In this document: piece by piece, positions 1-64,000 of the stretch
Layout of the letters: every line of letters starts with the position of its first letter
How positions within the stretch are numbered: the stretch's first letter is position 1
From: Gilvimarinus sp. DA14
Lineage (GTDB): Bacteria > Pseudomonadota > Gammaproteobacteria > Pseudomonadales > Cellvibrionaceae
Length of the DNA: 64,000 nucleotides
Direction of reading: 5' to 3'
Assembly: GCF_024204685.1 (NCBI RefSeq)
Contig: NZ_CP100350.1
Span: forward strand, 1,776,501 to 1,840,500
Notes under the pieces: generated by a model
Seen by the model: only the letters and a program-made list of their open reading frames with translations
What the model was told of the DNA's origin: nothing
Databases searched by the model: none
Made by a program: the position numbers and the translations under genes

Positions 1-937
1 TCACCTTGGCATTTACAATGGTCAGGTAAATGATGCGCCACAAACCGATGATCAGGCCGATGATACCGACGATGGTAATGGCATAACCCACACCGCCGCC
101 TTGGTGCCAGCGCTCACCCCAGGTGGGGCTGTCGATCAGAGCGGTCAGCAGAGAGCCGCCGGTAGGACCAGTTGGGTCAATACCCACACCAACCAGGCCA
201 CCCGTGGCGTTTTGCAGCTCTTGGGCCGAGCTCAGGAAAGCGTCTGGCTGACGTACCAGCTCTTCCATTTTGTAACCGTCTGGGATGTAGTTCAGGTACT
301 TACCTTCAGAAACCAGGTTATAAGAACCGATACGAACCACTTCTTGCTCAACACGATCGCCGTTGGCTTTGATCACAGTGCCGTTGAACTTAACAACTTT
401 ACCGCTCTCAACCATTTGACGCTGTTGCTCATACCACAGACGCTCAATCTCTTCGATAGAAGGCAGACGAGTGTTGCTGTTCATTTTGTCGATCAGACCG
501 GTCAGGAACTCACCGCGATTGGGGTACTGAGCAGAAATCAAAGAAGTGCTCAGAGTGGCGCGCAAATCGCCAGCGGTAGAGGTCAGGTGACCAAACAGCT
601 CGCGCAGAGAACCCAGGCGCTCGTTAAACTGCTTGCGCTTGGCTTCTACTTCCAACTCTTGGTCGGCGTAGGTCTGCTCGAGGCGCTCAGAACGAGCCTC
701 TTCAGAGGCCAGGGTGTCCTGAGCCTGTTTCAGCAGAGAGGCTTGGTTATTTTTCTCACGCTGGAATTGCTGCTCGCGCTGCTTGTGCTCGGCAGACTCC
801 TGAATGCGTGACTCTTTAACCATGTTCAACAGTTCGTCAAGGCTGGCAGCCTTGTCTTCCTGGGCCACGGCTACACTTGTGTTCAACAGGCCGGCAGCTA
901 GGGCTACCAGGCAGCTTTTGGCAAACTTCATTTTCAT
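1..937 (-). CDS. MotA/TolQ/ExbB proton channel family protein with periplasmic N-terminal domain (TtpC-like), partial
   Basis: The gene runs off the left edge, so only about 312 N-terminal residues are seen. Residues 1-26 form a signal peptide ending in AVAQ. Residues about 30-110 are a charged, Q/E/R-rich coiled coil, followed by a globular periplasmic part, and a hydrophobic helix (GIIGLIIGLWRIIYL) starts near residue 285. This is the layout of the TtpC-type proteins that work with ExbB, ExbD and TonB to energise outer-membrane receptors. The TolQ-like channel domain should lie outside the window. The start ATG overlaps the stop of the upstream DUF3450 gene by four bases (ATGA), so the two are translationally coupled. 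Function is inferred from family and context. Confidence 0.85.
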   Translation of the reverse strand, partial: MKMKFAKSCLVALAAGLLNTSVAVAQEDKAASLDELLNMVKESRIQESAEHKQREQQFQREKNNQASLLKQAQDTLASEEARSERLEQTYADQELEVEAKRKQFNERLGSLRELFGHLTSTAGDLRATLSTSLISAQYPNRGEFLTGLIDKMNSNTRLPSIEEIERLWYEQQRQMVESGKVVKFNGTVIKANGDRVEQEVVRIGSYNLVSEGKYLNYIPDGYKMEELVRQPDAFLSSAQELQNATGGLVGVGIDPTGPTGGSLLTALIDSPTWGERWHQGGGVGYAITIVGIIGLIIGLWRIIYLTIVNAKV

Positions 938-1716
938 TGCGCTGCCTCCGGTGCTTGGACAGGTACAAACATAATGTCTTTAGCGGCTTGGTTACGCGCG
1001 ATGCGCAGGCCTTTCAGGATCTGGTTGCGGTAGGAATCATCCAGCTCAACCCAGGCACCCTGGGCAGAGTCCCAAGCACCTGACTGTTCGGTATCGGTAG
1101 TCTGATACATCAGAGAAACGCGACCTACGCGGAGGATGTTAACTTCACGATCCTGACCGCCGATGTTCAGAGTGTCGCGATAGGCTTCAATAAAGCGGCC
1201 GTATTCGCTCTCAATTTTGTAGGCTTCCAGAACTTGACGGAATTTCTCAGCTACTGAGATATCGGCGCGTTCCTGGTTATTACGCAGCATAGCGATACGG
1301 TCCAGGCGCTCTTCCAGCTTGAAAGGCTTGTCCAGCTCTACGAACTGCTCCAGGGCGTCCAGCATACGCAGCACCAGAGGCTGGATACGACGCTCAATGA
1401 CAGTAACGTTTTCAATTGACTCATCCAAGTCCTTGATCACAGCGAGCTGATTGGCAATTTGCTTTTCCAGCTGGCTGTTATACAGGCGGATATCTTCGAT
1501 CTGCTTGTTGACCTGCTTGAACTGAGCCAGAAGATCATCGGTCTCCTGTGCCAAGCGATCGATACGTTTTTGGGAATCCTGAGCCAAGGTAGTTTTGGCC
1601 TGGCTTACCTGGAGAATTTGATCCAGGGTTTCATCTGCCATCACCGCGCTGCCCATGAGCGCTCCGGCAGAAAGCACTGTGGACAGAGCCACGGCTTTCA
1701 TTCGCTGCTTTTTCAT
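934..1716 (-). CDS. DUF3450 domain-containing periplasmic protein
   Basis: 260 residues. I chose the start at 1716 because it gives a clean signal peptide (KAVALSTVLSAGALMGSAVMA) and is preceded by GGGGGAAAT; a longer reading frame upstream adds 34 residues before that signal and is unlikely. Residues about 30-85 form a coiled coil rich in Q, D and L; the rest is a charged helical domain with the motif LRVGRVSLMYQT typical of DUF3450. Members of this family are encoded first in operons with TolQ-like, ExbB, ExbD and TonB genes. A role in coupling the inner-membrane motor to TonB is likely but is inference. Confidence 0.87.
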   Translation of the reverse strand: MKKQRMKAVALSTVLSAGALMGSAVMADETLDQILQVSQAKTTLAQDSQKRIDRLAQETDDLLAQFKQVNKQIEDIRLYNSQLEKQIANQLAVIKDLDESIENVTVIERRIQPLVLRMLDALEQFVELDKPFKLEERLDRIAMLRNNQERADISVAEKFRQVLEAYKIESEYGRFIEAYRDTLNIGGQDREVNILRVGRVSLMYQTTDTEQSGAWDSAQGAWVELDDSYRNQILKGLRIARNQAAKDIMFVPVQAPEAAQ

Positions 1717-1917
1717 ATTTCCCCCAACTCGGGTGCTTTCAATCAGATTTGTGCGACAGACTGCTGCCACAGACGCATATCCACTGAACCTCTTGCGAGG
1801 CAGCCAAGAACGCAGCATTGTAATAAGAGGGTTCCTCTACATTCAATGCTTTATCCAAATGCCTGAATGCCTGTGTATTTGGGTAGCAAATGGGTAACAC
1901 TTAGCCGTGAAAACCAT

Positions 1918-1931
1918 TAGAACCGGTAACA
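1918..1931. promoter_or_regulatory. possible LacI-type operator upstream of the DUF3450/TonB cluster
   Basis: The sequence TAGAACCGGTAACA has the palindromic core ACCGGT and a half-site GGTAACA. A related half-site, GGGTAACACTT, lies near 1890. LacI-family regulators of carbohydrate genes in gammaproteobacteria often bind sites resembling TGTTACCGGTAACA. The 276 bp gap between folA and the TonB cluster (1717-1992) has no other gene-like content. The call is a weak pattern match. Confidence 0.25.
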
Positions 1932-1992
1932 CCTGGTTATTTTTCAACCTGCATCAAGCGCTAACCTACACCAAACTTATACAATAAGATTA

Positions 1993-2505
1993 TTAAGATT
2001 CGGCTTCAGCAACACGCTCCAGTATCAAAAACCGATGAGACAGCGGAGCATCCGCCTCACCCGGCTGCCGGGATATCTCCCGCCATTGCTTAGCCGACAA
2101 GTCGGGGAAGTGCGCGTCGGCACCGTCAACCTCGACATCTATTTCTGTTTTATAAATTCTATCGGCCATATCCAGCGCCGCGCGATAGATTTGCTCGCCG
2201 CCGGTAATCATAATTTCTTCAGGATCTTGCTCGCGCGCAAACTCCACAGCTTTCGCCACAGAACCTGCCAGGACTACACCTTCAGGAGGGCACCACTGAC
2301 CGCTTTGACTTACCACAATATTCAGCCGACCCGGTAATGGCCGGCCGATGGACTGGTAAGTCTTGCGCCCCATGATAATGGGCTTACCCAGGGTGACGCA
2401 TTTAAAGTATTGTAAATCAGCGGGCAGATGCCACGGCATAGCATTGCCCTTACCGATGGCATTTGCGCGCCCGCAGGCGACGATCATAGAAACCTTGACT
2501 GGCAT
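1993..2505 (-). CDS. folA: dihydrofolate reductase
   Basis: 170 residues. It reduces dihydrofolate to tetrahydrofolate with NADPH. Visible hallmarks are GKGNAMPWHLPAD at residues 18-30 (Asp30 is the catalytic acid), IMGRKTYQSIGRPLPGR near 47-63 and ITGGEQIY near 95. The ATG at 2505 has GGGGGTGAT at a suitable distance; an in-frame GTG at 2511 would add two residues and is the alternative start. It follows thyA by 38 bases on the same strand, so the enzyme that regenerates tetrahydrofolate is made with the enzyme that consumes it. Confidence 0.95.
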   Translation of the reverse strand: MPVKVSMIVACGRANAIGKGNAMPWHLPADLQYFKCVTLGKPIIMGRKTYQSIGRPLPGRLNIVVSQSGQWCPPEGVVLAGSVAKAVEFAREQDPEEIMITGGEQIYRAALDMADRIYKTEIDVEVDGADAHFPDLSAKQWREISRQPGEADAPLSHRFLILERVAEAES

Positions 2506-2543
2506 ATTCACATCACCCCCGCCCCAAACTCATCAACCCTATG

Positions 2544-3383
2544 CTAAACAGAAATAGGCGCAGCAATTCGAGGGTACGGCTCATAGCCATCGAAATGGAA
2601 GTCATCGAGCTGATAATCAAAAATCGACTCCGGCTGGCGAGCGATACGCAACCTCGGCAGCGACTTAGGCTCACGCGACAGTTGCTCATAGACGATGTCG
2701 TCTGTCAGGTGATCGTGATACAGATGGCAGTCGCCAAAGGTGTGGACAAAGTCGCCCACCTCAAGACCGCACTGCTGTGCAATCATATGCGTAAGCAGTG
2801 CATAACTGGCGATATTAAAAGGTACGCCTAAAAATAAATCCGCACTGCGTTGATACAACTGGCAAGAAAGCTTGCCGTCCGCCACGTAAAATTGAAATAA
2901 GGTGTGGCAGGCCGCCAAAGCCATACGCCCAGCCTTCACGTTCTCTTGCGGGCTGACCGATTCATCCGGCAAGTCTGCAGGGTTCCAGGCACTGACAATC
3001 AATCGTCGCGAACTGGGCTTGGTTTTGATCTGTTCAATTACCTGACTAATTTGATCGATGGTAGAGCCGTCGGGGCAGGCCCAGCTGCGCCACTGCTTGC
3101 CATACACAGGCCCCAGCTCACCCTCTTCAGTAGCCCACTCATTCCAGATGCGGCAGCCACGCTCTTGCAACCACTGCACATCAGTACGCCCCTGCAAAAA
3201 CCACAGCAATTCCACGATGACACTTTTTAGGTGCACCTTTTTGGTGGTAACCAACGGAAAACCTTGCTGCAAGTCAAACCTGAGCTGACGCCCGAACACC
3301 GAACGGGTGCCAGTGCCAGTGCGATCGCCGCGGTCGGTGCCGTTGTCCACCACATCGCGCATTAATTCTAAATACTGCTTCAT
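2544..3383 (-). CDS. thyA: thymidylate synthase
   Basis: 279 residues; converts dUMP to dTMP with methylenetetrahydrofolate. The catalytic Cys is Cys159 in the segment [12 protein letters not shown], followed by the nucleotide-binding segment [13 protein letters not shown]. The protein is about 15 residues longer than the E. coli enzyme; the extra residues lie just before the catalytic Cys (about 139-153, [12 protein letters not shown]), an insert seen in some other bacterial ThyA proteins. The start overlaps the lgt stop by four bases (ATGA). Gene order lgt-thyA-folA is conserved in gammaproteobacteria. Confidence 0.97.
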
Positions 3384-4204
3384 GACTTTTTCTGCTCCGC
3401 CACGCTACTTTGCCCGGCAAGTTTCGGCAGCGCGTAAGCATATACCAGCAACGCCATGCCCAACGCCAACATTGGCAATGACAACAATTGACCTCGGGTC
3501 ACCCAACCATATAAGTCAAACTGAATATGCTGGTCGGGCTCGCGCGCAAACTCTGCAATAATTCTGAAACAGGCATAGCCAATTAAGAACACACCACTAA
3601 CGGCACCCGTAGGCCGCGGTTTGCGTGAAAACCAGTAAAGGAGAATAAACAACAACACCCCTTCCATGGCAAATTGATACAACTGTGATGGGTGGCGCGG
3701 CAATAGCTCCGGATCCTTGGGAAATACCATTGCCCACGGCCCCTCGGTCGGACGGCCCCACAACTCCTGGCCAATAAAATTACCCAGGCGGCCAAAGGCT
3801 AAACCTAATGGCACCACCGGGGCGACAAAATCAGTCAAGCGCAGATAGGGCAAATGAATGCGGTGGGCGTAGAACAGCATCGCCAGTAAAACGCCAATTA
3901 AACCGCCATGGAAAGACATTCCGCCTTCCCAGATGCGAAACAGCAGTAAAGGGTCGCGCATCCAGGCTTCAAAATTGTAAAACACCACGTATCCCAGGCG
4001 CCCGCCAAGCACCACCCCAAAGGCCCCGTAGGTAATCAGGTTCTCTACTTGCGCGCGACTGACCGGTGAGTCCTCACGCTTAGCTCTGTGCATGGCAATC
4101 AACCAAGCCGAGGCAAAGGCGAGCAGATACATGATGCCGTACCAATGCACTTGCAGCGGGCCTAGTGAGAGAGCAACGGGGTCGAAATCTGGGTGGGTTA
4201 ACAT
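3380..4204 (-). CDS. lgt: phosphatidylglycerol--prolipoprotein diacylglyceryl transferase
   Basis: 274 residues with about seven membrane segments. It transfers diacylglycerol to the lipobox Cys of prelipoproteins in the inner membrane. The Lgt signature [14 protein letters not shown] is at residues 138-151, and the HGG motif with the functionally important His is at residues 99-101. Several likely substrates are encoded in this window (lipoproteins at 7955, 10668, 21734, 31956 and 34430). It overlaps thyA by four bases and lies 71 bases after ptsP. Confidence 0.96.
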
Positions 4205-4275
4205 AGAGCGTGCGCCAGTTAAAAAGTGCGGGCAATCATACCACCGGCGTGTTCAAGGTAAAACCGCGTGACTGA

Positions 4276-6540
4276 CTACTCAGCCTCGGACAATGGCCGC
4301 ACTACACGTGTCACTCCGGCCTCCTGCAGAGTCTGCTCAACTCTGGCTCGCACTTCGGCGGCATCCGATAGGCGCATTACATCGTCCAGCAGTGTTTCAG
4401 CCTGCGCCAAGTTGACGGCGCGAATCACCGATTTAACCTTAGGTAGGTTAGTGGCGTTCATTGACAAGACATCGTAGCCCATCGCCATCAGAATAATGGC
4501 CGCCCCCGGGTCACCCGCAAATTCGCCGCATATACCCACGCTCACCCCCTGAGAGTGACCGTCCTGAACGACCTGCAGCAGAGCTCGCAGTACCGCCGGG
4601 TGAAAAGCTTGGTACAAGTCCGCTACCCGCGCATTGTTACGATCTACCGCCAACAAATACTGAGTCAGGTCGTTACTGCCTACGGATAAAAAATCCACCC
4701 GCGCGGCCAATTCACGGGCCTGGTAAACAGCAGCCGGTACTTCGATCATAACGCCGATAGGTGGCAGCTTAACGTCATAGTCTTCTTCTAAAAGCTCGTG
4801 ATAAGCACGATAAATAAGAGTTTTGGCCTCTTCCAACTCCTGCACCCCGCTGATCATGGGCAAGAGAATACGCAGGTTATCCAGCCCACTGCTGGCTTTT
4901 ATCATGGCGCGTATTTGCGCGAGAAAAATTTCCGGGTGATCCAGGGTTACTCGAATACCACGCCACCCCAAAAATGGATTGGCCTCTTCAATAGGGAAAT
5001 ACGGCAGCGCCTTATCGCCGCCGATATCCAGAGTGCGCATGGTCACCGTATGCGGCGCAAAAGCTTCCAACTGCTCGCGATAAATCACGCGCTGCTCCTC
5101 CTCCGATGGGAAGCGGTCGCGCAACAGAAAAGGCACTTCAGTGCGGTACAGGCCAACCCCTTCCGCGCCGCGCTCGAGTGAGCGCACCACATCAGTCATC
5201 AAGCCAGTGTTAACCCACAGAGGCAGGCGGTATTTATCTAAGGTCTCGCAAGGCAAATCTTTCAGCGCTTCGAGACCTTTAACCAGCTCCTCTTCTTCAC
5301 GGGCAATGGCGGTATAGTGTTTGGTCAGCTGAGCGCCCGGGTCGCTGTAAACGGCGCCCTTGTAACCGTCGACAATCACCGGACGGCCATCCATTCGGGT
5401 ATAGGGCAAATCCACTGCCCCCATTACCGTCGGGATACCCATTGCGCGCGCCAAGATAGCCACGTGCGAGTTGCTCGAACCCTGCACCGAAATCAAACCC
5501 GCAAGCTTGTGCTCTGGCACCTCGCCCAACATTGAGGCGGTCAGGTCATCGCCGATCAAGATGGTTTGGTCAGGATAGACTTGGCACTGCTGATTGGATT
5601 CTTGTAAATAAGCCAGAACCCGGCGCCCCAAATCGCGGACGTCGGTGGCCCGCTCGCGCAGGTAGGCATCACTCATGCTCGCGAAGGTGTTCTCGTGCTC
5701 GAGTATCACCTCGCTCCAGGCGTAGGGCGCGCACGTACCCTCACGGATTTTGGTGATGACCTCCCCTCCCAGGGAAGCGTCATCGAGCATTGCCAGGTAG
5801 GCGTCAAACAAAGCGCGCTCTTCACGGTTGAGGCGCTCCTCAAGCTGACGACCAAGCCCTTTGATATCGTCCCGCACCGCCATCAGGCAGCTCTGAAAAA
5901 ATTCGATCTCCGCCTCGACATCTTCGCACAGGCGGTAGGGAACGGATTTTAAATCGGCCAGTGGCGCAACCACCACCGCCTCCCCGATTGCGATACCCGG
6001 TGCGCCGGATACCCCGACAAACTTCGCCTGGGTGGCGGCATTGCCCACGGTCACCATGGTGCCGGTCGCCTCGGCGTGTGCGATTACCCCCGCCAGCTGG
6101 GCCGACATGGTAACCAGAAAGGCCTCATCCCCCTCATCGAAGCGTCGTTGCTCTATCTGCTGCACCACCAAAACGCCCAACACCTGACGATGATGGATAA
6201 TCGGCACACCGAGAAAAGAGCTATATCTCTCCTCTCCGGTCTCGGGAAAATATTGATAAGAGGGGTGGGATTCGGCGTCCTCAAGGTTGACGGGCTCTTC
6301 CCGTGAGACCACACGCCCCACTAGACCCTCTCCACGCCCGAGCCGAACCTGACCGACGGCCTCCTGCTTCAGGCCCTCGGTAGCCATCAACACATAGTCG
6401 CCATCCGGATCACGCAGGTAAACCGAGCACACCTGGGTGTGCATAGCTTGTTTGACCCGCGTAACAATAATGGCCAACGCCTTGTGCAGATCACGGGCGG
6501 AATTAACTTCCTGAACAATACTGCGCAGCGAATTAAGCAT
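4276..6540 (-). CDS. ptsP: phosphoenolpyruvate--protein phosphotransferase of the nitrogen PTS (EI-Ntr)
   Basis: 754 residues. Residues about 15-160 form a GAF domain; the rest is enzyme I. The phosphorylated His is in the segment GSSNSHVAILARAMGIP (His about 359). PEP-binding motifs include TLDIGGDKALPY and the C-terminal SVGSNDLTQYLLAVDRNN. It takes phosphate from PEP and passes it to NPr. I chose the start at 6540 (MLNSLRSIVQ) because PtsP proteins begin this way; an ATG three codons upstream (6549) is possible, and neither has a strong ribosome site. It follows rppH, an arrangement conserved in E. coli and Pseudomonas. Confidence 0.95.
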   Translation of the reverse strand: MLNSLRSIVQEVNSARDLHKALAIIVTRVKQAMHTQVCSVYLRDPDGDYVLMATEGLKQEAVGQVRLGRGEGLVGRVVSREEPVNLEDAESHPSYQYFPETGEERYSSFLGVPIIHHRQVLGVLVVQQIEQRRFDEGDEAFLVTMSAQLAGVIAHAEATGTMVTVGNAATQAKFVGVSGAPGIAIGEAVVVAPLADLKSVPYRLCEDVEAEIEFFQSCLMAVRDDIKGLGRQLEERLNREERALFDAYLAMLDDASLGGEVITKIREGTCAPYAWSEVILEHENTFASMSDAYLRERATDVRDLGRRVLAYLQESNQQCQVYPDQTILIGDDLTASMLGEVPEHKLAGLISVQGSSNSHVAILARAMGIPTVMGAVDLPYTRMDGRPVIVDGYKGAVYSDPGAQLTKHYTAIAREEEELVKGLEALKDLPCETLDKYRLPLWVNTGLMTDVVRSLERGAEGVGLYRTEVPFLLRDRFPSEEEQRVIYREQLEAFAPHTVTMRTLDIGGDKALPYFPIEEANPFLGWRGIRVTLDHPEIFLAQIRAMIKASSGLDNLRILLPMISGVQELEEAKTLIYRAYHELLEEDYDVKLPPIGVMIEVPAAVYQARELAARVDFLSVGSNDLTQYLLAVDRNNARVADLYQAFHPAVLRALLQVVQDGHSQGVSVGICGEFAGDPGAAIILMAMGYDVLSMNATNLPKVKSVIRAVNLAQAETLLDDVMRLSDAAEVRARVEQTLQEAGVTRVVRPLSEAE

Positions 6541-6569
6541 AGAGGCCATTAATCGTAATCAATCCCTAT

Positions 6570-6598
6570 CGCACAGCCCATCAACGCGTGGCTGTGCG
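6570..6598 (-). promoter_or_regulatory. hairpin spanning the rppH stop codon, ahead of ptsP
   Basis: CGCACAGCC and GGCTGTGCG form a perfect nine-pair stem around an 11-base loop. The rppH stop codon (6581-6583) lies in the loop. There is no U-run after it on the minus strand, so it is not a standard terminator. It could be an RNA processing or stabilising structure between rppH and ptsP; that role is inference. Confidence 0.5.
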
Positions 6599-7078
6599 CT
6601 CCAACTGACAATGAGTTGCTGCCAGCTCTTTCAAAGCCCGGCGATAAACGTCACGTTTAAACGCCACCACCTTCCCCAGCGGGTACCAATAACTGACCCA
6701 GCGCCAATCATCAAACTCGGCGCGCCCACCATTTTCCAGACAGACATTGGCTTCGTCGGATTTAAGACGCAGCAAAAACCACTTTTGTTTCTGACCAATG
6801 CACACAGGGTGTGAATGCTGGCGAATCAGGCGTTGCGGCAAACGGTATCTTAACCAGCCTCGGGTACAGCTTAAAATCTCGACGTCTTGCTCGGTTAGGC
6901 CTACCTCTTCACCCAACTCGCGATAGAGCGCCTGCTCGGGCGTCTCGTGAGGGTTAATCCCCCCTTGAGGAAACTGCCATGCATCCTGGCCACCCACACG
7001 CCGGGCCCAGAGCAGCTGCCCCTGATCATTGCTGAGCATAATACCCACGTTGGGGCGAAAGCCATCGGCATCTATCAC
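6581..7078 (-). CDS. rppH: RNA pyrophosphohydrolase
   Basis: 165 residues. It removes pyrophosphate from triphosphorylated mRNA 5' ends and so starts 5'-end-dependent decay. The Nudix box is complete at residues 39-61: [22 protein letters not shown]. The N-terminal FRPNVGIML and the [18 protein letters not shown] segment match RppH rather than general Nudix enzymes. It is the first gene of the rppH-ptsP-lgt-thyA-folA run, and a divergent HAD gene starts 212 bases away, so promoters for both directions must lie in 7079-7290. Confidence 0.95.
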
Positions 7079-7290
7079 GTTAAATTCCCGTTATATATTC
7101 TGTACTTAGCCTCGGTGTGGGCACACAGAGAAAAACTCCCCGCATTGTTCCACAAAACCTTATTGCACAGCAATTCGCTCTTTTGCTATCTGGAGGCCTT
7201 GCGCAAGCCACTATAGCAAATCTCGCCCGCGACACTGGCAGCTTGGCCAAGCCAAAGCTATGCTACGCACTTTTTATTCGGAGGCAGCCC

Positions 7291-7950
7291 GTGGCACTGG
7301 CCATTTTTGACCTAGACAACACCCTTATCGCCGGCGACAGCGACCACCTGTGGGGCGAGTTTTTGATCGCTGAAGGGCTGGTCGACGAGGCCAGCTACCG
7401 CCAGCAGAACGATCGTTTCTACCAGGATTACCAAGCGGCGCAACTGGATATCGACGCCTACCTTCGCTTTGCACTATCGCCCTTGCCCGAGCGAACCAGC
7501 GCCGAGTGGCAAAAAATCCATCAGCGCTATCTCGAACAAGCGATTAAGCCGCTGTTACTGCCCGCCGCCACGCGATTACTGCAGCAACACCGCGAGCGCG
7601 GTGACTACTTGCTGATCATTACTGCCACCAACGGGTTTATAACCCGCCCTATTGCCGAGCTTTTAGGGGTGGACGAAATTCTCGCCACCGACCCCGAAGT
7701 GATCGACAATTGCTATACGGGCAATTACCTCGGAACTCCCTGCTTTGGTGACGGCAAGGTCATCAATTTACAGCAGTGGCTGCAACACTCTACCCACACC
7801 CTTGCGGGCAGCTACTTTTACAGCGATTCGATCAACGATTTGCCCTTGCTGGAACAAGTAAGCAACCCAGTGGCGGTAAACCCTGACGAGCGACTGGAGG
7901 CCATTGCCGTCGAGCGCCAATGGCCCGTGCTGGACCTACGGAGCGAATAA
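7291..7950 (+). CDS. HAD-IB family hydrolase (phosphoserine phosphatase-like)
   Basis: 219 residues. The start is a GTG at 7291, chosen because GGAGG lies six bases upstream and the product then begins just before motif I, FDLDNTL (nucleophile Asp7, acid Asp9). Motif III/IV is YFYSDSINDLPLL near residue 175. The cap region between them fits subfamily IB, which includes SerB-like phosphatases and CicA. The substrate cannot be read from the sequence. A HAD-IB gene divergent from rppH is also found in Pseudomonas. The stop is followed four bases later by the next gene. Confidence 0.88.
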   Translation: MALAIFDLDNTLIAGDSDHLWGEFLIAEGLVDEASYRQQNDRFYQDYQAAQLDIDAYLRFALSPLPERTSAEWQKIHQRYLEQAIKPLLLPAATRLLQQHRERGDYLLIITATNGFITRPIAELLGVDEILATDPEVIDNCYTGNYLGTPCFGDGKVINLQQWLQHSTHTLAGSYFYSDSINDLPLLEQVSNPVAVNPDERLEAIAVERQWPVLDLRSE

Positions 7951-7954
7951 CCCC

Positions 7955-9013
7955 GTGCGCTTAGTATTGTTGTTTGCACTTTTGGCACTCATAGCCGGTT
8001 GTGAGCCGCAACAAAAGCCGGTGCCGGCCCCTGCTAGCACCGGTGCTTCCATTGAGGCACAGAGCGCAGCCGCAGAACAGCTAAGTGACCAGCTGTGGCA
8101 AATCGCCGCGCAGAGCATCGATAATAGCAACTTACAATGCGCACAACTCAGCCAGGCGGTACAACAACTGCTGCGAGCAACGGATGAGAAAAACCTGCAC
8201 GCCACTCAGCAAGCCTGGCTGGCATTGCACGGCTCTGTCATCGAGAACGCCACCGCCTTTTCACTGGCAACTGTAAGCCCGGATTTATTTGCACCATTGG
8301 CAGGGCAGATAAATCGCATTGACAGCCAACCTATTGCCCCCGGCTTTATCGACGCAGTCGCAGGCTATCCTTACAGCGGTTTAGTGCACGACTTTTCGAC
8401 GCCTATTAATCGCGCGACCTTAACCGATCAGCACCAGCTGACCGACGACAGCGAGGCGTTGCTGGGCCTGCATGTGTTGGAGTTTTTATTATTCGGCGAA
8501 AACGGCGAGCGGCAAGCCGAAGATTTTATCGCCACCGAGCAGGGCACAGATTCGCTCAGCCCGCAGCAAAGACCACAAAACCGGCGGCGCGATTTGCTCG
8601 CTCTGACATCGAAAATACTGTGTGACGATCTAGAAGCGCTAACCAACCTTTGGCGATCTAAACACTCGAGTATAAGCTCAGCCTACTACCAGCTGCCCCC
8701 ACTGGGGCGCCTGATGCTGTGGCGCGAGGCAATGGCAGCAGCAGTGAACACGCTAGCGCAAAACGAATGCGTTTTTGCGGCGGATCTATGCCAGAACCCA
8801 CAGAACCTGCTCAGCGGTCTAGAGGGTTTACTCGCTAGCACAAGACAATTCGACGCCAGCCTGAGCATGTCTGATGAGCAGCTTTACGCCATCATTAAAG
8901 ATCAGCTGGCAGAGGTGGCACAAAACAAACTGCCCGATACGGCTATTTTATTAGATTTTATTGCGCAAACACCCGAGCAAACACCGCCTTCAGATAGCAA
9001 GTCTCCGCAATAG
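7955..9013 (+). CDS. imelysin-like (peptidase M75 family) lipoprotein
   Basis: 352 residues. The GTG start at 7955 gives a short lipoprotein signal, VRLVLLFALLALIAGC, with lipidated Cys16. The hallmark GxHxxE motif is seen as GLHVLEFLLFGE at residues 171-182. Imelysin proteins are periplasmic or outer-membrane proteins linked to iron uptake, with a two-part helical fold; peptidase activity is not established for most. No TonB receptor or other imelysin gene is adjacent. Its last 56 bases overlap the convergent gene rlmI. Confidence 0.85.
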   Translation: MRLVLLFALLALIAGCEPQQKPVPAPASTGASIEAQSAAAEQLSDQLWQIAAQSIDNSNLQCAQLSQAVQQLLRATDEKNLHATQQAWLALHGSVIENATAFSLATVSPDLFAPLAGQINRIDSQPIAPGFIDAVAGYPYSGLVHDFSTPINRATLTDQHQLTDDSEALLGLHVLEFLLFGENGERQAEDFIATEQGTDSLSPQQRPQNRRRDLLALTSKILCDDLEALTNLWRSKHSSISSAYYQLPPLGRLMLWREAMAAAVNTLAQNECVFAADLCQNPQNLLSGLEGLLASTRQFDASLSMSDEQLYAIIKDQLAEVAQNKLPDTAILLDFIAQTPEQTPPSDSKSPQ

Positions 9014-10148
9014 CCGGATGAATCGGGTGGTCCGCGCCCTGCCCTTGACGCGCAATCACCCGCGCATCGCGACCCAACTTGTGCGCACTGCCCCGAACAA
9101 TATCCAGCAAGGTCTCTTCAGCCAAATGCATAGAGCAGGAAGCCGACACCAAGAGCCCGCCCGGATTCAGCAGCTTTAAACCCAGCTCATTAATATGCCG
9201 ATAGGCTGCCTCGCCGGCCTTTTGGTCCTTGCGCTTTTTGATAAACGCTGGCGGGTCGAGCACCACTGCATCGAACTTTTCACCCGCCGCAATTAGCTGT
9301 TTGAGCACATCAATGGCTTTCCCCGTTCGCACGCTCACTGTGTCTGCTACATGGTTCAGCTCAGCATTGCGCAGTACCTGGTCGGTAGCCGCTTGGGAAG
9401 CATCGACACAGACAACCTCGCGCGCGCCGGCAACCGCAGTTTGAATGCCCCAACCGCCAATATAAGAAAATACATCCAACACCCGCGACCCACCGGCCCA
9501 CTGGTTAAGCAGCTTACGTCCCTGTCGGTGATCGTAAAACCAGCCGGTTTTTTGTCCCGTCTGCACGGGCGCCAAAAAGCGTGCTCCATTTTCCACCAGC
9601 TCCACTTCGGCGGGCACTTCCCCATAAGCGACCTGGGTATAGCGGGTTAAGCCTTCCAGCTCGCGGGCACTATGATCATTGGCAAGCAACACCCCGCGAG
9701 GGCTAAGCAAATCTACCAGCGCCTGTACCAGAGACTCTTTTAACTGCTCCATACCCGCACTGGCAATCTGCACAATCAAGTAATCACCGAAACGATCCAC
9801 CACTACCCCCGGCAACCAATCACTGTCGCCGTACACCAAACGATAATATGGCTCTTTGAATGCGAGTTGACGCAACTGCAGCGCCAGCTCCAGCCGCCGA
9901 TAGAGAAGGTCGTACGCCAGAGGTTGGGCGGTGCGGCTCACCAAGCGGGCGCAGATTAAATTGGCAGGATTAACCTGGGCCACCCCCAACAACTGCTCTT
10001 TTGCACTAAACACCTGAACTTGCGACCCCGGCTCAAGCGCTTTTAACGGCGAGCGTTTTACATCCACTTCATTGCTATAAATCCACAAGTGACCACGCTT
10101 GAGACGGCGGTCCATCTGCGGTTTGAGGTACAAACTGGCGAGTGACAT
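8958..10148 (-). CDS. rlmI: 23S rRNA (cytosine-C5)-methyltransferase, RlmI-like
   Basis: 396 residues, the same length as E. coli RlmI. The N-terminal PUA domain (residues about 1-75) includes KRGHLWIYSNEV; the Rossmann methyltransferase domain shows the SAM motif VLDVFSYIGGWG and the motif VVLDPPAFIKKRKD; the conserved SASCSMHL supplies the Cys of m5C enzymes. It methylates a cytosine (C1962 in E. coli) of 23S rRNA. The start MSLASLYLKP at 10148 is preferred over an ATG ten codons upstream. The 3' end overlaps the imelysin gene tail to tail. Confidence 0.92.
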   Translation of the reverse strand: MSLASLYLKPQMDRRLKRGHLWIYSNEVDVKRSPLKALEPGSQVQVFSAKEQLLGVAQVNPANLICARLVSRTAQPLAYDLLYRRLELALQLRQLAFKEPYYRLVYGDSDWLPGVVVDRFGDYLIVQIASAGMEQLKESLVQALVDLLSPRGVLLANDHSARELEGLTRYTQVAYGEVPAEVELVENGARFLAPVQTGQKTGWFYDHRQGRKLLNQWAGGSRVLDVFSYIGGWGIQTAVAGAREVVCVDASQAATDQVLRNAELNHVADTVSVRTGKAIDVLKQLIAAGEKFDAVVLDPPAFIKKRKDQKAGEAAYRHINELGLKLLNPGGLLVSASCSMHLAEETLLDIVRGSAHKLGRDARVIARQGQGADHPIHPAIAETCYLKAVFARVFAQ

Positions 10149-10242
10149 GGCGAAAGCTCCGGAAGAAAGGGGCGGCATTATACCGCAAGCGCGGGACGCT
10201 ACCGAAAAAGCTTAAGCAGGGCGAACCTGATAGTAGATAGGA

Positions 10243-10668
10243 TTATTCTTCCGGCAAATTGTCCAACGGCAGACTGGTGATATCACCGTAAGCTTGCATA
10301 TCATCAGCGCTGGCCCCTTCGCGGCACTCCCCGCGCAGCCACTGCACATAGTTGCTCAGGCGAAAATCCAGCTCCAAAAAACCATCGCGACAGTAGCCAG
10401 TGGCCGCCACCACATATCCTGTCCGCGCCTTAAGTTTTTTATAGTCCCGCTTATCGGGGGCGCGTGTGGGGCCACGGCGGATATTGGCCTTGCGGTCCAT
10501 CTCCGGTGACAACCCGACACGGTAAATAAACTGCTTGCTGCTATTAGGCAAAATGCGCACACTCAGTGTTTCGGGCAGATCGCCATAGGAAGGTGTACTG
10601 GAGCAGCCGGCCAAGGCCGCACCCAGCACCGCCATTAACATGAGTCTTTTTAGATTCGCTTTATTCAT
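10243..10668 (-). CDS. hypothetical lipoprotein
   Basis: 141 residues. Signal and lipobox are clear (MLMAVLGAALAGC, lipidated Cys22). The mature part is basic in the middle (ANIRRGPTRAPDKRDYKKLKART) and has two further Cys residues (in TGYCRDG and LRGECREG) that could form a disulfide in the periplasm. I do not recognise the family. It lies 51 bases downstream of the GH5 gene on the same strand, so it may be co-transcribed with it, although a hairpin sits between them. Confidence 0.75.
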   Translation of the reverse strand: MNKANLKRLMLMAVLGAALAGCSSTPSYGDLPETLSVRILPNSSKQFIYRVGLSPEMDRKANIRRGPTRAPDKRDYKKLKARTGYVVAATGYCRDGFLELDFRLSNYVQWLRGECREGASADDMQAYGDITSLPLDNLPEE

Positions 10669-10672
10669 AAAC

Positions 10673-10696
10673 CCGCTCAGGCCCCAATCCGAGCGG
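10673..10696 (-). promoter_or_regulatory. hairpin over the ribosome-binding region of the 10668 lipoprotein gene
   Basis: CCGCTC and GAGCGG pair around a 12-base loop four bases before the start codon of the lipoprotein gene. The GAGCGG arm is also the only Shine-Dalgarno-like sequence there, so folding would hide it. Whether this has a role is unknown. Confidence 0.35.
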
Positions 10697-10719
10697 CCTA
10701 GTCTAGCGGCGCAGAATGC

Positions 10720-12195
10720 TTAAGGCAAAACCACCTGGCGAACATTGGAGGGGGCAGACTCGCCACTCTCGTTACTCGCAATTACCCGGTAATAATAGGT
10801 TTCGCCCGGCACCAGCTCAGAGGTGTCTTTAGATATTGCCTGCTCTAATGGGCGATACTCTTGAATGCCGTCGGAGACTTTATCGGCAATGACCTTCCAG
10901 GGGCCAGCTTCCGACGTAGCGCGCTCTATGCGGTAATAGCGTCCCAAAGGAGCACCCATAAAGTTGATGCGCTCGCGCGGGTCGACGATTGGGCGCAAAA
11001 CTGGAGGTTCGGGTGCGGGCAGTGGCGCAGCCGCATCCAGGCCCGCCATTTGCGCCTGAGCCTTGCGTACTAAATCTACCACCGCTTGCTCTTCATTGGG
11101 TTCGCCCTCGGGAAAACCCGGCAGGTGATAGCTGTAATGGCCGGTGTATTCTTTATGCCAGTAAAAACCGCCATTGTGGCGGTGTCCGCGAAAGCCCCAA
11201 ATAAACGCGCCCGCTGCACGTGCTCCTTTATGCTCGGTGTTTACTGCCGCCTGCATGATCGCATTCAAGCCTTTGGCATCGCGCAAGCCGAACTCACCGA
11301 TCAAATACACTTTCTGTGCATCAATTGCCTGTAAGTCTTTGCGCACCTGTTCGGGGTTGTTGTTCTCATTGGTGGTATAAAAGTGGTTAGAAATAATATC
11401 CACGTTGGGATCAGTTAAGGAAAACTGATTGATCTTCAAATAAGTACCATCAATCACCAGATGATTGCTATCGAGTGATTTAATCAAAGCCGCCGTTTTA
11501 CGCACAAATGGCTCTGTTGATTCTTTTAGCTCGTTGCCGGTCTCCCAGGCCATAATGGCCTTTTCATCTTTATACTGTCGCCCGGTGATAGTGTTAGTGC
11601 GGTTAATCACCTGACGAACAATGGCGTGATAGGCGGCGAAGGTTTTACTGTCCGTCGCGTAAAAATCGTCTGCCGTTTCATCGTAAAACGCGGCTAGCTG
11701 CTCGCGCCCACCCCACCATTTCCAATGATCAATAAACGGCAAAATCAACCGCAAGCCGTGTTTCTCCGCCAGTGCAATCATGCGATCGTAATGCACCATG
11801 GCAGCCTCGTTTAGCCGCGGCATGCCGCCGGGCTCGGCGGGTGCAAGTATATGGGTTTCGCGACCACACGCCTCGTCGTAGGGCGTCTCAATGGATAAGA
11901 CATAAACCCGCATCGCTTTGTGGCCGCTTCTTACCAGCGCCTTGATCCAGTTTTCCTGCTCGTCGGCCGTAGGCCAGCGAAAATACTGGCCCCAGCCACG
12001 GGGGTCAGCTTCACATACACCGCGCGCGTCGTCTTCAATGCGATGCAGCTCAGGGGCATGAATTCCGGCAAAACGGAACTCTTGATCACCATCCAGTAAA
12101 CGATGCCCATCGCGGGTGATAAAGCTGTCGAACGCCAGGACTTGGGCACAGAAGAACGAAAGAGAAAATAGGGAAAGTCGCTGCAGTAAATTCAT
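10720..12195 (-). CDS. secreted glycoside hydrolase family 5 (endo-mannanase-like)
   Basis: 491 residues with a signal peptide (about 1-21, ending AQVLA). The GH5 TIM-barrel spans about 25-370. The acid/base is Glu222 in AWETGNEL and the nucleophile is Glu301 in YLIGEFGL; HFYTTNE (about 271-277) carries the conserved His-x-Tyr. Residues about 395-491 look like a fibronectin type III module (YYRVIASNESGESAPSN). The form of the catalytic motifs resembles beta-mannanases, but the exact substrate is not decided by the sequence. It would act outside the cytoplasm on plant or algal polysaccharide. The 216 bp upstream gap contains a heptamer repeat. Confidence 0.85.
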   Translation of the reverse strand: MNLLQRLSLFSLSFFCAQVLAFDSFITRDGHRLLDGDQEFRFAGIHAPELHRIEDDARGVCEADPRGWGQYFRWPTADEQENWIKALVRSGHKAMRVYVLSIETPYDEACGRETHILAPAEPGGMPRLNEAAMVHYDRMIALAEKHGLRLILPFIDHWKWWGGREQLAAFYDETADDFYATDSKTFAAYHAIVRQVINRTNTITGRQYKDEKAIMAWETGNELKESTEPFVRKTAALIKSLDSNHLVIDGTYLKINQFSLTDPNVDIISNHFYTTNENNNPEQVRKDLQAIDAQKVYLIGEFGLRDAKGLNAIMQAAVNTEHKGARAAGAFIWGFRGHRHNGGFYWHKEYTGHYSYHLPGFPEGEPNEEQAVVDLVRKAQAQMAGLDAAAPLPAPEPPVLRPIVDPRERINFMGAPLGRYYRIERATSEAGPWKVIADKVSDGIQEYRPLEQAISKDTSELVPGETYYYRVIASNESGESAPSNVRQVVLP

Positions 12196-12299
12196 AGGGC
12201 ACCAGTGTAGCTACGCGAAATGTTGCGATTGTTGTTATCAAAACTGGCGCAAGCTTAGCAGCTTTTGGGGTCCATGTAACCCGTTACAGTGCAGGCAGG

Positions 12300-12369
12300 G
12301 TACGGGGTACGGGGTACGGGGTACGGGGTACGGGGTACGGGGTACGGGGTACGGGGTACGGGGTACGGA
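12300..12369. repeat. tandem heptamer repeat (GTACGGG)n
   Basis: Nine perfect copies of GTACGGG run from 12300 to 12362, followed by a diverged tenth (GTACGGA). The array lies between the 3' end of the ALDH gene (12412, minus strand) and the start of the GH5 gene (12195, minus strand), so it is 5' of the GH5 transcript. A reading frame through it encodes only a seven-residue periodic peptide and is not a gene. Confidence 0.97.
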
Positions 12370-12411
12370 CAGAATGTCCTTTTCCCGTACTCCGTCAACC
12401 GCACTCGCGCT

Positions 12412-13773
12412 CTATTTCATCCACACCTGTTTGGCGTTAACAAATTCACGAATACCATGGGGGCCTAGCTCGCGGCCAAAACCCGAGCGCTTAACGCCAC
12501 CACTGGGCAGCCGCGGGTCTGTTTTCACTATGCCGTTAATGGCGACTTGGCCGGTTTCTATTACGCCAGCCCATTGCTCGGCCTTATCGACCTGCGCCGT
12601 CCAAATAGCCGCTCCCAAGCCGTACTCGGTTTGGTTGGCAAGCGCGAGCGCTTCGTCGATATCGGCAACGGGTGTCAAAGCCATTACCGGGCCAAAAGTC
12701 TCTTCGCAAAAAGCTGGCATCTCTGGATGGACATCGGCAAGTAAGGTCGGAGGATAAAAATAACCTTCACCCGCTGGTAGTTCGCCGCCCAACAGACAAC
12801 TGGCGCCTTTACTCACCGAGTCGGCAACCTGACGGTGCAGATTATGCCGTAAGTCTTCCCGGGCGATAGGGCCAATATCGGTATCCGGCAACTGGGGGTC
12901 TCCCATCTTGAGTTTGGCCAGCCGCTCTTCCACCATCACGGTAAATTCACTGTACACCGACTTCTCGACCAATATTCGTTTGGCCGCAATGCACGACTGC
13001 CCGGCGTTGATTATGCGCGACAACACAGCAATATCAGCGGCGGTAGCTAAATCGGCATCGGCCATAACAATACAGGGGTCGGAGCCGCCCAACTCAAGCA
13101 CGCAGTGTTTAATTTCGCTGCCCGCTACCGCCGCCACCTTAGCGCCGGCATTGGCTGAACCGGTAAAAGACACAGCGGCAATATCCGGGTGGCGAATCGC
13201 ACTCTCGGCCAGCTCGGTGGTGATGGGCAGATTCACCATAATATTCTCCGGCGCTCCGGCCGCGACAAAAGCCTCGGCTATTGCCTGAGCACAGGCTGGC
13301 ACATTGGGATCGTGCTTCATAACGCAGGTATTGCCCGCCATGAGTGCCGGCGCCAAATAGCGAAAAGCCAACCAAAGCGGCGCATTCCAGGGCAGAATAC
13401 CGAGCAAAGTGCCGAGCGGCTGATAGCAAACATAACTCGTGGATGCATCCGAATCGATATAATCAGGCTGCAAAAACTTCTCTGCATTTTGCGCATAAAA
13501 CTCGGCGCACCAGGCGGCTTTTTCGACTTCCGGTCCGCCTTCTTTCACTGGTTTCCCCATCTCCTGGGCCATCAGTTTTGCCAGATGATCCTTGCGGCTG
13601 CGCAACTCGGCCGCCACCGCATTCAGCACTTTGGCGCGGCCGGCAAAGCCTGTGTCGCGCCAGGCCGAAAAAGCCTCTTTTGCAGCGGCAATCTGTTCTG
13701 CCATCTGCTGTTCATTCAGCGAGGGGTATTCTGCGATGGTGGCTCCGGTATAGGGATTATTTGCCGTTAACAT
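12412..13773 (-). CDS. doeC: NAD(P)-dependent aldehyde dehydrogenase, probable aspartate-semialdehyde dehydrogenase of ectoine degradation (DoeC/GabD-like)
   Basis: 453 residues, the length of GabD/Sad-type aldehyde dehydrogenases. The catalytic Cys is Cys261 in AGQSCIAAKR and the general base is Glu227 in LELGGSDPCI; GILPWNAPLWLAFR and VSFTGSANAG are the cofactor-binding motifs. On sequence alone it would be called succinate-semialdehyde dehydrogenase. Its place as last gene of a doeB2-doeD-doeA operon, eight bases after doeA and with AGGAGG ahead of its start, makes oxidation of aspartate semialdehyde to aspartate the likely job. Confidence 0.8.
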   Translation of the reverse strand: MLTANNPYTGATIAEYPSLNEQQMAEQIAAAKEAFSAWRDTGFAGRAKVLNAVAAELRSRKDHLAKLMAQEMGKPVKEGGPEVEKAAWCAEFYAQNAEKFLQPDYIDSDASTSYVCYQPLGTLLGILPWNAPLWLAFRYLAPALMAGNTCVMKHDPNVPACAQAIAEAFVAAGAPENIMVNLPITTELAESAIRHPDIAAVSFTGSANAGAKVAAVAGSEIKHCVLELGGSDPCIVMADADLATAADIAVLSRIINAGQSCIAAKRILVEKSVYSEFTVMVEERLAKLKMGDPQLPDTDIGPIAREDLRHNLHRQVADSVSKGASCLLGGELPAGEGYFYPPTLLADVHPEMPAFCEETFGPVMALTPVADIDEALALANQTEYGLGAAIWTAQVDKAEQWAGVIETGQVAINGIVKTDPRLPSGGVKRSGFGRELGPHGIREFVNAKQVWMK

Positions 13774-13781
13774 ACTGCCTC

Positions 13782-15050
13782 CTAGGATTGACTCTCGGAT
13801 TCTTCGGCTTGCTCCTGCTTAGCTTTTTTATCGGCTTTTGCCGATTTTTTCCGGTGCTCGTCAAGCTTGGCAACGTCGGCGCCCTGATCGGCTTTTACGG
13901 TAAAATCGCGATCCATAGTAAAGAAAGACTCGCAGCCCTCAGAGGTAATATGGATAGTATCTGAGATACCACAGGTCTTATCGCCATCCACGCCCCACAT
14001 CCAGGGAATAATATGGAAGGTCATGCCTTCTTTTAACACCGTCGATTCACCCTGCTTTAAGCTCACCATGTAACCTTCATCCCAGCTGGGCGGAAAAGCG
14101 ATGCCAATTGCATAGCCAGAGCGAGTAATTAAACGTGCACCTACATCGTTATCGGAAATGATGTTGCGAATTAAATTATCCGCATCCGACACTGTCATAC
14201 CCGGCTGAAAGTAGTCGTGCACGACTGTCAGCGCCTGCTTCATTTTTTCCTGCGCTTTGTACATCGAATCGGTTAGATCACCCAGCACTACCGTGCGCAT
14301 CATGGCGGTGTGATAGCGGCGAAAACAGCCGCCCACTTCCAAAAATACGTGTTCACCCGGTTGTACCGTGCGCCCCTCCCAGGTGGCGTGGCCGATCATG
14401 GTACGCGGGCCGGAGGTAACATAGGGCATAACCGCTGGCGGCTCGCCGCCGGCGCGGAACATGCCCGCACTGATTGCAGCGCCAATTTCATTTTCGGTGG
14501 CACCTGCCATACAGGCCTCAATACCCGCCTGCATACCTTTCTCGGTAGCCACGGCCGCTTTACGCATAATGTCAATTTCCAGCGGCGACTTACACACACG
14601 CCCTTCTTCGACAATGCCAAAGCAATCGAGAAGCTTGCCATCGGTTAAAGTTGTGTGAATAAAGTCCTGCTGATAAGCAGGGAAGAAATAACTGTTACGC
14701 TCGTAACCAATACGTTTATTAGCGAGGCCAAATTCGCGCAGTGCATCCACCAACATTTGAATCGCGCCGCCAGTATCTGGGTAAGGCCGGGTCCGTTCGA
14801 CCCAGGTACGAGCAAAAATATTGGACTCTTCCATGGCCCGGGTGATCATAAAAGGCTCTTGTTCTAGCGGTACTACTAAAGCCTGAAAAAACGAGTAACC
14901 GGTGGTCTGATAATCCGTTAAATACATAATATTTTCCGGATCGGTGATCACTACCGCGTCCAGATGGCGCTCGGCAATTCGAGTACGCAACTCGCCCAAA
15001 CGACGCTCGTACTCCTCAAATGGAAATGTCATATCATCGCGTTGGATCAT
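13782..15050 (-). CDS. doeA: ectoine hydrolase DoeA (M24/creatinase-like)
   Basis: 422 residues. It opens the ectoine ring to N-alpha-acetyl-L-2,4-diaminobutyrate. The N-terminal creatinase-like domain (about 8-160) includes ITDPENIMYLTDYQTTGYSF; the C-terminal pita-bread domain (about 165-395) has TSGPRTMIGHATWEG, VFLEVGGCFRRYHTAMMRT and a final EGCESFFT. As in other DoeA/creatinase enzymes, the full metal-binding set of methionine aminopeptidases is not kept. A Lys/Glu-rich tail (about 400-422) extends it past the usual length of about 400. The start overlaps the doeD stop by four bases. Confidence 0.88.
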   Translation of the reverse strand: MIQRDDMTFPFEEYERRLGELRTRIAERHLDAVVITDPENIMYLTDYQTTGYSFFQALVVPLEQEPFMITRAMEESNIFARTWVERTRPYPDTGGAIQMLVDALREFGLANKRIGYERNSYFFPAYQQDFIHTTLTDGKLLDCFGIVEEGRVCKSPLEIDIMRKAAVATEKGMQAGIEACMAGATENEIGAAISAGMFRAGGEPPAVMPYVTSGPRTMIGHATWEGRTVQPGEHVFLEVGGCFRRYHTAMMRTVVLGDLTDSMYKAQEKMKQALTVVHDYFQPGMTVSDADNLIRNIISDNDVGARLITRSGYAIGIAFPPSWDEGYMVSLKQGESTVLKEGMTFHIIPWMWGVDGDKTCGISDTIHITSEGCESFFTMDRDFTVKADQGADVAKLDEHRKKSAKADKKAKQEQAEESESQS

Positions 15051-16321
15051 GCGGCAGCCTCCATAACTTTCTCTGCGTGGCGCACAAAGGTTTCCAGACC
15101 AGCCTCTAAATCTTCCTCGGGAATGGTAAGCGGCGGAATCAGTTTAACCACTCGACCACCCGAGCCGCAGGCGGCCACTAGCAAACCATCGGCAAAACAT
15201 TCAGTGACGATTTTTTTGGCATTTTCTCCGGAGCCGACATCGACCCCCAGCATCATGCCTTTCCCGCGCACCTGCACTTTGGCAAACTTATTCTCCAGCG
15301 GCGATACTTTTTTCAGCATGGTCTCGCCTTTGTCGCGAACCCCCTGCAGGAAATTTTCATCTTCAAAATAAGCAATAGCTTCATTACCAGCAACGAAACT
15401 TAGAGCCTGGCCGCGGAAGGTGCCTGTGTGCTCGCCGGGATTCCAATGTTTGTCAACCTCGGGTTTGACCAAGTTCATAGCAATCGGCGTGCCCCAACCG
15501 CCCAAACCTTTCGCCAGGCAAATTACATCCGGATCGATATCATAATCGTCAAAGCTAAAGAATGAACCGGTACGTCCACATCCAGCTTGAATATCATCCA
15601 AAATCAACAGAGCACCAACTTCGCGAGCCAATGCCTGCAAGTCTTGCAGCCATTTTTTATCGGCCACATTCACCCCGCCTTCGGCCTGAATGGTCTCGAC
15701 CAAAAACGCCGCAGGCGGTAAAAAGCCACTGGAACCGTCACGATAAAGTGCGCGCAACTGTTCAATCACCTCTTTGCCATCGCTTAGAGGGTTATCGCTG
15801 GTGTGCTTATCAGCACCGAAAGGAAAGTGCGACACGTGAGTTAAGGGAACCCCAGCAGCGCCACGAAACGCTTGGTTAGCAGTGCAAGCCAAAGCCCCTA
15901 AAGTCATGCCGTGAAAACCGTGGGTAAATGAGACAATGTCAGTGCGACCGGTAGCACGGCGAGCAATTTTTAATGCAGCTTCGACTGCATTCGTGCCGGT
16001 GGGGCCCATAAACTGCATTTTATGGGGCATACCGCGAGGCTCAAGGATGGTTTTAGTAAAGCTCTCCATGAACGTCTGTTTCGCTGTGCTATGCATATCC
16101 AGGTGGTGGGTCACCCCGTCTCTCTCAATGTACTCAATAACCGCTCGCTTCATGCGCTCGTTGTTATGGCCAAAATTCAGCACCCCGGCGCCGGCAAAAA
16201 AATCGATATACTCATTTCCTTGGTCATCTTTCTGGCGGGCGTTGCTGGCCGTGTCAAAAACCACGGGATACACGCGGCAATAGCCACGAATCTCAGACTC
16301 ACGCTGTTCAAATATGCTCAT
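15047..16321 (-). CDS. doeD: diaminobutyrate aminotransferase of ectoine degradation (DoeD, EctB-like)
   Basis: 424 residues, class III PLP aminotransferase. The Schiff-base Lys is Lys271 in CLAKGLGGWG and the PLP-contacting Asp is in LLILDDIQAGCGRTG (about 238-252). The N-terminus IDFFAGAGVLNFGHNN is typical of the EctB/DoeD group. EctB runs the reaction toward ectoine, DoeD the reverse, from 2,4-diaminobutyrate to aspartate semialdehyde. No ectA or ectC is nearby and all neighbours are degradative, so I call it DoeD. AGGAGA lies ahead of the start; the gene is 49 bases after doeB2. Confidence 0.87.
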   Translation of the reverse strand: MSIFEQRESEIRGYCRVYPVVFDTASNARQKDDQGNEYIDFFAGAGVLNFGHNNERMKRAVIEYIERDGVTHHLDMHSTAKQTFMESFTKTILEPRGMPHKMQFMGPTGTNAVEAALKIARRATGRTDIVSFTHGFHGMTLGALACTANQAFRGAAGVPLTHVSHFPFGADKHTSDNPLSDGKEVIEQLRALYRDGSSGFLPPAAFLVETIQAEGGVNVADKKWLQDLQALAREVGALLILDDIQAGCGRTGSFFSFDDYDIDPDVICLAKGLGGWGTPIAMNLVKPEVDKHWNPGEHTGTFRGQALSFVAGNEAIAYFEDENFLQGVRDKGETMLKKVSPLENKFAKVQVRGKGMMLGVDVGSGENAKKIVTECFADGLLVAACGSGGRVVKLIPPLTIPEEDLEAGLETFVRHAEKVMEAAA

Positions 16322-16370
16322 ATAGCTTTCTCCTAAGTCACGCGTGTCGCAGTGTTTTATGGGTTTTCAA

Positions 16371-17534
16371 TCAATCGGGTAAAGGGGCTCCTACAAGTTG
16401 GCTGTATAACCGCGTGACCGGCTCTAGCAGCCGATCGTTAAAATCGTAATAGGGACTGTGGCAGGGATGTCCATGATGAGTTCCGCCATCATTAGCACCG
16501 ATCAGCGCAAAAGCGCCGGGAATTTCCCGCAGGTAATAGCTAAAGTCTTCCGATGCCATGATAGGCACCAAACTTTTGCAATCCAGTGACTCTTTGTCAT
16601 AGAGTGCCGTCCAAGCGTTGCGGACATTCGCCGCCGCAGACGCATGATTAATAGTGGCGTGGTAGCGAGGCATAATCTTAACCTTGCAACCAACATCATA
16701 GCTGGCCGCCACCTGGTGACTGATCGATTCGATTAAATGGTTCACCTGATCGCGGGCCTGGGTGTCGGATACTCGGATACTACCGCCAATTACGGCGCGC
16801 TCGGGAATCACGGTAGGGGCACTGTGAGCGTCGATAGAAGTTATGCTCACTACCGTTGCTTGCTGCGGTGCGAGACGCCGGCTTACGATTTGCTGTAAAG
16901 CTTGAACCAGCGCACTGGCAGCCAGTATTGGATCGCGGCACAGCTCGGGCTGACTGGCGTGTCCACCCACGCCCTGCAGCTCGATCTCAAAAGTGCCGTT
17001 ACCGCACATAACAATGCCATCTGGGCACAGCAGTTTGCCAAACTCAATAGCCGGCCAATTGTGCCAGCCGTAAATACAGTCCACACTCTCAAGTGCGCCA
17101 TCGTTAATCATTTCGCGCGCACCATGGCCGCCCTCCTCTGCGGGCTGAAACACCAAGGTGACCGGGCCGTCTAATTGAGACTCGACGTGTTTCAACCAAC
17201 CGGCACTTGCGAGCAGAGCGGCTGTATGGCCATCGTGACCGCAGGCGTGCATGCAACCTGCGCGGTTGGACTTCCAGGGGCTGGATGTTTGTTCGTTGAT
17301 TGGCAGCGCGTCTATGTCACCGCGCAGCGCTATGTGCTTACCTTTACCTTCAGGATTGAGTCTAGCCAGAGTACCTGTATTAGCGCAGGCACGCCAAGGT
17401 ATGGACAATGCATCAAGCTGCTGACGGATAGCAGCGGCGGTATCTGTCTCCTGCCATCCGAGCTCAGGCTCGCTGTGAAGTTGACGCCGCATCTGCTGCG
17501 CCTCGCTCATCAGTTGCTGCCAGTACTGCGTCAT
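16371..17534 (-). CDS. doeB2: M20 family N-acetyl-diaminobutyrate deacetylase (DoeB2-like)
   Basis: 387 residues, M20D amidohydrolase. Metal ligands are visible in HACGHDGHTA (Cys98, His100) and in FQPAEEGGHGA. The dimerisation lid contains GVGGHASQPE. Most enzymes of this subfamily remove acyl groups from amino acids. In the standard ectoine pathway deacetylation is done by DoeB of the aspartoacylase type; no such gene is here, and this M20 enzyme holds its place at the head of the operon, which fits the alternative deacetylase known as DoeB2. Substrate is therefore inferred from context. GGGGATTT precedes the ATG. Confidence 0.82.
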   Translation of the reverse strand: MTQYWQQLMSEAQQMRRQLHSEPELGWQETDTAAAIRQQLDALSIPWRACANTGTLARLNPEGKGKHIALRGDIDALPINEQTSSPWKSNRAGCMHACGHDGHTAALLASAGWLKHVESQLDGPVTLVFQPAEEGGHGAREMINDGALESVDCIYGWHNWPAIEFGKLLCPDGIVMCGNGTFEIELQGVGGHASQPELCRDPILAASALVQALQQIVSRRLAPQQATVVSITSIDAHSAPTVIPERAVIGGSIRVSDTQARDQVNHLIESISHQVAASYDVGCKVKIMPRYHATINHASAAANVRNAWTALYDKESLDCKSLVPIMASEDFSYYLREIPGAFALIGANDGGTHHGHPCHSPYYDFNDRLLEPVTRLYSQLVGAPLPD

Positions 17535-17563
17535 AAATCCCCTGCGTAAACAACGGTGTGTGA

Positions 17564-17583
17564 ATCAGTAATTTCTCACTGAT
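17564..17583. promoter_or_regulatory. inverted repeat upstream of the ectoine-degradation operon
   Basis: ATCAGT and ACTGAT are perfect inverted arms separated by eight bases, 30 bases ahead of the doeB2 start. The size fits a dimeric regulator site. No regulator gene (EnuR or AsnC/DoeX type) is encoded beside the operon, so the protein that would bind is unknown. Confidence 0.4.
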
Positions 17584-17746
17584 ACTAGTCGCTACGCAAA
17601 GGTTGTTCCAATGAATAAAACGGGTAATTTCGAGGGCTGGTCACACAAAAACAGGGCACAGAAAAGGCAATTGAAGATTAGAGCGCCCCGAAAAGGCGCA
17701 AAGGACAGAAACCGTCTTGTAAATTTAACAGCAGCTGGCGCCCCCC

Positions 17747-18514
17747 CTACGGCCAGCTCACCTCTGGTAAGCACTCAAAACCGGGCTTGGCAAATAAGTA
17801 CCCCTGGAAGCGTTTTACTCCCATACTCAAGAGTATCTCCAGCTCTTCGCGCTTCTCGACCCCCTCTGCCAGTATAAGAATATCCAGCTCGTCGCACATC
17901 GCCAGCAGGTGGCGCAAAATAATTTGCTTTACTTCCGACTGGTCGATATTGCTGATCAGCTCACGATCGAGCTTAACCACATCCGGGTGAAAGCTCGAGA
18001 GCAAGTTCAGCCCCGCATAGCCCGCGCCGAAATCATCCAACGCCGTGATAAAACCGGTGCGTTGGTAATAATCGACAATGGTGCGCAAGTGTGCGGAGTC
18101 CCCCACCTGCTCCACTTCGGTAATCTCGAACATAATACGCTCTACCGGAAACCCATGCCGCCTGGCAGCCGCGAGGGTGGTGCGAATACAAAGTTCGGGG
18201 CGATAGACCGCGTTGGGTAAAAAGTTAATACTCAAATAGCCTTTTAAATTGAGCTTTGCCGCCAACTCAATCGCTTTCACCCTGCAGGTCTGATCAAAGC
18301 GATAGAGATTGCTTTGATCAACCCGCGCGATCACCGAAGCGGCAGACTCACCATTGACACCGCGACACAAAGCCTCGTAACCGACGACCTCTCTTAGCTG
18401 AAGATCCACAATCGGCTGAAACGCCATGGAGAAATCGAACCCCAAGGCTTGGCCACAGGCGCACTCATCGCATCCGAGGCTGCGGTAATCTGCTGGTTTT
18501 ACGGGGTCAGCCAT
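17747..18514 (-). CDS. EAL domain protein, probable cyclic-di-GMP phosphodiesterase
   Basis: 255 residues, essentially one EAL domain. The signature is YEALCRG (Glu47), with metal and catalytic segments SINFLPNAV, FEITEVEQ, ALDDFGAGYAGL, LDRELI and EGVEKREE, and FQGYLFAKP at the end; all key residues expected for an active enzyme are present. A short N-terminal region carries a Cys cluster (Cys15, Cys18, Cys20 in CDECAC) that could bind metal or sense redox. There is no membrane segment. It stands alone, with promoter-sized gaps on both sides, and has AGAGGGTGG ahead of the start. Confidence 0.9.
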   Translation of the reverse strand: MADPVKPADYRSLGCDECACGQALGFDFSMAFQPIVDLQLREVVGYEALCRGVNGESAASVIARVDQSNLYRFDQTCRVKAIELAAKLNLKGYLSINFLPNAVYRPELCIRTTLAAARRHGFPVERIMFEITEVEQVGDSAHLRTIVDYYQRTGFITALDDFGAGYAGLNLLSSFHPDVVKLDRELISNIDQSEVKQIILRHLLAMCDELDILILAEGVEKREELEILLSMGVKRFQGYLFAKPGFECLPEVSWP

Positions 18515-18668
18515 ACCACCCTCTTTTTAATGATTAATGTGCCAAACAGTTTAGAGGTTCAGCGCCCCTGAAATCCAGTAGCGCCGTGTGCTAACTACCA
18601 ATATAACGTATCATAGCCCCCGAATAAGACTGATCACGACGCAAAGCACACCGGAGTCACCTCCCTCT

Positions 18669-19691
18669 ATGTCCATCAAACCAAAACCCAAACCCCGGCT
18701 GTGGGTCTGGTTTCTCTGGCTGGCAATTTTTTATCTGGCCTGGTTCTGGTTAATCCAAGCCGAGGGCGCTTGGGAAACGGCCAAAGCCCACTGGCCCATA
18801 GCGCTGGCAATGGCAATTGGCAGCTATGCCGCAGGCTCCACCCCCATGGGAGGAGGCACTGTGGGATTTCCGGTACTGGTGCTCTTTTTTGACCTACCGG
18901 CAAGTTTGGGCCGGGACTTTAGCTTCGCTGTGCAGTCTATCGGTATGGTCAGCGCCAGCATTTTTATCTTTGCGCGCCGTCAACCTTTGGCCTGGTCGCT
19001 ACTTAAAGGCGCGACTGCAGGAGCTTTGTTGGGTACCCCACTGGGCATCTTTTTCCTCGCACCTTTGTTTGCGGACTTATGGATCAAGCTGACCTTCGCT
19101 GTACTGTGGGGCAGCTTCGGATTGCTGCATCTTTATCGCATCCAGGAAATAGCTAGCCATACAGGGATGACAGACTTCAACGAAAAGTGGGATATCAAAG
19201 TCGGCTTTGCGCTAGGCTTTGCCGCCAGCGCCCTTGCGGTGGCCATTACCGGGGTGGGAATCGACATGGTAATCTACGCCGCACTGGTGCTTTTGTGTCG
19301 CGCTGATTTGAAGATTGCCATTCCTACATCCGTGGTAATCATGGCATTTAACTCGCTTTATGGCGTTATATTAAAAAGCGCTACCGACAGCTGGCAGCCC
19401 GGCGTCTACGATAATTGGTTAGCCGCGGCCCCGGTGGTGGCCTTAGGAGCCCCCCTCGGGGTTTTCATCGTCGAGCTGATCGGCCGCAAGCCGACGCTTT
19501 TGTTCGTGGCCGCTTTATGTGTGGGGCAATTTATCTGGACTTGCTTTGCCGAACACCAATCTTTGGGACTGTGGGGAGTTTGTGCCGCAATAGCAGCAGT
19601 GCTGATTTGCCTTGCGGGGTTTGAAAAGCTGCGCAGTTGGGGCATAAAACTCGTTGCAGCCACCAAGTCGAAACAGGGCACCGGCATCTAG
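18669..19691 (+). CDS. TauE/SafE family membrane transporter
   Basis: 340 residues with eight or nine predicted membrane segments. The family exports sulfite, sulfoacetate or related anions, but the substrate is not readable here. Visible family features are the two related halves, each starting with a glycine-rich segment (AGSTPMGGGTVGFPV; AVAITGVGIDMVIYAAL). The start at 18669 (MSIKPKPKPRLWVW) follows GGAG by twelve bases; a frame starting at 18588 would add 27 hydrophilic residues and is less likely. The stop codon lies in the loop of a strong hairpin. Confidence 0.87.
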   Translation: MSIKPKPKPRLWVWFLWLAIFYLAWFWLIQAEGAWETAKAHWPIALAMAIGSYAAGSTPMGGGTVGFPVLVLFFDLPASLGRDFSFAVQSIGMVSASIFIFARRQPLAWSLLKGATAGALLGTPLGIFFLAPLFADLWIKLTFAVLWGSFGLLHLYRIQEIASHTGMTDFNEKWDIKVGFALGFAASALAVAITGVGIDMVIYAALVLLCRADLKIAIPTSVVIMAFNSLYGVILKSATDSWQPGVYDNWLAAAPVVALGAPLGVFIVELIGRKPTLLFVAALCVGQFIWTCFAEHQSLGLWGVCAAIAAVLICLAGFEKLRSWGIKLVAATKSKQGTGI

Positions 19692-19699
19692 CCGGTGCC
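19677..19699. terminator. hairpin between convergent tauE-like and PKD lipoprotein genes
   Basis: GGCACCGGC and GCCGGTGCC form a nine-pair stem with loop ATCTA, which contains the plus-strand stop codon. It is followed by TCTTGTATT on the plus strand, a weak U-run. Placed between two converging genes only 15 bases apart, it probably ends transcription in both directions. Confidence 0.6.
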
Positions 19700-19706
19700 T
19701 CTTGTA

Positions 19707-21734
19707 TTAAAACCGACTACTGCTGACCACGACCCTATCGCCGCTTTCAGGATCGACCACCTGCAATTTCTGGTAATAATCCTCGCCGCCGACGACATAA
19801 ATTAAACCAGTGGCAGCCTGATAAACCATATCTTTCGATGCCGCGCCACGCGGATCGACATCCTCAACCAGCACACTGCGCTCGCCATTAGCAAGGTTGA
19901 TGGCGGTAATGTTATCTGCATTTCTAGTCAGTACAAATGCCCGGTTGTTTAACTGGTCGACCGCCAATGCCTCGGACGTTTCCAGAAGCGCGGGACCAAA
20001 CGAAACTGACTCCCCAAGCGATATCATGGTGGAATAAGCAGGTACTTCTGCCACATTGATACCCACTAAATCCACTGTGGCTGATGACCGGTGCATAGCA
20101 AGTAAACGCTGCATATTATCGTCCCAACCTAGCTGGACGGGCGAATCCACCTTAACATCTAATGTCGACTCGTCCGCGACAATTGATGTCTCTCCAGTTT
20201 CGGGCTGATAACGAATCACTCGTCCGGCAAACTCATCAGCAATATAAAAGCTACCATCCGAATGCAAGTATAAACCTTGAGGGCCAATAAGCGCGGCTTC
20301 ATCATTCAACGTCAATGGTAAATTCTTGCGCTCACCATCCGATCTCGCCACCGTAACCAGCTTACCCTCACCTTTGGTATAAACCTCCCCCGTTGCTGGG
20401 TCTTCCACTTCCTCTTCAGACCACCCGCTTAAATAAAACAGATCGGCCTGGGAGTCATAGATAATGTCCGTGAAGGTAGTGGCCGATTCACCGAGGGAAA
20501 CATCAGAAAAATCCGTGATATCGTCGGTGCGGTATCCGCTCGACAAATCGATGGAAATCAGCTTCAGGTCGGACTCCTGTGTACCCGAGGCTAACACCCA
20601 GGCCTCCTCGCCATTGGGCGCCAACACCATGGCGGTAGACTGAACCCACAATTCACCGCCGCCAGTGCGCGCGGTCTGTGACAGCGTGAGCACCGATTCT
20701 GTATATCCCACACGTCCCAGGCTGTCGTATGCCGATACCATCACGCGAGCGTTCGTCTCACCCTCAGGCAGAGCAACATTATTCGCGCGCCAGTGGCCAT
20801 CGGAACCTAGACTAGCCTCCACCGGAGCGACACCGGCATCCACGGTAACCTTAGTTAGCTCAGACTCTCCAACCACGGCTACCTTACCAAACACATCAAT
20901 TTCTGTTTCGCCGTAAACACCATTTGCTGGAGGAAACTCCAAATCAACTACAGGTACATTGGCAGTAGTAGCAACGATGGTAACCGTATCCGTTGCTACC
21001 GCGCCTTCATTGTCTTCTACTCGTAAGCTAAAACGAAAGCGCTGCTCTTGCTCCGACTCGGGCACCATGAAGCTAGCGGTTTGAGTGTTGGCTGACTCCA
21101 ATTCCACACTCGGCCCATCGACTTGCTGCCACTCAAAGCTGACAATTTCGCCATCTGGATCATAGGCCGTAGCGCCCAAAGTAACATTCGCCTGATCGGC
21201 TACTGTGCGTAAATTACCTGTGTTTACCACGGGCTTTTGATTCACCCGACTCACCGTAACCATCATGGTGTCTGCACTGGTTGCACCTTCATCATCGGTG
21301 GCGGTCAAACGAAACTGCATCGCGGCTGTTGTGTCCACACCGGTATTAGGCGCTGTAAATCGGTAATGGCCACTGGCTTGGTCCACAACCGTGAGCGGAG
21401 TGCGAGGTCCAGATACCTGTTGCCAAATCATGCTTGCCACCTCGCCATCGCTGTCGCTGGCATCGGCAATCAGGTTTACTTCATCTCCTGCCGCAACCAT
21501 TTGGTCTGCGCCGGCATTAACAATGGGAGCTGTGTTTTCCGCAACCGAACTGCTGGAAGAAACGCTGCTTTGTTCTGAGCTACTGGAGCTACTGACCACA
21601 GAACTGCTACTGGAAGAAGAGACAGCCGGGCTGGAAGAGTCATCACTGTCACTACCGCAAGCCGTTAACCCCAAGGCCATAATGCAGGTAGCTAACAATG
21701 TACGTTTTGATACTTGTTGTTTTACTATACTCAT
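19707..21734 (-). CDS. lipoprotein with poly-Ser linker, two PKD-like domains and a beta-propeller
   Basis: 675 residues. Lipobox LGLTAC gives lipidated Cys26. Residues about 32-63 are a nearly pure serine linker, typical of secreted proteins in Cellvibrio and Saccharophagus. Two PKD/cadherin-like domains follow (about 68-160 and 165-255; motifs VNAGADQMVAAGDEV and DPDGEIVSFEWQQVDGPSVE), then an Ig-like module, and from about 355 a repeat-rich propeller (LWVQSTAMVLAPNGEEAWVL, DLFYLSGWSEEE, GLYLHSDGSFYIADEF). It is likely anchored at the outer membrane for carbohydrate or surface binding. No catalytic motif is seen. Confidence 0.85.
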   Translation of the reverse strand: MSIVKQQVSKRTLLATCIMALGLTACGSDSDDSSSPAVSSSSSSSVVSSSSSSEQSSVSSSSSVAENTAPIVNAGADQMVAAGDEVNLIADASDSDGEVASMIWQQVSGPRTPLTVVDQASGHYRFTAPNTGVDTTAAMQFRLTATDDEGATSADTMMVTVSRVNQKPVVNTGNLRTVADQANVTLGATAYDPDGEIVSFEWQQVDGPSVELESANTQTASFMVPESEQEQRFRFSLRVEDNEGAVATDTVTIVATTANVPVVDLEFPPANGVYGETEIDVFGKVAVVGESELTKVTVDAGVAPVEASLGSDGHWRANNVALPEGETNARVMVSAYDSLGRVGYTESVLTLSQTARTGGGELWVQSTAMVLAPNGEEAWVLASGTQESDLKLISIDLSSGYRTDDITDFSDVSLGESATTFTDIIYDSQADLFYLSGWSEEEVEDPATGEVYTKGEGKLVTVARSDGERKNLPLTLNDEAALIGPQGLYLHSDGSFYIADEFAGRVIRYQPETGETSIVADESTLDVKVDSPVQLGWDDNMQRLLAMHRSSATVDLVGINVAEVPAYSTMISLGESVSFGPALLETSEALAVDQLNNRAFVLTRNADNITAINLANGERSVLVEDVDPRGAASKDMVYQAATGLIYVVGGEDYYQKLQVVDPESGDRVVVSSSRF

Positions 21735-21957
21735 GCGCTTTCACCATTTTACTGTTGATGGCCAGAGTGAGAGCAGAAAGCATACCAACTAAAAATGTCT
21801 TTTATTTTCATGAACTTACAACAAAACCAGAACCCGCTAACAAGTCACCTCAAGGTAAATTTCGCAAACTTTGCAAAACTAACAAGCCAATTCCTTGCAT
21901 ACTTATGTGCGGGGTAAAACCTATTGCTAAAACTGAAACATTAAGCGGAGAACAAAA

Positions 21958-22728
21958 ATGAAACCCGTAATTTGGCTCTTTATAGCCTTGCTAACTTGCG
22001 CGGGTCTCGCGCAAGCAGACACCTTTAAATGGCCCCAAGGGCAACGCGCCGCAGTCAGCTTGTCCTACGATGATGCACTCAACAGCCAACTGGATAACGC
22101 CATCCCGGCACTCAACCAGTTTAATTTGCGCGGCTCGTTTTATCTCACTCTCGCCTCAGAAGTAGTGCCTGCACGCCTAGAGCAGTGGCGCGCAGCTGCA
22201 GCCCAGGGGCACGAGCTGGGAAATCACACGCTGTTTCACCCCTGCAGCAAATCGCAACCCGGAACCGAGTGGGTAAAACCATATAACGATATGGACTCGC
22301 GCACCCGTGAACAAATGCGCGAAGAAGTTATGCTTGCCAATAGCTTTTTACACGCAATAGACGGCGAAACTCTGCGTACCTTTACCCCGCCCTGTGGCCA
22401 CACACAAACCGCCGATGGCGACTATCTCAATACGGTCGCGGATTTATTTATCGCAATAAAAGGTGCGGAGACAAATTTACCAGAAGTGTTCGGCTCGCTT
22501 GTTCTGCCAGATGGTCAAAGCGGTACTGAACTGATCAATTTTGTGAAGCAAGAGGCCGCCGATGGCGGGCTGGTACATATTATTTTTCACGGTATTGGCG
22601 GCGACCACTTAGCCGTTAGCGATCAGGCGCACCGCGAACTGTTAGAGTATCTCGACAAAAATCGCGACCTTTACTGGACCGATACCTACCGCAACATCAT
22701 GACTCATGTAAACGAGCAGCTGGACTAA
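21958..22728 (+). CDS. secreted polysaccharide deacetylase family (CE4/NodB-like) protein
   Basis: 256 residues; signal peptide 1-20 (LLTCAGLAQA). The NodB motif 1 is SLSYDDA (Asp38, Asp39), motif 2 is HELGNHTLFHP with metal ligands His90 and His94, and the later segments FTPPCGHT and VHIIFHGIGG match motifs 3 and 5. Such enzymes remove acetyl groups from chitin, xylan, peptidoglycan or related polymers; the substrate is not fixed here. GGAGAACAAAA precedes the start. It diverges from the PKD lipoprotein gene and shares a 223 bp promoter region. Confidence 0.88.
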   Translation: MKPVIWLFIALLTCAGLAQADTFKWPQGQRAAVSLSYDDALNSQLDNAIPALNQFNLRGSFYLTLASEVVPARLEQWRAAAAQGHELGNHTLFHPCSKSQPGTEWVKPYNDMDSRTREQMREEVMLANSFLHAIDGETLRTFTPPCGHTQTADGDYLNTVADLFIAIKGAETNLPEVFGSLVLPDGQSGTELINFVKQEAADGGLVHIIFHGIGGDHLAVSDQAHRELLEYLDKNRDLYWTDTYRNIMTHVNEQLD

Positions 22729-22733
22729 CAAAC

Positions 22734-22758
22734 AAAAAAAGCCCGGCTAAAGCCGGGC
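22734..22758 (-). terminator. rho-independent terminator of the sugar transporter gene
   Basis: Read on the minus strand, GCCCGGCT and AGCCGGGC pair tightly and are followed by seven T residues (the A-run at 22734-22740). It lies 30 bases past the stop of the minus-strand transporter and six bases past the end of the plus-strand deacetylase, so it may also slow that transcript. Confidence 0.85.
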
Positions 22759-22787
22759 AAAAAATTAACAAAAGCGTAATCGATTGA

Positions 22788-24131
22788 CTAACTTTGATCG
22801 GCCGCCGCTGTAGAAGTCGCAGAATTTTTCCAGCGTGTCATCTTGTGTCCTTTCAGCGCATAAAACAGGATGTACAAATAGCAGGGCAACATCACTAAGT
22901 AACCTTGCTGTTGCCCATCGGCTGCACCGGATGAACCAGAGGCCAGGCTGTACAACACAGGGCCGAAGGCGCCACCGGCAATACCCATCACCAGCAGACC
23001 CGAGCCAACACTGGTTAACCGCCCTAAGCCCGACAACGCTAAAGGCCAAACTGCGGGCCAAACCACCGCATTGGCGAACCCGCACAGCGCGAGAAGCATT
23101 ACGGTATCGGGTAACGCACTTGCGCCAAAAGGGACCAAAATAGCATTGGCTATTATGGCGCTGTCGCGATCCACCATAGTCAGTGCCAAAACCAACACAA
23201 AGCCCAGCACCGCCGAGGCGCTCAGAGCTGTCTGCTGAGAAATGACACGGGGAATTAAAAGAATCCCAAGAATGTAACCAATCACCATACACGCCATGGT
23301 GTAGGAGGTCATAACACTGTAATTGCCGATACCCAGCGACAGCGCATAAGCGCCAATGGTATCGCCGGCAATCACTTCCACAGCGACATACAAAAAGATA
23401 GCAACCACGCCCAGCACCAAACTCGGGTGCGCCAGCACGGCTTTCACATCACCTTTGCCAGACTCGTGCTGCTCACCGTCTTCAAGTTCGGGCAGGGGTG
23501 AGAATTTAACCGCAAGCGCCAAGCATCCCATAAACAGCGCCATCCCCAGATAAGGCAGCACCAAACTGTTTGCCATATCGTTGATGTTTTCCTGGGAGAG
23601 CTCCTGACCTACCAGACCGGTAAAATTGCTGACAATGAGCGCAGTAAACACCATCGGAGCGAAGATACCCGCCCCCTTATTCAGAATACCCATAATGCTT
23701 ACACGCACCGCCGCTGACTCTTCCGGGCCAATCCGCACGACATATGGATTAACGGCAGTTTGCAGCAGAGTTTGCCCAGTGCCCATAACCAGCTGAGCAA
23801 AAAGGAACAGCGCAAAAACCTGGGTTTTAGCCGCAGGAATAAACAGCAAACCGGCAAGCATCATGGTGCCCATCCCGAGCGCCATGCCATTCTTATAGCC
23901 TACCTTTTTAACGATCATCGCAGAGGGGATACCGGTGAAAGTCACTGCAATGTAAAAAGAGAACAGAATCAGTGAGGCTTGAAATGGCGTTAACCGTAGA
24001 ATTTGCTGCAGGTAAGGCATTAAAGAGCCGTTTAACCATGTAGCAAAGCCGAGAATAAAAAATAAGATGGCCACAATGGTCATCGGAACGACAGCACTCT
24101 GCGAAGCCTGTGTCGATTTTTGTTCAGTCAT
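22788..24131 (-). CDS. sugar:proton symporter, FucP/GluP type MFS transporter
   Basis: 447 residues with twelve membrane segments. Family features are FFILGFATWLNGSLMPYLQ at the N-terminus, MGTGQTLLQTAVNPYV and GPEESAAVRVSIMGILNKG in the first half. FucP/GluP proteins import fucose, glucose, galactose or N-acetylglucosamine. I place the start at 24131 (MTEQKSTQ), which has AAAGGTG upstream; a longer frame to 24236 adds 35 residues without a membrane segment. Proximity to a CE4 deacetylase suggests import of a sugar released from a polymer, which is inference. Confidence 0.88.
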   Translation of the reverse strand: MTEQKSTQASQSAVVPMTIVAILFFILGFATWLNGSLMPYLQQILRLTPFQASLILFSFYIAVTFTGIPSAMIVKKVGYKNGMALGMGTMMLAGLLFIPAAKTQVFALFLFAQLVMGTGQTLLQTAVNPYVVRIGPEESAAVRVSIMGILNKGAGIFAPMVFTALIVSNFTGLVGQELSQENINDMANSLVLPYLGMALFMGCLALAVKFSPLPELEDGEQHESGKGDVKAVLAHPSLVLGVVAIFLYVAVEVIAGDTIGAYALSLGIGNYSVMTSYTMACMVIGYILGILLIPRVISQQTALSASAVLGFVLVLALTMVDRDSAIIANAILVPFGASALPDTVMLLALCGFANAVVWPAVWPLALSGLGRLTSVGSGLLVMGIAGGAFGPVLYSLASGSSGAADGQQQGYLVMLPCYLYILFYALKGHKMTRWKNSATSTAAADQS

Positions 24132-24535
24132 TATGAATACACCTTTTGCCGCCGTAGCAGTCTCATCATTATTTTTCAGGCCCCAGTATCGCGCAGGCAC
24201 CCAATCTTTACACCCTAGACTGGACACTACCCCCAAAAGACAACGTTGTCAATTTAATTTGCAGGTATGGAGAATCTGCCATCCAAGACAGCATTTTGCA
24301 GATCTCGTCCTGAAGCGGCTCAGAGTAATGAGGCCTATGAGCTGCCCGTAGGGCGAGGGCCAAAGACCGATGGCAGAGAAGGCAGCCCGGGCTGTAGCCC
24401 GAGTGAAGTCTCCCAATAGCTCAACCGGTATTGGGCCCCTGCGGGCTTCGCTGCGCTTGTTGCTAAATGCGACGCATTTGGTCGAACCGCCATACAGATC
24501 TGATTCGATTTCACCCGCAGCCAACTTGCCGATAC

Positions 24536-24570
24536 AAAAAAGGCCCGATCCGAAGACCGAGCCTTTTATT
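24536..24570 (-). terminator. terminator of repeat unit A
   Basis: On the minus strand AAGGCTCGGTC, loop TTCG and GATCGGGCCTT are followed by a T-run. The same structure is repeated in units B and C, showing duplication of the tRNA-Phe terminator. The plus strand also ends in CCTTTTATTTT, so it could work both ways. Confidence 0.85.
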
Positions 24571-24575
24571 TTGTA

Positions 24576-24673
24576 TGGTGCCCAGAGGCGGACAACGCGG
24601 CAGGACGCCGCGTTGGACAGCTCTGCTGCCCGAAGGGCGAGAGCCATGGACGGCTCTCGTCAATCGAACCACC
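24576..24673 (-). pseudogene. tRNA-Phe 3' remnant A, T-arm interrupted by a 70 bp insert
   Basis: Positions 24576-24592 match the last 17 bases of the tRNA-Phe gene including CCA, and 24663-24673 match the next 11 bases of its T-arm. In the intact gene these two pieces touch; here 70 bp (24593-24662) lie between them. The insert folds into hairpins 24593-24615 (nine pairs, loop AGGAC) and 24638-24659 (eight pairs, loop ATGGAC). No 5' half of the tRNA is present, so this is not a functional tRNA. Confidence 0.85.
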
Positions 24674-24716
24674 AAAAAAGCTGGTTCGATTTCGCCCGCA
24701 CCCAACCTGCGGATAC

Positions 24717-24750
24717 AAAAAAGGCCCGATCCGAAGACCGAGCCTTTTAA
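24717..24750 (-). terminator. terminator of repeat unit B
   Basis: Same UUCG-loop stem and T-run as the terminators at 24536 and 24901; the only differences from unit A are in the bases following the stem. Confidence 0.85.
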
Positions 24751-24756
24751 TTTGTA

Positions 24757-24855
24757 TGGTGCCCAGAGGCGGACAACGCGGCAGGACGCCACGCTGGACA
24801 GCTCTGCTACCCGAAAGGGCGAGGGGCAAGGACGCCCCGAGTCAATCGAACCACC
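24757..24855 (-). pseudogene. tRNA-Phe 3' remnant B, T-arm interrupted by a 71 bp insert
   Basis: 24757-24773 and 24845-24855 match the 3' end and T-arm of tRNA-Phe and flank a 71 bp insert (24774-24844) about 80 percent like that of remnant A by eye. Its last hairpin (24823-24838, GGGGC/GCCCC, loop AAGGAC) differs from that of A by two compensatory base-pair changes, which supports a folded product. Confidence 0.85.
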
Positions 24856-24900
24856 ATAAAAAGCTGGTTCGATTTCGCCCGCACTCGCCCCTGCAGATAC

Positions 24901-24934
24901 AAAAAAGGCCCGATCCGAAGACCGAGCCTTTTAA
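24901..24934 (-). terminator. terminator of the intact tRNA-Phe gene (unit C)
   Basis: A UUCG-loop hairpin with T-run begins seven bases after the CCA end of tRNA-Phe on the minus strand. It is the functional terminator of the tRNA and the probable parent of the copies at 24536 and 24717. Confidence 0.9.
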
Positions 24935-24940
24935 TTTGTA

Positions 24941-25016
24941 TGGTGCCCAGAGGCGGAATCGAACCACCGACACGAGGATTTTCAATCCACTGCTCTACCG
25001 ACTGAGCTATCTGGGC
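24941..25016 (-). tRNA. tRNA-Phe (GAA)
   Basis: 76 bases with encoded CCA. On the minus strand the acceptor stem GCCCAGA pairs with TCTGGGC, the D-arm is GCTCAGTCGGTAGAGC, the anticodon arm shows GGATTGAAAATCC with anticodon GAA, and the T-arm contains GGTTCGATTCC. It is the only intact tRNA gene seen in the window. Confidence 0.97.
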
Positions 25017-25097
25017 ATTTCTTGTCCGGGGCGCCCCGTCACAAGAGGCGCGTATTAAACCGTTTGCGCCTTTTAGAGTCAAGGGCTTAGAACAAAT

Positions 25098-25376
25098 TTA
25101 TTTGTCGTTTTTCGGGGGAACATATCCTTCGGCGGCGTCGTAGTCGTCACCGGATAAAAACTTGGTCATTTGTTCACCAAGATACACTCTTGTCCCGGTA
25201 TCCATCAGATTTAATTGCTTTTCATTAATCAACATTGTCTGGTGGTTCAACCACTCCTGCCAAGCCTCGGCGCTTACATTGTCAAAAATATCCTGACCTT
25301 TGGGGCCTGGATAAGGGGGCTGCGCCAAACCTGGCAGCTCTTTTTTGTATTTGCGGCAAAATACCGTGCGGCTCAT
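25098..25376 (-). CDS. yggX: probable Fe(2+)-trafficking / oxidative damage protection protein
   Basis: 92 residues, the family's normal length. It shows the start [17 protein letters not shown] with the conserved Cys7, then [19 protein letters not shown] and LINEKQLNL. YggX proteins protect iron-sulfur enzymes against oxidants. It overlaps mutY by four bases (ATGA); MutY itself has an iron-sulfur cluster, which may explain the conserved pairing in gammaproteobacteria. Confidence 0.95.
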
Positions 25377-26452
25377 AAACTCTCCTCGGGCCTTGCTGAT
25401 AAAGGGTCCAGCCGCGCCAAGCTTTCCAGCAAGCGTTTTACTGGCGCGGCCAGGCCGACGTTTTCGGGCTGGTGCACGTTATACCAAAGTGCGCCGCCAG
25501 CTTCCATTACCCGGTCAGGCTCTCGGCCCAGCTGCACCAGTACCGGCGTAATATCTAAGTGATAGTGGCTAAAGGTGTGGCGGTAACTATCCCAGTACTC
25601 TATGGTGCCAGGTTCGCCATAACGAGTCGTGCAAAATTCGGCCACCTTTTGCTCCAGCGCCAACTCGGGAAAGCTCCACAAGCCGCCCCAAATGCCCGTC
25701 GCGGCGCGCTGCTCCAGTAATAACTCGCCGGCTGGCGAGCGCAGCATTAATAGGTAGGTGGCTTTAACCGGCTTGTCTTTTTTCGGCTTTTTGCCCGGAT
25801 AAGCAAGCTGTTGCCCAGTCGCTCGGGCGACACAGCCATCGCCCACTGGGCAACTCTCGCAAGCGGGGCGCGTGCGCGTACACAACATAGACCCCAAATC
25901 CATCATTGCCTGGGTATAGTGGTTACAGCGCTGCTCGGGGGTATGTAGTCGCGCTTTTTCCCATAAAGCTTTTAATGTGCCGCTCTGCCCAGGCCAACCA
26001 GCAATGGCGTGATAGCGAGCCAAGACGCGTTTAACATTGCCATCCAAAATGGCGGCATGTTTTTTAAACGCAATGCTGACAATGGCGCCAGCGGTAGATT
26101 CTCCAATACCAGGCAGCGCCGCCAGCGCTTCTACGGTTTCGGGGAAGGCACCACAGTGCTCATCGACCACCTGTTGCGCGCACTTGTGCAAGTTGCGGGC
26201 GCGGGCGTAATACCCCAGGCCCGTCCATAAGTGCAGCACTTCATCGAGTGGTGCTGCCGCTAAATCCTGCACACAGGGGAAAGCATTGGTAAAGCGCTCG
26301 AAATACGGGATAACCGTGGTTACCTGAGTCTGCTGCAACATTATTTCCGACAGCCAAACCCGGTAGGGGGTGATGTTTTGTTGCCAAGGTAGGTGTTTGC
26401 GGCCGTGCTCGTCAAACCAGCGGAGCACAGCCGCCGCAAATGCATCTGTCAT
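25373..26452 (-). CDS. mutY: A/G-specific adenine glycosylase
   Basis: 359 residues. It removes adenine paired with 8-oxoguanine. Catalytic Glu37 lies in [10 protein letters not shown], the helix-hairpin-helix is [12 protein letters not shown] with catalytic Asp137 in [10 protein letters not shown], and the [4Fe-4S] ligands are Cys191, 198, 201 and 207 (spacing 6, 2, 5). The C-terminal MutT-like domain (about 230-345) recognises 8-oxoG and has the FSHYHLDI segment. It overlaps asmA upstream and yggX downstream by four bases each. Confidence 0.97.
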
Positions 26453-28632
26453 TGTTTGTCTTGATTTAACAGACGGTTGAGTATGCCCTCCACCGCCTTG
26501 GTTTTATCGTCTTTCTCGCCGCCCTCGGTGTCGCCACCGAGCTTACGGGTAAGCTCTTTTTGCAACTTGTACTTGGCGTAATCGCCGGTGAGCGACTCTA
26601 GCGCTTTGCTATCTAGGCCGCAATCTTTTAACGGCGAAAGATTATCTAGCGAACCTTTACAACGCAGCAGCGACAAACTGCGATTGAGCCAGTAATTGCT
26701 TTTTACCGTGCAGCCTTCGGCGCTGGTGGTTTTCTCCAGCAAGGTAAGAGGCAGGCGGAAGTCATAGGTTTCGGCGGCCAGGTTAAGCTGCCCTTGGGTC
26801 GCCAACAGTAGCTGGTCTACGCCGGCCTCAAAATTTTCTACCGTTACCACCTGATTGTTCAAGCGAATGGTGCCGTCCAGAGCGCTCATTTGGGTAAACT
26901 CTGGCCAGCTGCGCTGCTCGCTGGTTTTGCCATCGGCGCTTTCTGCCTCGTCTTTGGTTAACGCGACGATCCGGCAGAAATACTTTTCCACATTGAGCGG
27001 TGCAACGGTTACCTCAACGCCGCTTATGCTAGCTTCGGCGTTAAGCTGCTTAAATAGGTCGGAAGCAAAAGCACCGCTGGTATTACCCTTAGCTTTCACA
27101 TTCAATGCGCCAGTTAGCTGGATATCCTGCTCTAACTGCAAATCTTCGAGTAACGGCTCTAGTTGCACCCCTGTCATGTCGGCGGTAAAGCTCGCCTTGG
27201 CCCGCCGTCCCCGGGCATCCAGTTGTCCCTGAGCCTGCAACTGCCCCTGGTATGAATTTAGGCTCGCCTCGGTCAGTTGCATCACCCCATTTTTTGCGCT
27301 CAATCGCAAGCGCATATTTTCCACGGTCAGCTTATTGACAATGGCCTTGGCAAAATCAAACTGCACATTGGCGTTTAGCGCGCGAATGGCATCCAGGGGT
27401 AAAGGCTCCTCTTGCACCTGAGGTTTAGACTTGCCGCCACTTGTTCCACTGACAGGGTTCGAACTTTTGCTGTCCGTTTGCGGCGCCGGGGGCGGCAAAT
27501 AGTCATCGATATTGATAAAGTCGCCCACCAGTGTCAGCTGTAACGCCTGAGTGCTGAGATCGGTAATCGACAACTCGCCGTTCAAGTGGGTCTGATCCAC
27601 GCTTGCCTCAATGGGTGAAAGCGCCAAAGTGTTCGCACTGCCGATAAGCTTTGTGCTCAGCGAGACCTGGCTTAGCGCATCTGGATTGGCCGTTTGCGGC
27701 GCAGCCATTCCCAGGCTTGCCAGTAACTCTTTTAAGTTAAATGTCTGTAGCGCAAACGAGGCGCCGTAACTCATATCGCCCTGCATGTCCTGCGCGCTAG
27801 CGCTGAAATCGCTCACCAGGGCAACGTCATCGTGCCCCACCCCCAGGCGCAATTGGCCATCACTCAGCTGAAATTGGTCGATATTTTCATTCACCTGCAT
27901 AATGGCACTGAGATCGATAGCCAAAGGGATAACACCATCTGGCGCCGATGCGGACTCCAGAGACAGGTTCGCCTCGGCATTGAGTTCGAAGGGTTGATCG
28001 GTCAGGTTAAAGCCCGTCAACTCTACCTTGTGCAAGGCGGCGTGCACCTGCTGCCCGGCGGACTCGTCGCTGTAGTTGAGCTCACTGTCGGTAATGCTGA
28101 TTTGCTCTACCGCCAGGGAAAGAGAACGGCCGCTCTGCGCATCACTGGGATCAGAACCCTCGGCACCGGAGGGAGTTTGTGCCTTTTGCTGTGCCTTGAG
28201 TTCACGCAGCTGCTCCTCGCTCATTTCGGCAGCGGCCTGGCGCTCTTGCGCAGTAAACCTCTGCCAGTTTTTGCTGCCCGATTCGTCAGCGGTTAACGTC
28301 AGCTCAGCGCCATCAACCAGTAAATGCTCTACCTGGAGCTCACCGCTAAACAAAGGCTTAGTGGCCACTAGCAGGCTGGCGCTGCGCAAGCTGGCCAGAG
28401 GTTCATCCGGAGTTTGAGTGGAAGCGACGGTTATGTCGTTAATGGCGATCCCGAGACTGGGCCAAAACTTCCAGGCTAGATCACCCTCGATGTCTAAATG
28501 TACGCCCTGCTGCGCGGCCAGCTTTTCAATTCGCGGCTTAAACACATTGGGGTCAAGAAACATCACCACAAAAGCCACCGCCAGAATGACCAGTAACAGC
28601 AGCAACATTAATATCTTCAATATCAGCTTCAC
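26449..28632 (-). CDS. asmA: AsmA family protein
   Basis: 727 residues from a GTG at 28632, preferred because GGAG lies eight bases upstream and the product then begins directly with the membrane anchor ([21 protein letters not shown]). The periplasmic part has the AsmA N-terminal domain (about 25-150, including [18 protein letters not shown]) and the AsmA-like C-terminal domain (about 440-690). Family members shape outer-membrane composition and are related to phospholipid-transfer proteins such as TamB and YhdP. The asmA-mutY-yggX order is also found in Pseudomonas. Confidence 0.9.
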
Positions 28633-28801
28633 AGCACAAACTCCGTGTCGATAGGACATTCAGCATAGCATGCCAAAATCATGGAGACTGCCAAGCAAAT
28701 TACAAGTTCAGATATCGTCCGTGTACAGAGCAATCCTCTAAGCCCACTGGTTATCCGGCCGCCTCTCGCCTAAAATGTCCGCTTTTAGCCGGACACACGC
28801 T

Positions 28802-29887
28802 ATGGGACAGAAAACACCGCTTTACCAAAGCCACATCGACGCTGGCGGCAAGATGGTGGACTTTGGCGGTTGGGACATGCCAATCAACTACGGTTCACAA
28901 ATTGAGGAGCATCACAAGGTGCGCCAGAGCGCCGGTATGTTTGACGTCTCCCACATGACCGTTGTGGATATCAGTGGCGGTGATGCCCGCGCCTACCTGC
29001 GCAAGCTGTTGGCCAACGATGTTGCCAAGCTCGACGGCAAGCACGGCAAGGCACTGTACAGCGGCATGCTGAATGAATCCGGCGGCGTTATAGACGATTT
29101 AATCGTCTATAACCTCGAGAGCTGGTACCGCGTAGTGGTCAACTGCGCCACCCGCGACAAAGACCTGGCCTGGATGGAAAAGCAGGCGCAAGACTTTGAC
29201 GTCACTTTAACTGAGCAAGCCGATTTGGCGATGCTTGCCGTGCAGGGGCCAGATGCCATCTCTCTGGTCAAACAAACGGTTGGCGCCGAGCAAGCCGAAG
29301 CCATTGCCGAGCTAAAAGTATTTACCGGCCAGCAGGTGGATCAATGGTTTATCGGCCGCACTGGCTACACGGGCGAAGACGGCCTGGAAATTATGCTGCC
29401 AAGCCATCAGGCCGCCACCTTTTGGCAAGCTTTACTGCAGGCCGGTATAGCCCCCTGCGGCCTGGGCGCTCGCGATACTTTGCGCCTGGAGGCGGGCATG
29501 AACCTTTACGGTCACGAAATGGACGAAACCATTTCCCCACTGGCCGCCAACATGGGCTGGACCATCGCGTGGGAACCGACCGAGCGCGACTTTATTGGCC
29601 GCACAGCACTGCAGCAAGCGCGCACCAACGGCAGCGATAAACTGGTGGGCCTGGTATTGAAAGAGCGCGGCGTACTGCGCGCCGGGCAAAGCGTGACTAT
29701 TCCCGGCAGCGAACGCACCGGCGTTATCACCAGCGGGACATTTTCGCCCACTTTGGGCTACTCTATTGCCATGGCGCGGGTGCCCGCCACTGCCGGCACA
29801 GAGGCCAGTGTAGAGGTACGCAAAAAACAGCTTCCGGTCACCATTGTTAAACCCAACTTTGTCCGCCACGGACAGTCACTCGTTTAA
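28802..29887 (+). CDS. gcvT: glycine cleavage system T protein (aminomethyltransferase)
   Basis: 361 residues. It transfers the methylene group from the H-protein-bound aminomethyl to tetrahydrofolate and releases ammonia. The start [11 protein letters not shown] at 28802 matches the family; an ATG nine codons upstream (28775) is less likely. Conserved segments include [26 protein letters not shown], and the folate-site [20 protein letters not shown]. gcvH follows after 19 bases; gcvP is not in the window. I see no glycine riboswitch in the 28633-28801 leader. Confidence 0.96.
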
Positions 29888-29906
29888 ATTTTTACAGGAC
29901 ACAACC

Positions 29907-30299
29907 ATGAGCGAAATTCGCAGCGAACTGAAATATCTGCCCAGCCACGAGTGGGCCCGTGTGGAAGAAGACGGCACCGTCACCATCGGTATTACCGACC
30001 ACGCGCAAAGCAGCCTGGGGGATGTGGTTTACGTCGAGACACCAGAAGTGGGCGCCAGCGTATCGGCAGGCGAAGAAGCCGGTGTGGTTGAATCGGTAAA
30101 AGCCGCTTCCGACATTTACTCGCCCGTATCTGGTGAAGTGATTGCCGTCAACGAGGCGCTGGAAGACGAACCCGAGCAGGTTAACAGCTCACCATTCGAC
30201 GACGGCTGGTTCTTTAAAGTCAAACCCAGCGACCTGTCCGAGCTGGACGACGCCCTGGACGCCGACGGCTACCAAGCCGCCATCGAGGCAGACGAGTAA
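29907..30299 (+). CDS. gcvH: glycine cleavage system H protein
   Basis: 130 residues, the usual length. The lipoyl Lys is Lys65 in [39 protein letters not shown] is the standard beta-barrel segment. It carries the lipoamide arm between the P, T and L proteins. The start ATG has AGGACACAACC ahead of it. Confidence 0.97.
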
Positions 30300-30302
30300 G
30301 TT

Positions 30303-30581
30303 TTGAAAGCGCCTCTACGTAAACTCGCCCGCCCGCTGCTCGACCCGCTTGAGGCGGGTAGCGAGCCCTATCACTACAAACCGCTGAGCCGTAAAATTTT
30401 ATTATTTTTCGGCACCGCATTTACTTTTTTAGGCTTGTTGGCCGCTTGGCTCATTCCTCCTGGAGCCGATCCCGGTTACTACTTTCCTGTGTTCGTTTTT
30501 ACTTTGGCAGGACTGTATGGCTTAATTGTCGGCGCACTTGGAGATGATCGCGCTGTAGCGCGGATTTGGGGAAATAAGTAA
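30303..30581 (+). CDS. small inner-membrane protein of unknown function
   Basis: 92 residues from a TTG start; the ribosome site (GAGTAAG) overlaps the gcvH stop, three bases away, so it is probably co-translated with gcvTH. Two membrane segments are clear (about 32-52 and 60-80), with a basic N-terminus and a C-terminus ending DDRAVARIWGNK. I do not recognise the family. It occupies the position where gcvP is often found. Confidence 0.65.
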   Translation: MKAPLRKLARPLLDPLEAGSEPYHYKPLSRKILLFFGTAFTFLGLLAAWLIPPGADPGYYFPVFVFTLAGLYGLIVGALGDDRAVARIWGNK

Positions 30582-30733
30582 GAAAAGTTAGACAAATGGT
30601 TTACGGAGAATAACAGGCGCTCTAACCGCTAAAATAACCACCGGTGCTAAATCCTATAGCAATGGCCTCACCTGCTTCGCGATAACATTGCCCCCTTGAA
30701 AGGTCTCTTGAGACTATTTAGTCAGCTTAGACG

Positions 30734-30760
30734 CCGGGGTGGGCGTACGCCCAACCCCGG
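30734..30760. terminator. strong GC hairpin downstream of the gcvTH operon
   Basis: CCGGGGTGGGCG and CGCCCAACCCCGG pair with one bulge around TA. No T-run follows on either strand, so it may be a rho-assisted stop or a 3'-end stabiliser between the converging gcv and redoxin genes. Confidence 0.45.
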
Positions 30761-30795
30761 ATGCCACGAGTTTATGTGAACCGTCAGGGCATACG

Positions 30796-31332
30796 CTATT
30801 TAGAGAAGGTACCACGGATGGGGTAGTTATTTTCTGGATCGCGTATAAAGCGCAGACCAGACAACAGTATATCTAGATCAGGCCGAGAGAACGGTGCGTT
30901 GGTAATTTCGACGATCTGAATCTTACCATCACCATTAATAACGAATAAAGCGGGCTCGGCAAAATTGTGATCAGTTTCCTGAGCATTCCGTGGAGTCGAA
31001 ATGTACAAACCCAATTGCAACATTTGCTCTTGCGTTAAACCATAGGCCAGAGGAAAACTAACATTTAACTCCTCCTTATGCGCCTTCAGCTGCTGCTCAC
31101 TGTCAGCGGAAACGGCTATCAGATCAACGCCCAACTCTTGCAAGTCTTCAACATACTGTTCGAGTGAATTCAGGTATTTAGTACAGATAGGGCAATGCTT
31201 TCCGCGATACACCACTACCATTTTCCACTCGCGCCCATGTTCGGGCTCACTCAGGTTCACAACTTCACCGCCGCTTAAAGTTGCCTTTATGTTTGGAAAA
31301 ATACTACCTGCTTGCAGTTTGTCGGTATACAT
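30796..31332 (-). CDS. peroxiredoxin-like family (AhpC/TSA, redoxin) protein
   Basis: 178 residues, thioredoxin fold. The redox motif is CPIC (Cys47, Cys50) in YRGKHCPICTKY, then LIAVSADSEQQLKAH and FPLAYGLT, as in AhpC/TSA-type redoxins. There is no signal peptide, so it is cytoplasmic. It probably reduces peroxides or protein disulfides; its partner is unknown. GGAGGCTGT precedes the start. Confidence 0.87.
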   Translation of the reverse strand: MYTDKLQAGSIFPNIKATLSGGEVVNLSEPEHGREWKMVVVYRGKHCPICTKYLNSLEQYVEDLQELGVDLIAVSADSEQQLKAHKEELNVSFPLAYGLTQEQMLQLGLYISTPRNAQETDHNFAEPALFVINGDGKIQIVEITNAPFSRPDLDILLSGLRFIRDPENNYPIRGTFSK

Positions 31333-31416
31333 ACAGCCTCCAACTCAATCAAAAGAATGGTGTGGACTGCAAAGCAGGTTACGTTCCAGCTTTAAGACCC
31401 GTCGCTTTTTTGTGAG

Positions 31417-31956
31417 CTATCGCCCCATTTGCACAATATCATCAGCCATCAACTGCGCCAGCCGTTTAACATCGGCCAGCTCTTCTTCACTGCCACGCTG
31501 AAAGCCGGCAATCTTCATCTGATCGTAAATACCATAATCCAAGGTATAGCTTTCCAGACCAAACACCGCCAACTCCTGTTCGCCGCGAGACGCGATAACT
31601 TTATGGCTTACCTTGGGCGTATTTAGCGCTTTGCCGCCGGTGTTATACTCGCGCACAAAATCCACCACGATATTTAAGTCGGCATCAGCTGTGGCTCCAT
31701 CAGCAAGGGCGCCGCGCGCTTGCAGCTCCTCGCTCAGCGCCTGGGTAAACACCTCGGTAATTTTCGCTTCGGTATTAAAGCGGGTGTCACCGTCGCGCGC
31801 ACCATGGCCCAAAATTAAATTTACTTCTACCGACTCAATTGCATACTGGGTGCTCTCAGCCTTCAAAGGCGTGGGCTCAAGGGTGTATTGATATTTAGGT
31901 GCGCTGGAACAGGCCACCATAAACAAGGCGAATAACATCAACATACAAATGCGCAT
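31417..31956 (-). CDS. hypothetical lipoprotein (DUF4410-like)
   Basis: 179 residues. The start at 31956 has GGAG six bases upstream and gives a short lipoprotein signal (MRICMLMLFALFMVAC, lipidated Cys16). The mature part alternates beta and helix (VEVNLILGHGARDGDTRFN; EVFTQALSEELQARGAL; DLNIVVDFVREYNTGGKAL), a pattern seen in small lipoproteins of the DUF4410 kind. That assignment is tentative. It lies 84 bases upstream of the redoxin gene on the same strand. Confidence 0.7.
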   Translation of the reverse strand: MRICMLMLFALFMVACSSAPKYQYTLEPTPLKAESTQYAIESVEVNLILGHGARDGDTRFNTEAKITEVFTQALSEELQARGALADGATADADLNIVVDFVREYNTGGKALNTPKVSHKVIASRGEQELAVFGLESYTLDYGIYDQMKIAGFQRGSEEELADVKRLAQLMADDIVQMGR

Positions 31957-32038
31957 AACTGACTCCATTCAAACAAAGGGATTTTGCAATCTACCCCATT
32001 CATTCAGCCGGCGCAAAACAAGGGGTTAATAAGGGCAT

Positions 32039-32066
32039 AAAAAAAGAGCCGACACAAATGGCTCTT
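32039..32066 (-). terminator. rho-independent terminator on the minus strand
   Basis: AAGAGCC and GGCTCTT form a seven-pair stem, followed on the minus strand by seven T residues. It lies about 480 bases past the end of the 34430-32550 gene, with no other gene between, so it would end either a long 3' UTR or a separate transcript from 32.1-32.5 kb. Confidence 0.6.
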
Positions 32067-32106
32067 ACTTAAGCTTGCCCTCCTCGCAGATACGGGAGAT
32101 TAATAG

Positions 32107-32390
32107 ACTTAAAGCATTTAAACAAATGCCTTAAGTGTGGAACCGATTGGTTTTTCGCCCGGTTACGACTGAGCCGAGCGGAAGCCGATTTTAGGGGTTG
32201 CGCGCTCTGGATGAGCGCGAAAGGTCTAAGCGCACATGGACGTGCGGTTTAGACCGACCGCTAAAATTGGCTGGAGCGAGGGGACCCCGCAGGGGCCAGT
32301 TGTTGGGCGAGGTTTTTGGTTACTTTTTGCCGAAAAAAGTAACTCGCAACGCCCGGCGACACGGGCTTATTGAAGGAGAATGGATATTCC
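32107..32390. other. gene-free, highly structured intergenic element
   Basis: The 593 bp gap 31957-32549 has no credible gene but many inverted repeats. 32184-32194 pairs with 32261-32271 to close two hairpins, 32201-32219 (seven pairs, loop TGGAT) and 32223-32255 (loop ATGGAC), giving a three-way junction. Further on are GGGGACCCC, a nested stem 32307-32347 with GTTACTTTTT against AAAAAAGTAAC, and GCCCG/CGGGC at 32351-32366. 32107-32135 is another inverted repeat. It looks like a dispersed intergenic element or a structured RNA; the strand is not decided. Confidence 0.7.
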
Positions 32391-32549
32391 AGCATTTTCC
32401 AAACAGCAGCTCCTCTAGCCCAGGCTGCTTCCTCAAACAGCGCAATGCACCTTGCGGAAATGACGTAAAAGATTTTCCCATAAGGTAAGTGCCATTCAGA
32501 GCCGACACTCTGTGCCGACTCTTTTGTCACAGCGAATAACACTTAACGA

Positions 32550-34430
32550 TTATTCGAAGGTTTGCTCGATAACGTATACCGAGGTAGTGCCACTGACTTC
32601 GTTGCCAACCACCAGCAGTGCATCGTCGGTGGGTGAATCCTCGGCCGAGATAAACACCAGGCCTTCAGGCCCTAAATCGCCAGTGCTATCCAATACGCTT
32701 TCGGTGTCTTCGGTCGCCCAGTCTTCACGGCTGTTGAGGTAATCCATAAACACCGGTGCTTCGGGGTCGGTTACGTCATACACTAGCACACCGCCCATAC
32801 GCTCCAGGCCAATAAAGGCAAAGGTTTTTTCGCCAATACTGCCAATAGCCACACCTTCTGGCTCTGGGCCTTTGGCATCGCTGCGACTGTCTTTTTGGTC
32901 GCCCTCATCGTGCGCACTATTAAAGTAATCGGCGCAGGGAATGCTTCGATCACTACCCAGCATGCAATCGTCACTGGCAAGGAACTGCTCAATAGCATCG
33001 CCAGAGTCCCAAATCAGCTGACCTTCCTCATCCCAAATAGAGAACGAGCGCGCGCCATAGCTGTAGAGGTTGTCGTACATCAAACGGTCGCCCTCGGCGG
33101 ACTCATTACCGGCGGCATCGAACATAACCGGTGACCCATCGACATTAGCGCGATAACCCATGGTCCAAGTGATGTTTAAACGACCCAGTATGTCGTCTTC
33201 ACGGCAATCGCCTGCATCACCCGCGCTTGCGCCGCAATAGGCGAAAGTATCGTGATTCAGCAAACCACCGGCGGCGAGCTCGCGCAGCTGCGGAGGTAGA
33301 TCGTCATTGGCGCGGCGGTCAAAACCATCGGAATGAACCAGGTGTTTAACGCGGAACTCCTCGACAAAACCTTTGCTGGCATCGCCGGCCCAGTAATCGT
33401 CGTTATCTTCACCCCAGGCGCGGGCGTCGCCTTCGTTAGCAGTTACCAGATAAGTCATGCCATCAACATCATACGAGGCCATCGCATCGGGCAGGTACAA
33501 GCCGCGCACGCCGGGCCAGGTTTTGATATCAATCGGGCCTTCGTCACTCACATCCATGGCATTACCAGAGCCGAAGTTGTTGGCTTCCAAACCATGGTCT
33601 TTGTAACCCAGCGGCATAATGTTTTCGACAGTCGCAGAGCGGATGTCGATACGCGCAACTGCGTTATTCTCTTGCAAAACGGCCCAGGCGGTCATGCTGT
33701 CGCCGGATACAGCAATGTACTCAGGCTCCAGGTCCTGCGCCACACTGGCCATGGGGCCATAGATACGCACGCCTTGTTCGCGTAGGGTGTCGGCATCGCT
33801 GTTAAACCCGGTAAAATCTGCGGTCGCAACCGAAGGGTTGGCCATGTCAGAAACATCGATAATCGCAATCGAGCCTTCCGGATCAATCTGGTAATCGTCA
33901 CTTGGCTCACCTTCGTTGGCGGCCAAAACATAATGGCCATCAGGGGTGAAGGTCACCATATCTGGCTGCGCCCCCACTCCCACGCTTGAGATCAGCGACA
34001 GGTCATCAGCCTTAAACAGAGCCACGGCACCGTCTTCGGTTTTCTCATCCGCTTCAATGGCGAGAGCTACGACGCCGTCGTAGACCGCTACGGAGTTCAC
34101 TTCCCCGCCAGCCAACACGCTGCCACCATCAAGAGTGTCAATCAGACTGGGGTTAGCCGGATCGGAGAAATCAAGAACGTCGACCATGCCTTTTTCCGCA
34201 TTCACCACAAAAAGGCGCTGGCTTGCGGCGTCGTAAGCGGGAATTTCGGCGGCGGATTCATCAAACTGACCGGTGGAATAACGCCCTAAAAAGTTCAGCG
34301 AGATACTCGCGGGGGTTTCAACCACCGGCGGATTGCCGCCATTTTCTTCATCGCTATCGTCGTCACTGCCACAGCCCACCAGTGCCAAAGCACTGCAAGC
34401 GGCCAACATATACGGAAAACTTTTTTTCAT
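32550..34430 (-). CDS. choice-of-anchor I family lipoprotein (beta-propeller, alkaline phosphatase-like)
   Basis: 626 residues. Lipobox LALVGC (lipidated Cys20) is followed by an acidic linker (SDDDSDEENGG). The rest is a propeller with repeated AANEGEPSDDY and TANEGDARAWGED segments and ends GPEGLVFISAEDSPTDDALLVVGNEVSG; this is the pattern of proteins annotated as choice-of-anchor I, some of which are linked to phosphate esters. Many Asp/Glu suggest calcium binding. It is likely anchored on the cell surface. GGAGCTAACCG precedes the start. Confidence 0.85.
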   Translation of the reverse strand: MKKSFPYMLAACSALALVGCGSDDDSDEENGGNPPVVETPASISLNFLGRYSTGQFDESAAEIPAYDAASQRLFVVNAEKGMVDVLDFSDPANPSLIDTLDGGSVLAGGEVNSVAVYDGVVALAIEADEKTEDGAVALFKADDLSLISSVGVGAQPDMVTFTPDGHYVLAANEGEPSDDYQIDPEGSIAIIDVSDMANPSVATADFTGFNSDADTLREQGVRIYGPMASVAQDLEPEYIAVSGDSMTAWAVLQENNAVARIDIRSATVENIMPLGYKDHGLEANNFGSGNAMDVSDEGPIDIKTWPGVRGLYLPDAMASYDVDGMTYLVTANEGDARAWGEDNDDYWAGDASKGFVEEFRVKHLVHSDGFDRRANDDLPPQLRELAAGGLLNHDTFAYCGASAGDAGDCREDDILGRLNITWTMGYRANVDGSPVMFDAAGNESAEGDRLMYDNLYSYGARSFSIWDEEGQLIWDSGDAIEQFLASDDCMLGSDRSIPCADYFNSAHDEGDQKDSRSDAKGPEPEGVAIGSIGEKTFAFIGLERMGGVLVYDVTDPEAPVFMDYLNSREDWATEDTESVLDSTGDLGPEGLVFISAEDSPTDDALLVVGNEVSGTTSVYVIEQTFE

Positions 34431-34664
34431 CGGTTAGCTCCTGTCGCTCTTGGAATAAGTCGCGCCTGAGCCTAGCGATGCAATGTTACAGGTTCGTGTT
34501 TACAATATGACGAGCTGAGCCGAATTGCCCCTTGCAGCCCGAAGTTCGGGCCTAAAAGATTGAATTTACCCCCGCCTTTCGGTAACTTGCGCGTTTTATT
34601 CCAATCGGCCGCAAGGCCCTCTCGCCCCCGCCAAAAATCGGGGCGCCAGCACGAGGCAAACCAA

Positions 34665-36329
34665 ATGGCACAGTACGTTTTCACCATGAATCGGGTGGGC
34701 AAGGTCGTCCCCCCGAAGCGCGAAATTCTCAAAGACATTTCCCTGTCATTCTTCCCCGGAGCCAAAATTGGCGTACTGGGTTTAAACGGTTCAGGTAAAT
34801 CCACCCTGCTGCGGATTATGGCCGGCGTGGATACCGAATATAACGGTGAAGCTCGCCCCATGCCGGACATCAAAATCGGCTACCTGCCCCAAGAGCCCGA
34901 GCTGGATCCAGCAAAAGACGTGCGCGGCAATGTCGAAGACGGCGTGCGCGAGGCGGTGGATGCGCTGGCCGCGCTGGAGCAAATTTACGCTGACTACGCC
35001 GAGCCGGACGCCGATTTTGACGAGCTGGCGAAAAAACAGGCCCGCTGCGAAGACATTATTCAAGCCTGGGACGCCCACAACCTGGATCACACCCTGGAAG
35101 TGGCCGCTGACGCCCTGCGTCTGCCGCCGTGGGACGCCGATGTCACCAAGCTTTCGGGTGGTGAACGCCGCCGCGTAGCCCTGTGCCGTTTGCTGCTGTC
35201 GCGCCCGGATATGTTGCTGTTGGACGAACCCACCAACCACCTGGACGCCGAGAGTGTGTTCTGGCTGGAGCAATTTCTGCAAAACTTTAACGGCACCGTG
35301 GTCGCCATTACCCACGACCGCTACTTTTTGGATAACGCCGCCGGCTGGATTTTAGAGCTGGACCGCGGTCACGGCATTCCCTACGAGGGCAACTACTCCG
35401 ACTGGCTGGAAGCAAAAGAAAAACGCCTGGAGCAAGAAGCCAAAGCCGAAGCCTCACATCAAAAAGCCATTAAAGCCGAGCTTGAGTGGGTGCGGCAAAA
35501 CCCCAAAGGCCGCCAGGCCAAAAGTAAAGCGCGTCTGGCCCGCTTTGACGAGCTGCAAAGCCAGGAATTCCAAACCCGCAACGAAACCAACGAAATCTAT
35601 ATTCCACCGGGCGAGCGCCTGGGCGATAAAGTGATCGAGCTGGAAAACGTCAGCAAAGGCTATGGCGATCGCCTGCTGATCGACAACCTGACCATGAGCG
35701 TGCCCAAGGGCGCGGTAGTGGGTATTGTGGGCGGTAACGGCGCGGGTAAATCCACCCTGTTCCGCATGATTGCCGGCACCGAGCAGCCCGACAGTGGCAC
35801 CGTGACCCTGGGCGAGACGGTTAACGTCGCCTATGTGGAACAGAGCCGCGAAAACCTGCAGGACAACCAGACTGTGTGGGAAGCCATTTCCGGCGGCCAG
35901 GACATTTTGCGCATCGGCAACTACGAAGTGTCCAGCCGCTCCTATGTGGGCCGCTTTAACTTTAAAGGCTCGGACCAGCAAAAACGCGTGGGCGAGTTAT
36001 CCGGTGGTGAGCGCGGCCGCTTACACCTGGCAAATACCCTAAAACAGGGTGCTAACGTGCTGCTGTTGGATGAACCGTCTAACGATTTGGACGTGGAAAC
36101 CCTGCGCGCCCTGGAAGACGCCATTCTCGCCTTCCCCGGCTGTGTGATGGTCATCTCGCACGACCGCTGGTTCCTGGATCGTATCGCCACCCACATTCTG
36201 GCCTACGAGGGTGAATCTGAAGTGGTGTTCTTTGAAGGTAACTACACCGATTACCACGAAGACTTTATCAAACGTAAGGGCCAAGACGCCCAACCCAAGC
36301 GGATGAAGTACAAGCCGCTGAAAGGCTAA
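34665..36329 (+). CDS. ettA: energy-dependent translational throttle protein
   Basis: 554 residues, ABC-F family with two ATPase domains and no membrane segments. First Walker A GLNGSGKST (about 39-47), signature LSGGERRR, Walker B LLLDEPTNHLDAES; second Walker A GGNGAGKST (about 355), signature LSGGERGR, Walker B LLLDEPSNDLDVET. The linker between them has the EttA motif QNPKGRQAKSKARLARFDEL. EttA binds the ribosomal E site and gates elongation according to ATP/ADP. The start at 34665 has GAGG eight bases upstream. Confidence 0.96.
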   Translation: MAQYVFTMNRVGKVVPPKREILKDISLSFFPGAKIGVLGLNGSGKSTLLRIMAGVDTEYNGEARPMPDIKIGYLPQEPELDPAKDVRGNVEDGVREAVDALAALEQIYADYAEPDADFDELAKKQARCEDIIQAWDAHNLDHTLEVAADALRLPPWDADVTKLSGGERRRVALCRLLLSRPDMLLLDEPTNHLDAESVFWLEQFLQNFNGTVVAITHDRYFLDNAAGWILELDRGHGIPYEGNYSDWLEAKEKRLEQEAKAEASHQKAIKAELEWVRQNPKGRQAKSKARLARFDELQSQEFQTRNETNEIYIPPGERLGDKVIELENVSKGYGDRLLIDNLTMSVPKGAVVGIVGGNGAGKSTLFRMIAGTEQPDSGTVTLGETVNVAYVEQSRENLQDNQTVWEAISGGQDILRIGNYEVSSRSYVGRFNFKGSDQQKRVGELSGGERGRLHLANTLKQGANVLLLDEPSNDLDVETLRALEDAILAFPGCVMVISHDRWFLDRIATHILAYEGESEVVFFEGNYTDYHEDFIKRKGQDAQPKRMKYKPLKG

Positions 36330-36337
36330 AAAACACC

Positions 36338-36363
36338 AACGCGCCTACGGGCGCGTTTTTTTT
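36338..36363 (+). terminator. rho-independent terminator of ettA
   Basis: AACGCGCC, loop TACG and GGCGCGTT form an eight-pair stem followed by eight T residues, nine bases after the ettA stop. Confidence 0.95.
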
Positions 36364-36407
36364 GCGATTCTTTTCTATAATGGCCCCAAATGGATCGGGG
36401 ACTGACA

Positions 36408-36956
36408 GTGACAGGATTAGAGCGCGAACTCGCCCTGTGGCACGGCAAAAGCACAGACGCGATACTGCACATCTATCAACGCTATTATCGCGACGCTGAC
36501 TTTTGCGCAAAGCTGTTGCAATCGTTACCCTCTCCCTGCAACCAGCAGGCGGCCAGCTGGTTGCTCAAGCATTATTGCGAACAACAGGCGTCACTTAGCC
36601 CCAGTGAGCTGGACACTCTGTGCCTGCACCTGCCGCGTTTAGCGCATTGGCAAAGCCAACTGCATGTGCTGCAACTGCTGCCGGGCCATAGTTTCAGCCA
36701 CACCCAGCGCCAGCAGCTTGAGCCTTTTGTCCGCACGGCGATTGGCAGTGAAAACAAATTCGTTCGCGCCTGGGCCTACAACGCCCTGCACGAACTCGCA
36801 CTCCAGTTCAAAGATTTGCGTCGCGATGCGCTGGACACTATCACCTGCGCGCAACGCGATGAGGCCCCCTCGGTAAAAGCGCGGTTACGCCACCTAAAGA
36901 CCGCCGCCACGATTTCCGGTAAAGCAGCCGGTACAACTCACGGCAAAACGCCATGA
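36408..36956 (+). CDS. hypothetical HEAT-like helical protein
   Basis: 182 residues from a GTG at 36408, chosen because GGGGACTGACA lies just upstream; an ATG at 36390 would add six residues but lies only nine bases after a TATAAT box (36376-36381) that looks like the promoter. The protein is all-helical with short paired helices (LERELALWHGKSTDAIL; FVRAWAYNALHELALQF; SVKARLRHLK) resembling HEAT repeats. It has no signal peptide. Its stop overlaps the patatin start by four bases, so the two products may act together. Function unknown. Confidence 0.75.
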   Translation: MTGLERELALWHGKSTDAILHIYQRYYRDADFCAKLLQSLPSPCNQQAASWLLKHYCEQQASLSPSELDTLCLHLPRLAHWQSQLHVLQLLPGHSFSHTQRQQLEPFVRTAIGSENKFVRAWAYNALHELALQFKDLRRDALDTITCAQRDEAPSVKARLRHLKTAATISGKAAGTTHGKTP

Positions 36957-39178
36957 TTCGCTGGCTTGTTTTTTTATTATGTGTCTTACCTCTGCTGAGC
37001 CATGCCCAGGCAACAGCCAACCGCTGCGACGGGATTGACGATCGACCCTGCGTTGGCTTGGTACTGGGCGGTGGCGGCGCGCGCGGCGGTGCCCATATTG
37101 GAGTGCTCAAGGCGCTTGAGGAACAGGGCATACCGGTCGACATAGTGGTGGGTACCAGTATCGGCTCTTTTGTGGGCGCCATGTACGCGAGCGGCAATTC
37201 CGCCGAGGAAATCCAGCTTATTTTCGCCCGCGCTAACTGGGACAGCGGCTATAAAGATGCCTTGCCGCGCAGCAAAATACCCAACCGCCGCAAACGCCAG
37301 CTGGATGACTTCCCTATTCACTTGGACTTAGGTTTCGACGGCCATTCCCTGCGCCTGCCTCAGGGTGTCTTGCAGGGCCAGGGCATGAAAGACCTTATCG
37401 ATCAGCTGGTAGGCACTCATACCACCTATGAGAGCTTTGACGATTTGCCCATTCCGTTTCGTGCCGTAGCCGCCGACATAGAAACCGGCAACGAGGTCGT
37501 GCTGGCGAGTGGCGATTTAAGCACCGCGCTGCAGGCGTCTATGTCTATTCCGGGGATCGTTCGCCCCATCGAATACCAGGGCCATCTGCTGGTAGACGGC
37601 GGCATTGCCAATAATTTGCCCGTCAGTGTGGCGCGCGAGATGGGCGCCGAGGTGATTATCGCCGTAGACATTGGCGCGGCCGCCATGAGCCGCGACGAGC
37701 TCACCTCGGGGGTCAGCATCCTGCGCCAGCTGACAAATTTTTTAACGCATAACAATGTTAACCAGCAAAAAGAAACCCTGAGCGAGCGGGATGTGTATAT
37801 CCATATTCAGCTCGACGATATCGGCATGCTGGATTTTGATCGCGTTGTCGAGGCCGCCGATACCGGCTACACGCAGGCTCAAGCCGCACTGCAAAACAAC
37901 AGCGTGATTGCCTCGCTCGCGGGCAAGTCCAGTGGCGCACGCAAAGAGTCGTTTCTCGCCAGTGACCAGGCTCTGCGCCTGGACAGGGTACGGCTGATCA
38001 ATCACTCGCGCCTGGGCGATGATTACATTCTCGACCGCATGGACTTGCGCGCAGGCAATGCTTACACCAGCGACGACATCCATCGCGCCATGCAGCGGCT
38101 TTACGGCCAGGGCACCATCGCGCGAGTGCGCACTACTATAAGCCATGACGGTGACGTCAACACACTCAACACCGTAGTGGATGAAAAAGAATGGGGCCCG
38201 GGTTATCTGGATTTTAAAATTGCCTTCGAAGACAACCTGGAGTCACAAAGCCGCTACCAGATAGGCGCCAATTACCGCCGCACTAATTTATCGCCCTACG
38301 GGGCCGAGTGGTATTCAACCGTTGAATTTGGTACCGAAAAAATTCTTTCCAGCGAACTCTACTGGCCGCTTGGCACCTCAGACTTTTTTCTCAAGGCCGG
38401 CGCGCGCTACGACCGCGACATTTACAGCTACCGCGAAAACGATATCGGCTTTGGTGAAATCATCGAAACCGAAGCCGGCGTACTCACCGCAGTGGGCTAC
38501 AACGTATCCGATAAGCTAGATATTATTGCCGGCCCGTTTTACGCCGAAGGTGAGTTAAAGCTGCCGGATTTACTCAGCCAGGCCTCCGGTGTGGTGAAAA
38601 TTGACTACCGCCAAAAGGGTGCCCAATTAAACCTGGACTTTGACAACCTGAACCACCCCAACTTTCCCAGCCGCGGCTGGAAATATCAGCTTACGCTACG
38701 CCGCTCGGAATTCTCTTTTACCGGTCAGCAGGACGATGCAACCCAGTTAGAGTCGGTATTAATTGGGGCGGCTTCAATGGCACGCCATAGCCTGCGCGCC
38801 GAGCTGGAGCTTAACAGTACTTTTAACGACGACCCTCTGGCCGTCACGGGATCCTACAGCTTGGGTGGTTTCCTTAAGTTATCCGGTAATAATCCGGATT
38901 TTATCTCCGGCCAACACACCCGCTTTATGAGCCTGGTGTACACCTACCGCCTGGCCGACGGTAACTACCGCATTTTGAATATTCCCCTTTATCTGGGCGG
39001 CTCGCTGGAGGCAGGCAACGTCTGGAGCAAACGCGAGAATATTGATTATGCCGAACTAATCCATTCCGGCAGCCTGTTTCTCGGTTGGGACAGCCCCCTC
39101 GGCCCCGCCTATCTGGCGTGGGGCAAATCCGATACGGGCAACCAAAGCGCCTATGTCTTTATGGGCGTAACCTTCTAA
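36953..39178 (+). CDS. patatin-like phospholipase with C-terminal beta-barrel (type Vd autotransporter)
   Basis: 741 residues. Signal peptide 1-20; patatin domain about 33-235 with oxyanion LGGGGARGGAHIG, nucleophile Ser69 in GTSIG and catalytic Asp215 in VDGGIANN. A POTRA-like stretch follows (about 345-410) and then a 16-strand-type outer-membrane barrel ending in YVFMGVTF, whose terminal Phe suits recognition by the Bam complex. This is the PlpD layout, in which the lipase is secreted by its own barrel. It overlaps the HEAT-like gene upstream. Confidence 0.92.
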   Translation: MIRWLVFLLCVLPLLSHAQATANRCDGIDDRPCVGLVLGGGGARGGAHIGVLKALEEQGIPVDIVVGTSIGSFVGAMYASGNSAEEIQLIFARANWDSGYKDALPRSKIPNRRKRQLDDFPIHLDLGFDGHSLRLPQGVLQGQGMKDLIDQLVGTHTTYESFDDLPIPFRAVAADIETGNEVVLASGDLSTALQASMSIPGIVRPIEYQGHLLVDGGIANNLPVSVAREMGAEVIIAVDIGAAAMSRDELTSGVSILRQLTNFLTHNNVNQQKETLSERDVYIHIQLDDIGMLDFDRVVEAADTGYTQAQAALQNNSVIASLAGKSSGARKESFLASDQALRLDRVRLINHSRLGDDYILDRMDLRAGNAYTSDDIHRAMQRLYGQGTIARVRTTISHDGDVNTLNTVVDEKEWGPGYLDFKIAFEDNLESQSRYQIGANYRRTNLSPYGAEWYSTVEFGTEKILSSELYWPLGTSDFFLKAGARYDRDIYSYRENDIGFGEIIETEAGVLTAVGYNVSDKLDIIAGPFYAEGELKLPDLLSQASGVVKIDYRQKGAQLNLDFDNLNHPNFPSRGWKYQLTLRRSEFSFTGQQDDATQLESVLIGAASMARHSLRAELELNSTFNDDPLAVTGSYSLGGFLKLSGNNPDFISGQHTRFMSLVYTYRLADGNYRILNIPLYLGGSLEAGNVWSKRENIDYAELIHSGSLFLGWDSPLGPAYLAWGKSDTGNQSAYVFMGVTF

Positions 39179-39250
39179 GATTGCTGCCCCTAGAGGCTCG
39201 CCTGCTGACAAATCTTTACTCCCCGGTACCAGCGCAGCCCATCTAGCAAC

Positions 39251-39279
39251 TTGTATTTCGTATTTTCACGAAATAAGAT
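39251..39279 (+). promoter_or_regulatory. promoter with an operator in the spacer, ahead of the arsR-type gene
   Basis: TTGTAT (39251-39256) and TAAGAT (39274-39279) are separated by exactly 17 bases. Most of the spacer is the inverted repeat ATTTCGT, six bases, ACGAAAT (39255-39274). A third half-site ACGAAAT lies at 39290-39296. Binding here would block RNA polymerase, the normal way ArsR proteins repress themselves. Confidence 0.65.
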
Positions 39280-39327
39280 TAGGAAGAACACGAAATTCGA
39301 TTGCACAGGATATAGCCACAAGAAATT

Positions 39328-39648
39328 ATGCCACCCGATGACCTGAACGAGACCATCAAAGCCCTGGCCCACCCGCTGCGGCGTGAAATACTGTGCTGGC
39401 TCAAGTGCCCGGCGACACACTTTCCCGACCAGTTGCACTCGTTTGAGCTGGGAGTATGCGCCGGGCAGCTGCAGCAAAAGTGTGGTTTATCGGCCGCCTC
39501 TACCTCTGCGCATCTTGCTGTGCTCAGCAAAGCCGGTCTTATTCAGTGTCAAAAACACGGTCAGTGGCATTTTTACCGTCGCAATGAAACGTCAATCGAG
39601 AGTTTTTCCCAGGCCATTCAAGCCTATCTATCCCCCCAGGAGATGTAA
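39328..39648 (+). CDS. ArsR family winged-helix transcriptional regulator
   Basis: 106 residues. The HTH is AGQLQQKCGLSAASTSAHLAVL preceded by KALAHPLRREIL and followed by the wing LIQCQKHGQWHFYRR, all typical. Five Cys (23, 27, 44, 52, 74) could sense metal or electrophiles; the exact ELCVC metal motif of ArsR is not present. The next gene, an Old Yellow Enzyme reductase, begins one base after its stop, so it most likely controls that operon, with an electrophile or quinone as inducer. This role is inference. Confidence 0.9.
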   Translation: MPPDDLNETIKALAHPLRREILCWLKCPATHFPDQLHSFELGVCAGQLQQKCGLSAASTSAHLAVLSKAGLIQCQKHGQWHFYRRNETSIESFSQAIQAYLSPQEM

Positions 39649-39649
39649 C

Positions 39650-40714
39650 ATGGCAAGCCTATTCGACCCTCTGCAGCTCGGTGAGCTGTCTCTCAACAAT
39701 CGTATTATTATGGCGCCCCTTACCCGCTGCCGCGCCAGCGAAGGCCGGGTTCCCAATGCCCTGATGGCTGAATACTATCGCCAGCGCGCCAGCGCCGGGA
39801 TGATTATCAGCGAGGCCACCAGTGTCACCCCTATGGGGGTCGGCTATCCGGATACCCCTGGTATTTGGTCCGACGAACAGGTAGCAGGCTGGCAGCAGGT
39901 AACCCAGGCCGTGCACGCCGAGGGAGGCAAGATACTGCTGCAACTGTGGCATGTAGGGCGGATCTCAGACCCGATTTACCTCAACGGCCAGCTGCCGGTC
40001 GCCCCCAGCGCCCTCAAACCCGCGGGGCACGTGAGCCTAGTGCGCCCTATGAAAGACTACGAAACGCCGCGCGCGCTGGAAACCGACGAAATCAGCGATG
40101 TTATTCAAGCCTTTAGAGTGGGCGCTGAGAATGCCAAACGCGCCGGCTTTGACGGTGTTGAAATTCACGGCGCCAATGGCTACCTGCTGGATCAGTTTCT
40201 ACAAAGCGGCACCAACCAACGCACCGATGCCTACGGAGGATCGCTGGAAAATCGCGCCCGCTTGATGCTGGACATTACCGATGCGGTACTCAGCGTTTGG
40301 CCGGCTGGGCGCGTAGGCATGCACCTGGCGCCGCGCGGCGACGGCCACGATATGAGCGATGCCAACCCCGCCGAGACTTTTGGTTATATTGCCAGTGAAC
40401 TGGGCAAGCGCGGCCTGGCGTTTATTTGTACGCGCGAGCACGAAGCCGAAGACAGCTTGGGCCCGAAGCTTAAAGAACAATTTGGCGGCGTGTATATTGC
40501 CAACGAAAAGTTCGACAAAGCCAGCGCCAACCGTTGGCTAAAAGAAGGCAAAGCGGATGCAGTCGCGTTTGGGGTGCCCTTTATCGCCAACCCGGATCTG
40601 CCCCGCCGACTGCGCAAGGACGCCGAGCTAAACACGCCACGCCCCGAGCTTTTCTATGGCGGCGGCAAGGACGGCTATACCGACTACCCGAGCCTGGAAA
40701 CAGAGACTGCCTGA
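39650..40714 (+). CDS. alkene reductase, Old Yellow Enzyme family (NemA-like)
   Basis: 354 residues, FMN-dependent TIM barrel. It reduces activated C=C bonds or nitro groups of electrophiles with NADPH. Motifs: N-terminal RIIMAPLTRCRA, substrate-site FDGVEIHGANGYLLDQFL with the His-x-x-Asn pair, and TDAYGGSLENRARL. The C-terminal AVAFGVPFIANPDLPRRL closes the FMN site. AGGAG precedes the start; it is co-transcribed with the ArsR gene and ended by a clear terminator. Confidence 0.94.
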   Translation: MASLFDPLQLGELSLNNRIIMAPLTRCRASEGRVPNALMAEYYRQRASAGMIISEATSVTPMGVGYPDTPGIWSDEQVAGWQQVTQAVHAEGGKILLQLWHVGRISDPIYLNGQLPVAPSALKPAGHVSLVRPMKDYETPRALETDEISDVIQAFRVGAENAKRAGFDGVEIHGANGYLLDQFLQSGTNQRTDAYGGSLENRARLMLDITDAVLSVWPAGRVGMHLAPRGDGHDMSDANPAETFGYIASELGKRGLAFICTREHEAEDSLGPKLKEQFGGVYIANEKFDKASANRWLKEGKADAVAFGVPFIANPDLPRRLRKDAELNTPRPELFYGGGKDGYTDYPSLETETA

Positions 40715-40731
40715 CATTTAGCGCTTAAATG

Positions 40732-40769
40732 CAAAAGCTACCGGCCTCATCACACATCGGTAGCTTTTG
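40732..40769 (+). terminator. terminator of the arsR-alkene reductase operon
   Basis: CAAAAGCTACCG and CGGTAGCTTTTG are a perfect 12-base inverted repeat around a 14-base loop, ending in TTTT on the plus strand. Confidence 0.85.
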
Positions 40770-40825
40770 TTGCCCAGCCATATCCGTCGTTTCGACGGCG
40801 CGGCAATCTGCGTTATAATTCGGTC

Positions 40826-41239
40826 ATGTTGAAAATCAGCAATACTGTCACCCTTGCCGACTGGGAAATCGATTTGCAGTTTATTCGTGCCCAGGGCGCG
40901 GGGGGACAAAACGTCAATAAAGTCTCCAGCGCGGTACATCTGCGCTTTGATATTAACCGCTCTACCCTGCCTGCGTATTACAAAGAAAGATTGCTTGCGT
41001 TTAACGACCAGCGTATTAGCAAAGAGGGCGTCATTGTGATTAAAGCACAGCAATTTCGCACTCAGGAAAAAAACATTGACGATGCGCTAAACCGTTTAAA
41101 AGATTTGATTGTAAAAGCGGGCTATCAGCCCAAAAAGCGCAAGCCCACCAAGCCCAGTCGCAGCTCGCAAAGAAAACGTATGGACAAGAAAACCCAGCGC
41201 GGTCAAATTAAACGCATGCGCGGCAAGGTAGATCTTTAA
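40826..41239 (+). CDS. arfB: alternative ribosome-rescue peptidyl-tRNA hydrolase
   Basis: 137 residues, normal length. The catalytic GGQ is at residues 26-28 in RAQGAGGQNVNKVSS. The C-terminal tail from about 100 is strongly basic (KKRKPTKPSRSSQRKRMDKK), as needed to enter the empty mRNA channel of a stalled ribosome. No stop-codon recognition domain is present, which separates it from release factors. It is monocistronic and meets the alpha/beta hydrolase gene tail to tail. Confidence 0.96.
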   Translation: MLKISNTVTLADWEIDLQFIRAQGAGGQNVNKVSSAVHLRFDINRSTLPAYYKERLLAFNDQRISKEGVIVIKAQQFRTQEKNIDDALNRLKDLIVKAGYQPKKRKPTKPSRSSQRKRMDKKTQRGQIKRMRGKVDL

Positions 41240-41243
41240 TTCA

Positions 41244-42710
41244 TCACAATCCGTTTACAAAACCCACCAGATCGTAATAGTACTGTGTGATCGGTTGTCC
41301 GTAGGCCACCTGAATGCGTGCCCCTATGCCATTGTTTTCGTAAGCCTCAATCATGGGTAGCGAAAAATTGGGTAAGTGCACCAAGTCATACGCCCCTGGG
41401 TCACCCGCATCCGGGCAGTGCTTTAAATCATCTACCGTCAACTTGTGTTCGGACAAATCCACCAGCTCATCAGCGTAATAAAGCCCAAGCTTAGGCGAGT
41501 TTGTATCCACTAAGCCAAATGCATGACCGTACAGTTGTAAGTTGCCATAGTCTTCAAGATACGAGTAATAACAGTAATAAGCATTAAGCTCGCTGGGGGT
41601 TGTTGGGGTGGGCGCTTCCAGATAGTTGTTTCGAATCCAGGTGGTCGAATAAGTGGTCGAGGCATCGTAACCCCACACCCCAGCCACCTTGGAAGACTCG
41701 CGGGCGACAGGATCCACACTGCCAATGTTTTGCAACTCCCGCATCCCCGTATAAACCGCCAAACCACCGCCGAGGGATGTCCCGGCCAGTACGATACGAT
41801 TGCGATTGATATTAAACTCGTCGGCATAGTGTTTAAAAAACTGCACCGCTCGTCCCATATCATCTTTCGCCACCGGGCTCTTGTTGGCATCAACTTCCTT
41901 GAGCGGATGACGAAAGTCTAGCGCCGCCACAGCGTAACCGCTGTCCAGTAAAAACTCGATTGCCAACGCCTGATCGACGCGAAAAATCTCTTTAGTTTTG
42001 TTCGCTGGATGTCCCAGAATAATCAGCGTTTTGGCCGCGCTTGAATCAATTTTTCCCGCTGCGGCAGGGTAATAGTAATCAAAGGTTAGGTTATTGATAT
42101 GAGCCGAGGCGGGCTCACCTCTCGGGCCGGGAAAGTCAGGGCTGACCCGATAGCTGTTTTGCCAAGGCTGATCGGACGCGAAAAATATGTCGCGATAAAA
42201 TGCACAACTGTAAGCCATGCAACCACTGTAATTGTAGCCATCATTAAGCGCCGATGTATGCACATAGTGGCTGTCGAGCGTCTCACGGGTAACGCGCGTT
42301 TGCAGGTGCACGGTATCGCAATACTGGCGGTACTTATCCTCTAACCGAGTGATATCACCAATGCAAATCTCAAGAGTTTGATACTCTCCTACAGCACGCG
42401 CCAGGGAGCTGGGGTGGTTAACCCGCCAGTCGATTCCCGCCGCTCCGCCCGGAGGAGCGAGTTTGGCGACGTATGCGTTGTTGATATACACATAGTGATA
42501 TTGAAACGTCAGATCGGCCGGCGGATTCTCAGGCAAAACCACATCGTAGCTAAACTTAAACGCCGAGTGTGGCGGTATTTGCGCGTAACCGTCGACGACT
42601 GGCGAGCCATCGACACTTTGAAAACTCACCTCTGTCGCCAACACAGACTGCGCACAGACAACAACCCCCAAAATACAAAATAACCGCTTACCGCACGTGC
42701 TTTTTGTCAT
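41244..42710 (-). CDS. secreted alpha/beta hydrolase, paralogue 1
   Basis: 488 residues with a signal peptide (about 1-25, ending VLA). Residues about 27-140 form a beta-rich N-terminal domain of a type I do not recognise (FKFSYDVVLPENPPADLTFQ). The alpha/beta hydrolase domain follows, with LIILGHPANKTKE, VAALDFRHPLKE and nucleophile Ser312 in GTSLGGG. The C-terminus YYYDLVGFVNGL is shared with the neighbour. Ester or polymer hydrolysis outside the cytoplasm is likely. Eight or more Cys suggest disulfides. GGAG precedes the start. Confidence 0.82.
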   Translation of the reverse strand: MTKSTCGKRLFCILGVVVCAQSVLATEVSFQSVDGSPVVDGYAQIPPHSAFKFSYDVVLPENPPADLTFQYHYVYINNAYVAKLAPPGGAAGIDWRVNHPSSLARAVGEYQTLEICIGDITRLEDKYRQYCDTVHLQTRVTRETLDSHYVHTSALNDGYNYSGCMAYSCAFYRDIFFASDQPWQNSYRVSPDFPGPRGEPASAHINNLTFDYYYPAAAGKIDSSAAKTLIILGHPANKTKEIFRVDQALAIEFLLDSGYAVAALDFRHPLKEVDANKSPVAKDDMGRAVQFFKHYADEFNINRNRIVLAGTSLGGGLAVYTGMRELQNIGSVDPVARESSKVAGVWGYDASTTYSTTWIRNNYLEAPTPTTPSELNAYYCYYSYLEDYGNLQLYGHAFGLVDTNSPKLGLYYADELVDLSEHKLTVDDLKHCPDAGDPGAYDLVHLPNFSLPMIEAYENNGIGARIQVAYGQPITQYYYDLVGFVNGL

Positions 42711-42775
42711 TCGCTTTGACTCCTAAACCCTGGATTAAAATCCCTGTAACAGACCACCCAATGCGCGCCTCTTGC

Positions 42776-44242
42776 TTACGGCGGCAAACTATTGATAAAA
42801 CCCACCAGCCCATAGTAGTAACTGGTAATGCTCTGCCCGAAGGCGGTAGAGGCGCGATGACCAATACCGGCCGCCTGATAAGACAGCACCATCTGCTCGC
42901 CGTAGTTCGCCAGATGAATCAGATCGTAGTTGCCGGGCGAGGTGATCGTGGGGCAAGCCAGCAAATCATCCACGCCCAACTTGCCCATCGACAAATCCGC
43001 CGGGTGCCCCATATAGCTCAAACCAATGTAGGGCGAGTCGGTGTCTACTTCCCCGAGGGCGTAACCGTATTTATGATAGTTGCCACCATCGTCCAGCTCG
43101 GGGTAGTAGCACAGGTAGGCGTTTTCGCTATCAGGCGCACCCGGCACTGGGGCCTCGAGGAAGTTTTCGCGAATCCAGTTCGGCGAAAAAACGGTGGTAG
43201 AGTCCAGCACCCAGACCCCGGAAGGACGAGAGGTCATTTGCTGCACCGGATCGCTGGACTGAGGATCGGCTAACTCGCCATAGGCTGAATGCACAGCCAC
43301 TCCGCCACCTAGCGAATTGCCGGTCAAAACTATTTTGGTCGGATCTATGTTGAGAGTCGCGGCGTAATAGTGCAGAAACTGCACCAGCTTGGCCATGTCC
43401 TTCTTGCCCAGCGGGTTATTAAATTCGTCCAGCTCTTTGAGTGGATGGCGAAAATCCGGTACCGCCACGGCATAACCAAGATTGAGCAAAAACTTTAAAA
43501 TACTGGCGCTGCCCAGGCGAAAGGTTTCTTTGGATTTACTGGCAGAGTGGCCCAGCACGATCAGTGGCTTGGGGGCAGTACTGTCTATCTCGCCGTCCGC
43601 GGCACTGTTTGGGTAGTAAAAATCAAACGTCAGGTAATTGATGTGTGCCGACGCCGGCTCGCCCTTGGCGCCTGGAAAATCCGGCGAGGTGCGATAGTCA
43701 TTAACCCAAGGGTCGGCGCGTGCAAAGAAAATGTCGGCGTAAAAGTGACAGTAATAGGCCGAATCGCATTTTTCGTAGTCCTGTCCGTCATTGAGGGTTC
43801 TGACATCAACGCGTAAATCAGACAGGGTGTCCAGACTGACTTCGCCGCGTAAAGTAATCGCGTGACAATACTGCAAAGGCTTGTCAGCTATATTGGAAAT
43901 ATCGCCGATACAAACTTCCAGTGTTTCTGTTTCGCCAGTGTAAAGTTGTAGCACAGCCGGGTGATGAATTTTCCAATCCACTCCAACCACTGTCGCCCCA
44001 GTGTTGCGCTTTGCCACATAGGAACCGTTAACGTAAAAATAGTGGGCACTAAAAGAGAGCTCTGGCGGCGGAGCCGATGGCAGCGCAACATCGTAGTACA
44101 CATTAAAGCTACTGCGAGGCGTTACCTCAACATAACTGTCTGCCACAGCGCGATCATCTACCGTATGTATATTGACTTCAGAAGCCGCACACACGCCGCT
44201 TGCCCAAGCCAGCATTAAGCTGCACCACACTAACTTTCTCAT
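42776..44242 (-). CDS. secreted alpha/beta hydrolase, paralogue 2
   Basis: 488 residues from the start at 44242, chosen for GAGG just upstream and for a clean signal peptide (MRKLVWCSLMLAWASGVCA). It has the same layout and exactly the same length as the neighbour at 41244: N-terminal beta domain (about 25-140, SSFNVYYDVALPSAPP), LIVLGHSASKSKETF, VAVPDFRHPLKE, nucleophile in GNSLGGG, and the end YYYGLVGFINSL. The pair is a tandem duplication that has diverged widely. The two genes are 65 bases apart, probably one operon. Substrate unknown. Confidence 0.82.
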   Translation of the reverse strand: MRKLVWCSLMLAWASGVCAASEVNIHTVDDRAVADSYVEVTPRSSFNVYYDVALPSAPPPELSFSAHYFYVNGSYVAKRNTGATVVGVDWKIHHPAVLQLYTGETETLEVCIGDISNIADKPLQYCHAITLRGEVSLDTLSDLRVDVRTLNDGQDYEKCDSAYYCHFYADIFFARADPWVNDYRTSPDFPGAKGEPASAHINYLTFDFYYPNSAADGEIDSTAPKPLIVLGHSASKSKETFRLGSASILKFLLNLGYAVAVPDFRHPLKELDEFNNPLGKKDMAKLVQFLHYYAATLNIDPTKIVLTGNSLGGGVAVHSAYGELADPQSSDPVQQMTSRPSGVWVLDSTTVFSPNWIRENFLEAPVPGAPDSENAYLCYYPELDDGGNYHKYGYALGEVDTDSPYIGLSYMGHPADLSMGKLGVDDLLACPTITSPGNYDLIHLANYGEQMVLSYQAAGIGHRASTAFGQSITSYYYGLVGFINSLPP

Positions 44243-44634
44243 ACACCTCGCCCCGCCCGATTGAGATCGGGAGTATTTGTATCCGCTGATGTGAAAGCTC
44301 AACAAGCCTGTGCACGAAATGCTTGGCGTAGCCGCACAGTGAGCATAATTGTGGGTACAATCTAGTTAGTATTTTGGCTGAAGCTGGCAGAGAGAAACCT
44401 GCCCAAAGGAACGTGTTGCTGCGATTACTATGCTAATACAAGCCGAGCGACATCCGCCAGAGGCGCGTCAGCTGTTTTATAGAGTTTAATTTTATTAGCA
44501 CCCCTGTGCTTACATTGCGCCAATCTATAAGACAAAAACTGGCTCAAAAGAAGGCGAGTAGCCACCAAAGCTCAGAAAAAACATGGACGGGAGGGGCCGC
44601 TCTTTGGAGCGACCCGACCGCCGATAAGCCTCTG
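44243..44634. other. gene-free region between CBS gene and the hydrolase pair
   Basis: 392 bp without a gene. At 44256-44271 CCCGAT and ATCGGG form a perfect six-pair hairpin (loop TGAG) ten bases before the ribosome site of hydrolase paralogue 2, a possible control of its translation. At 44594-44615 a nine-base inverted repeat with one mismatch lies just past the CBS gene end, and T6 follows about 15 bases later, so it may be its terminator. The rest is AT-rich and probably holds the hydrolase promoter. Confidence 0.5.
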
Positions 44635-45057
44635 CTAGTGGTATAAACGACTGGCGTTGGTAACGCGTTTACTGAGATCTGCACTCTGGCTGTGAGCGGC
44701 AATGTCACTCAGACTAATGACGCCGACAAAGTCTTTATTGCTGGGATTGTTCAACACCACCAGCCGCTGTACCTGCTGATCCTGCATACTTTGCAGTACC
44801 TCGGCGGGGCTGTCGTCCTCGTAACAGTAAAGCACCTTACCACTGGCAATCTTGCCGACCTGCTCATCGGGGCTTTTGCCCTCGGCCACAGCGCGAATCG
44901 CAATGTCCCTGTCAGTGACAATACCGACAATTTTTTCGTTGTGGGCGATAGGCGTGAAGCCTCGGCCCGTGTCGCGCATGCGCTCGGCAGCTTCGCGAAT
45001 AGTCGCTTCCTGCTCCAGATATTCGGGACGTTCAGTCATCATATCGCGTACTTTCAT
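44635..45057 (-). CDS. CBS-pair domain protein
   Basis: 140 residues, made of two CBS motifs (about 8-60 and 72-128) with little else. MKVRDMMTERPEYL and GIVTDRDIAIRAVAEG are typical of stand-alone CBS proteins that bind adenosine nucleotides. The start at 45057 has a perfect AGGAGG seven bases upstream; a longer frame to 45111 would ignore it. It is likely an energy-sensing regulator of another protein; no partner is adjacent. Confidence 0.88.
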   Translation of the reverse strand: MKVRDMMTERPEYLEQEATIREAAERMRDTGRGFTPIAHNEKIVGIVTDRDIAIRAVAEGKSPDEQVGKIASGKVLYCYEDDSPAEVLQSMQDQQVQRLVVLNNPSNKDFVGVISLSDIAAHSQSADLSKRVTNASRLYH

Positions 45058-45232
45058 ACATACCTCCTGATTCTTCGGGGAATCTATATCGATTGAGACA
45101 ATGAAACCCACCAGTGGCTACGCAACACCTGTACCAGGCCACCCAGGCGGCACCTGCGCTCTTGTCAGAGCCGACTGAGGCCTATTGCGGTTGCAGAAAT
45201 TGCACTTGCCTTCAGGTGAATTCGCAACATTT

Positions 45233-45286
45233 GCAAAGCGGACTTAAAAATACGCTTTGCCTGCCAGAAAACGCTGTGCATACTTT
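45233..45286 (+). promoter_or_regulatory. promoter-operator region of the fatty-acid oxidation operon
   Basis: In the 342 bp gap 45058-45399, GCAAAGCG (45233-45240) and CGCTTTGC (45253-45260) are perfect inverted arms. The right arm overlaps a candidate -35 (TTGCCT, 45257-45262), with TACTTT (45281-45286) as -10 at 18-base spacing. A repressor bound here would block transcription; a fatty-acid regulator of the PsrA/FadR kind is possible but not shown. Confidence 0.45.
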
Positions 45287-45399
45287 ATGCTTAACACAGT
45301 ACAGCAGTCAGCATTAAAAGGTATTTACTGCCATACTCAGGGGCCTGCGACATCTGTAACGCAATCCCGACCCATAAGCGAACAACAAAAGGATGACTT

Positions 45400-46710
45400 A
45401 TGAGTTCTCTTGATCAGTCCTCTTCCGGCGGTGGCCGCCCAGTGTATCTGGTTGACGGCGCCCGCACCCCTTTCATCAAAGCGCGAGGCAAGCCTGGCCC
45501 TTTTACCCCGGTAGACTTAGCCGTGCAGGCGGGCCGCTCCCTGCTGCTGCGCCAACCTTTGCCCAAAGACGCTTTTGACCAAGTCATACTCGGTTGTGTA
45601 AACGTTGTTGCCAGTGAGATGAACCCAGGTCGCATTGCGGCGCTGCGGCTCGGGCTGGCAGAGACCATTCCCGCCTTTACGATGCAGATCAACTGCGGCT
45701 CGGGCATGCAATCGGTGGATACCGCATACCGCTACATTCGCGAGGGCCGGCAGGATTTAATTCTGGCCGGAGGGGCCGAAGCCCTCAGCCACGCGCCATT
45801 AATGCTAACGCCCGCCGCCACCGAATGGCTCGCCGAGCTTGGCCTTGCGCGCTCCATGGGCGATAAACTCAAGCATTTGGCAAAATTCAAACCTGGTTAT
45901 ATCAAGCCCGTTATCAGTCTGCAGCAGGGGCTGACCGACCCGGTGGTGGAACTCAATATGGGGCAAACCGCCGAGGTGGTTGCCAACCTTTTCGGCATCA
46001 GCCGCGAACAGGCCGACGACTATGCCGCCAGCAGCCACCTGCGTTTGGCCAGAGCGCAGGAAGAGGGCTATCTGGACGATGAAGTCGTGCCCCTCTACGC
46101 CCCCGACGGTAAGGTGTATACCTTCGATGACGGTGTGCGTCCCGATAGCACCGCCGATAAACTGGCTAAGCTCAAGCCCGTTTTCGAGCGCCCCTACGGC
46201 AAGGTCACCGCGGGTAACAGCTCGCAAATTACCGATGGCGCCAGCTGGCTGATTCTGGCCTCGGAGGAGGCGGTGGAAAAATACGGACTCACGCCCAAAG
46301 CGGTCATCAAAGACAGCGAGTGGTCTGGCCTGGAGCCAGAAATCATGGGCCTGGGCCCGGCGGTAAGTGCCGGACGCCTGGCACAGCGCAATAAAATGAC
46401 ACTGGACGACATTGAGCTGCTGGAGCTCAACGAGGCCTTCGCCGCCCAGGTGCTCGGCTGCCTTGCCGCCTGGGAGGACGCCGACTTCTGCCGCGCGGTA
46501 TTCGACTCAGAACCACTGGGAAGGTTTAACCGCGACCGCCTCAATATCGACGGCGGCGCGATCAGCCTGGGCCACCCGGTGGGCACCAGCGGTAACCGTA
46601 TCGTGCTGCATTTAATGAATGCGCTGCACCGCCAGGGTTTAAAGCGCGGTATTGCCACTCAGTGTATCGGCGGCGGGCAGGCCGGCGCCATGTTAATTGA
46701 AACCGTGTAG
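45400..46710 (+). CDS. acetyl-CoA C-acyltransferase (thiolase, FadI-like)
   Basis: 436 residues. It cleaves 3-ketoacyl-CoA with CoA. The acyl-accepting Cys is Cys99 in QINCGSGMQS, the base His is in ISLGHPVGTSGNR (about 388), and the second Cys is in ATQCIGGGQAG near the end. AAAGGATGACTT precedes the start. The next gene, coding for the hydratase/dehydrogenase subunit, begins eight bases after the stop, so the two probably form one trifunctional-type complex. Confidence 0.93.
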   Translation: MSSLDQSSSGGGRPVYLVDGARTPFIKARGKPGPFTPVDLAVQAGRSLLLRQPLPKDAFDQVILGCVNVVASEMNPGRIAALRLGLAETIPAFTMQINCGSGMQSVDTAYRYIREGRQDLILAGGAEALSHAPLMLTPAATEWLAELGLARSMGDKLKHLAKFKPGYIKPVISLQQGLTDPVVELNMGQTAEVVANLFGISREQADDYAASSHLRLARAQEEGYLDDEVVPLYAPDGKVYTFDDGVRPDSTADKLAKLKPVFERPYGKVTAGNSSQITDGASWLILASEEAVEKYGLTPKAVIKDSEWSGLEPEIMGLGPAVSAGRLAQRNKMTLDDIELLELNEAFAAQVLGCLAAWEDADFCRAVFDSEPLGRFNRDRLNIDGGAISLGHPVGTSGNRIVLHLMNALHRQGLKRGIATQCIGGGQAGAMLIETV

Positions 46711-46718
46711 GAGGCCTT

Positions 46719-48824
46719 ATGAACGGAATTATTCTCAACAGCTTACGCGGCCGTGAAAAGGCCATAGGCCCCTTCGCCGAAGCTGGCCAATCCCAGCCTC
46801 AAGCCTGGCAGCATTGGTCTCTTAAAATCGACAGCGAACAAATCGCCTGGCTGATGTTTGACTGCCAAGGATCTGACGTGAACGTGCTCTCCCAGCCGGT
46901 ACTGGAAGAGCTGGATGAAATTGTCATGACTCTGCAGGCAGACAAACCCAAGGCGCTGGTACTGCGCTCGGCCAAGGCTTCCAACTTTTGTGTGGGCGCC
47001 GACATCAAAGAATTTGGCCAGTTGGAAACCACAGATGCTGCCAGGCAAAAGCTCGAAGCGGCGCACAATGTGGCCAACCGTTTCGCCGCTCTACCCTTTA
47101 CCAAGGTTGCCGTGGTGCACGGCCACTGCTTTGGCGGCGGGCTGGAGCTGGCGCTCACCTGTGACTATCGCATCGGCGTGCAGGGTTCGGCCTATGGTTT
47201 TCCCGAGATTATGCTGGGCCTTCACCCAGGGCTCGGTGGTACCGCGCGCAGCATCGATTTAATAGACCCAATTCAGGCCATGACCATGATGCTGACGGGT
47301 AAAACCCAGCGCGATTACCGGGCCAAAAAACTCGGTTTAATTGACGCGCTGGTGCCCGAGCGCCACGTGTACGGCGCCATTGATGCAGCGATTAACGGCA
47401 AGCTCAAGCGCGGCAAGCGCGATCTTAAATCGCGGCTTATGTTGAGCGGCCCGGCGCGTAAATTCAGCGCCAAGAAAATGCGCGAGCAAGCCGCCAGCAA
47501 AGCACCACCCGAGCACTACCCGGCTCCGAACAAGCTGATCGAGCTATGGGAGGAATACGGCGGCAACACCAAGGCTATGCTTAAGGCCGAAATCGATTCG
47601 TTCTGTGAATTGCTGCTAACCGACACTTCGCGCAATCTGGTGCGTGTTTTCTTCCTGCAAGAGAACCTGAAAAAACAAGCCAGCAGCGCCGAGACGGATG
47701 CAAACTTTAGCCACGTTCACGTAATTGGCGCCGGCGCCATGGGCGGCGACATCGCCGGCTGGTGTGCGCTGCAAGGCATGACCGTCACCCTGTTTGATAT
47801 GAAACCCGAAATTATCGGCAAAGCGATCGGGCGGACTGCCGCACTGTGCGATAAAAAGCGCCTGGGGGCAGCGGCCAAGCGCGCAGTACTGGACCGCCTG
47901 ATTCCCGACCTCAATCACCAGGGTGTCGCCTCGGCGGATGTGGTGATTGAAGCGGTACCAGAAAAAATAGAGATCAAACGCCAGGTGTATAAAGACATTG
48001 AGCCGCGCCTAAAACCGGGCGCCATCCTGGGCACCAATACCTCCAGCATTCCGCTCGACCAACTGGCCGAAGAGCTGCAAAGCCCCGAGCGCTTGGTGGG
48101 CCTGCACTTTTTTAACCCGGTCGCGCAAATGCAATTACTGGAAGTGGTTAAACACCCAAAACTGGCCGACGATACTTATCAAAAAGCCCTGGCTTTTACC
48201 GGTAAGATCAAACGCCTGCCGGTGCCAGTGGCGGGAACACCGGGCTTTCTGGTAAACCGCGCACTGACCCCCTATTTACTCGAGGCAATTGTGCTGTTAG
48301 ATGAAGGTGTTAAACCCGAGCTGATCGACAAGGCAGCGGAAGATTTCGGCATGCCCATGGGGCCGGTGGAACTGGCCGACGTTGTCGGCTTGGATATTTG
48401 TCTAGGCGTAGCCGATATGCTGCGCAGCTCGCTGGATAACGCCATGCCCGCTGCCCCCGAGTGGATGAAAGAAAAAGTCCAAATAGGGGACCTGGGCAAA
48501 AAAACCGGCAAAGGCTTATACACCTGGAAAAAGGGCAAACCAGAGAAAGACGATAACCCCGGAGAGGTGCCCGAAGGTTTAACCGACCGTCTGTTACTGC
48601 CCATGCTCAACACCTGTAAAGCCTGCCTGCGCGAAGGTGTGATTGACAATGAAAAGCTGCTAGATGGCGCCATGATATTCGGCACTGGCTTTGCGCCGTT
48701 CAAAGGTGGTCCGATGAATTACAGCCACACCCGGGGCGAGGCGGATATCAAACAAGCCCTGCAACAACTTGCAGATAAACACGGCGAACGTTTCACCCCG
48801 GACAGCAGCTGGGACAATGGCTGA
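46719..48824 (+). CDS. multifunctional fatty-acid oxidation protein (enoyl-CoA hydratase/3-hydroxyacyl-CoA dehydrogenase, FadJ-like)
   Basis: 701 residues. N-terminal crotonase domain about 25-300 with FCVGADIKEF, VHGHCFGGGLELAL and the second Glu in YGFPEIMLGLHPGLGG; 3-hydroxyacyl-CoA dehydrogenase domain from about 328, NAD motif VIGAGAMGGDIAGW, catalytic-His segment GLHFFNPVAQM, then two C-terminal dehydrogenase modules (TPGFLVNRAL; GTGFAPFKGGPM). It performs the second and third steps of beta-oxidation. AGGAGG precedes the start; the 3' end overlaps the next gene by eight bases. Confidence 0.93.
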   Translation: MNGIILNSLRGREKAIGPFAEAGQSQPQAWQHWSLKIDSEQIAWLMFDCQGSDVNVLSQPVLEELDEIVMTLQADKPKALVLRSAKASNFCVGADIKEFGQLETTDAARQKLEAAHNVANRFAALPFTKVAVVHGHCFGGGLELALTCDYRIGVQGSAYGFPEIMLGLHPGLGGTARSIDLIDPIQAMTMMLTGKTQRDYRAKKLGLIDALVPERHVYGAIDAAINGKLKRGKRDLKSRLMLSGPARKFSAKKMREQAASKAPPEHYPAPNKLIELWEEYGGNTKAMLKAEIDSFCELLLTDTSRNLVRVFFLQENLKKQASSAETDANFSHVHVIGAGAMGGDIAGWCALQGMTVTLFDMKPEIIGKAIGRTAALCDKKRLGAAAKRAVLDRLIPDLNHQGVASADVVIEAVPEKIEIKRQVYKDIEPRLKPGAILGTNTSSIPLDQLAEELQSPERLVGLHFFNPVAQMQLLEVVKHPKLADDTYQKALAFTGKIKRLPVPVAGTPGFLVNRALTPYLLEAIVLLDEGVKPELIDKAAEDFGMPMGPVELADVVGLDICLGVADMLRSSLDNAMPAAPEWMKEKVQIGDLGKKTGKGLYTWKKGKPEKDDNPGEVPEGLTDRLLLPMLNTCKACLREGVIDNEKLLDGAMIFGTGFAPFKGGPMNYSHTRGEADIKQALQQLADKHGERFTPDSSWDNG

Positions 48825-50685
48825 AGCAAAAACCTACTGCGATAGCGCTAAGGCCGCGCAAGACATTGTCGCGGCCGTGGGAAAAAACATTGTCCTCGCT
48901 CTGCCACTGGGCATTGGCAAAGCCAACCGGCTTGCCAATGCCCTTTATCAACTTGCTTGCGAAGACTCCTCGATCCGACTGCATATTTACACAGCGCTGA
49001 CGCTGCAGGCGCCCCATCCAAACGGTCGTTTGGCTCGGGCGTTTTTGGAGCCTTTGCAGGAGCGCTTTTTTGCGGGCTATCCCGCTTTAGAGTACGCCGA
49101 GGCCCGCCGACAAAATGCTCTGCCGGATAATATTACCGTCACAGAGTTCTTTCTTCAGCCCGCCGCCTGGCTCGGCGAGCCGGACGCGCAGCAAAACTAT
49201 GCCGCCATTAACTACACTCACGCGCTCAACTTTTTACTGGACGCAGGGGTTAATCTGGTAATGCAGCTGGTCGCTCCCGACGACACGGATAGCTCCTTAA
49301 ACCTTAGCTGCAACCCGGATATCACACCAGATTTACTCAAGGCGAGAAGCGCAGGCCGAGCCGATTTTTTACTCGCCGGAGAGCTCAACCGTAACCTTCC
49401 CGTTATGGCTGGACAGACAAGGTGCGATCGGCGGGAGTTTTCAGTACTGCTCGACAGCCGTGATACTCAATACTCATTGTTTATGCCGCCGCGTAAGCCG
49501 GTGAGCTTAACCGATCACGCCATCGCACTGCATACCGCAGGCCTGATCAAAGACGGTGGCACCTTGCAAATTGGCATAGGCTCTATAAGCGACGCCATTT
49601 GCCACGCGCTGATTTTGCGGCACACGCAAAACGCCACATTTAACCAACTCTTACAATCCCTAGGATCGCAAGCGCCAGCAGTCTCCCCCACACAAACGCA
49701 AGCCTACTTAGGCGAGTTTACCCAAGGGCTCTACGGCCTGAGTGAAATGCTGGTAGAGGGATTTCTACCACTACTGCAACAGGGAATTGTAAAACGCGAA
49801 GTGGATGGCGCACTGCTGCATGCAGGCTTTTTTATGGGCAGTCCTGGCTTTTATCAAACGCTGCAAAACCTGCCAGCCGACGTGCGTAAGCGCATTCATA
49901 TGATGCCGGTATCCTTTATTAATGAGCTATACGGCGATGAACAAAGCAAGCGCCAAGCTCGTCGTCATGCACGGTTTATCAACTGCGCCATTATGACTAC
50001 CCTAACGGGCGCCGTAGTGGCGGACGGTTTAGAAAACGGTCAGGTCATTAGCGGGGTCGGAGGGCAGTACAATTTTGTCGCCCAGTCCCATGCCCTGGGT
50101 TCGGATTCGCGTTCCATTATTACTCTGCGCGCCACTCGCACCACTAAGGGCAAGGTCTCATCAAATATTGTCTGGAACTACGGCCACTGCACTATTCCCC
50201 GCCATTTGCGCGATATGGTTGTGACCGAATACGGTGTCGCCGACTTACGCGGCAAAAGTGATGCCGAGGTAATCGCCACCATGCTCAATGTTACCGACTC
50301 ACGTTTTCAGGCAGGTCTACTCAAGCAGGCGCAGCAAGCGGGAAAAATTCACCGCCACTATCAAATACCCCAAGCGCATCGGCGAAATACTCCCGAAGCA
50401 CTACGCCGAACCCTGGGCCCGGCCGTGAACAACAACCTGCTGCCAAGTTTCCCCCTGGGAAGCGAATTCAGCCAGTGCGAACAGCGACTGAGCCAAGCGC
50501 TCACGCGTTTGAAAGAAGCGGGAAATTCCATGCAACTGATATCGATTTTTTCCCAGGGGCTGGGCAAAAGCAACACTTATCAGCAAGAGCTGCAACGGCT
50601 ACAACTTACTCGTCCGGGGTTATCACACTCGATCATGCGAACCCTGGTAAGCGGTGCGCTTAGCGACATAGAAACAACGCCATAG
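48817..50685 (+). CDS. acetyl-CoA hydrolase/transferase family protein
   Basis: 622 residues from the ATG at 48817, which overlaps the fadJ-like stop and has GGGACA just upstream; a longer frame would add 16 residues inside the previous gene. The family's C-terminal CoA-transferase domain is clear: ISGVGGQYNFVAQSHALG, the NIVWNYGHCTIPRHLRD segment and VVTEYGVADLRGKSD. Related proteins move CoA between acetyl-, propionyl- or hydroxybutyryl-CoA and free acids. Within a beta-oxidation operon it may release or recycle CoA. The N-terminal ~100 residues are longer than in most relatives. Confidence 0.85.
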   Translation: MAEAKTYCDSAKAAQDIVAAVGKNIVLALPLGIGKANRLANALYQLACEDSSIRLHIYTALTLQAPHPNGRLARAFLEPLQERFFAGYPALEYAEARRQNALPDNITVTEFFLQPAAWLGEPDAQQNYAAINYTHALNFLLDAGVNLVMQLVAPDDTDSSLNLSCNPDITPDLLKARSAGRADFLLAGELNRNLPVMAGQTRCDRREFSVLLDSRDTQYSLFMPPRKPVSLTDHAIALHTAGLIKDGGTLQIGIGSISDAICHALILRHTQNATFNQLLQSLGSQAPAVSPTQTQAYLGEFTQGLYGLSEMLVEGFLPLLQQGIVKREVDGALLHAGFFMGSPGFYQTLQNLPADVRKRIHMMPVSFINELYGDEQSKRQARRHARFINCAIMTTLTGAVVADGLENGQVISGVGGQYNFVAQSHALGSDSRSIITLRATRTTKGKVSSNIVWNYGHCTIPRHLRDMVVTEYGVADLRGKSDAEVIATMLNVTDSRFQAGLLKQAQQAGKIHRHYQIPQAHRRNTPEALRRTLGPAVNNNLLPSFPLGSEFSQCEQRLSQALTRLKEAGNSMQLISIFSQGLGKSNTYQQELQRLQLTRPGLSHSIMRTLVSGALSDIETTP

Positions 50686-50705
50686 CGCAACCGCTTAAGT
50701 CACCG

Positions 50706-53165
50706 CTACAAGTATTTACTCCAACTGCCGTAATCGCCTTTTACCGACAGCTTTACGCAGGAAAGCCCCACCAATATCGCGCCACAAACACCGGCATTGA
50801 CCAGCGACACCAGCGGTGCTCCACTGACTAACAAGGCAGCTGGCAACAGCAAACCCAAAGGCACTAACAACCAGCGCACAGGTCTCGCCACCTCGGCAAA
50901 AACGCACACGGCCACGGTAATGACCAACGAACCGATAATATGATCCCAGTTGGCCACGGCGCCTTCTGCACCCAGAGTAAGACGGGTAAACATCAGCCAA
51001 ATACCAATAGCAATGGCCGCCAGCATGGACCAGGGCAAGGTTACCCCACCGGCGAACATATCTTTCAGCACGACGCCTGGTGGGCGCGCGAAGTCATCCT
51101 GCAACAAGTCAGTTTTGCCATCGTCGGTATCACCGGTAAAAAAGATTTTTAGCACCGGTCTTCCGGCCTTATGACGGCGCTTTAAAAACTGAAAAGTTGC
51201 CACCAGTTCATCCAGCGAGTAGGGAATTTGCAGCAGCATAGCCGCCGCCCCAATCAGACACAGAGTGCACCAAGTGCCGATCACAATCGGCTGGATAATA
51301 ATAAAAGTAATCGACACCACCCCGAGCGGCACAATCATAAAACCAAACAGGGTGACCAGCCAGGGCATAGTCCGCCAGCGTCGGTTAGAACCTAGCAAGC
51401 CTGTGAGAATTTCCAGAGCGTAGGTCATGGCACCGATACCGGCATCCGGTACCGGCCAGGCTTCTGAAACCTCGGAGGTAATAATTTCTTCGGTGCCGTT
51501 TTTCGGGTTAGCGCCGCCCATAAAAAACGGCTCCCAAACGCTGTCGATGTGCCCCAACTGATAGGCCGTTAGATAACGAGAGACAAAAAAGCCAACAAAC
51601 GCCAGAATAATAATAGGCGCGCGCTGAAACCAACTCGAGGGGTTAACATCCCAACCTGGCGGAATGGTCGGGCCTGTCATTTGCGCCACCGGCGCAATGC
51701 CAGGAGTGGGAGGCACTAACACGGCAAAGCCGATAGCCAGTATCCCGACAATAGTCGAATTCAGGTAACCGGCGGCACTGGGTGTCCACAACGCGAGCGG
51801 CGCAAACAACAACCACAGGCCCACTATGGTGCTGCCCCAGCGCGCCCAACTGTGACGAAAGCTGAGCGCCAAAAACGAAAAAACCAATAACAGCGAACCG
51901 CTGATGTAATCATTGAAGGCCAGGTGCTGATCGGCATAGCCCATCACCGGCGGTGAGGTGATTAACCAAGCACCGAGGCCCATATTTAAAAACGGTGCCC
52001 ACAAAGACTGACGGTGTTGCTGGCGTCTTTCGGCATCAAAGCGCTGCAGCATCTTATCCGGGTTTTGCTGCTTTTCGGCGGCACCAAGCATGTCATCAGT
52101 GGGTGTAATGCCATTGGCCTTATACCAACCGAGCGGGTCTTTTTTCAGGTTTTCAATCAGTATTTCTAATCTGCTATCCAGTCTGTGCTCGGCCTGCCAA
52201 TCCAACTCCTGTTTTGCTTTAGAGCAATCCAACTCGTAATGGTCCGACGCCATTTCCACCATAAACGGACGAATAAATGGTTTTTCACCCTTATCGAAGT
52301 CGTCGGGCACCACGGGCTCGGATTTAGCTTCCAACCAGGCCCCCGCTTTGGCGAACGGCTGCGGTACCTGCATGGTTTGCCACTCGCGCTCGCCGTGCAG
52401 CAACTCACCAATGCGATTCTGCAAGGCTTCGTAACTGAGGGTAATTTCCTCGCCGGCAAGAAGGTAATGCCGCTCGGGCAATTGCGCTCGTCTATCCACC
52501 GCGCGGGCAAACAGTGCCTGCATATCCTCACTGTGTAAAAACGCCTGACCGGCACCAGTGTTACCGGAATACAAATGACTTTTAAAACCCTGCTTGTAAA
52601 TCCGCGCAATTTGGTGGGCCAGTGTGGGCACACAGGTGTGTTCGTTATATAGGCCCGCCAAGCGCAAAATGCTAAACGGCATGGTCGCCTCATCGGCAAT
52701 AAGCGCTTCTACTTCGGCCTTGGATTTTGGATACACCCAACCGGGCGCGATAGGCGAGTCTTCGTCAATCTTGTGACCCGGCACGCCCGGCTCGTGGACC
52801 AACATAGTACTGGCATAGAAAAAACGCTCTACCGTGAAATCCTGCAAACCATGTAATAAGTGATGAGTGCCATCCACATTCACCTTTTGGTACAGGGGCG
52901 ACTCTTCACCGCTAAAATCGAAATAGGCAGCTAGGTGAATCACCGCAGCAATCTTGTCGCCGAACTCCTGGCGACATTTAGCCAGAGCCAAGGTAACGGA
53001 ATCTTGCGACGTTAAATCGAGGGTAAAACTGGCGTCGGCGTCATTGGCGGGCTTTTGGTCTAAGCCGACCACCGTGTAGCCGGGCCGCAGTACTTCACAG
53101 AGCGCTGTACCGAGATTACCGGCGCAGCCAGTAATCAGTACGATAGGTTTGTCGAGTTCAGCCAT
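50706..53165 (-). CDS. fusion of NAD-dependent epimerase/dehydratase, SPW-repeat and VKOR-like membrane domains
   Basis: 819 residues. Residues 1-345 are an extended SDR: GCAGNLG (13-19) binds NAD and Tyr145/Lys149 (YPKSK) are catalytic. Residues about 388-485 are a four-helix SPW-repeat pair (LNMGLGAWLITSPPVMG; GLWLLFAPLALWTPS). Residues about 515-670 are VKOR-like, with only the CxxC Cys633/Cys636 (GTWCTLC) evident; the second loop Cys pair of bacterial VKOR is not obvious. Four further membrane segments end the protein. A redox-linked envelope role is possible; substrate unknown. It is monocistronic. Confidence 0.82.
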   Translation of the reverse strand: MAELDKPIVLITGCAGNLGTALCEVLRPGYTVVGLDQKPANDADASFTLDLTSQDSVTLALAKCRQEFGDKIAAVIHLAAYFDFSGEESPLYQKVNVDGTHHLLHGLQDFTVERFFYASTMLVHEPGVPGHKIDEDSPIAPGWVYPKSKAEVEALIADEATMPFSILRLAGLYNEHTCVPTLAHQIARIYKQGFKSHLYSGNTGAGQAFLHSEDMQALFARAVDRRAQLPERHYLLAGEEITLSYEALQNRIGELLHGEREWQTMQVPQPFAKAGAWLEAKSEPVVPDDFDKGEKPFIRPFMVEMASDHYELDCSKAKQELDWQAEHRLDSRLEILIENLKKDPLGWYKANGITPTDDMLGAAEKQQNPDKMLQRFDAERRQQHRQSLWAPFLNMGLGAWLITSPPVMGYADQHLAFNDYISGSLLLVFSFLALSFRHSWARWGSTIVGLWLLFAPLALWTPSAAGYLNSTIVGILAIGFAVLVPPTPGIAPVAQMTGPTIPPGWDVNPSSWFQRAPIIILAFVGFFVSRYLTAYQLGHIDSVWEPFFMGGANPKNGTEEIITSEVSEAWPVPDAGIGAMTYALEILTGLLGSNRRWRTMPWLVTLFGFMIVPLGVVSITFIIIQPIVIGTWCTLCLIGAAAMLLQIPYSLDELVATFQFLKRRHKAGRPVLKIFFTGDTDDGKTDLLQDDFARPPGVVLKDMFAGGVTLPWSMLAAIAIGIWLMFTRLTLGAEGAVANWDHIIGSLVITVAVCVFAEVARPVRWLLVPLGLLLPAALLVSGAPLVSLVNAGVCGAILVGLSCVKLSVKGDYGSWSKYL

Positions 53166-53304
53166 GATTGCAGTCCCTGATAGATAATCGGCGATAATCG
53201 ATTGCGGTTATCCAAAGGGAAAAGCAAAAACTGATCCCAGGCGATATAGGGACTAAATGCTGGTTATGAGGCGAAGTTTTTGTAAAAGCTGCAAGAGTGA
53301 AGCG

Positions 53305-54540
53305 TTACTGCTCACTGTTATGCAAAATTGTCTCAATGTCGACGCCCAGCGTTAACACCCCCAAAGGTTCGCCGGCAACGTCCAATCGCAAACTCATTTG
53401 CACCTGAAATCGGTGGGTGGAATGGTCGTAGACTACCTCGTCAAAAAACCACTGCTTTTCAGGCTGGTGAAACCCCTGCTGAAATTTCACCTCGTCGCCC
53501 TGGTAGTAATCCGAGGTAAAGGGTACGGCGGCGATATTGCGACCCTGAGTATCGATCACTATCACTTCATTAATGACAGCCGTTTCCGCCTGCCACGGAA
53601 CCAATGCCGCCATCAGAGACGCGTCCAACATCGCCAGCAAAGCATCGCTGTTTTTTTCGCGATAATCGCTGCGCCATTTGATATCAAAGCGCTGAATAAC
53701 TTCTTCACTCAAGGGGCCAAGATCGGCGCGGCGCACCAATGCATGCTGCAGAGCCGCCCGGCTCAATAATTCATCGACCTGGGGCTGCAGCTTTTCCACT
53801 ATTATCTGCTGCTCCGCCTCGCTTAGGGCGAAGCCCTCCGGTGCGCACAGATGCACATGACGATTAAATTGCGATAAAAAGTCGGGATGACGGGTGATAA
53901 ACTCCTTGCCAAAATAAACCCCCAGAGGCATATACCGATCAAACTGGGCGTGGTAGCGCTGCGGCGCAATATCAAGTGAGTGCGCCGCTTTTTCAAAGTG
54001 TTGCCTGTCTGCAAGAATCACCTCCACTCGACCGGCATAGAGCATTTTCAGCATCTGTGGCAAGTCTTGTGCAGTTATGTAATTAGCATCGCCATTCAGG
54101 TCAAACCACAATTGCTGGTGACTGCCGAGAATGGCGCCCTTGCGCATGCTGGACGGGTCGGCTGAAAACTCGGTATCGCTGCGAGTAAACCAATACCATT
54201 TTTGCAAAATAAGCGGATCAGAGAGGGTGGCGAACTCGTCTAACTCCGGATCGGGCATGGCGGTAAAAAAGCCATCGGTAGTGCCCGTACGAACCTCTTG
54301 CTGCGCCCGGCGCCATGGCTGGTAGAGTATTTTCGGCTGATAAGGGAGGTGGGAAAAAATACAATCGATATGAGTGAGCACGCCAATCTGCTCACGGGGC
54401 TTGCGCTCGGCCGAATAGGCCGACTGAGCATTGGTGCCCAACACTACGGGTATGGAATCTGTGACTCCCTCACTAACACCATCGGCCATTACCAATGGAG
54501 CCAGCGCAGGGATTAGCAAAGCTGCTACAACCCAGCGCAC
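53305..54540 (-). CDS. periplasmic substrate-binding-like protein
   Basis: 411 residues from a GTG at 54540 with GAGG upstream; signal peptide 1-19. Residues about 30-235 look like a family 3 solute-binding fold (WRRAQQEVRTGTTDGFFTAMPDPEL; GAILGSHQQLWFD; LKMLYAGRVEVILADRQ). Residues about 255-411 resemble a PDC/Cache-type sensor (VINEVIVIDTQGRNIAAVPFTSDYYQGDE; QVQMSLRLDVAGEPLGVLTLGVD). No membrane anchor, GGDEF or kinase follows, and no ABC permease is nearby, so it may sense rather than transport. The domain pair is unusual. Confidence 0.7.
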   Translation of the reverse strand: MRWVVAALLIPALAPLVMADGVSEGVTDSIPVVLGTNAQSAYSAERKPREQIGVLTHIDCIFSHLPYQPKILYQPWRRAQQEVRTGTTDGFFTAMPDPELDEFATLSDPLILQKWYWFTRSDTEFSADPSSMRKGAILGSHQQLWFDLNGDANYITAQDLPQMLKMLYAGRVEVILADRQHFEKAAHSLDIAPQRYHAQFDRYMPLGVYFGKEFITRHPDFLSQFNRHVHLCAPEGFALSEAEQQIIVEKLQPQVDELLSRAALQHALVRRADLGPLSEEVIQRFDIKWRSDYREKNSDALLAMLDASLMAALVPWQAETAVINEVIVIDTQGRNIAAVPFTSDYYQGDEVKFQQGFHQPEKQWFFDEVVYDHSTHRFQVQMSLRLDVAGEPLGVLTLGVDIETILHNSEQ

Positions 54541-54649
54541 AGGTGACTACCTCGGCTATGTCATTATTGTCTTTTGAGTATAGCAGCCGATCGGCTAAGC
54601 ACAGCCAGAAAAAGTGTGGCCCGGCCGGGCCACAAACGGGGGAGTATGT

Positions 54650-55129
54650 TTAAGCCTGCTTGCTGCGCTTAATTTGCGGCAGAAAGTGCCACTCCTCTAA
54701 GCCCACTGGCAAATCGCTGGGCAAGCTAAGTAAATAGAGGGCCATATCTTTTACCCGACCGCTGACATTTACCTCGACACTGCCGTTAAGCAAGGCGCTT
54801 TTGAATGAACCGGGTTTGCAGATATCCACCAAAACGGTGTTTTCACCACGCTGGTCAGTGTAACGCAGGGCAAGCTGCAGTGGCCGCGAGCAGCCTTGGG
54901 GCAAGCGCAGCCAAACCGCTAAATCGTAGACACCGGTCCACTGACCAGCAGGCTTCCAGCTGGCGTGGGTGCTCAGCATTGAGGCGGGAATATCGGTCAC
55001 CCGCTTGTCCCGAATTTTTGCCGTGGGCACAGCAACCGGCGTTGTGGGCGCGCTGGGGGGGATTGCGCTGGCGCCAGAGTGTTGCATGGTTTCGGTAGCC
55101 GCTTGAACAGGTTTGCGATTAAACAGCAT
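54650..55129 (-). CDS. hypothetical protein
   Basis: 159 residues. GGAGCACAAG precedes the ATG. The first 50 residues are Ala/Pro/Ser-rich and probably disordered; about 55-150 is a beta-rich domain (GVYDLAVWLRLPQGCSRPLQLALRYTD in part; VEVNVSGRVKDMALYLLSL). The pattern resembles the carbohydrate-binding-like beta sandwich, but I do not recognise a family. No signal peptide is seen. It stands between the binding-protein-like gene and the divergent nhaD gene. Confidence 0.7.
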   Translation of the reverse strand: MLFNRKPVQAATETMQHSGASAIPPSAPTTPVAVPTAKIRDKRVTDIPASMLSTHASWKPAGQWTGVYDLAVWLRLPQGCSRPLQLALRYTDQRGENTVLVDICKPGSFKSALLNGSVEVNVSGRVKDMALYLLSLPSDLPVGLEEWHFLPQIKRSKQA

Positions 55130-55332
55130 CTTGTGCTCCAGAGTTCGTTGATATAGCCAGTTGGAGCAACCTTAGCACCGCTAGACGAGGTAAAAATGTG
55201 ATATATCCGGCATTGTCAGCGCCGTCTCGGGGAGGTTGCGATATTGGGTGACAAGCGTTACCCGGAGCGTGAATGGTAGCGCTATCAAAGCGTTTCTAAG
55301 GCTAGATGACAAAATGATGACAGCTTACAGCG

Positions 55333-55360
55333 TTTACGGCTGAAGGGTTCATGTTAGAAT
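55333..55360 (+). promoter_or_regulatory. candidate nhaD promoter
   Basis: TTTACG (55333-55338) and TAGAAT (55355-55360) are separated by 16 bases. Transcription would begin near 55367, exactly where the first arm of the leader stem starts. The 338 bp gap between the neighbouring genes holds this promoter and the leader. Confidence 0.5.
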
Positions 55361-55366
55361 ACGCGC

Positions 55367-55467
55367 CCTCTGGACTCCTGTGATCAGGCCTTAGAGAGTC
55401 GGCAAAGATCGACCCAAGGTGGAGCCGCCCCAGAGTAACTGCCACACTAACAACCACTGGAATTTAC
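55367..55467 (+). ncRNA. structured 5' leader of nhaD, candidate cation riboswitch
   Basis: CTCTGG (55368-55373) pairs with CCAGAG (55430-55435). Inside are CCTG-TGAT-CAGG (55377-55388), ACTC/GAGT (55374-55377 with 55396-55399; one base is shared with the small hairpin) and CGGC/GCCG (55400-55403 with 55424-55427). The outer stem ends 32 bases before the start codon. Na+- and Li+-sensing riboswitch classes are known upstream of cation transporter genes; I cannot match this sequence to a class from memory, so the call is structural. Confidence 0.45.
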
Positions 55468-56913
55468 ATGTCTACCAACACCTATCGCGCTAGCGCGCTG
55501 CTTGGGGTGTGTCTGCTATTGCTGTCCGGACAAACCCTCGCCGCCACCGGCACCATCGACCTCACCACCAGCGGCGTCGGCTACTTCGCCCTCGTGCTTT
55601 TCGCCATTGCCTACATTGTGGTGATGCTGGAGGAAAAGCTCCACCTGCGTAAATCCAAACCCGTTCTGGTTGCCGCCGGTATCATCTGGATGTGCATTGG
55701 CTGGGTCTACACTCAGGCGGGACTGTCCCACGATGCCGAGCACGCCTTCCGCCATACGCTGCTGGAATTTGCCGAGCTGATGCTTTTTTTGCTGGTGGCG
55801 ATGACCTACATCAACGCCCTGGAAGAGCGCCGATTATTTGATGTATTGCGCGCCTGGATGGTACGCAAAGGCTTTAACTACAAAACTCTGTTCTGGCTGA
55901 CCGGCTTTTTGTCGTTTTTTATCTCGCCTATCGCCGACAACCTGACCACCGCGCTGTTGATGTGCGCGGTGATTGTTAAAGTGGCCGGCGACGATAATCG
56001 GTTTATTAATCTGTGCTGCGTGAACGTGGTGGTAGCCGCAAACGCGGGCGGCGCCTTCAGCCCCTTTGGCGACATTACCACGCTGATGGTATGGCAGGCG
56101 GGCATTGTCGAGTTCCAGGAATTCCTCGCCCTGTTTTTGCCCTCGCTGGTTAACTTTATCATTCCGGCCGCGATTATGAGTTTCTTTGTCGAGAACCGTA
56201 AGCCGGTCGCGGTAGAAGAAGATGTAGAGTTAAAACGCGGCGCGCTGCGTATTCTCTCGCTGTTTTTACTGACAATTCTGACAGCAGTACTATGCCACCT
56301 GCTGCTGCACCTGCCGCCGGTACTGGGCATGATGACCGGCTTGGGTTATCTGCAATTTTTTGGCTACTTTCTGCGTCGCACCCTGCCGGGCTCACTGGCG
56401 CGCAAACGCGCCCTGGCCGAACGCGCCGGCGACCAGCAAGCTCTGGAGCGTTTAGGGGGCGTGGTTCCCTTTGATGTCTTTAACCGCGTGGCGCGCGCCG
56501 AGTGGGACACCTTACTGTTCTTCTACGGGGTGGTCATGTGCGTGGGCGGTCTGGGCTATATGGGCTATCTGGCCTATATGTCCGAGGTGCTGTACACGGG
56601 TCTGGGTGCCACTCAGACCAATATTATCCTGGGTGTCGCCTCGGCGCTTATCGATAATATTCCGGTGATGTTTGCGGTGCTAACCATGGAGCCAGAGATG
56701 TCTCACGGTCACTGGCTGTTGATTACCCTCACCGCCGGTACGGGCGGTAGCCTGCTGTCCATCGGCTCCGCCGCCGGTGTCGCTCTGATGGGCCAGGCCC
56801 GAGGAAAATACACCTTCTTTGGCCACCTAAAGTGGACACCAGTCATCGCCCTCGGCTACGCCGCCAGTGTGGCATTACACCTGTGGTTAAACGCGGGAAT
56901 GTTCGCGCACTGA
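55468..56913 (+). CDS. nhaD: sodium:proton antiporter
   Basis: 481 residues with a cleaved or membrane N-terminus (LLGVCLLLLSGQTLAATG) and about twelve membrane segments. Family motifs are FLSFFISPIADNLTTALLMCAV, NAGGAFSPFGDITTLMVWQ and VASALIDNIPVMFAVL, whose Asp and Asn residues handle the ions. NhaD exports Na+ or Li+ in exchange for H+ and is common in marine and alkaliphilic bacteria. TGGAATTTAC precedes the ATG. Its stop codon is the first three bases of a heptamer repeat. Confidence 0.95.
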   Translation: MSTNTYRASALLGVCLLLLSGQTLAATGTIDLTTSGVGYFALVLFAIAYIVVMLEEKLHLRKSKPVLVAAGIIWMCIGWVYTQAGLSHDAEHAFRHTLLEFAELMLFLLVAMTYINALEERRLFDVLRAWMVRKGFNYKTLFWLTGFLSFFISPIADNLTTALLMCAVIVKVAGDDNRFINLCCVNVVVAANAGGAFSPFGDITTLMVWQAGIVEFQEFLALFLPSLVNFIIPAAIMSFFVENRKPVAVEEDVELKRGALRILSLFLLTILTAVLCHLLLHLPPVLGMMTGLGYLQFFGYFLRRTLPGSLARKRALAERAGDQQALERLGGVVPFDVFNRVARAEWDTLLFFYGVVMCVGGLGYMGYLAYMSEVLYTGLGATQTNIILGVASALIDNIPVMFAVLTMEPEMSHGHWLLITLTAGTGGSLLSIGSAAGVALMGQARGKYTFFGHLKWTPVIALGYAASVALHLWLNAGMFAH

Positions 56914-57062
56914 ACGCTGAACGCTGAACGCTGAACGCTGAACGCTGAACGCTGAACGCTGAACGCTGAACGCTGAACGCTGAACGCTGAACGCTGAACG
57001 CTGAACGCTGAACGCTGAACGCTGAACGCTGAACGCTGAACGCTGAACGCTGAACGCTGAAC
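56911..57062. repeat. tandem heptamer repeat (TGAACGC)n
   Basis: About 21.7 uninterrupted copies of TGAACGC (152 bp). The first TGA is the nhaD stop codon. Each unit shifts frame, so all three frames of the plus strand meet TGA within 21 bases; on the minus strand it reads as a periodic peptide that is not a gene. Confidence 0.97.
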
Positions 57063-57541
57063 AAAATTATGTGGCGGGGCGCTTGCACCTTTCAAGCCCC
57101 CGCACACCGATAGTATTCTCCCCAGCCCAAGTCGGGGCGCAACCTCGCGACAAACAACCATTTCCCCAGATCGGGTTGTCAGGTTACGGTGCGATAACCT
57201 GGATTAATAAACAACCGAGCTATTTGATCTACATCCATCAGTCAGCCAAAGTGGTCTAAGGCTCTCTCGCAGCCTCACGTACAGGCCGCAACACTCGGCT
57301 GCTGTTTAACTTATTTGTAACTTCGGACGGTGCGCCGCCGCAGCCCCTACCCCACTTGGCAGACGCCGTGATTGATCGCCGTCAGTGTCATACGATGTAA
57401 TAGAAATCTGGCGCCCGAAAGAGTATTCTGGTGCCAAGTTGAGCAATATAGCTCCGGGGCAAAAGGTTGGCCGCCACCGGCGGTCAGGCCCGTGTATTGC
57501 CGCCCTCCCCTATCACTGACTCACAATTCGCTCGTTTGGTT
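57063..57541. other. gene-free region after the heptamer array
   Basis: 479 bp in which I find no convincing gene, RNA or strong terminator. A partly palindromic AGGTTACGGTGCGATAACCT lies at about 57180-57199. The promoter of the following three genes should be in the right half; I cannot point to it. Confidence 0.5.
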
Positions 57542-58354
57542 ATGTTTTACTACTTCGGCTTTGGTTCCAATATGAGTCTACTCTCTCTAAGAGCCAAGGG
57601 AGTAGAGCCGCTGGCATCGCAACGAGCTGTATTGTCCGGGTGGCAGCTACGCTTCAATGTGCAACACTTCTTCCGACACGAGGGAGGCGTGGGCAACATC
57701 GAGTACACCGGCAACCGAGGCGACCGGGTTCTCGGTGTGCTGCACCAATGCCCGGATGAGGCACTTGAACGTCTGGACGCCGCCGAGGCCTATGGCCACG
57801 GCTACGACCGCGTCGAGATCAATGTCGAGCCCCATAACCACTCACCTGCAGGCCCCCGAACCATCCCGGCGCTGACCTATATTGGCATGCCCGAGTTTAT
57901 CGATAACCGGCGCCTGCCCAGTCGCCGTTACCTGAACATTATCCTGGAAGGCGCCCGGCAAGCTGAGTTGGACGAGGACTATATTCGCAGGCTGGCCGAG
58001 CACCCGGTGCATCCGCTGGAAAGCTACCCGCCCTTCGTGCCGCCGGCGGGAGACTACCCCACCTTTGACCGGGATTCGCTGTCCGAGCAGCCGCTTTATA
58101 CCGCGCTCTATGGCGCGGTCTTTGATATGTCGCAGGCACGGCCATTGCACGAGTTTCTCAAAAGTTTTTTTGGCGGCAAGGATATGACGCTGTTCCACCT
58201 CAGACGGCTGGACAGCAGCCTGCTGGACGAAACCACAGAAGACATTCGCAACGAACGCCTGAACTACGCCCAAAAGCAATACCTCAACGCCTACCTCAAT
58301 GAGTACGCCCGGGAGTATCGCTATGTGGGTCGCTATGATTATCATAAAGATTAG
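57542..58354 (+). CDS. gamma-glutamylcyclotransferase family protein
   Basis: 270 residues. The start at 57542 begins MFYYFGFGSNMS, with the family's substrate-binding YxFGSNM-type motif at once. LGVLHQCPDEALERLDAAEAYGHGYDR provides the conserved Glu region. The length exceeds the 110-180 residues of the core domain: residues about 170-270 form an extra C-terminal part (GAVFDMSQARPLHEFLKSFFGGKDM). Reaction of the core family is release of 5-oxoproline from gamma-glutamyl compounds, but many members are uncharacterised. It starts a run with the next two genes. Confidence 0.82.
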   Translation: MFYYFGFGSNMSLLSLRAKGVEPLASQRAVLSGWQLRFNVQHFFRHEGGVGNIEYTGNRGDRVLGVLHQCPDEALERLDAAEAYGHGYDRVEINVEPHNHSPAGPRTIPALTYIGMPEFIDNRRLPSRRYLNIILEGARQAELDEDYIRRLAEHPVHPLESYPPFVPPAGDYPTFDRDSLSEQPLYTALYGAVFDMSQARPLHEFLKSFFGGKDMTLFHLRRLDSSLLDETTEDIRNERLNYAQKQYLNAYLNEYAREYRYVGRYDYHKD

Positions 58355-58363
58355 GAAGCCCTT

Positions 58364-59098
58364 ATGAATCAATCCACCCCCAATGCTTTCCCGCCCGCGC
58401 TGGCACACGGCGCCATCGAAGAGGTATTCACCGATGTGTTTTGCGTTAGCGGTGCCATGGAAACGGTACTCATGGATATGGACTGGCGCTTCAGCCGGAA
58501 TATGACCGTGGTCCGCGACGGCGATCGATTGATCCTGATCAACACCGTTCGCCTGGATGACAATGGGCTCGCCCAGCTGGAACAGCTCGGCGAGATCACC
58601 GATGTCATCCGGCTGGGGGCATTGCACGACCGCGACGACGCTTTCTACCTTGACCGTTATCAGGCCAGGCACTGGGTGATGCCAGGTATAGAGACCGACC
58701 CCGGCCACTCGGCCCAACCGCTCGAGCAGACTTCGGCTCTGCCCATCAGCGATGCCTCCCTGTTTGCGTTCGAAACTTCCAATATCCCCGAGGGGATAAT
58801 CAAGCTGCAACGCGACGGCGGCATCCTGATCGCCTGCGACGCCCTGCAAAACTGGCTGAGCCCCGACGAGCACTTTTGCGATGCCAGCCGGGAGCGAATG
58901 GAAAGCATGGGCTTCTTTACGCCGGCCAACGTCGGCCCGGTGTGGTATCAGGTAGCGGAACCGAAGGCTGAAGACTTCCATCGCCTGAAGGCACTGGAGT
59001 TCAAACACGCCCTGTGCGGTCACGGTGAGCCATTGCGCGATAACGCCCACGAGGCATTCGGCGCAACTTTTGATCGGTTGTTCCAACAGGCCGACTGA
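58364..59098 (+). CDS. metallo-beta-lactamase-like fold protein of unknown function
   Basis: 244 residues, nine bases after the previous gene, with AGGAAGCCCTT before the ATG. The order of elements (RNMTVVRDGDRLILINTVRLDD; DVIRLGALHDRDDAFYLDRY; GILIACDALQNWL; HALCGHGEPLRDNAHEAF) follows an MBL fold, but the HxHxDH metal motif is reduced to LGALHDRDD, so metal binding may be altered or lost. The resemblance is to MBL-like proteins such as DUF4336. Function unknown. Confidence 0.7.
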   Translation: MNQSTPNAFPPALAHGAIEEVFTDVFCVSGAMETVLMDMDWRFSRNMTVVRDGDRLILINTVRLDDNGLAQLEQLGEITDVIRLGALHDRDDAFYLDRYQARHWVMPGIETDPGHSAQPLEQTSALPISDASLFAFETSNIPEGIIKLQRDGGILIACDALQNWLSPDEHFCDASRERMESMGFFTPANVGPVWYQVAEPKAEDFHRLKALEFKHALCGHGEPLRDNAHEAFGATFDRLFQQAD

Positions 59099-59117
59099 CT
59101 CTGCCGAGAGATGCGTG

Positions 59118-62100
59118 ATGCAAGACACTGTGCAAGTGCCCGGATACACCATTGACTCACGCCTGTGGCGCAACGCGGGGCGAGTCGCCTACCGTGCCGA
59201 GAGCCAGGCGGACGGGACACGAGTCACTCTGGAAACGCTCGATACCGACTACCCGGATCGCAAGCAGGTGGCCGCACTGCGTCACGAGGCCAGCATCACC
59301 GCCCGCCTTGAAGGCGTACGGGGAGTTCGAACAGTCCACGAATTGGTCCCCCACGGCAGCGGCAACCTGGCACTGATCAGTGACCTTTACGATAGCTCTC
59401 TGGCCACTCGGCTCAGCCAGAGCCGGGCCGGGCACTTGCCGGTCATACAGGTTCTAGAGATCGCCCAAAGTCTGGTCCGAACACTGGGCGACATACACGC
59501 CCGCAACATTGTTCACAAATCCATTTGCCCCCACAACATACTGATCGATCCCAGCGGCGACTCGCTGGCGTTAACCGGTTTTGGCCTGGCCTCAGAGTTG
59601 GGCCAGGAACGTCAGGAAAGTGAGTATCTGAGCCAGCATACCCCCTTGCTGGCCTATATCTCGCCGGAGCAGACCGGCCGTATGAACCGCAGTCTGGATT
59701 ACCGTTCCGATTACTACTCCCTCGGCGTCGTGCTGTTCGAACTGCTGACCGGGCAGTGCCCCTTCGAGGCAGGCGACACACTTGAGTGGGTTCATCAGCA
59801 TGTAAGCCGCCTGCCGCCCGCGCCTGAGACGCTGTTACCGGGTATACCGGAAGCCGTTTCCGCCATCGTTTTGAAGCTGCTGTCAAAGTCCCCCGAAAAG
59901 CGCTACCAGAGCAGCCAGGGCCTGCTGCACGATCTCGCGTTGTGTGCGGACGCGGTCAAAGAGGGACGCACACCGGAGCCCTTCACGCCGGGGGAAAAAG
60001 ACCGCCTGCAGAAATTTCTGGTGCCCCAAGCGCTTTACGGGCGCGAGCGGGAATTACAGCGGTTACTGGCTCTGTTCGAACAGGCCGTGTCCGGCAAGAC
60101 CCGCTTTTGCCTGGTCCACGGCTACTCCGGCGTGGGCAAATCCGCACTGGTCAACGAGCTCGACCGCCACCAGATCCGCGAGCGCGGTTTTCTGGTACAG
60201 AGCAAGTTCGATCAGTACCAGCAGCGCCAAACCTACTCGGCACTCGCGACCACCTTTCGCGCTCTGGTGCAACAAGTGTTGCTCAAACCGGAACAACAAC
60301 TACTCCGATGGCGGGATAGACTGATCGAGGCATTAGGCCCCAACGGCGCTCTGGTAATTGACCTGGTACCGGAGTTGGCTCTGATCATCGGTGAGCAGCC
60401 ACCCGTGCCCGAGCTGCCACCGGCCGAAAGCCGCAATCGGCTGCAATTGGTGTTGGCGAGCTTTTTACAGGCGTTTGCCGGCGAGGGGCACCCGGTCGTG
60501 CTGTTTCTGGATGACCTGCAATGGAGTGACACCCCCACCCTGGAGCTGCTGCGCCTCATCGTCACCTCACGACACCAGACTCACCTGCTGCTGATCGGCG
60601 CCTATCGCAGCAATGAAGTCGGCCCCGGCCACCCGCTGCGGGGGCTGCTGGACGATCTGAGCCAGCATCAACGCCTTCACGATATTCCTGTGGGGCCACT
60701 CGATCAGCCCTCGGTAACCCAACTGGTGGCGGACGCGCTGCGCTGTGAACCGCGCGCCAGCCTCGGACTTGCCGAAATGCTCTTCCACCGGGCCCAGGGC
60801 AACCCCTTTTTCACCAACGAGCTGCTGCGCCAGTTGCACACCCAGGGCGCCATCTGGCCGGATCCGCAAACCGGTCAATGGCTCTGGGAACTGGACGGCG
60901 TCAGCTGGGATGACGCCGACCAGGACGTGGTTGAGTTCATGCTCAAAAACCTGCGCCAACTCCCCGACGAGACACAGACGGCGCTGAAACTGGCGGCCTG
61001 TATCGGCAACACCTTTACGCTCCAAACGCTCGCCAACATCTATGAGCACAGCACCGCCGAGACGGCCCAGGCGTTGCTGCTGGCGTTGAAGCAATACACA
61101 GTACTGCCGCTGCACAGCGACTACCGCCTGGTCAATCAATCCGACGAGCACCTCTCGCTCAACCCCTACTACCGCTTCCAGCACGACCGGGTGCAGCAGG
61201 CCGCCTACGGTCTTATTGAGGCCGACGAGCTGCCCCGGATGCACCTGCGGGTGGGGCGGCTGATGCTCCAGCACGCCGGCGATACGGTCGGCAACGACCG
61301 GTTGATCGATATCGTCAGTCACCTCAACAAGGGCCGGGGGTTGATCGACACCAGTGAACAACGCCTGCTGGCCGAGCTGAACCTGCGCGCGGGGATTCTT
61401 GCCCGCCAGGCCTCGGCCTACGAACCGGCACTGAACTACCTGCAGATCGCAAAAGATCTGCTGCCGCACAACCCCTGGTCACGCATGGGCTCACTGATGG
61501 CAACGCTGGCCAGCGAGATGCAATTGTGCCTCTACCTGACCGGGCGCACCGAAGAGGCGGATCACTGGCTTGAGCTCATGCTCGAGCATGCGCACACTTC
61601 GCTGGAGCGGGCTGAGATTCTCGCCATCCGCACCCGCCAGAATGCCACCCAAGGGCGGATGAGAGAGTCTATTCAGGCCTGTATCGAAGGTCTGGCACTG
61701 CTGGGCATCGACTTTACCGAACACCCCAGCCAAGCGGACATAGCCCTGGAGCGCCAGCACGTGGAGCAGTATTTAGCGGGCCGACAAATTGCCGAGCTGG
61801 TGGATGCGCCCGTCATTGATGATCCCGCCACCCTGGCGGCCATGCGGCTACTGATGGAGATATTCGCCGCGGCCTTTTTGTCCGGCAGTGGCAACCTGTT
61901 CAGCTATCTGGTGCTCAAGTCGGTTAACCTGGCGCTGCGCTGCGGCAACTGTCCGGAGTCCGCCTTCGCCTACGCCGCCTACGGCATGCTGTTGTGCGGC
62001 GAGCTGGACGAGCCCGCCCTCGGCTACCAGTACGGTCTGACGGGTTTGGCCATCAACGAGCGGCTGGATGATCTCACTCTCAGAGCGCGCGTCATCTATG

Positions 62101-64000
62101 TCTACGCCATGTTCATCCATCACTGGAGCAACCACTGGTCGAGCCTCACCCCCTGGTTCCGCAAAGGCATTGAGGCGGGCTACCAGTCCGGCGACCTGCT
62201 CTATCTGGCCTACAGCGCACAAGACTGCGTGATCTGGGACCCGGGCCTGGATCTGGAAACCGCACGCCAACAGCACGAAGAGAACCTGCAAATTGTGCGC
62301 GAATGCGCCTATCAGGACTCGCTCGATTCCAGCACACTCTTTTTGCAGTTGCAGCGCAACCTGCTCGGTGACACCAAGTCCCCGTTCAGCTTGAGCAGTG
62401 ACGATTTCGATGCGCAACACTGTCTCGAGCAAATGAGCGAGCGCCGGTTCATGACCGGCATCGCCAACCATCATATTTACAACGCCGAGATCAACCTGCT
62501 CTACGGCGACTACGAACAGGCACTGACGTTTGTCAAAAAGCAGGATCCGCTGATCCGCTCGGCCATGTCGCTGCCGCAACTGGTGCGTTTTTACATCGTA
62601 GCCAACCTGACGCTCACCACACTCTACCCGGGCATGAATACCGCCGAGCAAAAAACCACGCGCCAACGACTGGAAAAGGATCTGGCCAGGGTGACCCGCT
62701 GGGCGGATAACTGCGAGGCCAACTTCCGCCACCTGCAAATGCTAATGAGTGCGGAACTGGCCCACCTGGACGGTAACTACGAGACGGCACTGACCCACTA
62801 CGACGTCGCCATTGACGGCGCCCGGACTAACGGCTTTTTGCGCGATGAAGCCACCGCCATGGAGCGCGCCGCGCGCCACCTGTTAGCACAGGGCAAGGCG
62901 CGCTCGGCCGAGGGTTATTTACGCGGCGCCCACGGCGTTTACAACCGCTGGGGCGCCAGACGCAAAGTGGTCCAGCTGGAGGAGCAATACCCGGTACTGC
63001 GCGAGTGGCGTCAGGCTCCAGCGGGAGATTCGCCGACCCCACTGTCCCATCTGGATCTCGCCTCAGTCATGAAAGCCTCGCGGGAAATCTCCGGCGAGAT
63101 GGTGCTCGATCAGTTGCTGCAAAAAACCCTGGCCATTTTGCTGGAAAATGCCGGCGGTCAGTGGGGCTGCATAATCGTACGACAGCAAGGCCGGTACGCC
63201 GTGGAAGCCACCCTCCCGGCCCCGCAAAGCCCACCTTCATCGGAGCTGCCCAATCACACACTGGTGAACGACCGTCAGGGTAAGGCCATCGCCCTGCCGA
63301 TGAGCATTATCAGCCAGGTCTTTCAAAAGGGCGAAGCGATTGTGCTACACGACGCCTGCGCCGAGGGCCCCTTTATTCACGACCCCTACTCGGTCAATCG
63401 GCGCCCGCATTCGGTGCTTTGTGTTCCCATTAAGAGAGCGCATTTTGAAGCGGCGGTTTATATGGAAAACAACCTGGCCGAGGGCGTGTTCACCGAAACC
63501 CGGGTGGAGCTCATTCACCTGCTGGCGGCACAAGCCGCCGTTGCCACTGAAAACGCCAGCCTCTACGCGCAGCTTCAGGATTACTCACACACACTGGAAG
63601 AGAAAGTGGCCGAACGCACGGCCACCCTCGAGAAAGTCAACAACGAACTGCAGAAACTGGCAGACCGGGACGGGCTGACGGGCCTAACCAACCGGCGTTC
63701 CGGCAATGCCTACTTTGAAAACACCTGGTTGCGCCTGCGGCGCGAGGGTCAACCGCTGTCAGTGATCATGCTCGATGTGGATCACTTCAAGCACTTTAAC
63801 GACACCTACGGCCACCAGAGAGGCGACGAGTGCCTGATTTCGGTTGCCAAAACACTACAGGCACAGATGCAACGCGTCACCGACAAAGTCGTGCGCTACG
63901 GCGGCGAGGAATTTATGCTGATACTGCCCAACACGGATCGGGCCGGGTCAACACGTATCGCCGAAAACACCCGCCGCGCCATCGAAACGCTGGCGATTGA
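59118..64000 (+). CDS. giant signalling protein: pseudokinase - STAND ATPase - TPR - GAF - GGDEF (partial, 3' end outside window)
   Basis: At least 1627 residues. 1-265: protein-kinase fold in which Lys of VAIK is Glu39, HRD is HKS (133-135) and DFG is GFG (154-156), while YISPEQ and SDYYSLGVVLFELLTG are kept, so it should not phosphorylate. 307-650: AAA/STAND ATPase, P-loop GYSGVGKS (335-342), Walker B VVLFLDDLQWSD. About 740-1290: helical TPR-like repeats. About 1315-1490: GAF. From about 1520: diguanylate cyclase with RVTD inhibitory site (1586-1589) and GGEEF (1595-1599), both intact. A coiled coil joins GAF to GGDEF. It would make cyclic-di-GMP in response to a sensed ligand. Confidence 0.93.
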   Translation, partial: MQDTVQVPGYTIDSRLWRNAGRVAYRAESQADGTRVTLETLDTDYPDRKQVAALRHEASITARLEGVRGVRTVHELVPHGSGNLALISDLYDSSLATRLSQSRAGHLPVIQVLEIAQSLVRTLGDIHARNIVHKSICPHNILIDPSGDSLALTGFGLASELGQERQESEYLSQHTPLLAYISPEQTGRMNRSLDYRSDYYSLGVVLFELLTGQCPFEAGDTLEWVHQHVSRLPPAPETLLPGIPEAVSAIVLKLLSKSPEKRYQSSQGLLHDLALCADAVKEGRTPEPFTPGEKDRLQKFLVPQALYGRERELQRLLALFEQAVSGKTRFCLVHGYSGVGKSALVNELDRHQIRERGFLVQSKFDQYQQRQTYSALATTFRALVQQVLLKPEQQLLRWRDRLIEALGPNGALVIDLVPELALIIGEQPPVPELPPAESRNRLQLVLASFLQAFAGEGHPVVLFLDDLQWSDTPTLELLRLIVTSRHQTHLLLIGAYRSNEVGPGHPLRGLLDDLSQHQRLHDIPVGPLDQPSVTQLVADALRCEPRASLGLAEMLFHRAQGNPFFTNELLRQLHTQGAIWPDPQTGQWLWELDGVSWDDADQDVVEFMLKNLRQLPDETQTALKLAACIGNTFTLQTLANIYEHSTAETAQALLLALKQYTVLPLHSDYRLVNQSDEHLSLNPYYRFQHDRVQQAAYGLIEADELPRMHLRVGRLMLQHAGDTVGNDRLIDIVSHLNKGRGLIDTSEQRLLAELNLRAGILARQASAYEPALNYLQIAKDLLPHNPWSRMGSLMATLASEMQLCLYLTGRTEEADHWLELMLEHAHTSLERAEILAIRTRQNATQGRMRESIQACIEGLALLGIDFTEHPSQADIALERQHVEQYLAGRQIAELVDAPVIDDPATLAAMRLLMEIFAAAFLSGSGNLFSYLVLKSVNLALRCGNCPESAFAYAAYGMLLCGELDEPALGYQYGLTGLAINERLDDLTLRARVIYVYAMFIHHWSNHWSSLTPWFRKGIEAGYQSGDLLYLAYSAQDCVIWDPGLDLETARQQHEENLQIVRECAYQDSLDSSTLFLQLQRNLLGDTKSPFSLSSDDFDAQHCLEQMSERRFMTGIANHHIYNAEINLLYGDYEQALTFVKKQDPLIRSAMSLPQLVRFYIVANLTLTTLYPGMNTAEQKTTRQRLEKDLARVTRWADNCEANFRHLQMLMSAELAHLDGNYETALTHYDVAIDGARTNGFLRDEATAMERAARHLLAQGKARSAEGYLRGAHGVYNRWGARRKVVQLEEQYPVLREWRQAPAGDSPTPLSHLDLASVMKASREISGEMVLDQLLQKTLAILLENAGGQWGCIIVRQQGRYAVEATLPAPQSPPSSELPNHTLVNDRQGKAIALPMSIISQVFQKGEAIVLHDACAEGPFIHDPYSVNRRPHSVLCVPIKRAHFEAAVYMENNLAEGVFTETRVELIHLLAAQAAVATENASLYAQLQDYSHTLEEKVAERTATLEKVNNELQKLADRDGLTGLTNRRSGNAYFENTWLRLRREGQPLSVIMLDVDHFKHFNDTYGHQRGDECLISVAKTLQAQMQRVTDKVVRYGGEEFMLILPNTDRAGSTRIAENTRRAIETLAI

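Follow-up and report, generated by a model that had tools for sequence, protein, structure and literature searches.

The tRNA-Phe(gaa) gene of Gilvimarinus sp. DA14 is intact, and next to it pieces of its 3' end recur in tandem, with two pieces that touch in the gene itself held apart by a hairpin-rich insert. This arrangement raises the question of what kind of element the array is and how the insert came to lie within a T-arm sequence. Our analysis of the 64,000-nucleotide stretch of DNA that holds the locus (the window), and of related loci in other genomes, identifies the array as one of tRNA-linked repeats (TLRs, RtT-type), a known class, here with an unusual inverted core. We put a probability of roughly three in four on the fuller reading of this TLR array, in which each unit consists of a terminator-like hairpin, a T-arm split by the core and a tail taken from the host RNA gene, and the core is, or formerly was, a small non-autonomous insertion module.

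The array beside tRNA-Phe

Both full units close with TCCGCCTCTGGGCACCA, which repeats the final 17 nt of tRNA-Phe exactly, and both carry the T-arm half GGTGGTTCGAT; the two pieces are contiguous in the tRNA and lie 71 nt (unit 1) and 70 nt (unit 2) apart in the array (Table 1). On the minus strand, unit 1 runs from a terminator-like hairpin through an inverted T-arm copy, the T-arm half and the inverted core to the 17-nt tail. A first-pass annotation had described two units of 181 and 184 bp, an older diverged unit and a parent end at the real tRNA-Phe, and this agrees with TRF (period 181, 2.6 copies, 24482-24957, 90% matches), with the unit spacings of 181 and 184 from the repeat search, and with ARAGORN and Rfam. 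Its 17-base tail, split by an insert from an 11-base T-arm half, was likewise recovered as an exact copy in both full units, with the insert size corrected to 70-71 nt. The inverted T-arm copy that it placed in each full unit is present in both (15 nt, 93%, repeat search), and the further terminator that it saw next to this inverted copy corresponds to a hairpin with a T-run, read and folded here, which follows tRNA-Phe as well as each of both tails and which we call terminator-like. Such hairpins, again as read and folded, flank the window units on both sides, as they would in a read-through small RNA. The tail copy beat all 200 of 200 shuffles of the 300 nt downstream, as did the inverted copy, so that chance is excluded for both.

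The older unit consists, as judged by eye, of a terminator-like hairpin, a T-arm remnant and a forward core piece followed by a reverse one. R1, a covariance model built here that is wider than the Rfam RtT model, matches it weakly (24327-24368 +, 14.5 bits). Its counterpart in G. algae (G002, locus L006) is longer and has an intact tail, and there a forward core and a reverse core appear by eye to stand in tandem. Elsewhere the window holds two perfect heptanucleotide repeats, (GGGTACG) x10 at 12298-12368 and (CTGAACG) x22 at 56910-57062.

Table 1. Features of the tRNA-Phe array (window positions) and interrupted tRNA copies (positions within the tRNA)
Feature	Position	Strand	Basis or flank identity
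tRNA-Phe(gaa), intact, host RNA gene of the array	24941..25016	-	ARAGORN and Rfam
TLR unit 1, 184 nt	24757..24940	-	repeat search, reading of minus strand, tail comparison, folding
TLR unit 2, 181 nt	24576..24756	-	repeat search, reading of minus strand, tail comparison, folding
Terminator-like hairpin and T-run, directly 3' of tRNA CCA	24898..24940	-	read, then folded
Terminator-like hairpin, further copies	~24714-24756, ~24533-24575	-	read, then folded
Inverted T-arm copy, unit 1	24865..24879	-	repeat search
Inverted T-arm copy, unit 2	24682-24696	-	repeat search
T-arm 5' half GGTGGTTCGAT, unit 1	24845..24855	-	read from sequence
T-arm 5' half GGTGGTTCGAT, unit 2	24663-24673	-	read from sequence
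Core (insert) of unit 1, 71 nt	24774..24844	+ (canonical orientation opposite to tRNA)	R1 match 24744-24856 +, 30.7 bits
Core (insert) of unit 2, 70 nt	24593..24662	+ (inverted relative to tRNA)	R1 match 24563-24674 +, 33.9 bits
17-nt tail, unit 1	24757..24773	-	exact copy of tRNA-Phe 3' end
17-nt tail, unit 2	24576..24592	-	exact copy of tRNA-Phe 3' end
Older, decayed unit	~24250..24575	-	read from minus strand, folded, weak R1 match
Interrupted tRNA-Lys (L177)	29-58, 66 nt core, 59-76		flanks 100%
Interrupted tRNA-Lys (L140; G. algae, G002)	1-58, 75 nt core, 58-70		flanks 100%
Interrupted tRNA-Ser(cga), D-loop (L157)	1-22, 77 nt core, 23-33		flanks 100%
Interrupted tRNA-Ser(gct), D-loop (L100)	1-22, 83 nt core, 25-73		flanks 100%
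Interrupted tRNA-Arg (L172)	13-59, 75 nt core, 59-70		95.7% (13-59)
Interrupted tRNA-Ala (L078; DA14)	1-56, ~72 nt core, 58-69		1-47 at 100%, 1-56 at 94.6%
Interrupted tRNA-Met (L041; DA14)	8-36 and 42-58, 81 nt core, 61-77		96.6% (8-36)
Interrupted tRNA-Tyr (L159, 1471-1631)	12-35 and 40-64, 80 nt core, 75-84		100% (12-35 and 40-64)

A known class and its relatives

According to PMC8144298, TLRs were described in 1978 (Egan and Landy) and later by Rudd (1999), and E. coli has 22 of them at ten loci, with 18-19 bp of the 3' end identical to that of the upstream tRNA or rRNA gene. The Phe units share these traits. They lie immediately downstream of a tRNA gene, with 5S cases elsewhere in the genome, their 3' ends repeat that of the upstream gene (17 nt exact at Phe and 17-19 in relatives, compared with the published 18-19), and the locus holds two full units and one decayed unit, within the class range of one to five. 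Like the window units, E. coli TLRs are hairpin-rich, sit directly 3' of a stable RNA gene whose 3' end they copy, number one to five per locus and also use 5S hosts. Unlike them, DA14 has inverted cores at Phe and Leu, tmRNA among its hosts, a terminator-like hairpin that opens each unit, and cores also inside tRNA loops. At tyrT-tyrV of E. coli K-12, four Rfam RtT matches show the part order of the window, each ending in the tRNA-Tyr 3' end. The earlier annotation described the units correctly, but it missed both the known class, the tRNA-linked repeats of E. coli, and the inversion of the core.

The relatives of the window units share with RtT (RF00391, tyrT) the helix order, GGTTCGAC and CCCGNAGGG, a closing stem formed from the tRNA tail and a unit of ~178 nt, whereas the window units themselves escape Rfam's model and have their core on the opposite strand. 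Rfam RtT gave no match in the window, where its gathering score was not reached, and none in the DA14 genome at E<=0.001 under the stricter filters of the large search. An RtT-like closing stem with core hairpins was not found on the tRNA strand, where R1 scores at best 8.1 bits, over unit 2; on the opposite strand it scores 33.9 and 30.7 bits over the window units. According to further accounts, Asn and Lys tRNA genes of Actinobacillus pleuropneumoniae have RtT RNAs upstream of them (PMC4986893), and RtT contains a tandem GA motif (PMC7657543). Two papers connect RtT with REPs in enterobacteria, one through rtT-like elements within BIMEs (PMC2965389) and the other by listing a REP in rttR (PMC12306157). 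Three E. coli TLRs, rrA, rrB and rrF, each follow a 5S gene and lie between two terminators; they are transcribed and processed, and Hfq and CsrA bind them (PMC8144298). The window units, too, lie between two terminator-like hairpins after a stable RNA gene; they differ in that the host of rrA/rrB/rrF is 5S (DA14 also has two such units).

The first-pass annotation had set aside a CRISPR and an att-site pair, and neither was found in the array; nor does the window contain a group I or II intron or another listed RNA, only tRNA reaching the Rfam gathering score, while the best sub-threshold matches are to MicC, over the terminator-like hairpins. Among the 20 of 70 matching records listed from a phage collection, matches span at most the first 115 of the 767 query bases, mainly the tRNA itself. 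In G. gilvus (G004, L036, ~1145-16530) tRNA-Phe is separated from its TLR array by a genomic island that encodes a tyrosine integrase (Pfam) and has genes that by eye resemble type I restriction-modification; at this, the sole island seen at tRNA-Phe, we did not find a repeat that bounds the island together with an island end that equals the insert.

The same kind of unit stands at many other stable RNA genes; the architecture is not special to the tRNA-Phe locus. In the DA14 genome (3.96 Mb, one contig, 40 tRNA matches), an exact 17-nt repeat of the gene's own 3' end starts 143-193 nt past the CCA at seven of the 40 tRNA loci (Phe, two Asp loci, Ser(gct), Ser(gga), Leu(taa) and Met), and an eighth (Leu) keeps 11 nt. 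The tmRNA has a downstream unit with an exact tail, and a similar unit follows each of two 5S genes, where the copy of the 5S end is by eye shorter (~10 nt). R1 finds 17 matches in DA14 (E<=0.01), 15 of them within 1 kb of a stable RNA gene; the remaining two lie 1.8 kb from tmRNA and 6.7 kb from tRNA-Ala, the latter probably displaced by an island. The tRNA-Ala locus (L078, L268; DA14 75.5-86 kb) comprises an interrupted copy upstream, the intact gene, an int-alpA RNA and TLR units ~6.7 kb downstream, as though an island had parted the units from the tRNA. At 1266294 (L035), a tRNA-Met 3' fragment, a terminator and TLR-like sequence lie 91 kb from the tRNA-Met at 1175303, and this fragment is the probable far end of a large island.

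Searches for the insert in the genome, in relatives and at other tRNA genes returned many relatives through R1, at several other RNA genes. The Rfam RtT model has matches at E<=0.001 in 50 of 274 genomes from the class (18 above the cut-off). R1 finds all eight Gilvimarinus genomes (E<=0.01), 60 of 145 genomes of the order (E<=1e-4) and 73 of 299 genomes in a sample of the phylum, 41 of these 73 from one family outside the class. From CCA to CCA, units have a median length of 178 (range 117-238, n=76).

Outside the genus, a first set of 107 R1 matches in 85 loci included 92 with a tRNA or tmRNA in range, and for all 92 the host lay upstream on the same strand, with none downstream on the other. 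Their tails match that of their own host exactly over 17 nt in 60 cases and with 1-2 mismatches in 11, that is 71 of 107 with <=2 mismatches. In a second set, made up of 58 weaker matches in 40 regions of the order, 15 tails are exact and seven have 1-2 mismatches, and none of the matches is antisense. The matches that lack a good tail despite a tRNA or tmRNA number 21 of 107 and 17 of 58, and those with neither RNA in range 15 and 19. Because R1 was trained on sense units and both sets hold its better matches, sense units with tails are favoured in them. Hosts with <=2 mismatches include Ser, Tyr, Gln, Asp, Lys, Arg, Glu, Phe, Met, Pro, Val and tmRNA. Within the genus, 39 matches divide into 27 sense (16 exact tails, five with 1-2 mismatches, six with more), eight antisense (four at Phe and two at Leu with tails, two at Gly without) and four without a tRNA. 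By a simple rule, a terminator-like hairpin lies between host and unit at 27 of 57 loci outside the genus and 16 of 19 inside. Across 89 units, the four letters that precede GTTC agree with the own host's T-stem at 191 of 356 positions, compared with 145.8 when permuted (0/2000 as high), a comparison uncorrected for kinship. Continuous gene conversion of the tail was considered and rejected, since a one-base difference separates the G006 tail from its own tRNA.

The core at Phe and Leu of DA14 has the opposite orientation to nearly all relatives examined. When the inserts were compared directly with 92 sense cores, that of unit 2 had the better score in inverted form against 90, that of unit 1 against 82 (six the other way), and those of the two Leu(taa) units against 84 and 86, whereas four sense units of DA14, used as a control, score higher unflipped against 88, 88, 89 and 91 of 91. 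The Phe units of G. algae (G002) and G006 share the inversion (90 of 92 in both cases); in G. xylanilyticus (G007) the first tRNA-Phe unit is in sense (68.3 bits, 3-mismatch tail). DA14 also has single antisense R1 matches near tmRNA and one 5S gene. At L269 (~732-836), downstream of 5S, an inverted Leu-type core lies by eye inside a long terminator-like inverted repeat, AATAAAACACCCCACCTGG / CCAGGTGGGGTGTTTTATT, and on this visual reading a core has here entered another hairpin loop.

Cores inside tRNA loops

Cores also stand in the T- or D-loops of tRNA copies that lie beside intact ones, which is new here. The literature searched (titles and beginnings of abstracts) makes no mention of TLR cores within tRNA loops, with the originals of 1978, 1991, 1994 and 1999 (Egan and Landy 1978, Bosl and Kersten 1991 and 1994, Rudd 1999) falling outside that search. 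Among 204 stretches upstream of matches, nine outside ARAGORN tRNAs resemble a tRNA body; eight of these, at seven loci, are interrupted copies, and the ninth (L249) is an ordinary tRNA that the mask had not covered. Each interrupted copy was compared with the intact copy in its own locus, and the Met unit was found separately (Table 1). At the tRNA-Ser(gct) locus L100 the T-loop holds another core, to the right of which just 6 nt of tRNA remain. Most interrupted copies are incomplete, ending at position 70 (L140), 70 (L172), 69 (L078) or 33 (L157). In the tRNA-Tyr copy of L159, the anticodon is replaced by 22 nt with a small hairpin.

An orthologous empty site, a check that the first-pass annotation had proposed, is available for one of these copies. 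The tRNA-Lys copy of G. algae is interrupted at 58/59, whereas at this place each of the seven other Gilvimarinus genomes carries two complete tRNA-Lys copies, with a variant T-arm in G004 and G006; both flanks align to DA14 (72.9 and 75.1%). By eye, G003 (G. chinensis) and G001 (G. agarilyticus) carry a standard unit between the second tRNA-Lys and its terminator, which is absent in the other genomes. There are two such tRNA-Lys pairs in G005 (L290, L293), separated by 6.4 kb and identical across the part compared. Copy numbers, also put forward for comparison, do differ: at tRNA-Ser(gct), unit number and terminator type vary by eye among congeners, G001 reading N there.

With relatives inside loops beside intact tRNA copies and one orthologous empty site, the earlier proposal that a structured element entered the T-arm and was then amplified is a good reading. 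The relatives in T-loops and D-loops lend support to the entry; for tRNA-Phe itself, where invasion is not seen, we infer the order of insertion followed by amplification.

Origin of the units

A core would enter a tRNA copy just after GGTTCGA in the T-loop (58/59) or GGYTGA in the D-loop, leaving little or no target duplication, and would be tolerated, or survive, where an intact copy of the RNA gene remains adjacent. The invaded copy would then decay from its 5' side, which would give a TLR, and keep its 3' tail, which would pair with an upstream complement; unit number would shift through unequal recombination between units. Any RNA product would be expected to arise by read-through between two terminators, by analogy with rrA/rrB/rrF of E. 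coli. The Met and Tyr units look like intermediates, in which the invaded copy is losing its 5' body. Some T-loop interruptions could instead have arisen by deletion from the GGTTC of a tRNA to that of a unit, an origin that does not suit the D-loop cases.

The units could also be kept for the job of a transcript, for example Hfq or CsrA binding after read-through and processing, with mobility incidental, and we regard such a functional small RNA as a serious possibility that will nonetheless probably prove wrong. In line with it, outside the genus every match with a tRNA or tmRNA in range is in sense, rrA/rrB/rrF are transcribed, processed and bound as described above (PMC8144298), and closing stem and hairpins covary. 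In an alignment of 24 units (A1; 18 from other genomes of the class, two from E. coli and four from DA14, with 18 of 30 RtT loci kept and 12 left out as gapped, truncated or divergent), 81.2% of cells pair compared with 69.8% in shuffled alignments (0/500 as high), and 106 cells changed on both sides compared with a shuffled mean of 40.2 (0/500), in a control that leaves kinship in; two weaker covariation measures were reached by 4/500 and 7/500 shuffles. In the closing stem, eight of 11 pairs change on both sides across the 24 units. Against such a small RNA, however, speak the inverted Phe and Leu cores and the terminator-like hairpin that, by the simple rule, precedes 16 of 19 first units in the genus. 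PMC8144298 describes E. coli TLRs as without known function, an early starvation claim having been withdrawn, and as showing no clear phenotype, and it gives the other 19 TLRs CsrA scores below 0.01. Wobble pairs (G.U against A.C), counted to tell selection on RNA from selection on DNA, give a mixed picture. Single internal mismatches are 16 GU, 7 AC and 38 other in the units, compared with 61, 0 and 2 in tRNA stems, and shuffled cores give 30, 30 and 350 (G.U, A.C, other). In symmetric-scoring hairpins, 14 G.U against 30 A.C speak against a sense RNA, while the A1 helices have 37 against 28; over 92 units the counts are 90 against 112 (closing stem 59 against 79), in a test whose tRNA control failed (223 against 205).

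A simple tandem duplication of the tRNA 3' end, produced through slippage or unequal exchange and with no mobile core, would account for units that stand in tandem, for tails that end at CCA and for a unit number and terminator type that, by eye, vary at one locus among congeners. It was already disfavoured and seems to us improbable, because a single genome has similar cores at several kinds of RNA gene, each with the tail of its own host, and because D-/T-loop insertions and inverted cores are not products of slippage. We would give equally little credence to an origin from islands or prophages that had entered the 3' ends of tRNA genes and, once their body was deleted, left att repeats behind. 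The tails do run from T-loop to CCA, like att repeats, and G. gilvus has a tyrosine-integrase island at tRNA-Phe itself; yet the right end of that island is by eye unlike the core, units also follow 5S and tmRNA, their length range is narrow, the multi-hairpin core is conserved, and cores lie in D-loops.

If the core is an insertion module, as we favour, its nature can be stated more boldly, in terms that we advance tentatively and expect to be wrong somewhat more often than right. The core may be its own kind of mobile element, 65-100 nt long, protein-free and multi-hairpin, which would enter D- and T-loops of tRNAs, as well as the corresponding parts of tmRNA and 5S, in both orientations and with little or no target duplication, so that TLR arrays of Pseudomonadota would be scars kept beside an intact copy. 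Where the neighbouring tRNA pieces continue without loss, as in tRNA-Lys of L177 (29-58 and 59-76), the module might even be removable from the RNA. REP/BIME sequences with RAYT transposases are likewise short and hairpin-rich and are thought to be moved by a Y1 enzyme (PMC2817692), whereas the cores of DA14 are tied to RNA genes. Y1 transposases occur in seven of the eight genus genomes, and at 14 Y1_Tnp loci of the genus (~1.5 kb on either side for most) we found no R1 match of the kind expected for REP-like flanking; an origin through RAYT/Y1 was rejected, as no core lies near these 14 loci.

TLRs have been known since 1978, according to PMC8144298, without an account of their nature or of why each carries its own host's 3' end. 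Insertions within tRNA loops, one of them with an orthologous empty site, make the origin of TLRs testable. If the cores are mobile, they would constitute a targeted family of mini-elements in the stable RNA genes of many Pseudomonadota, one that annotation has largely missed.
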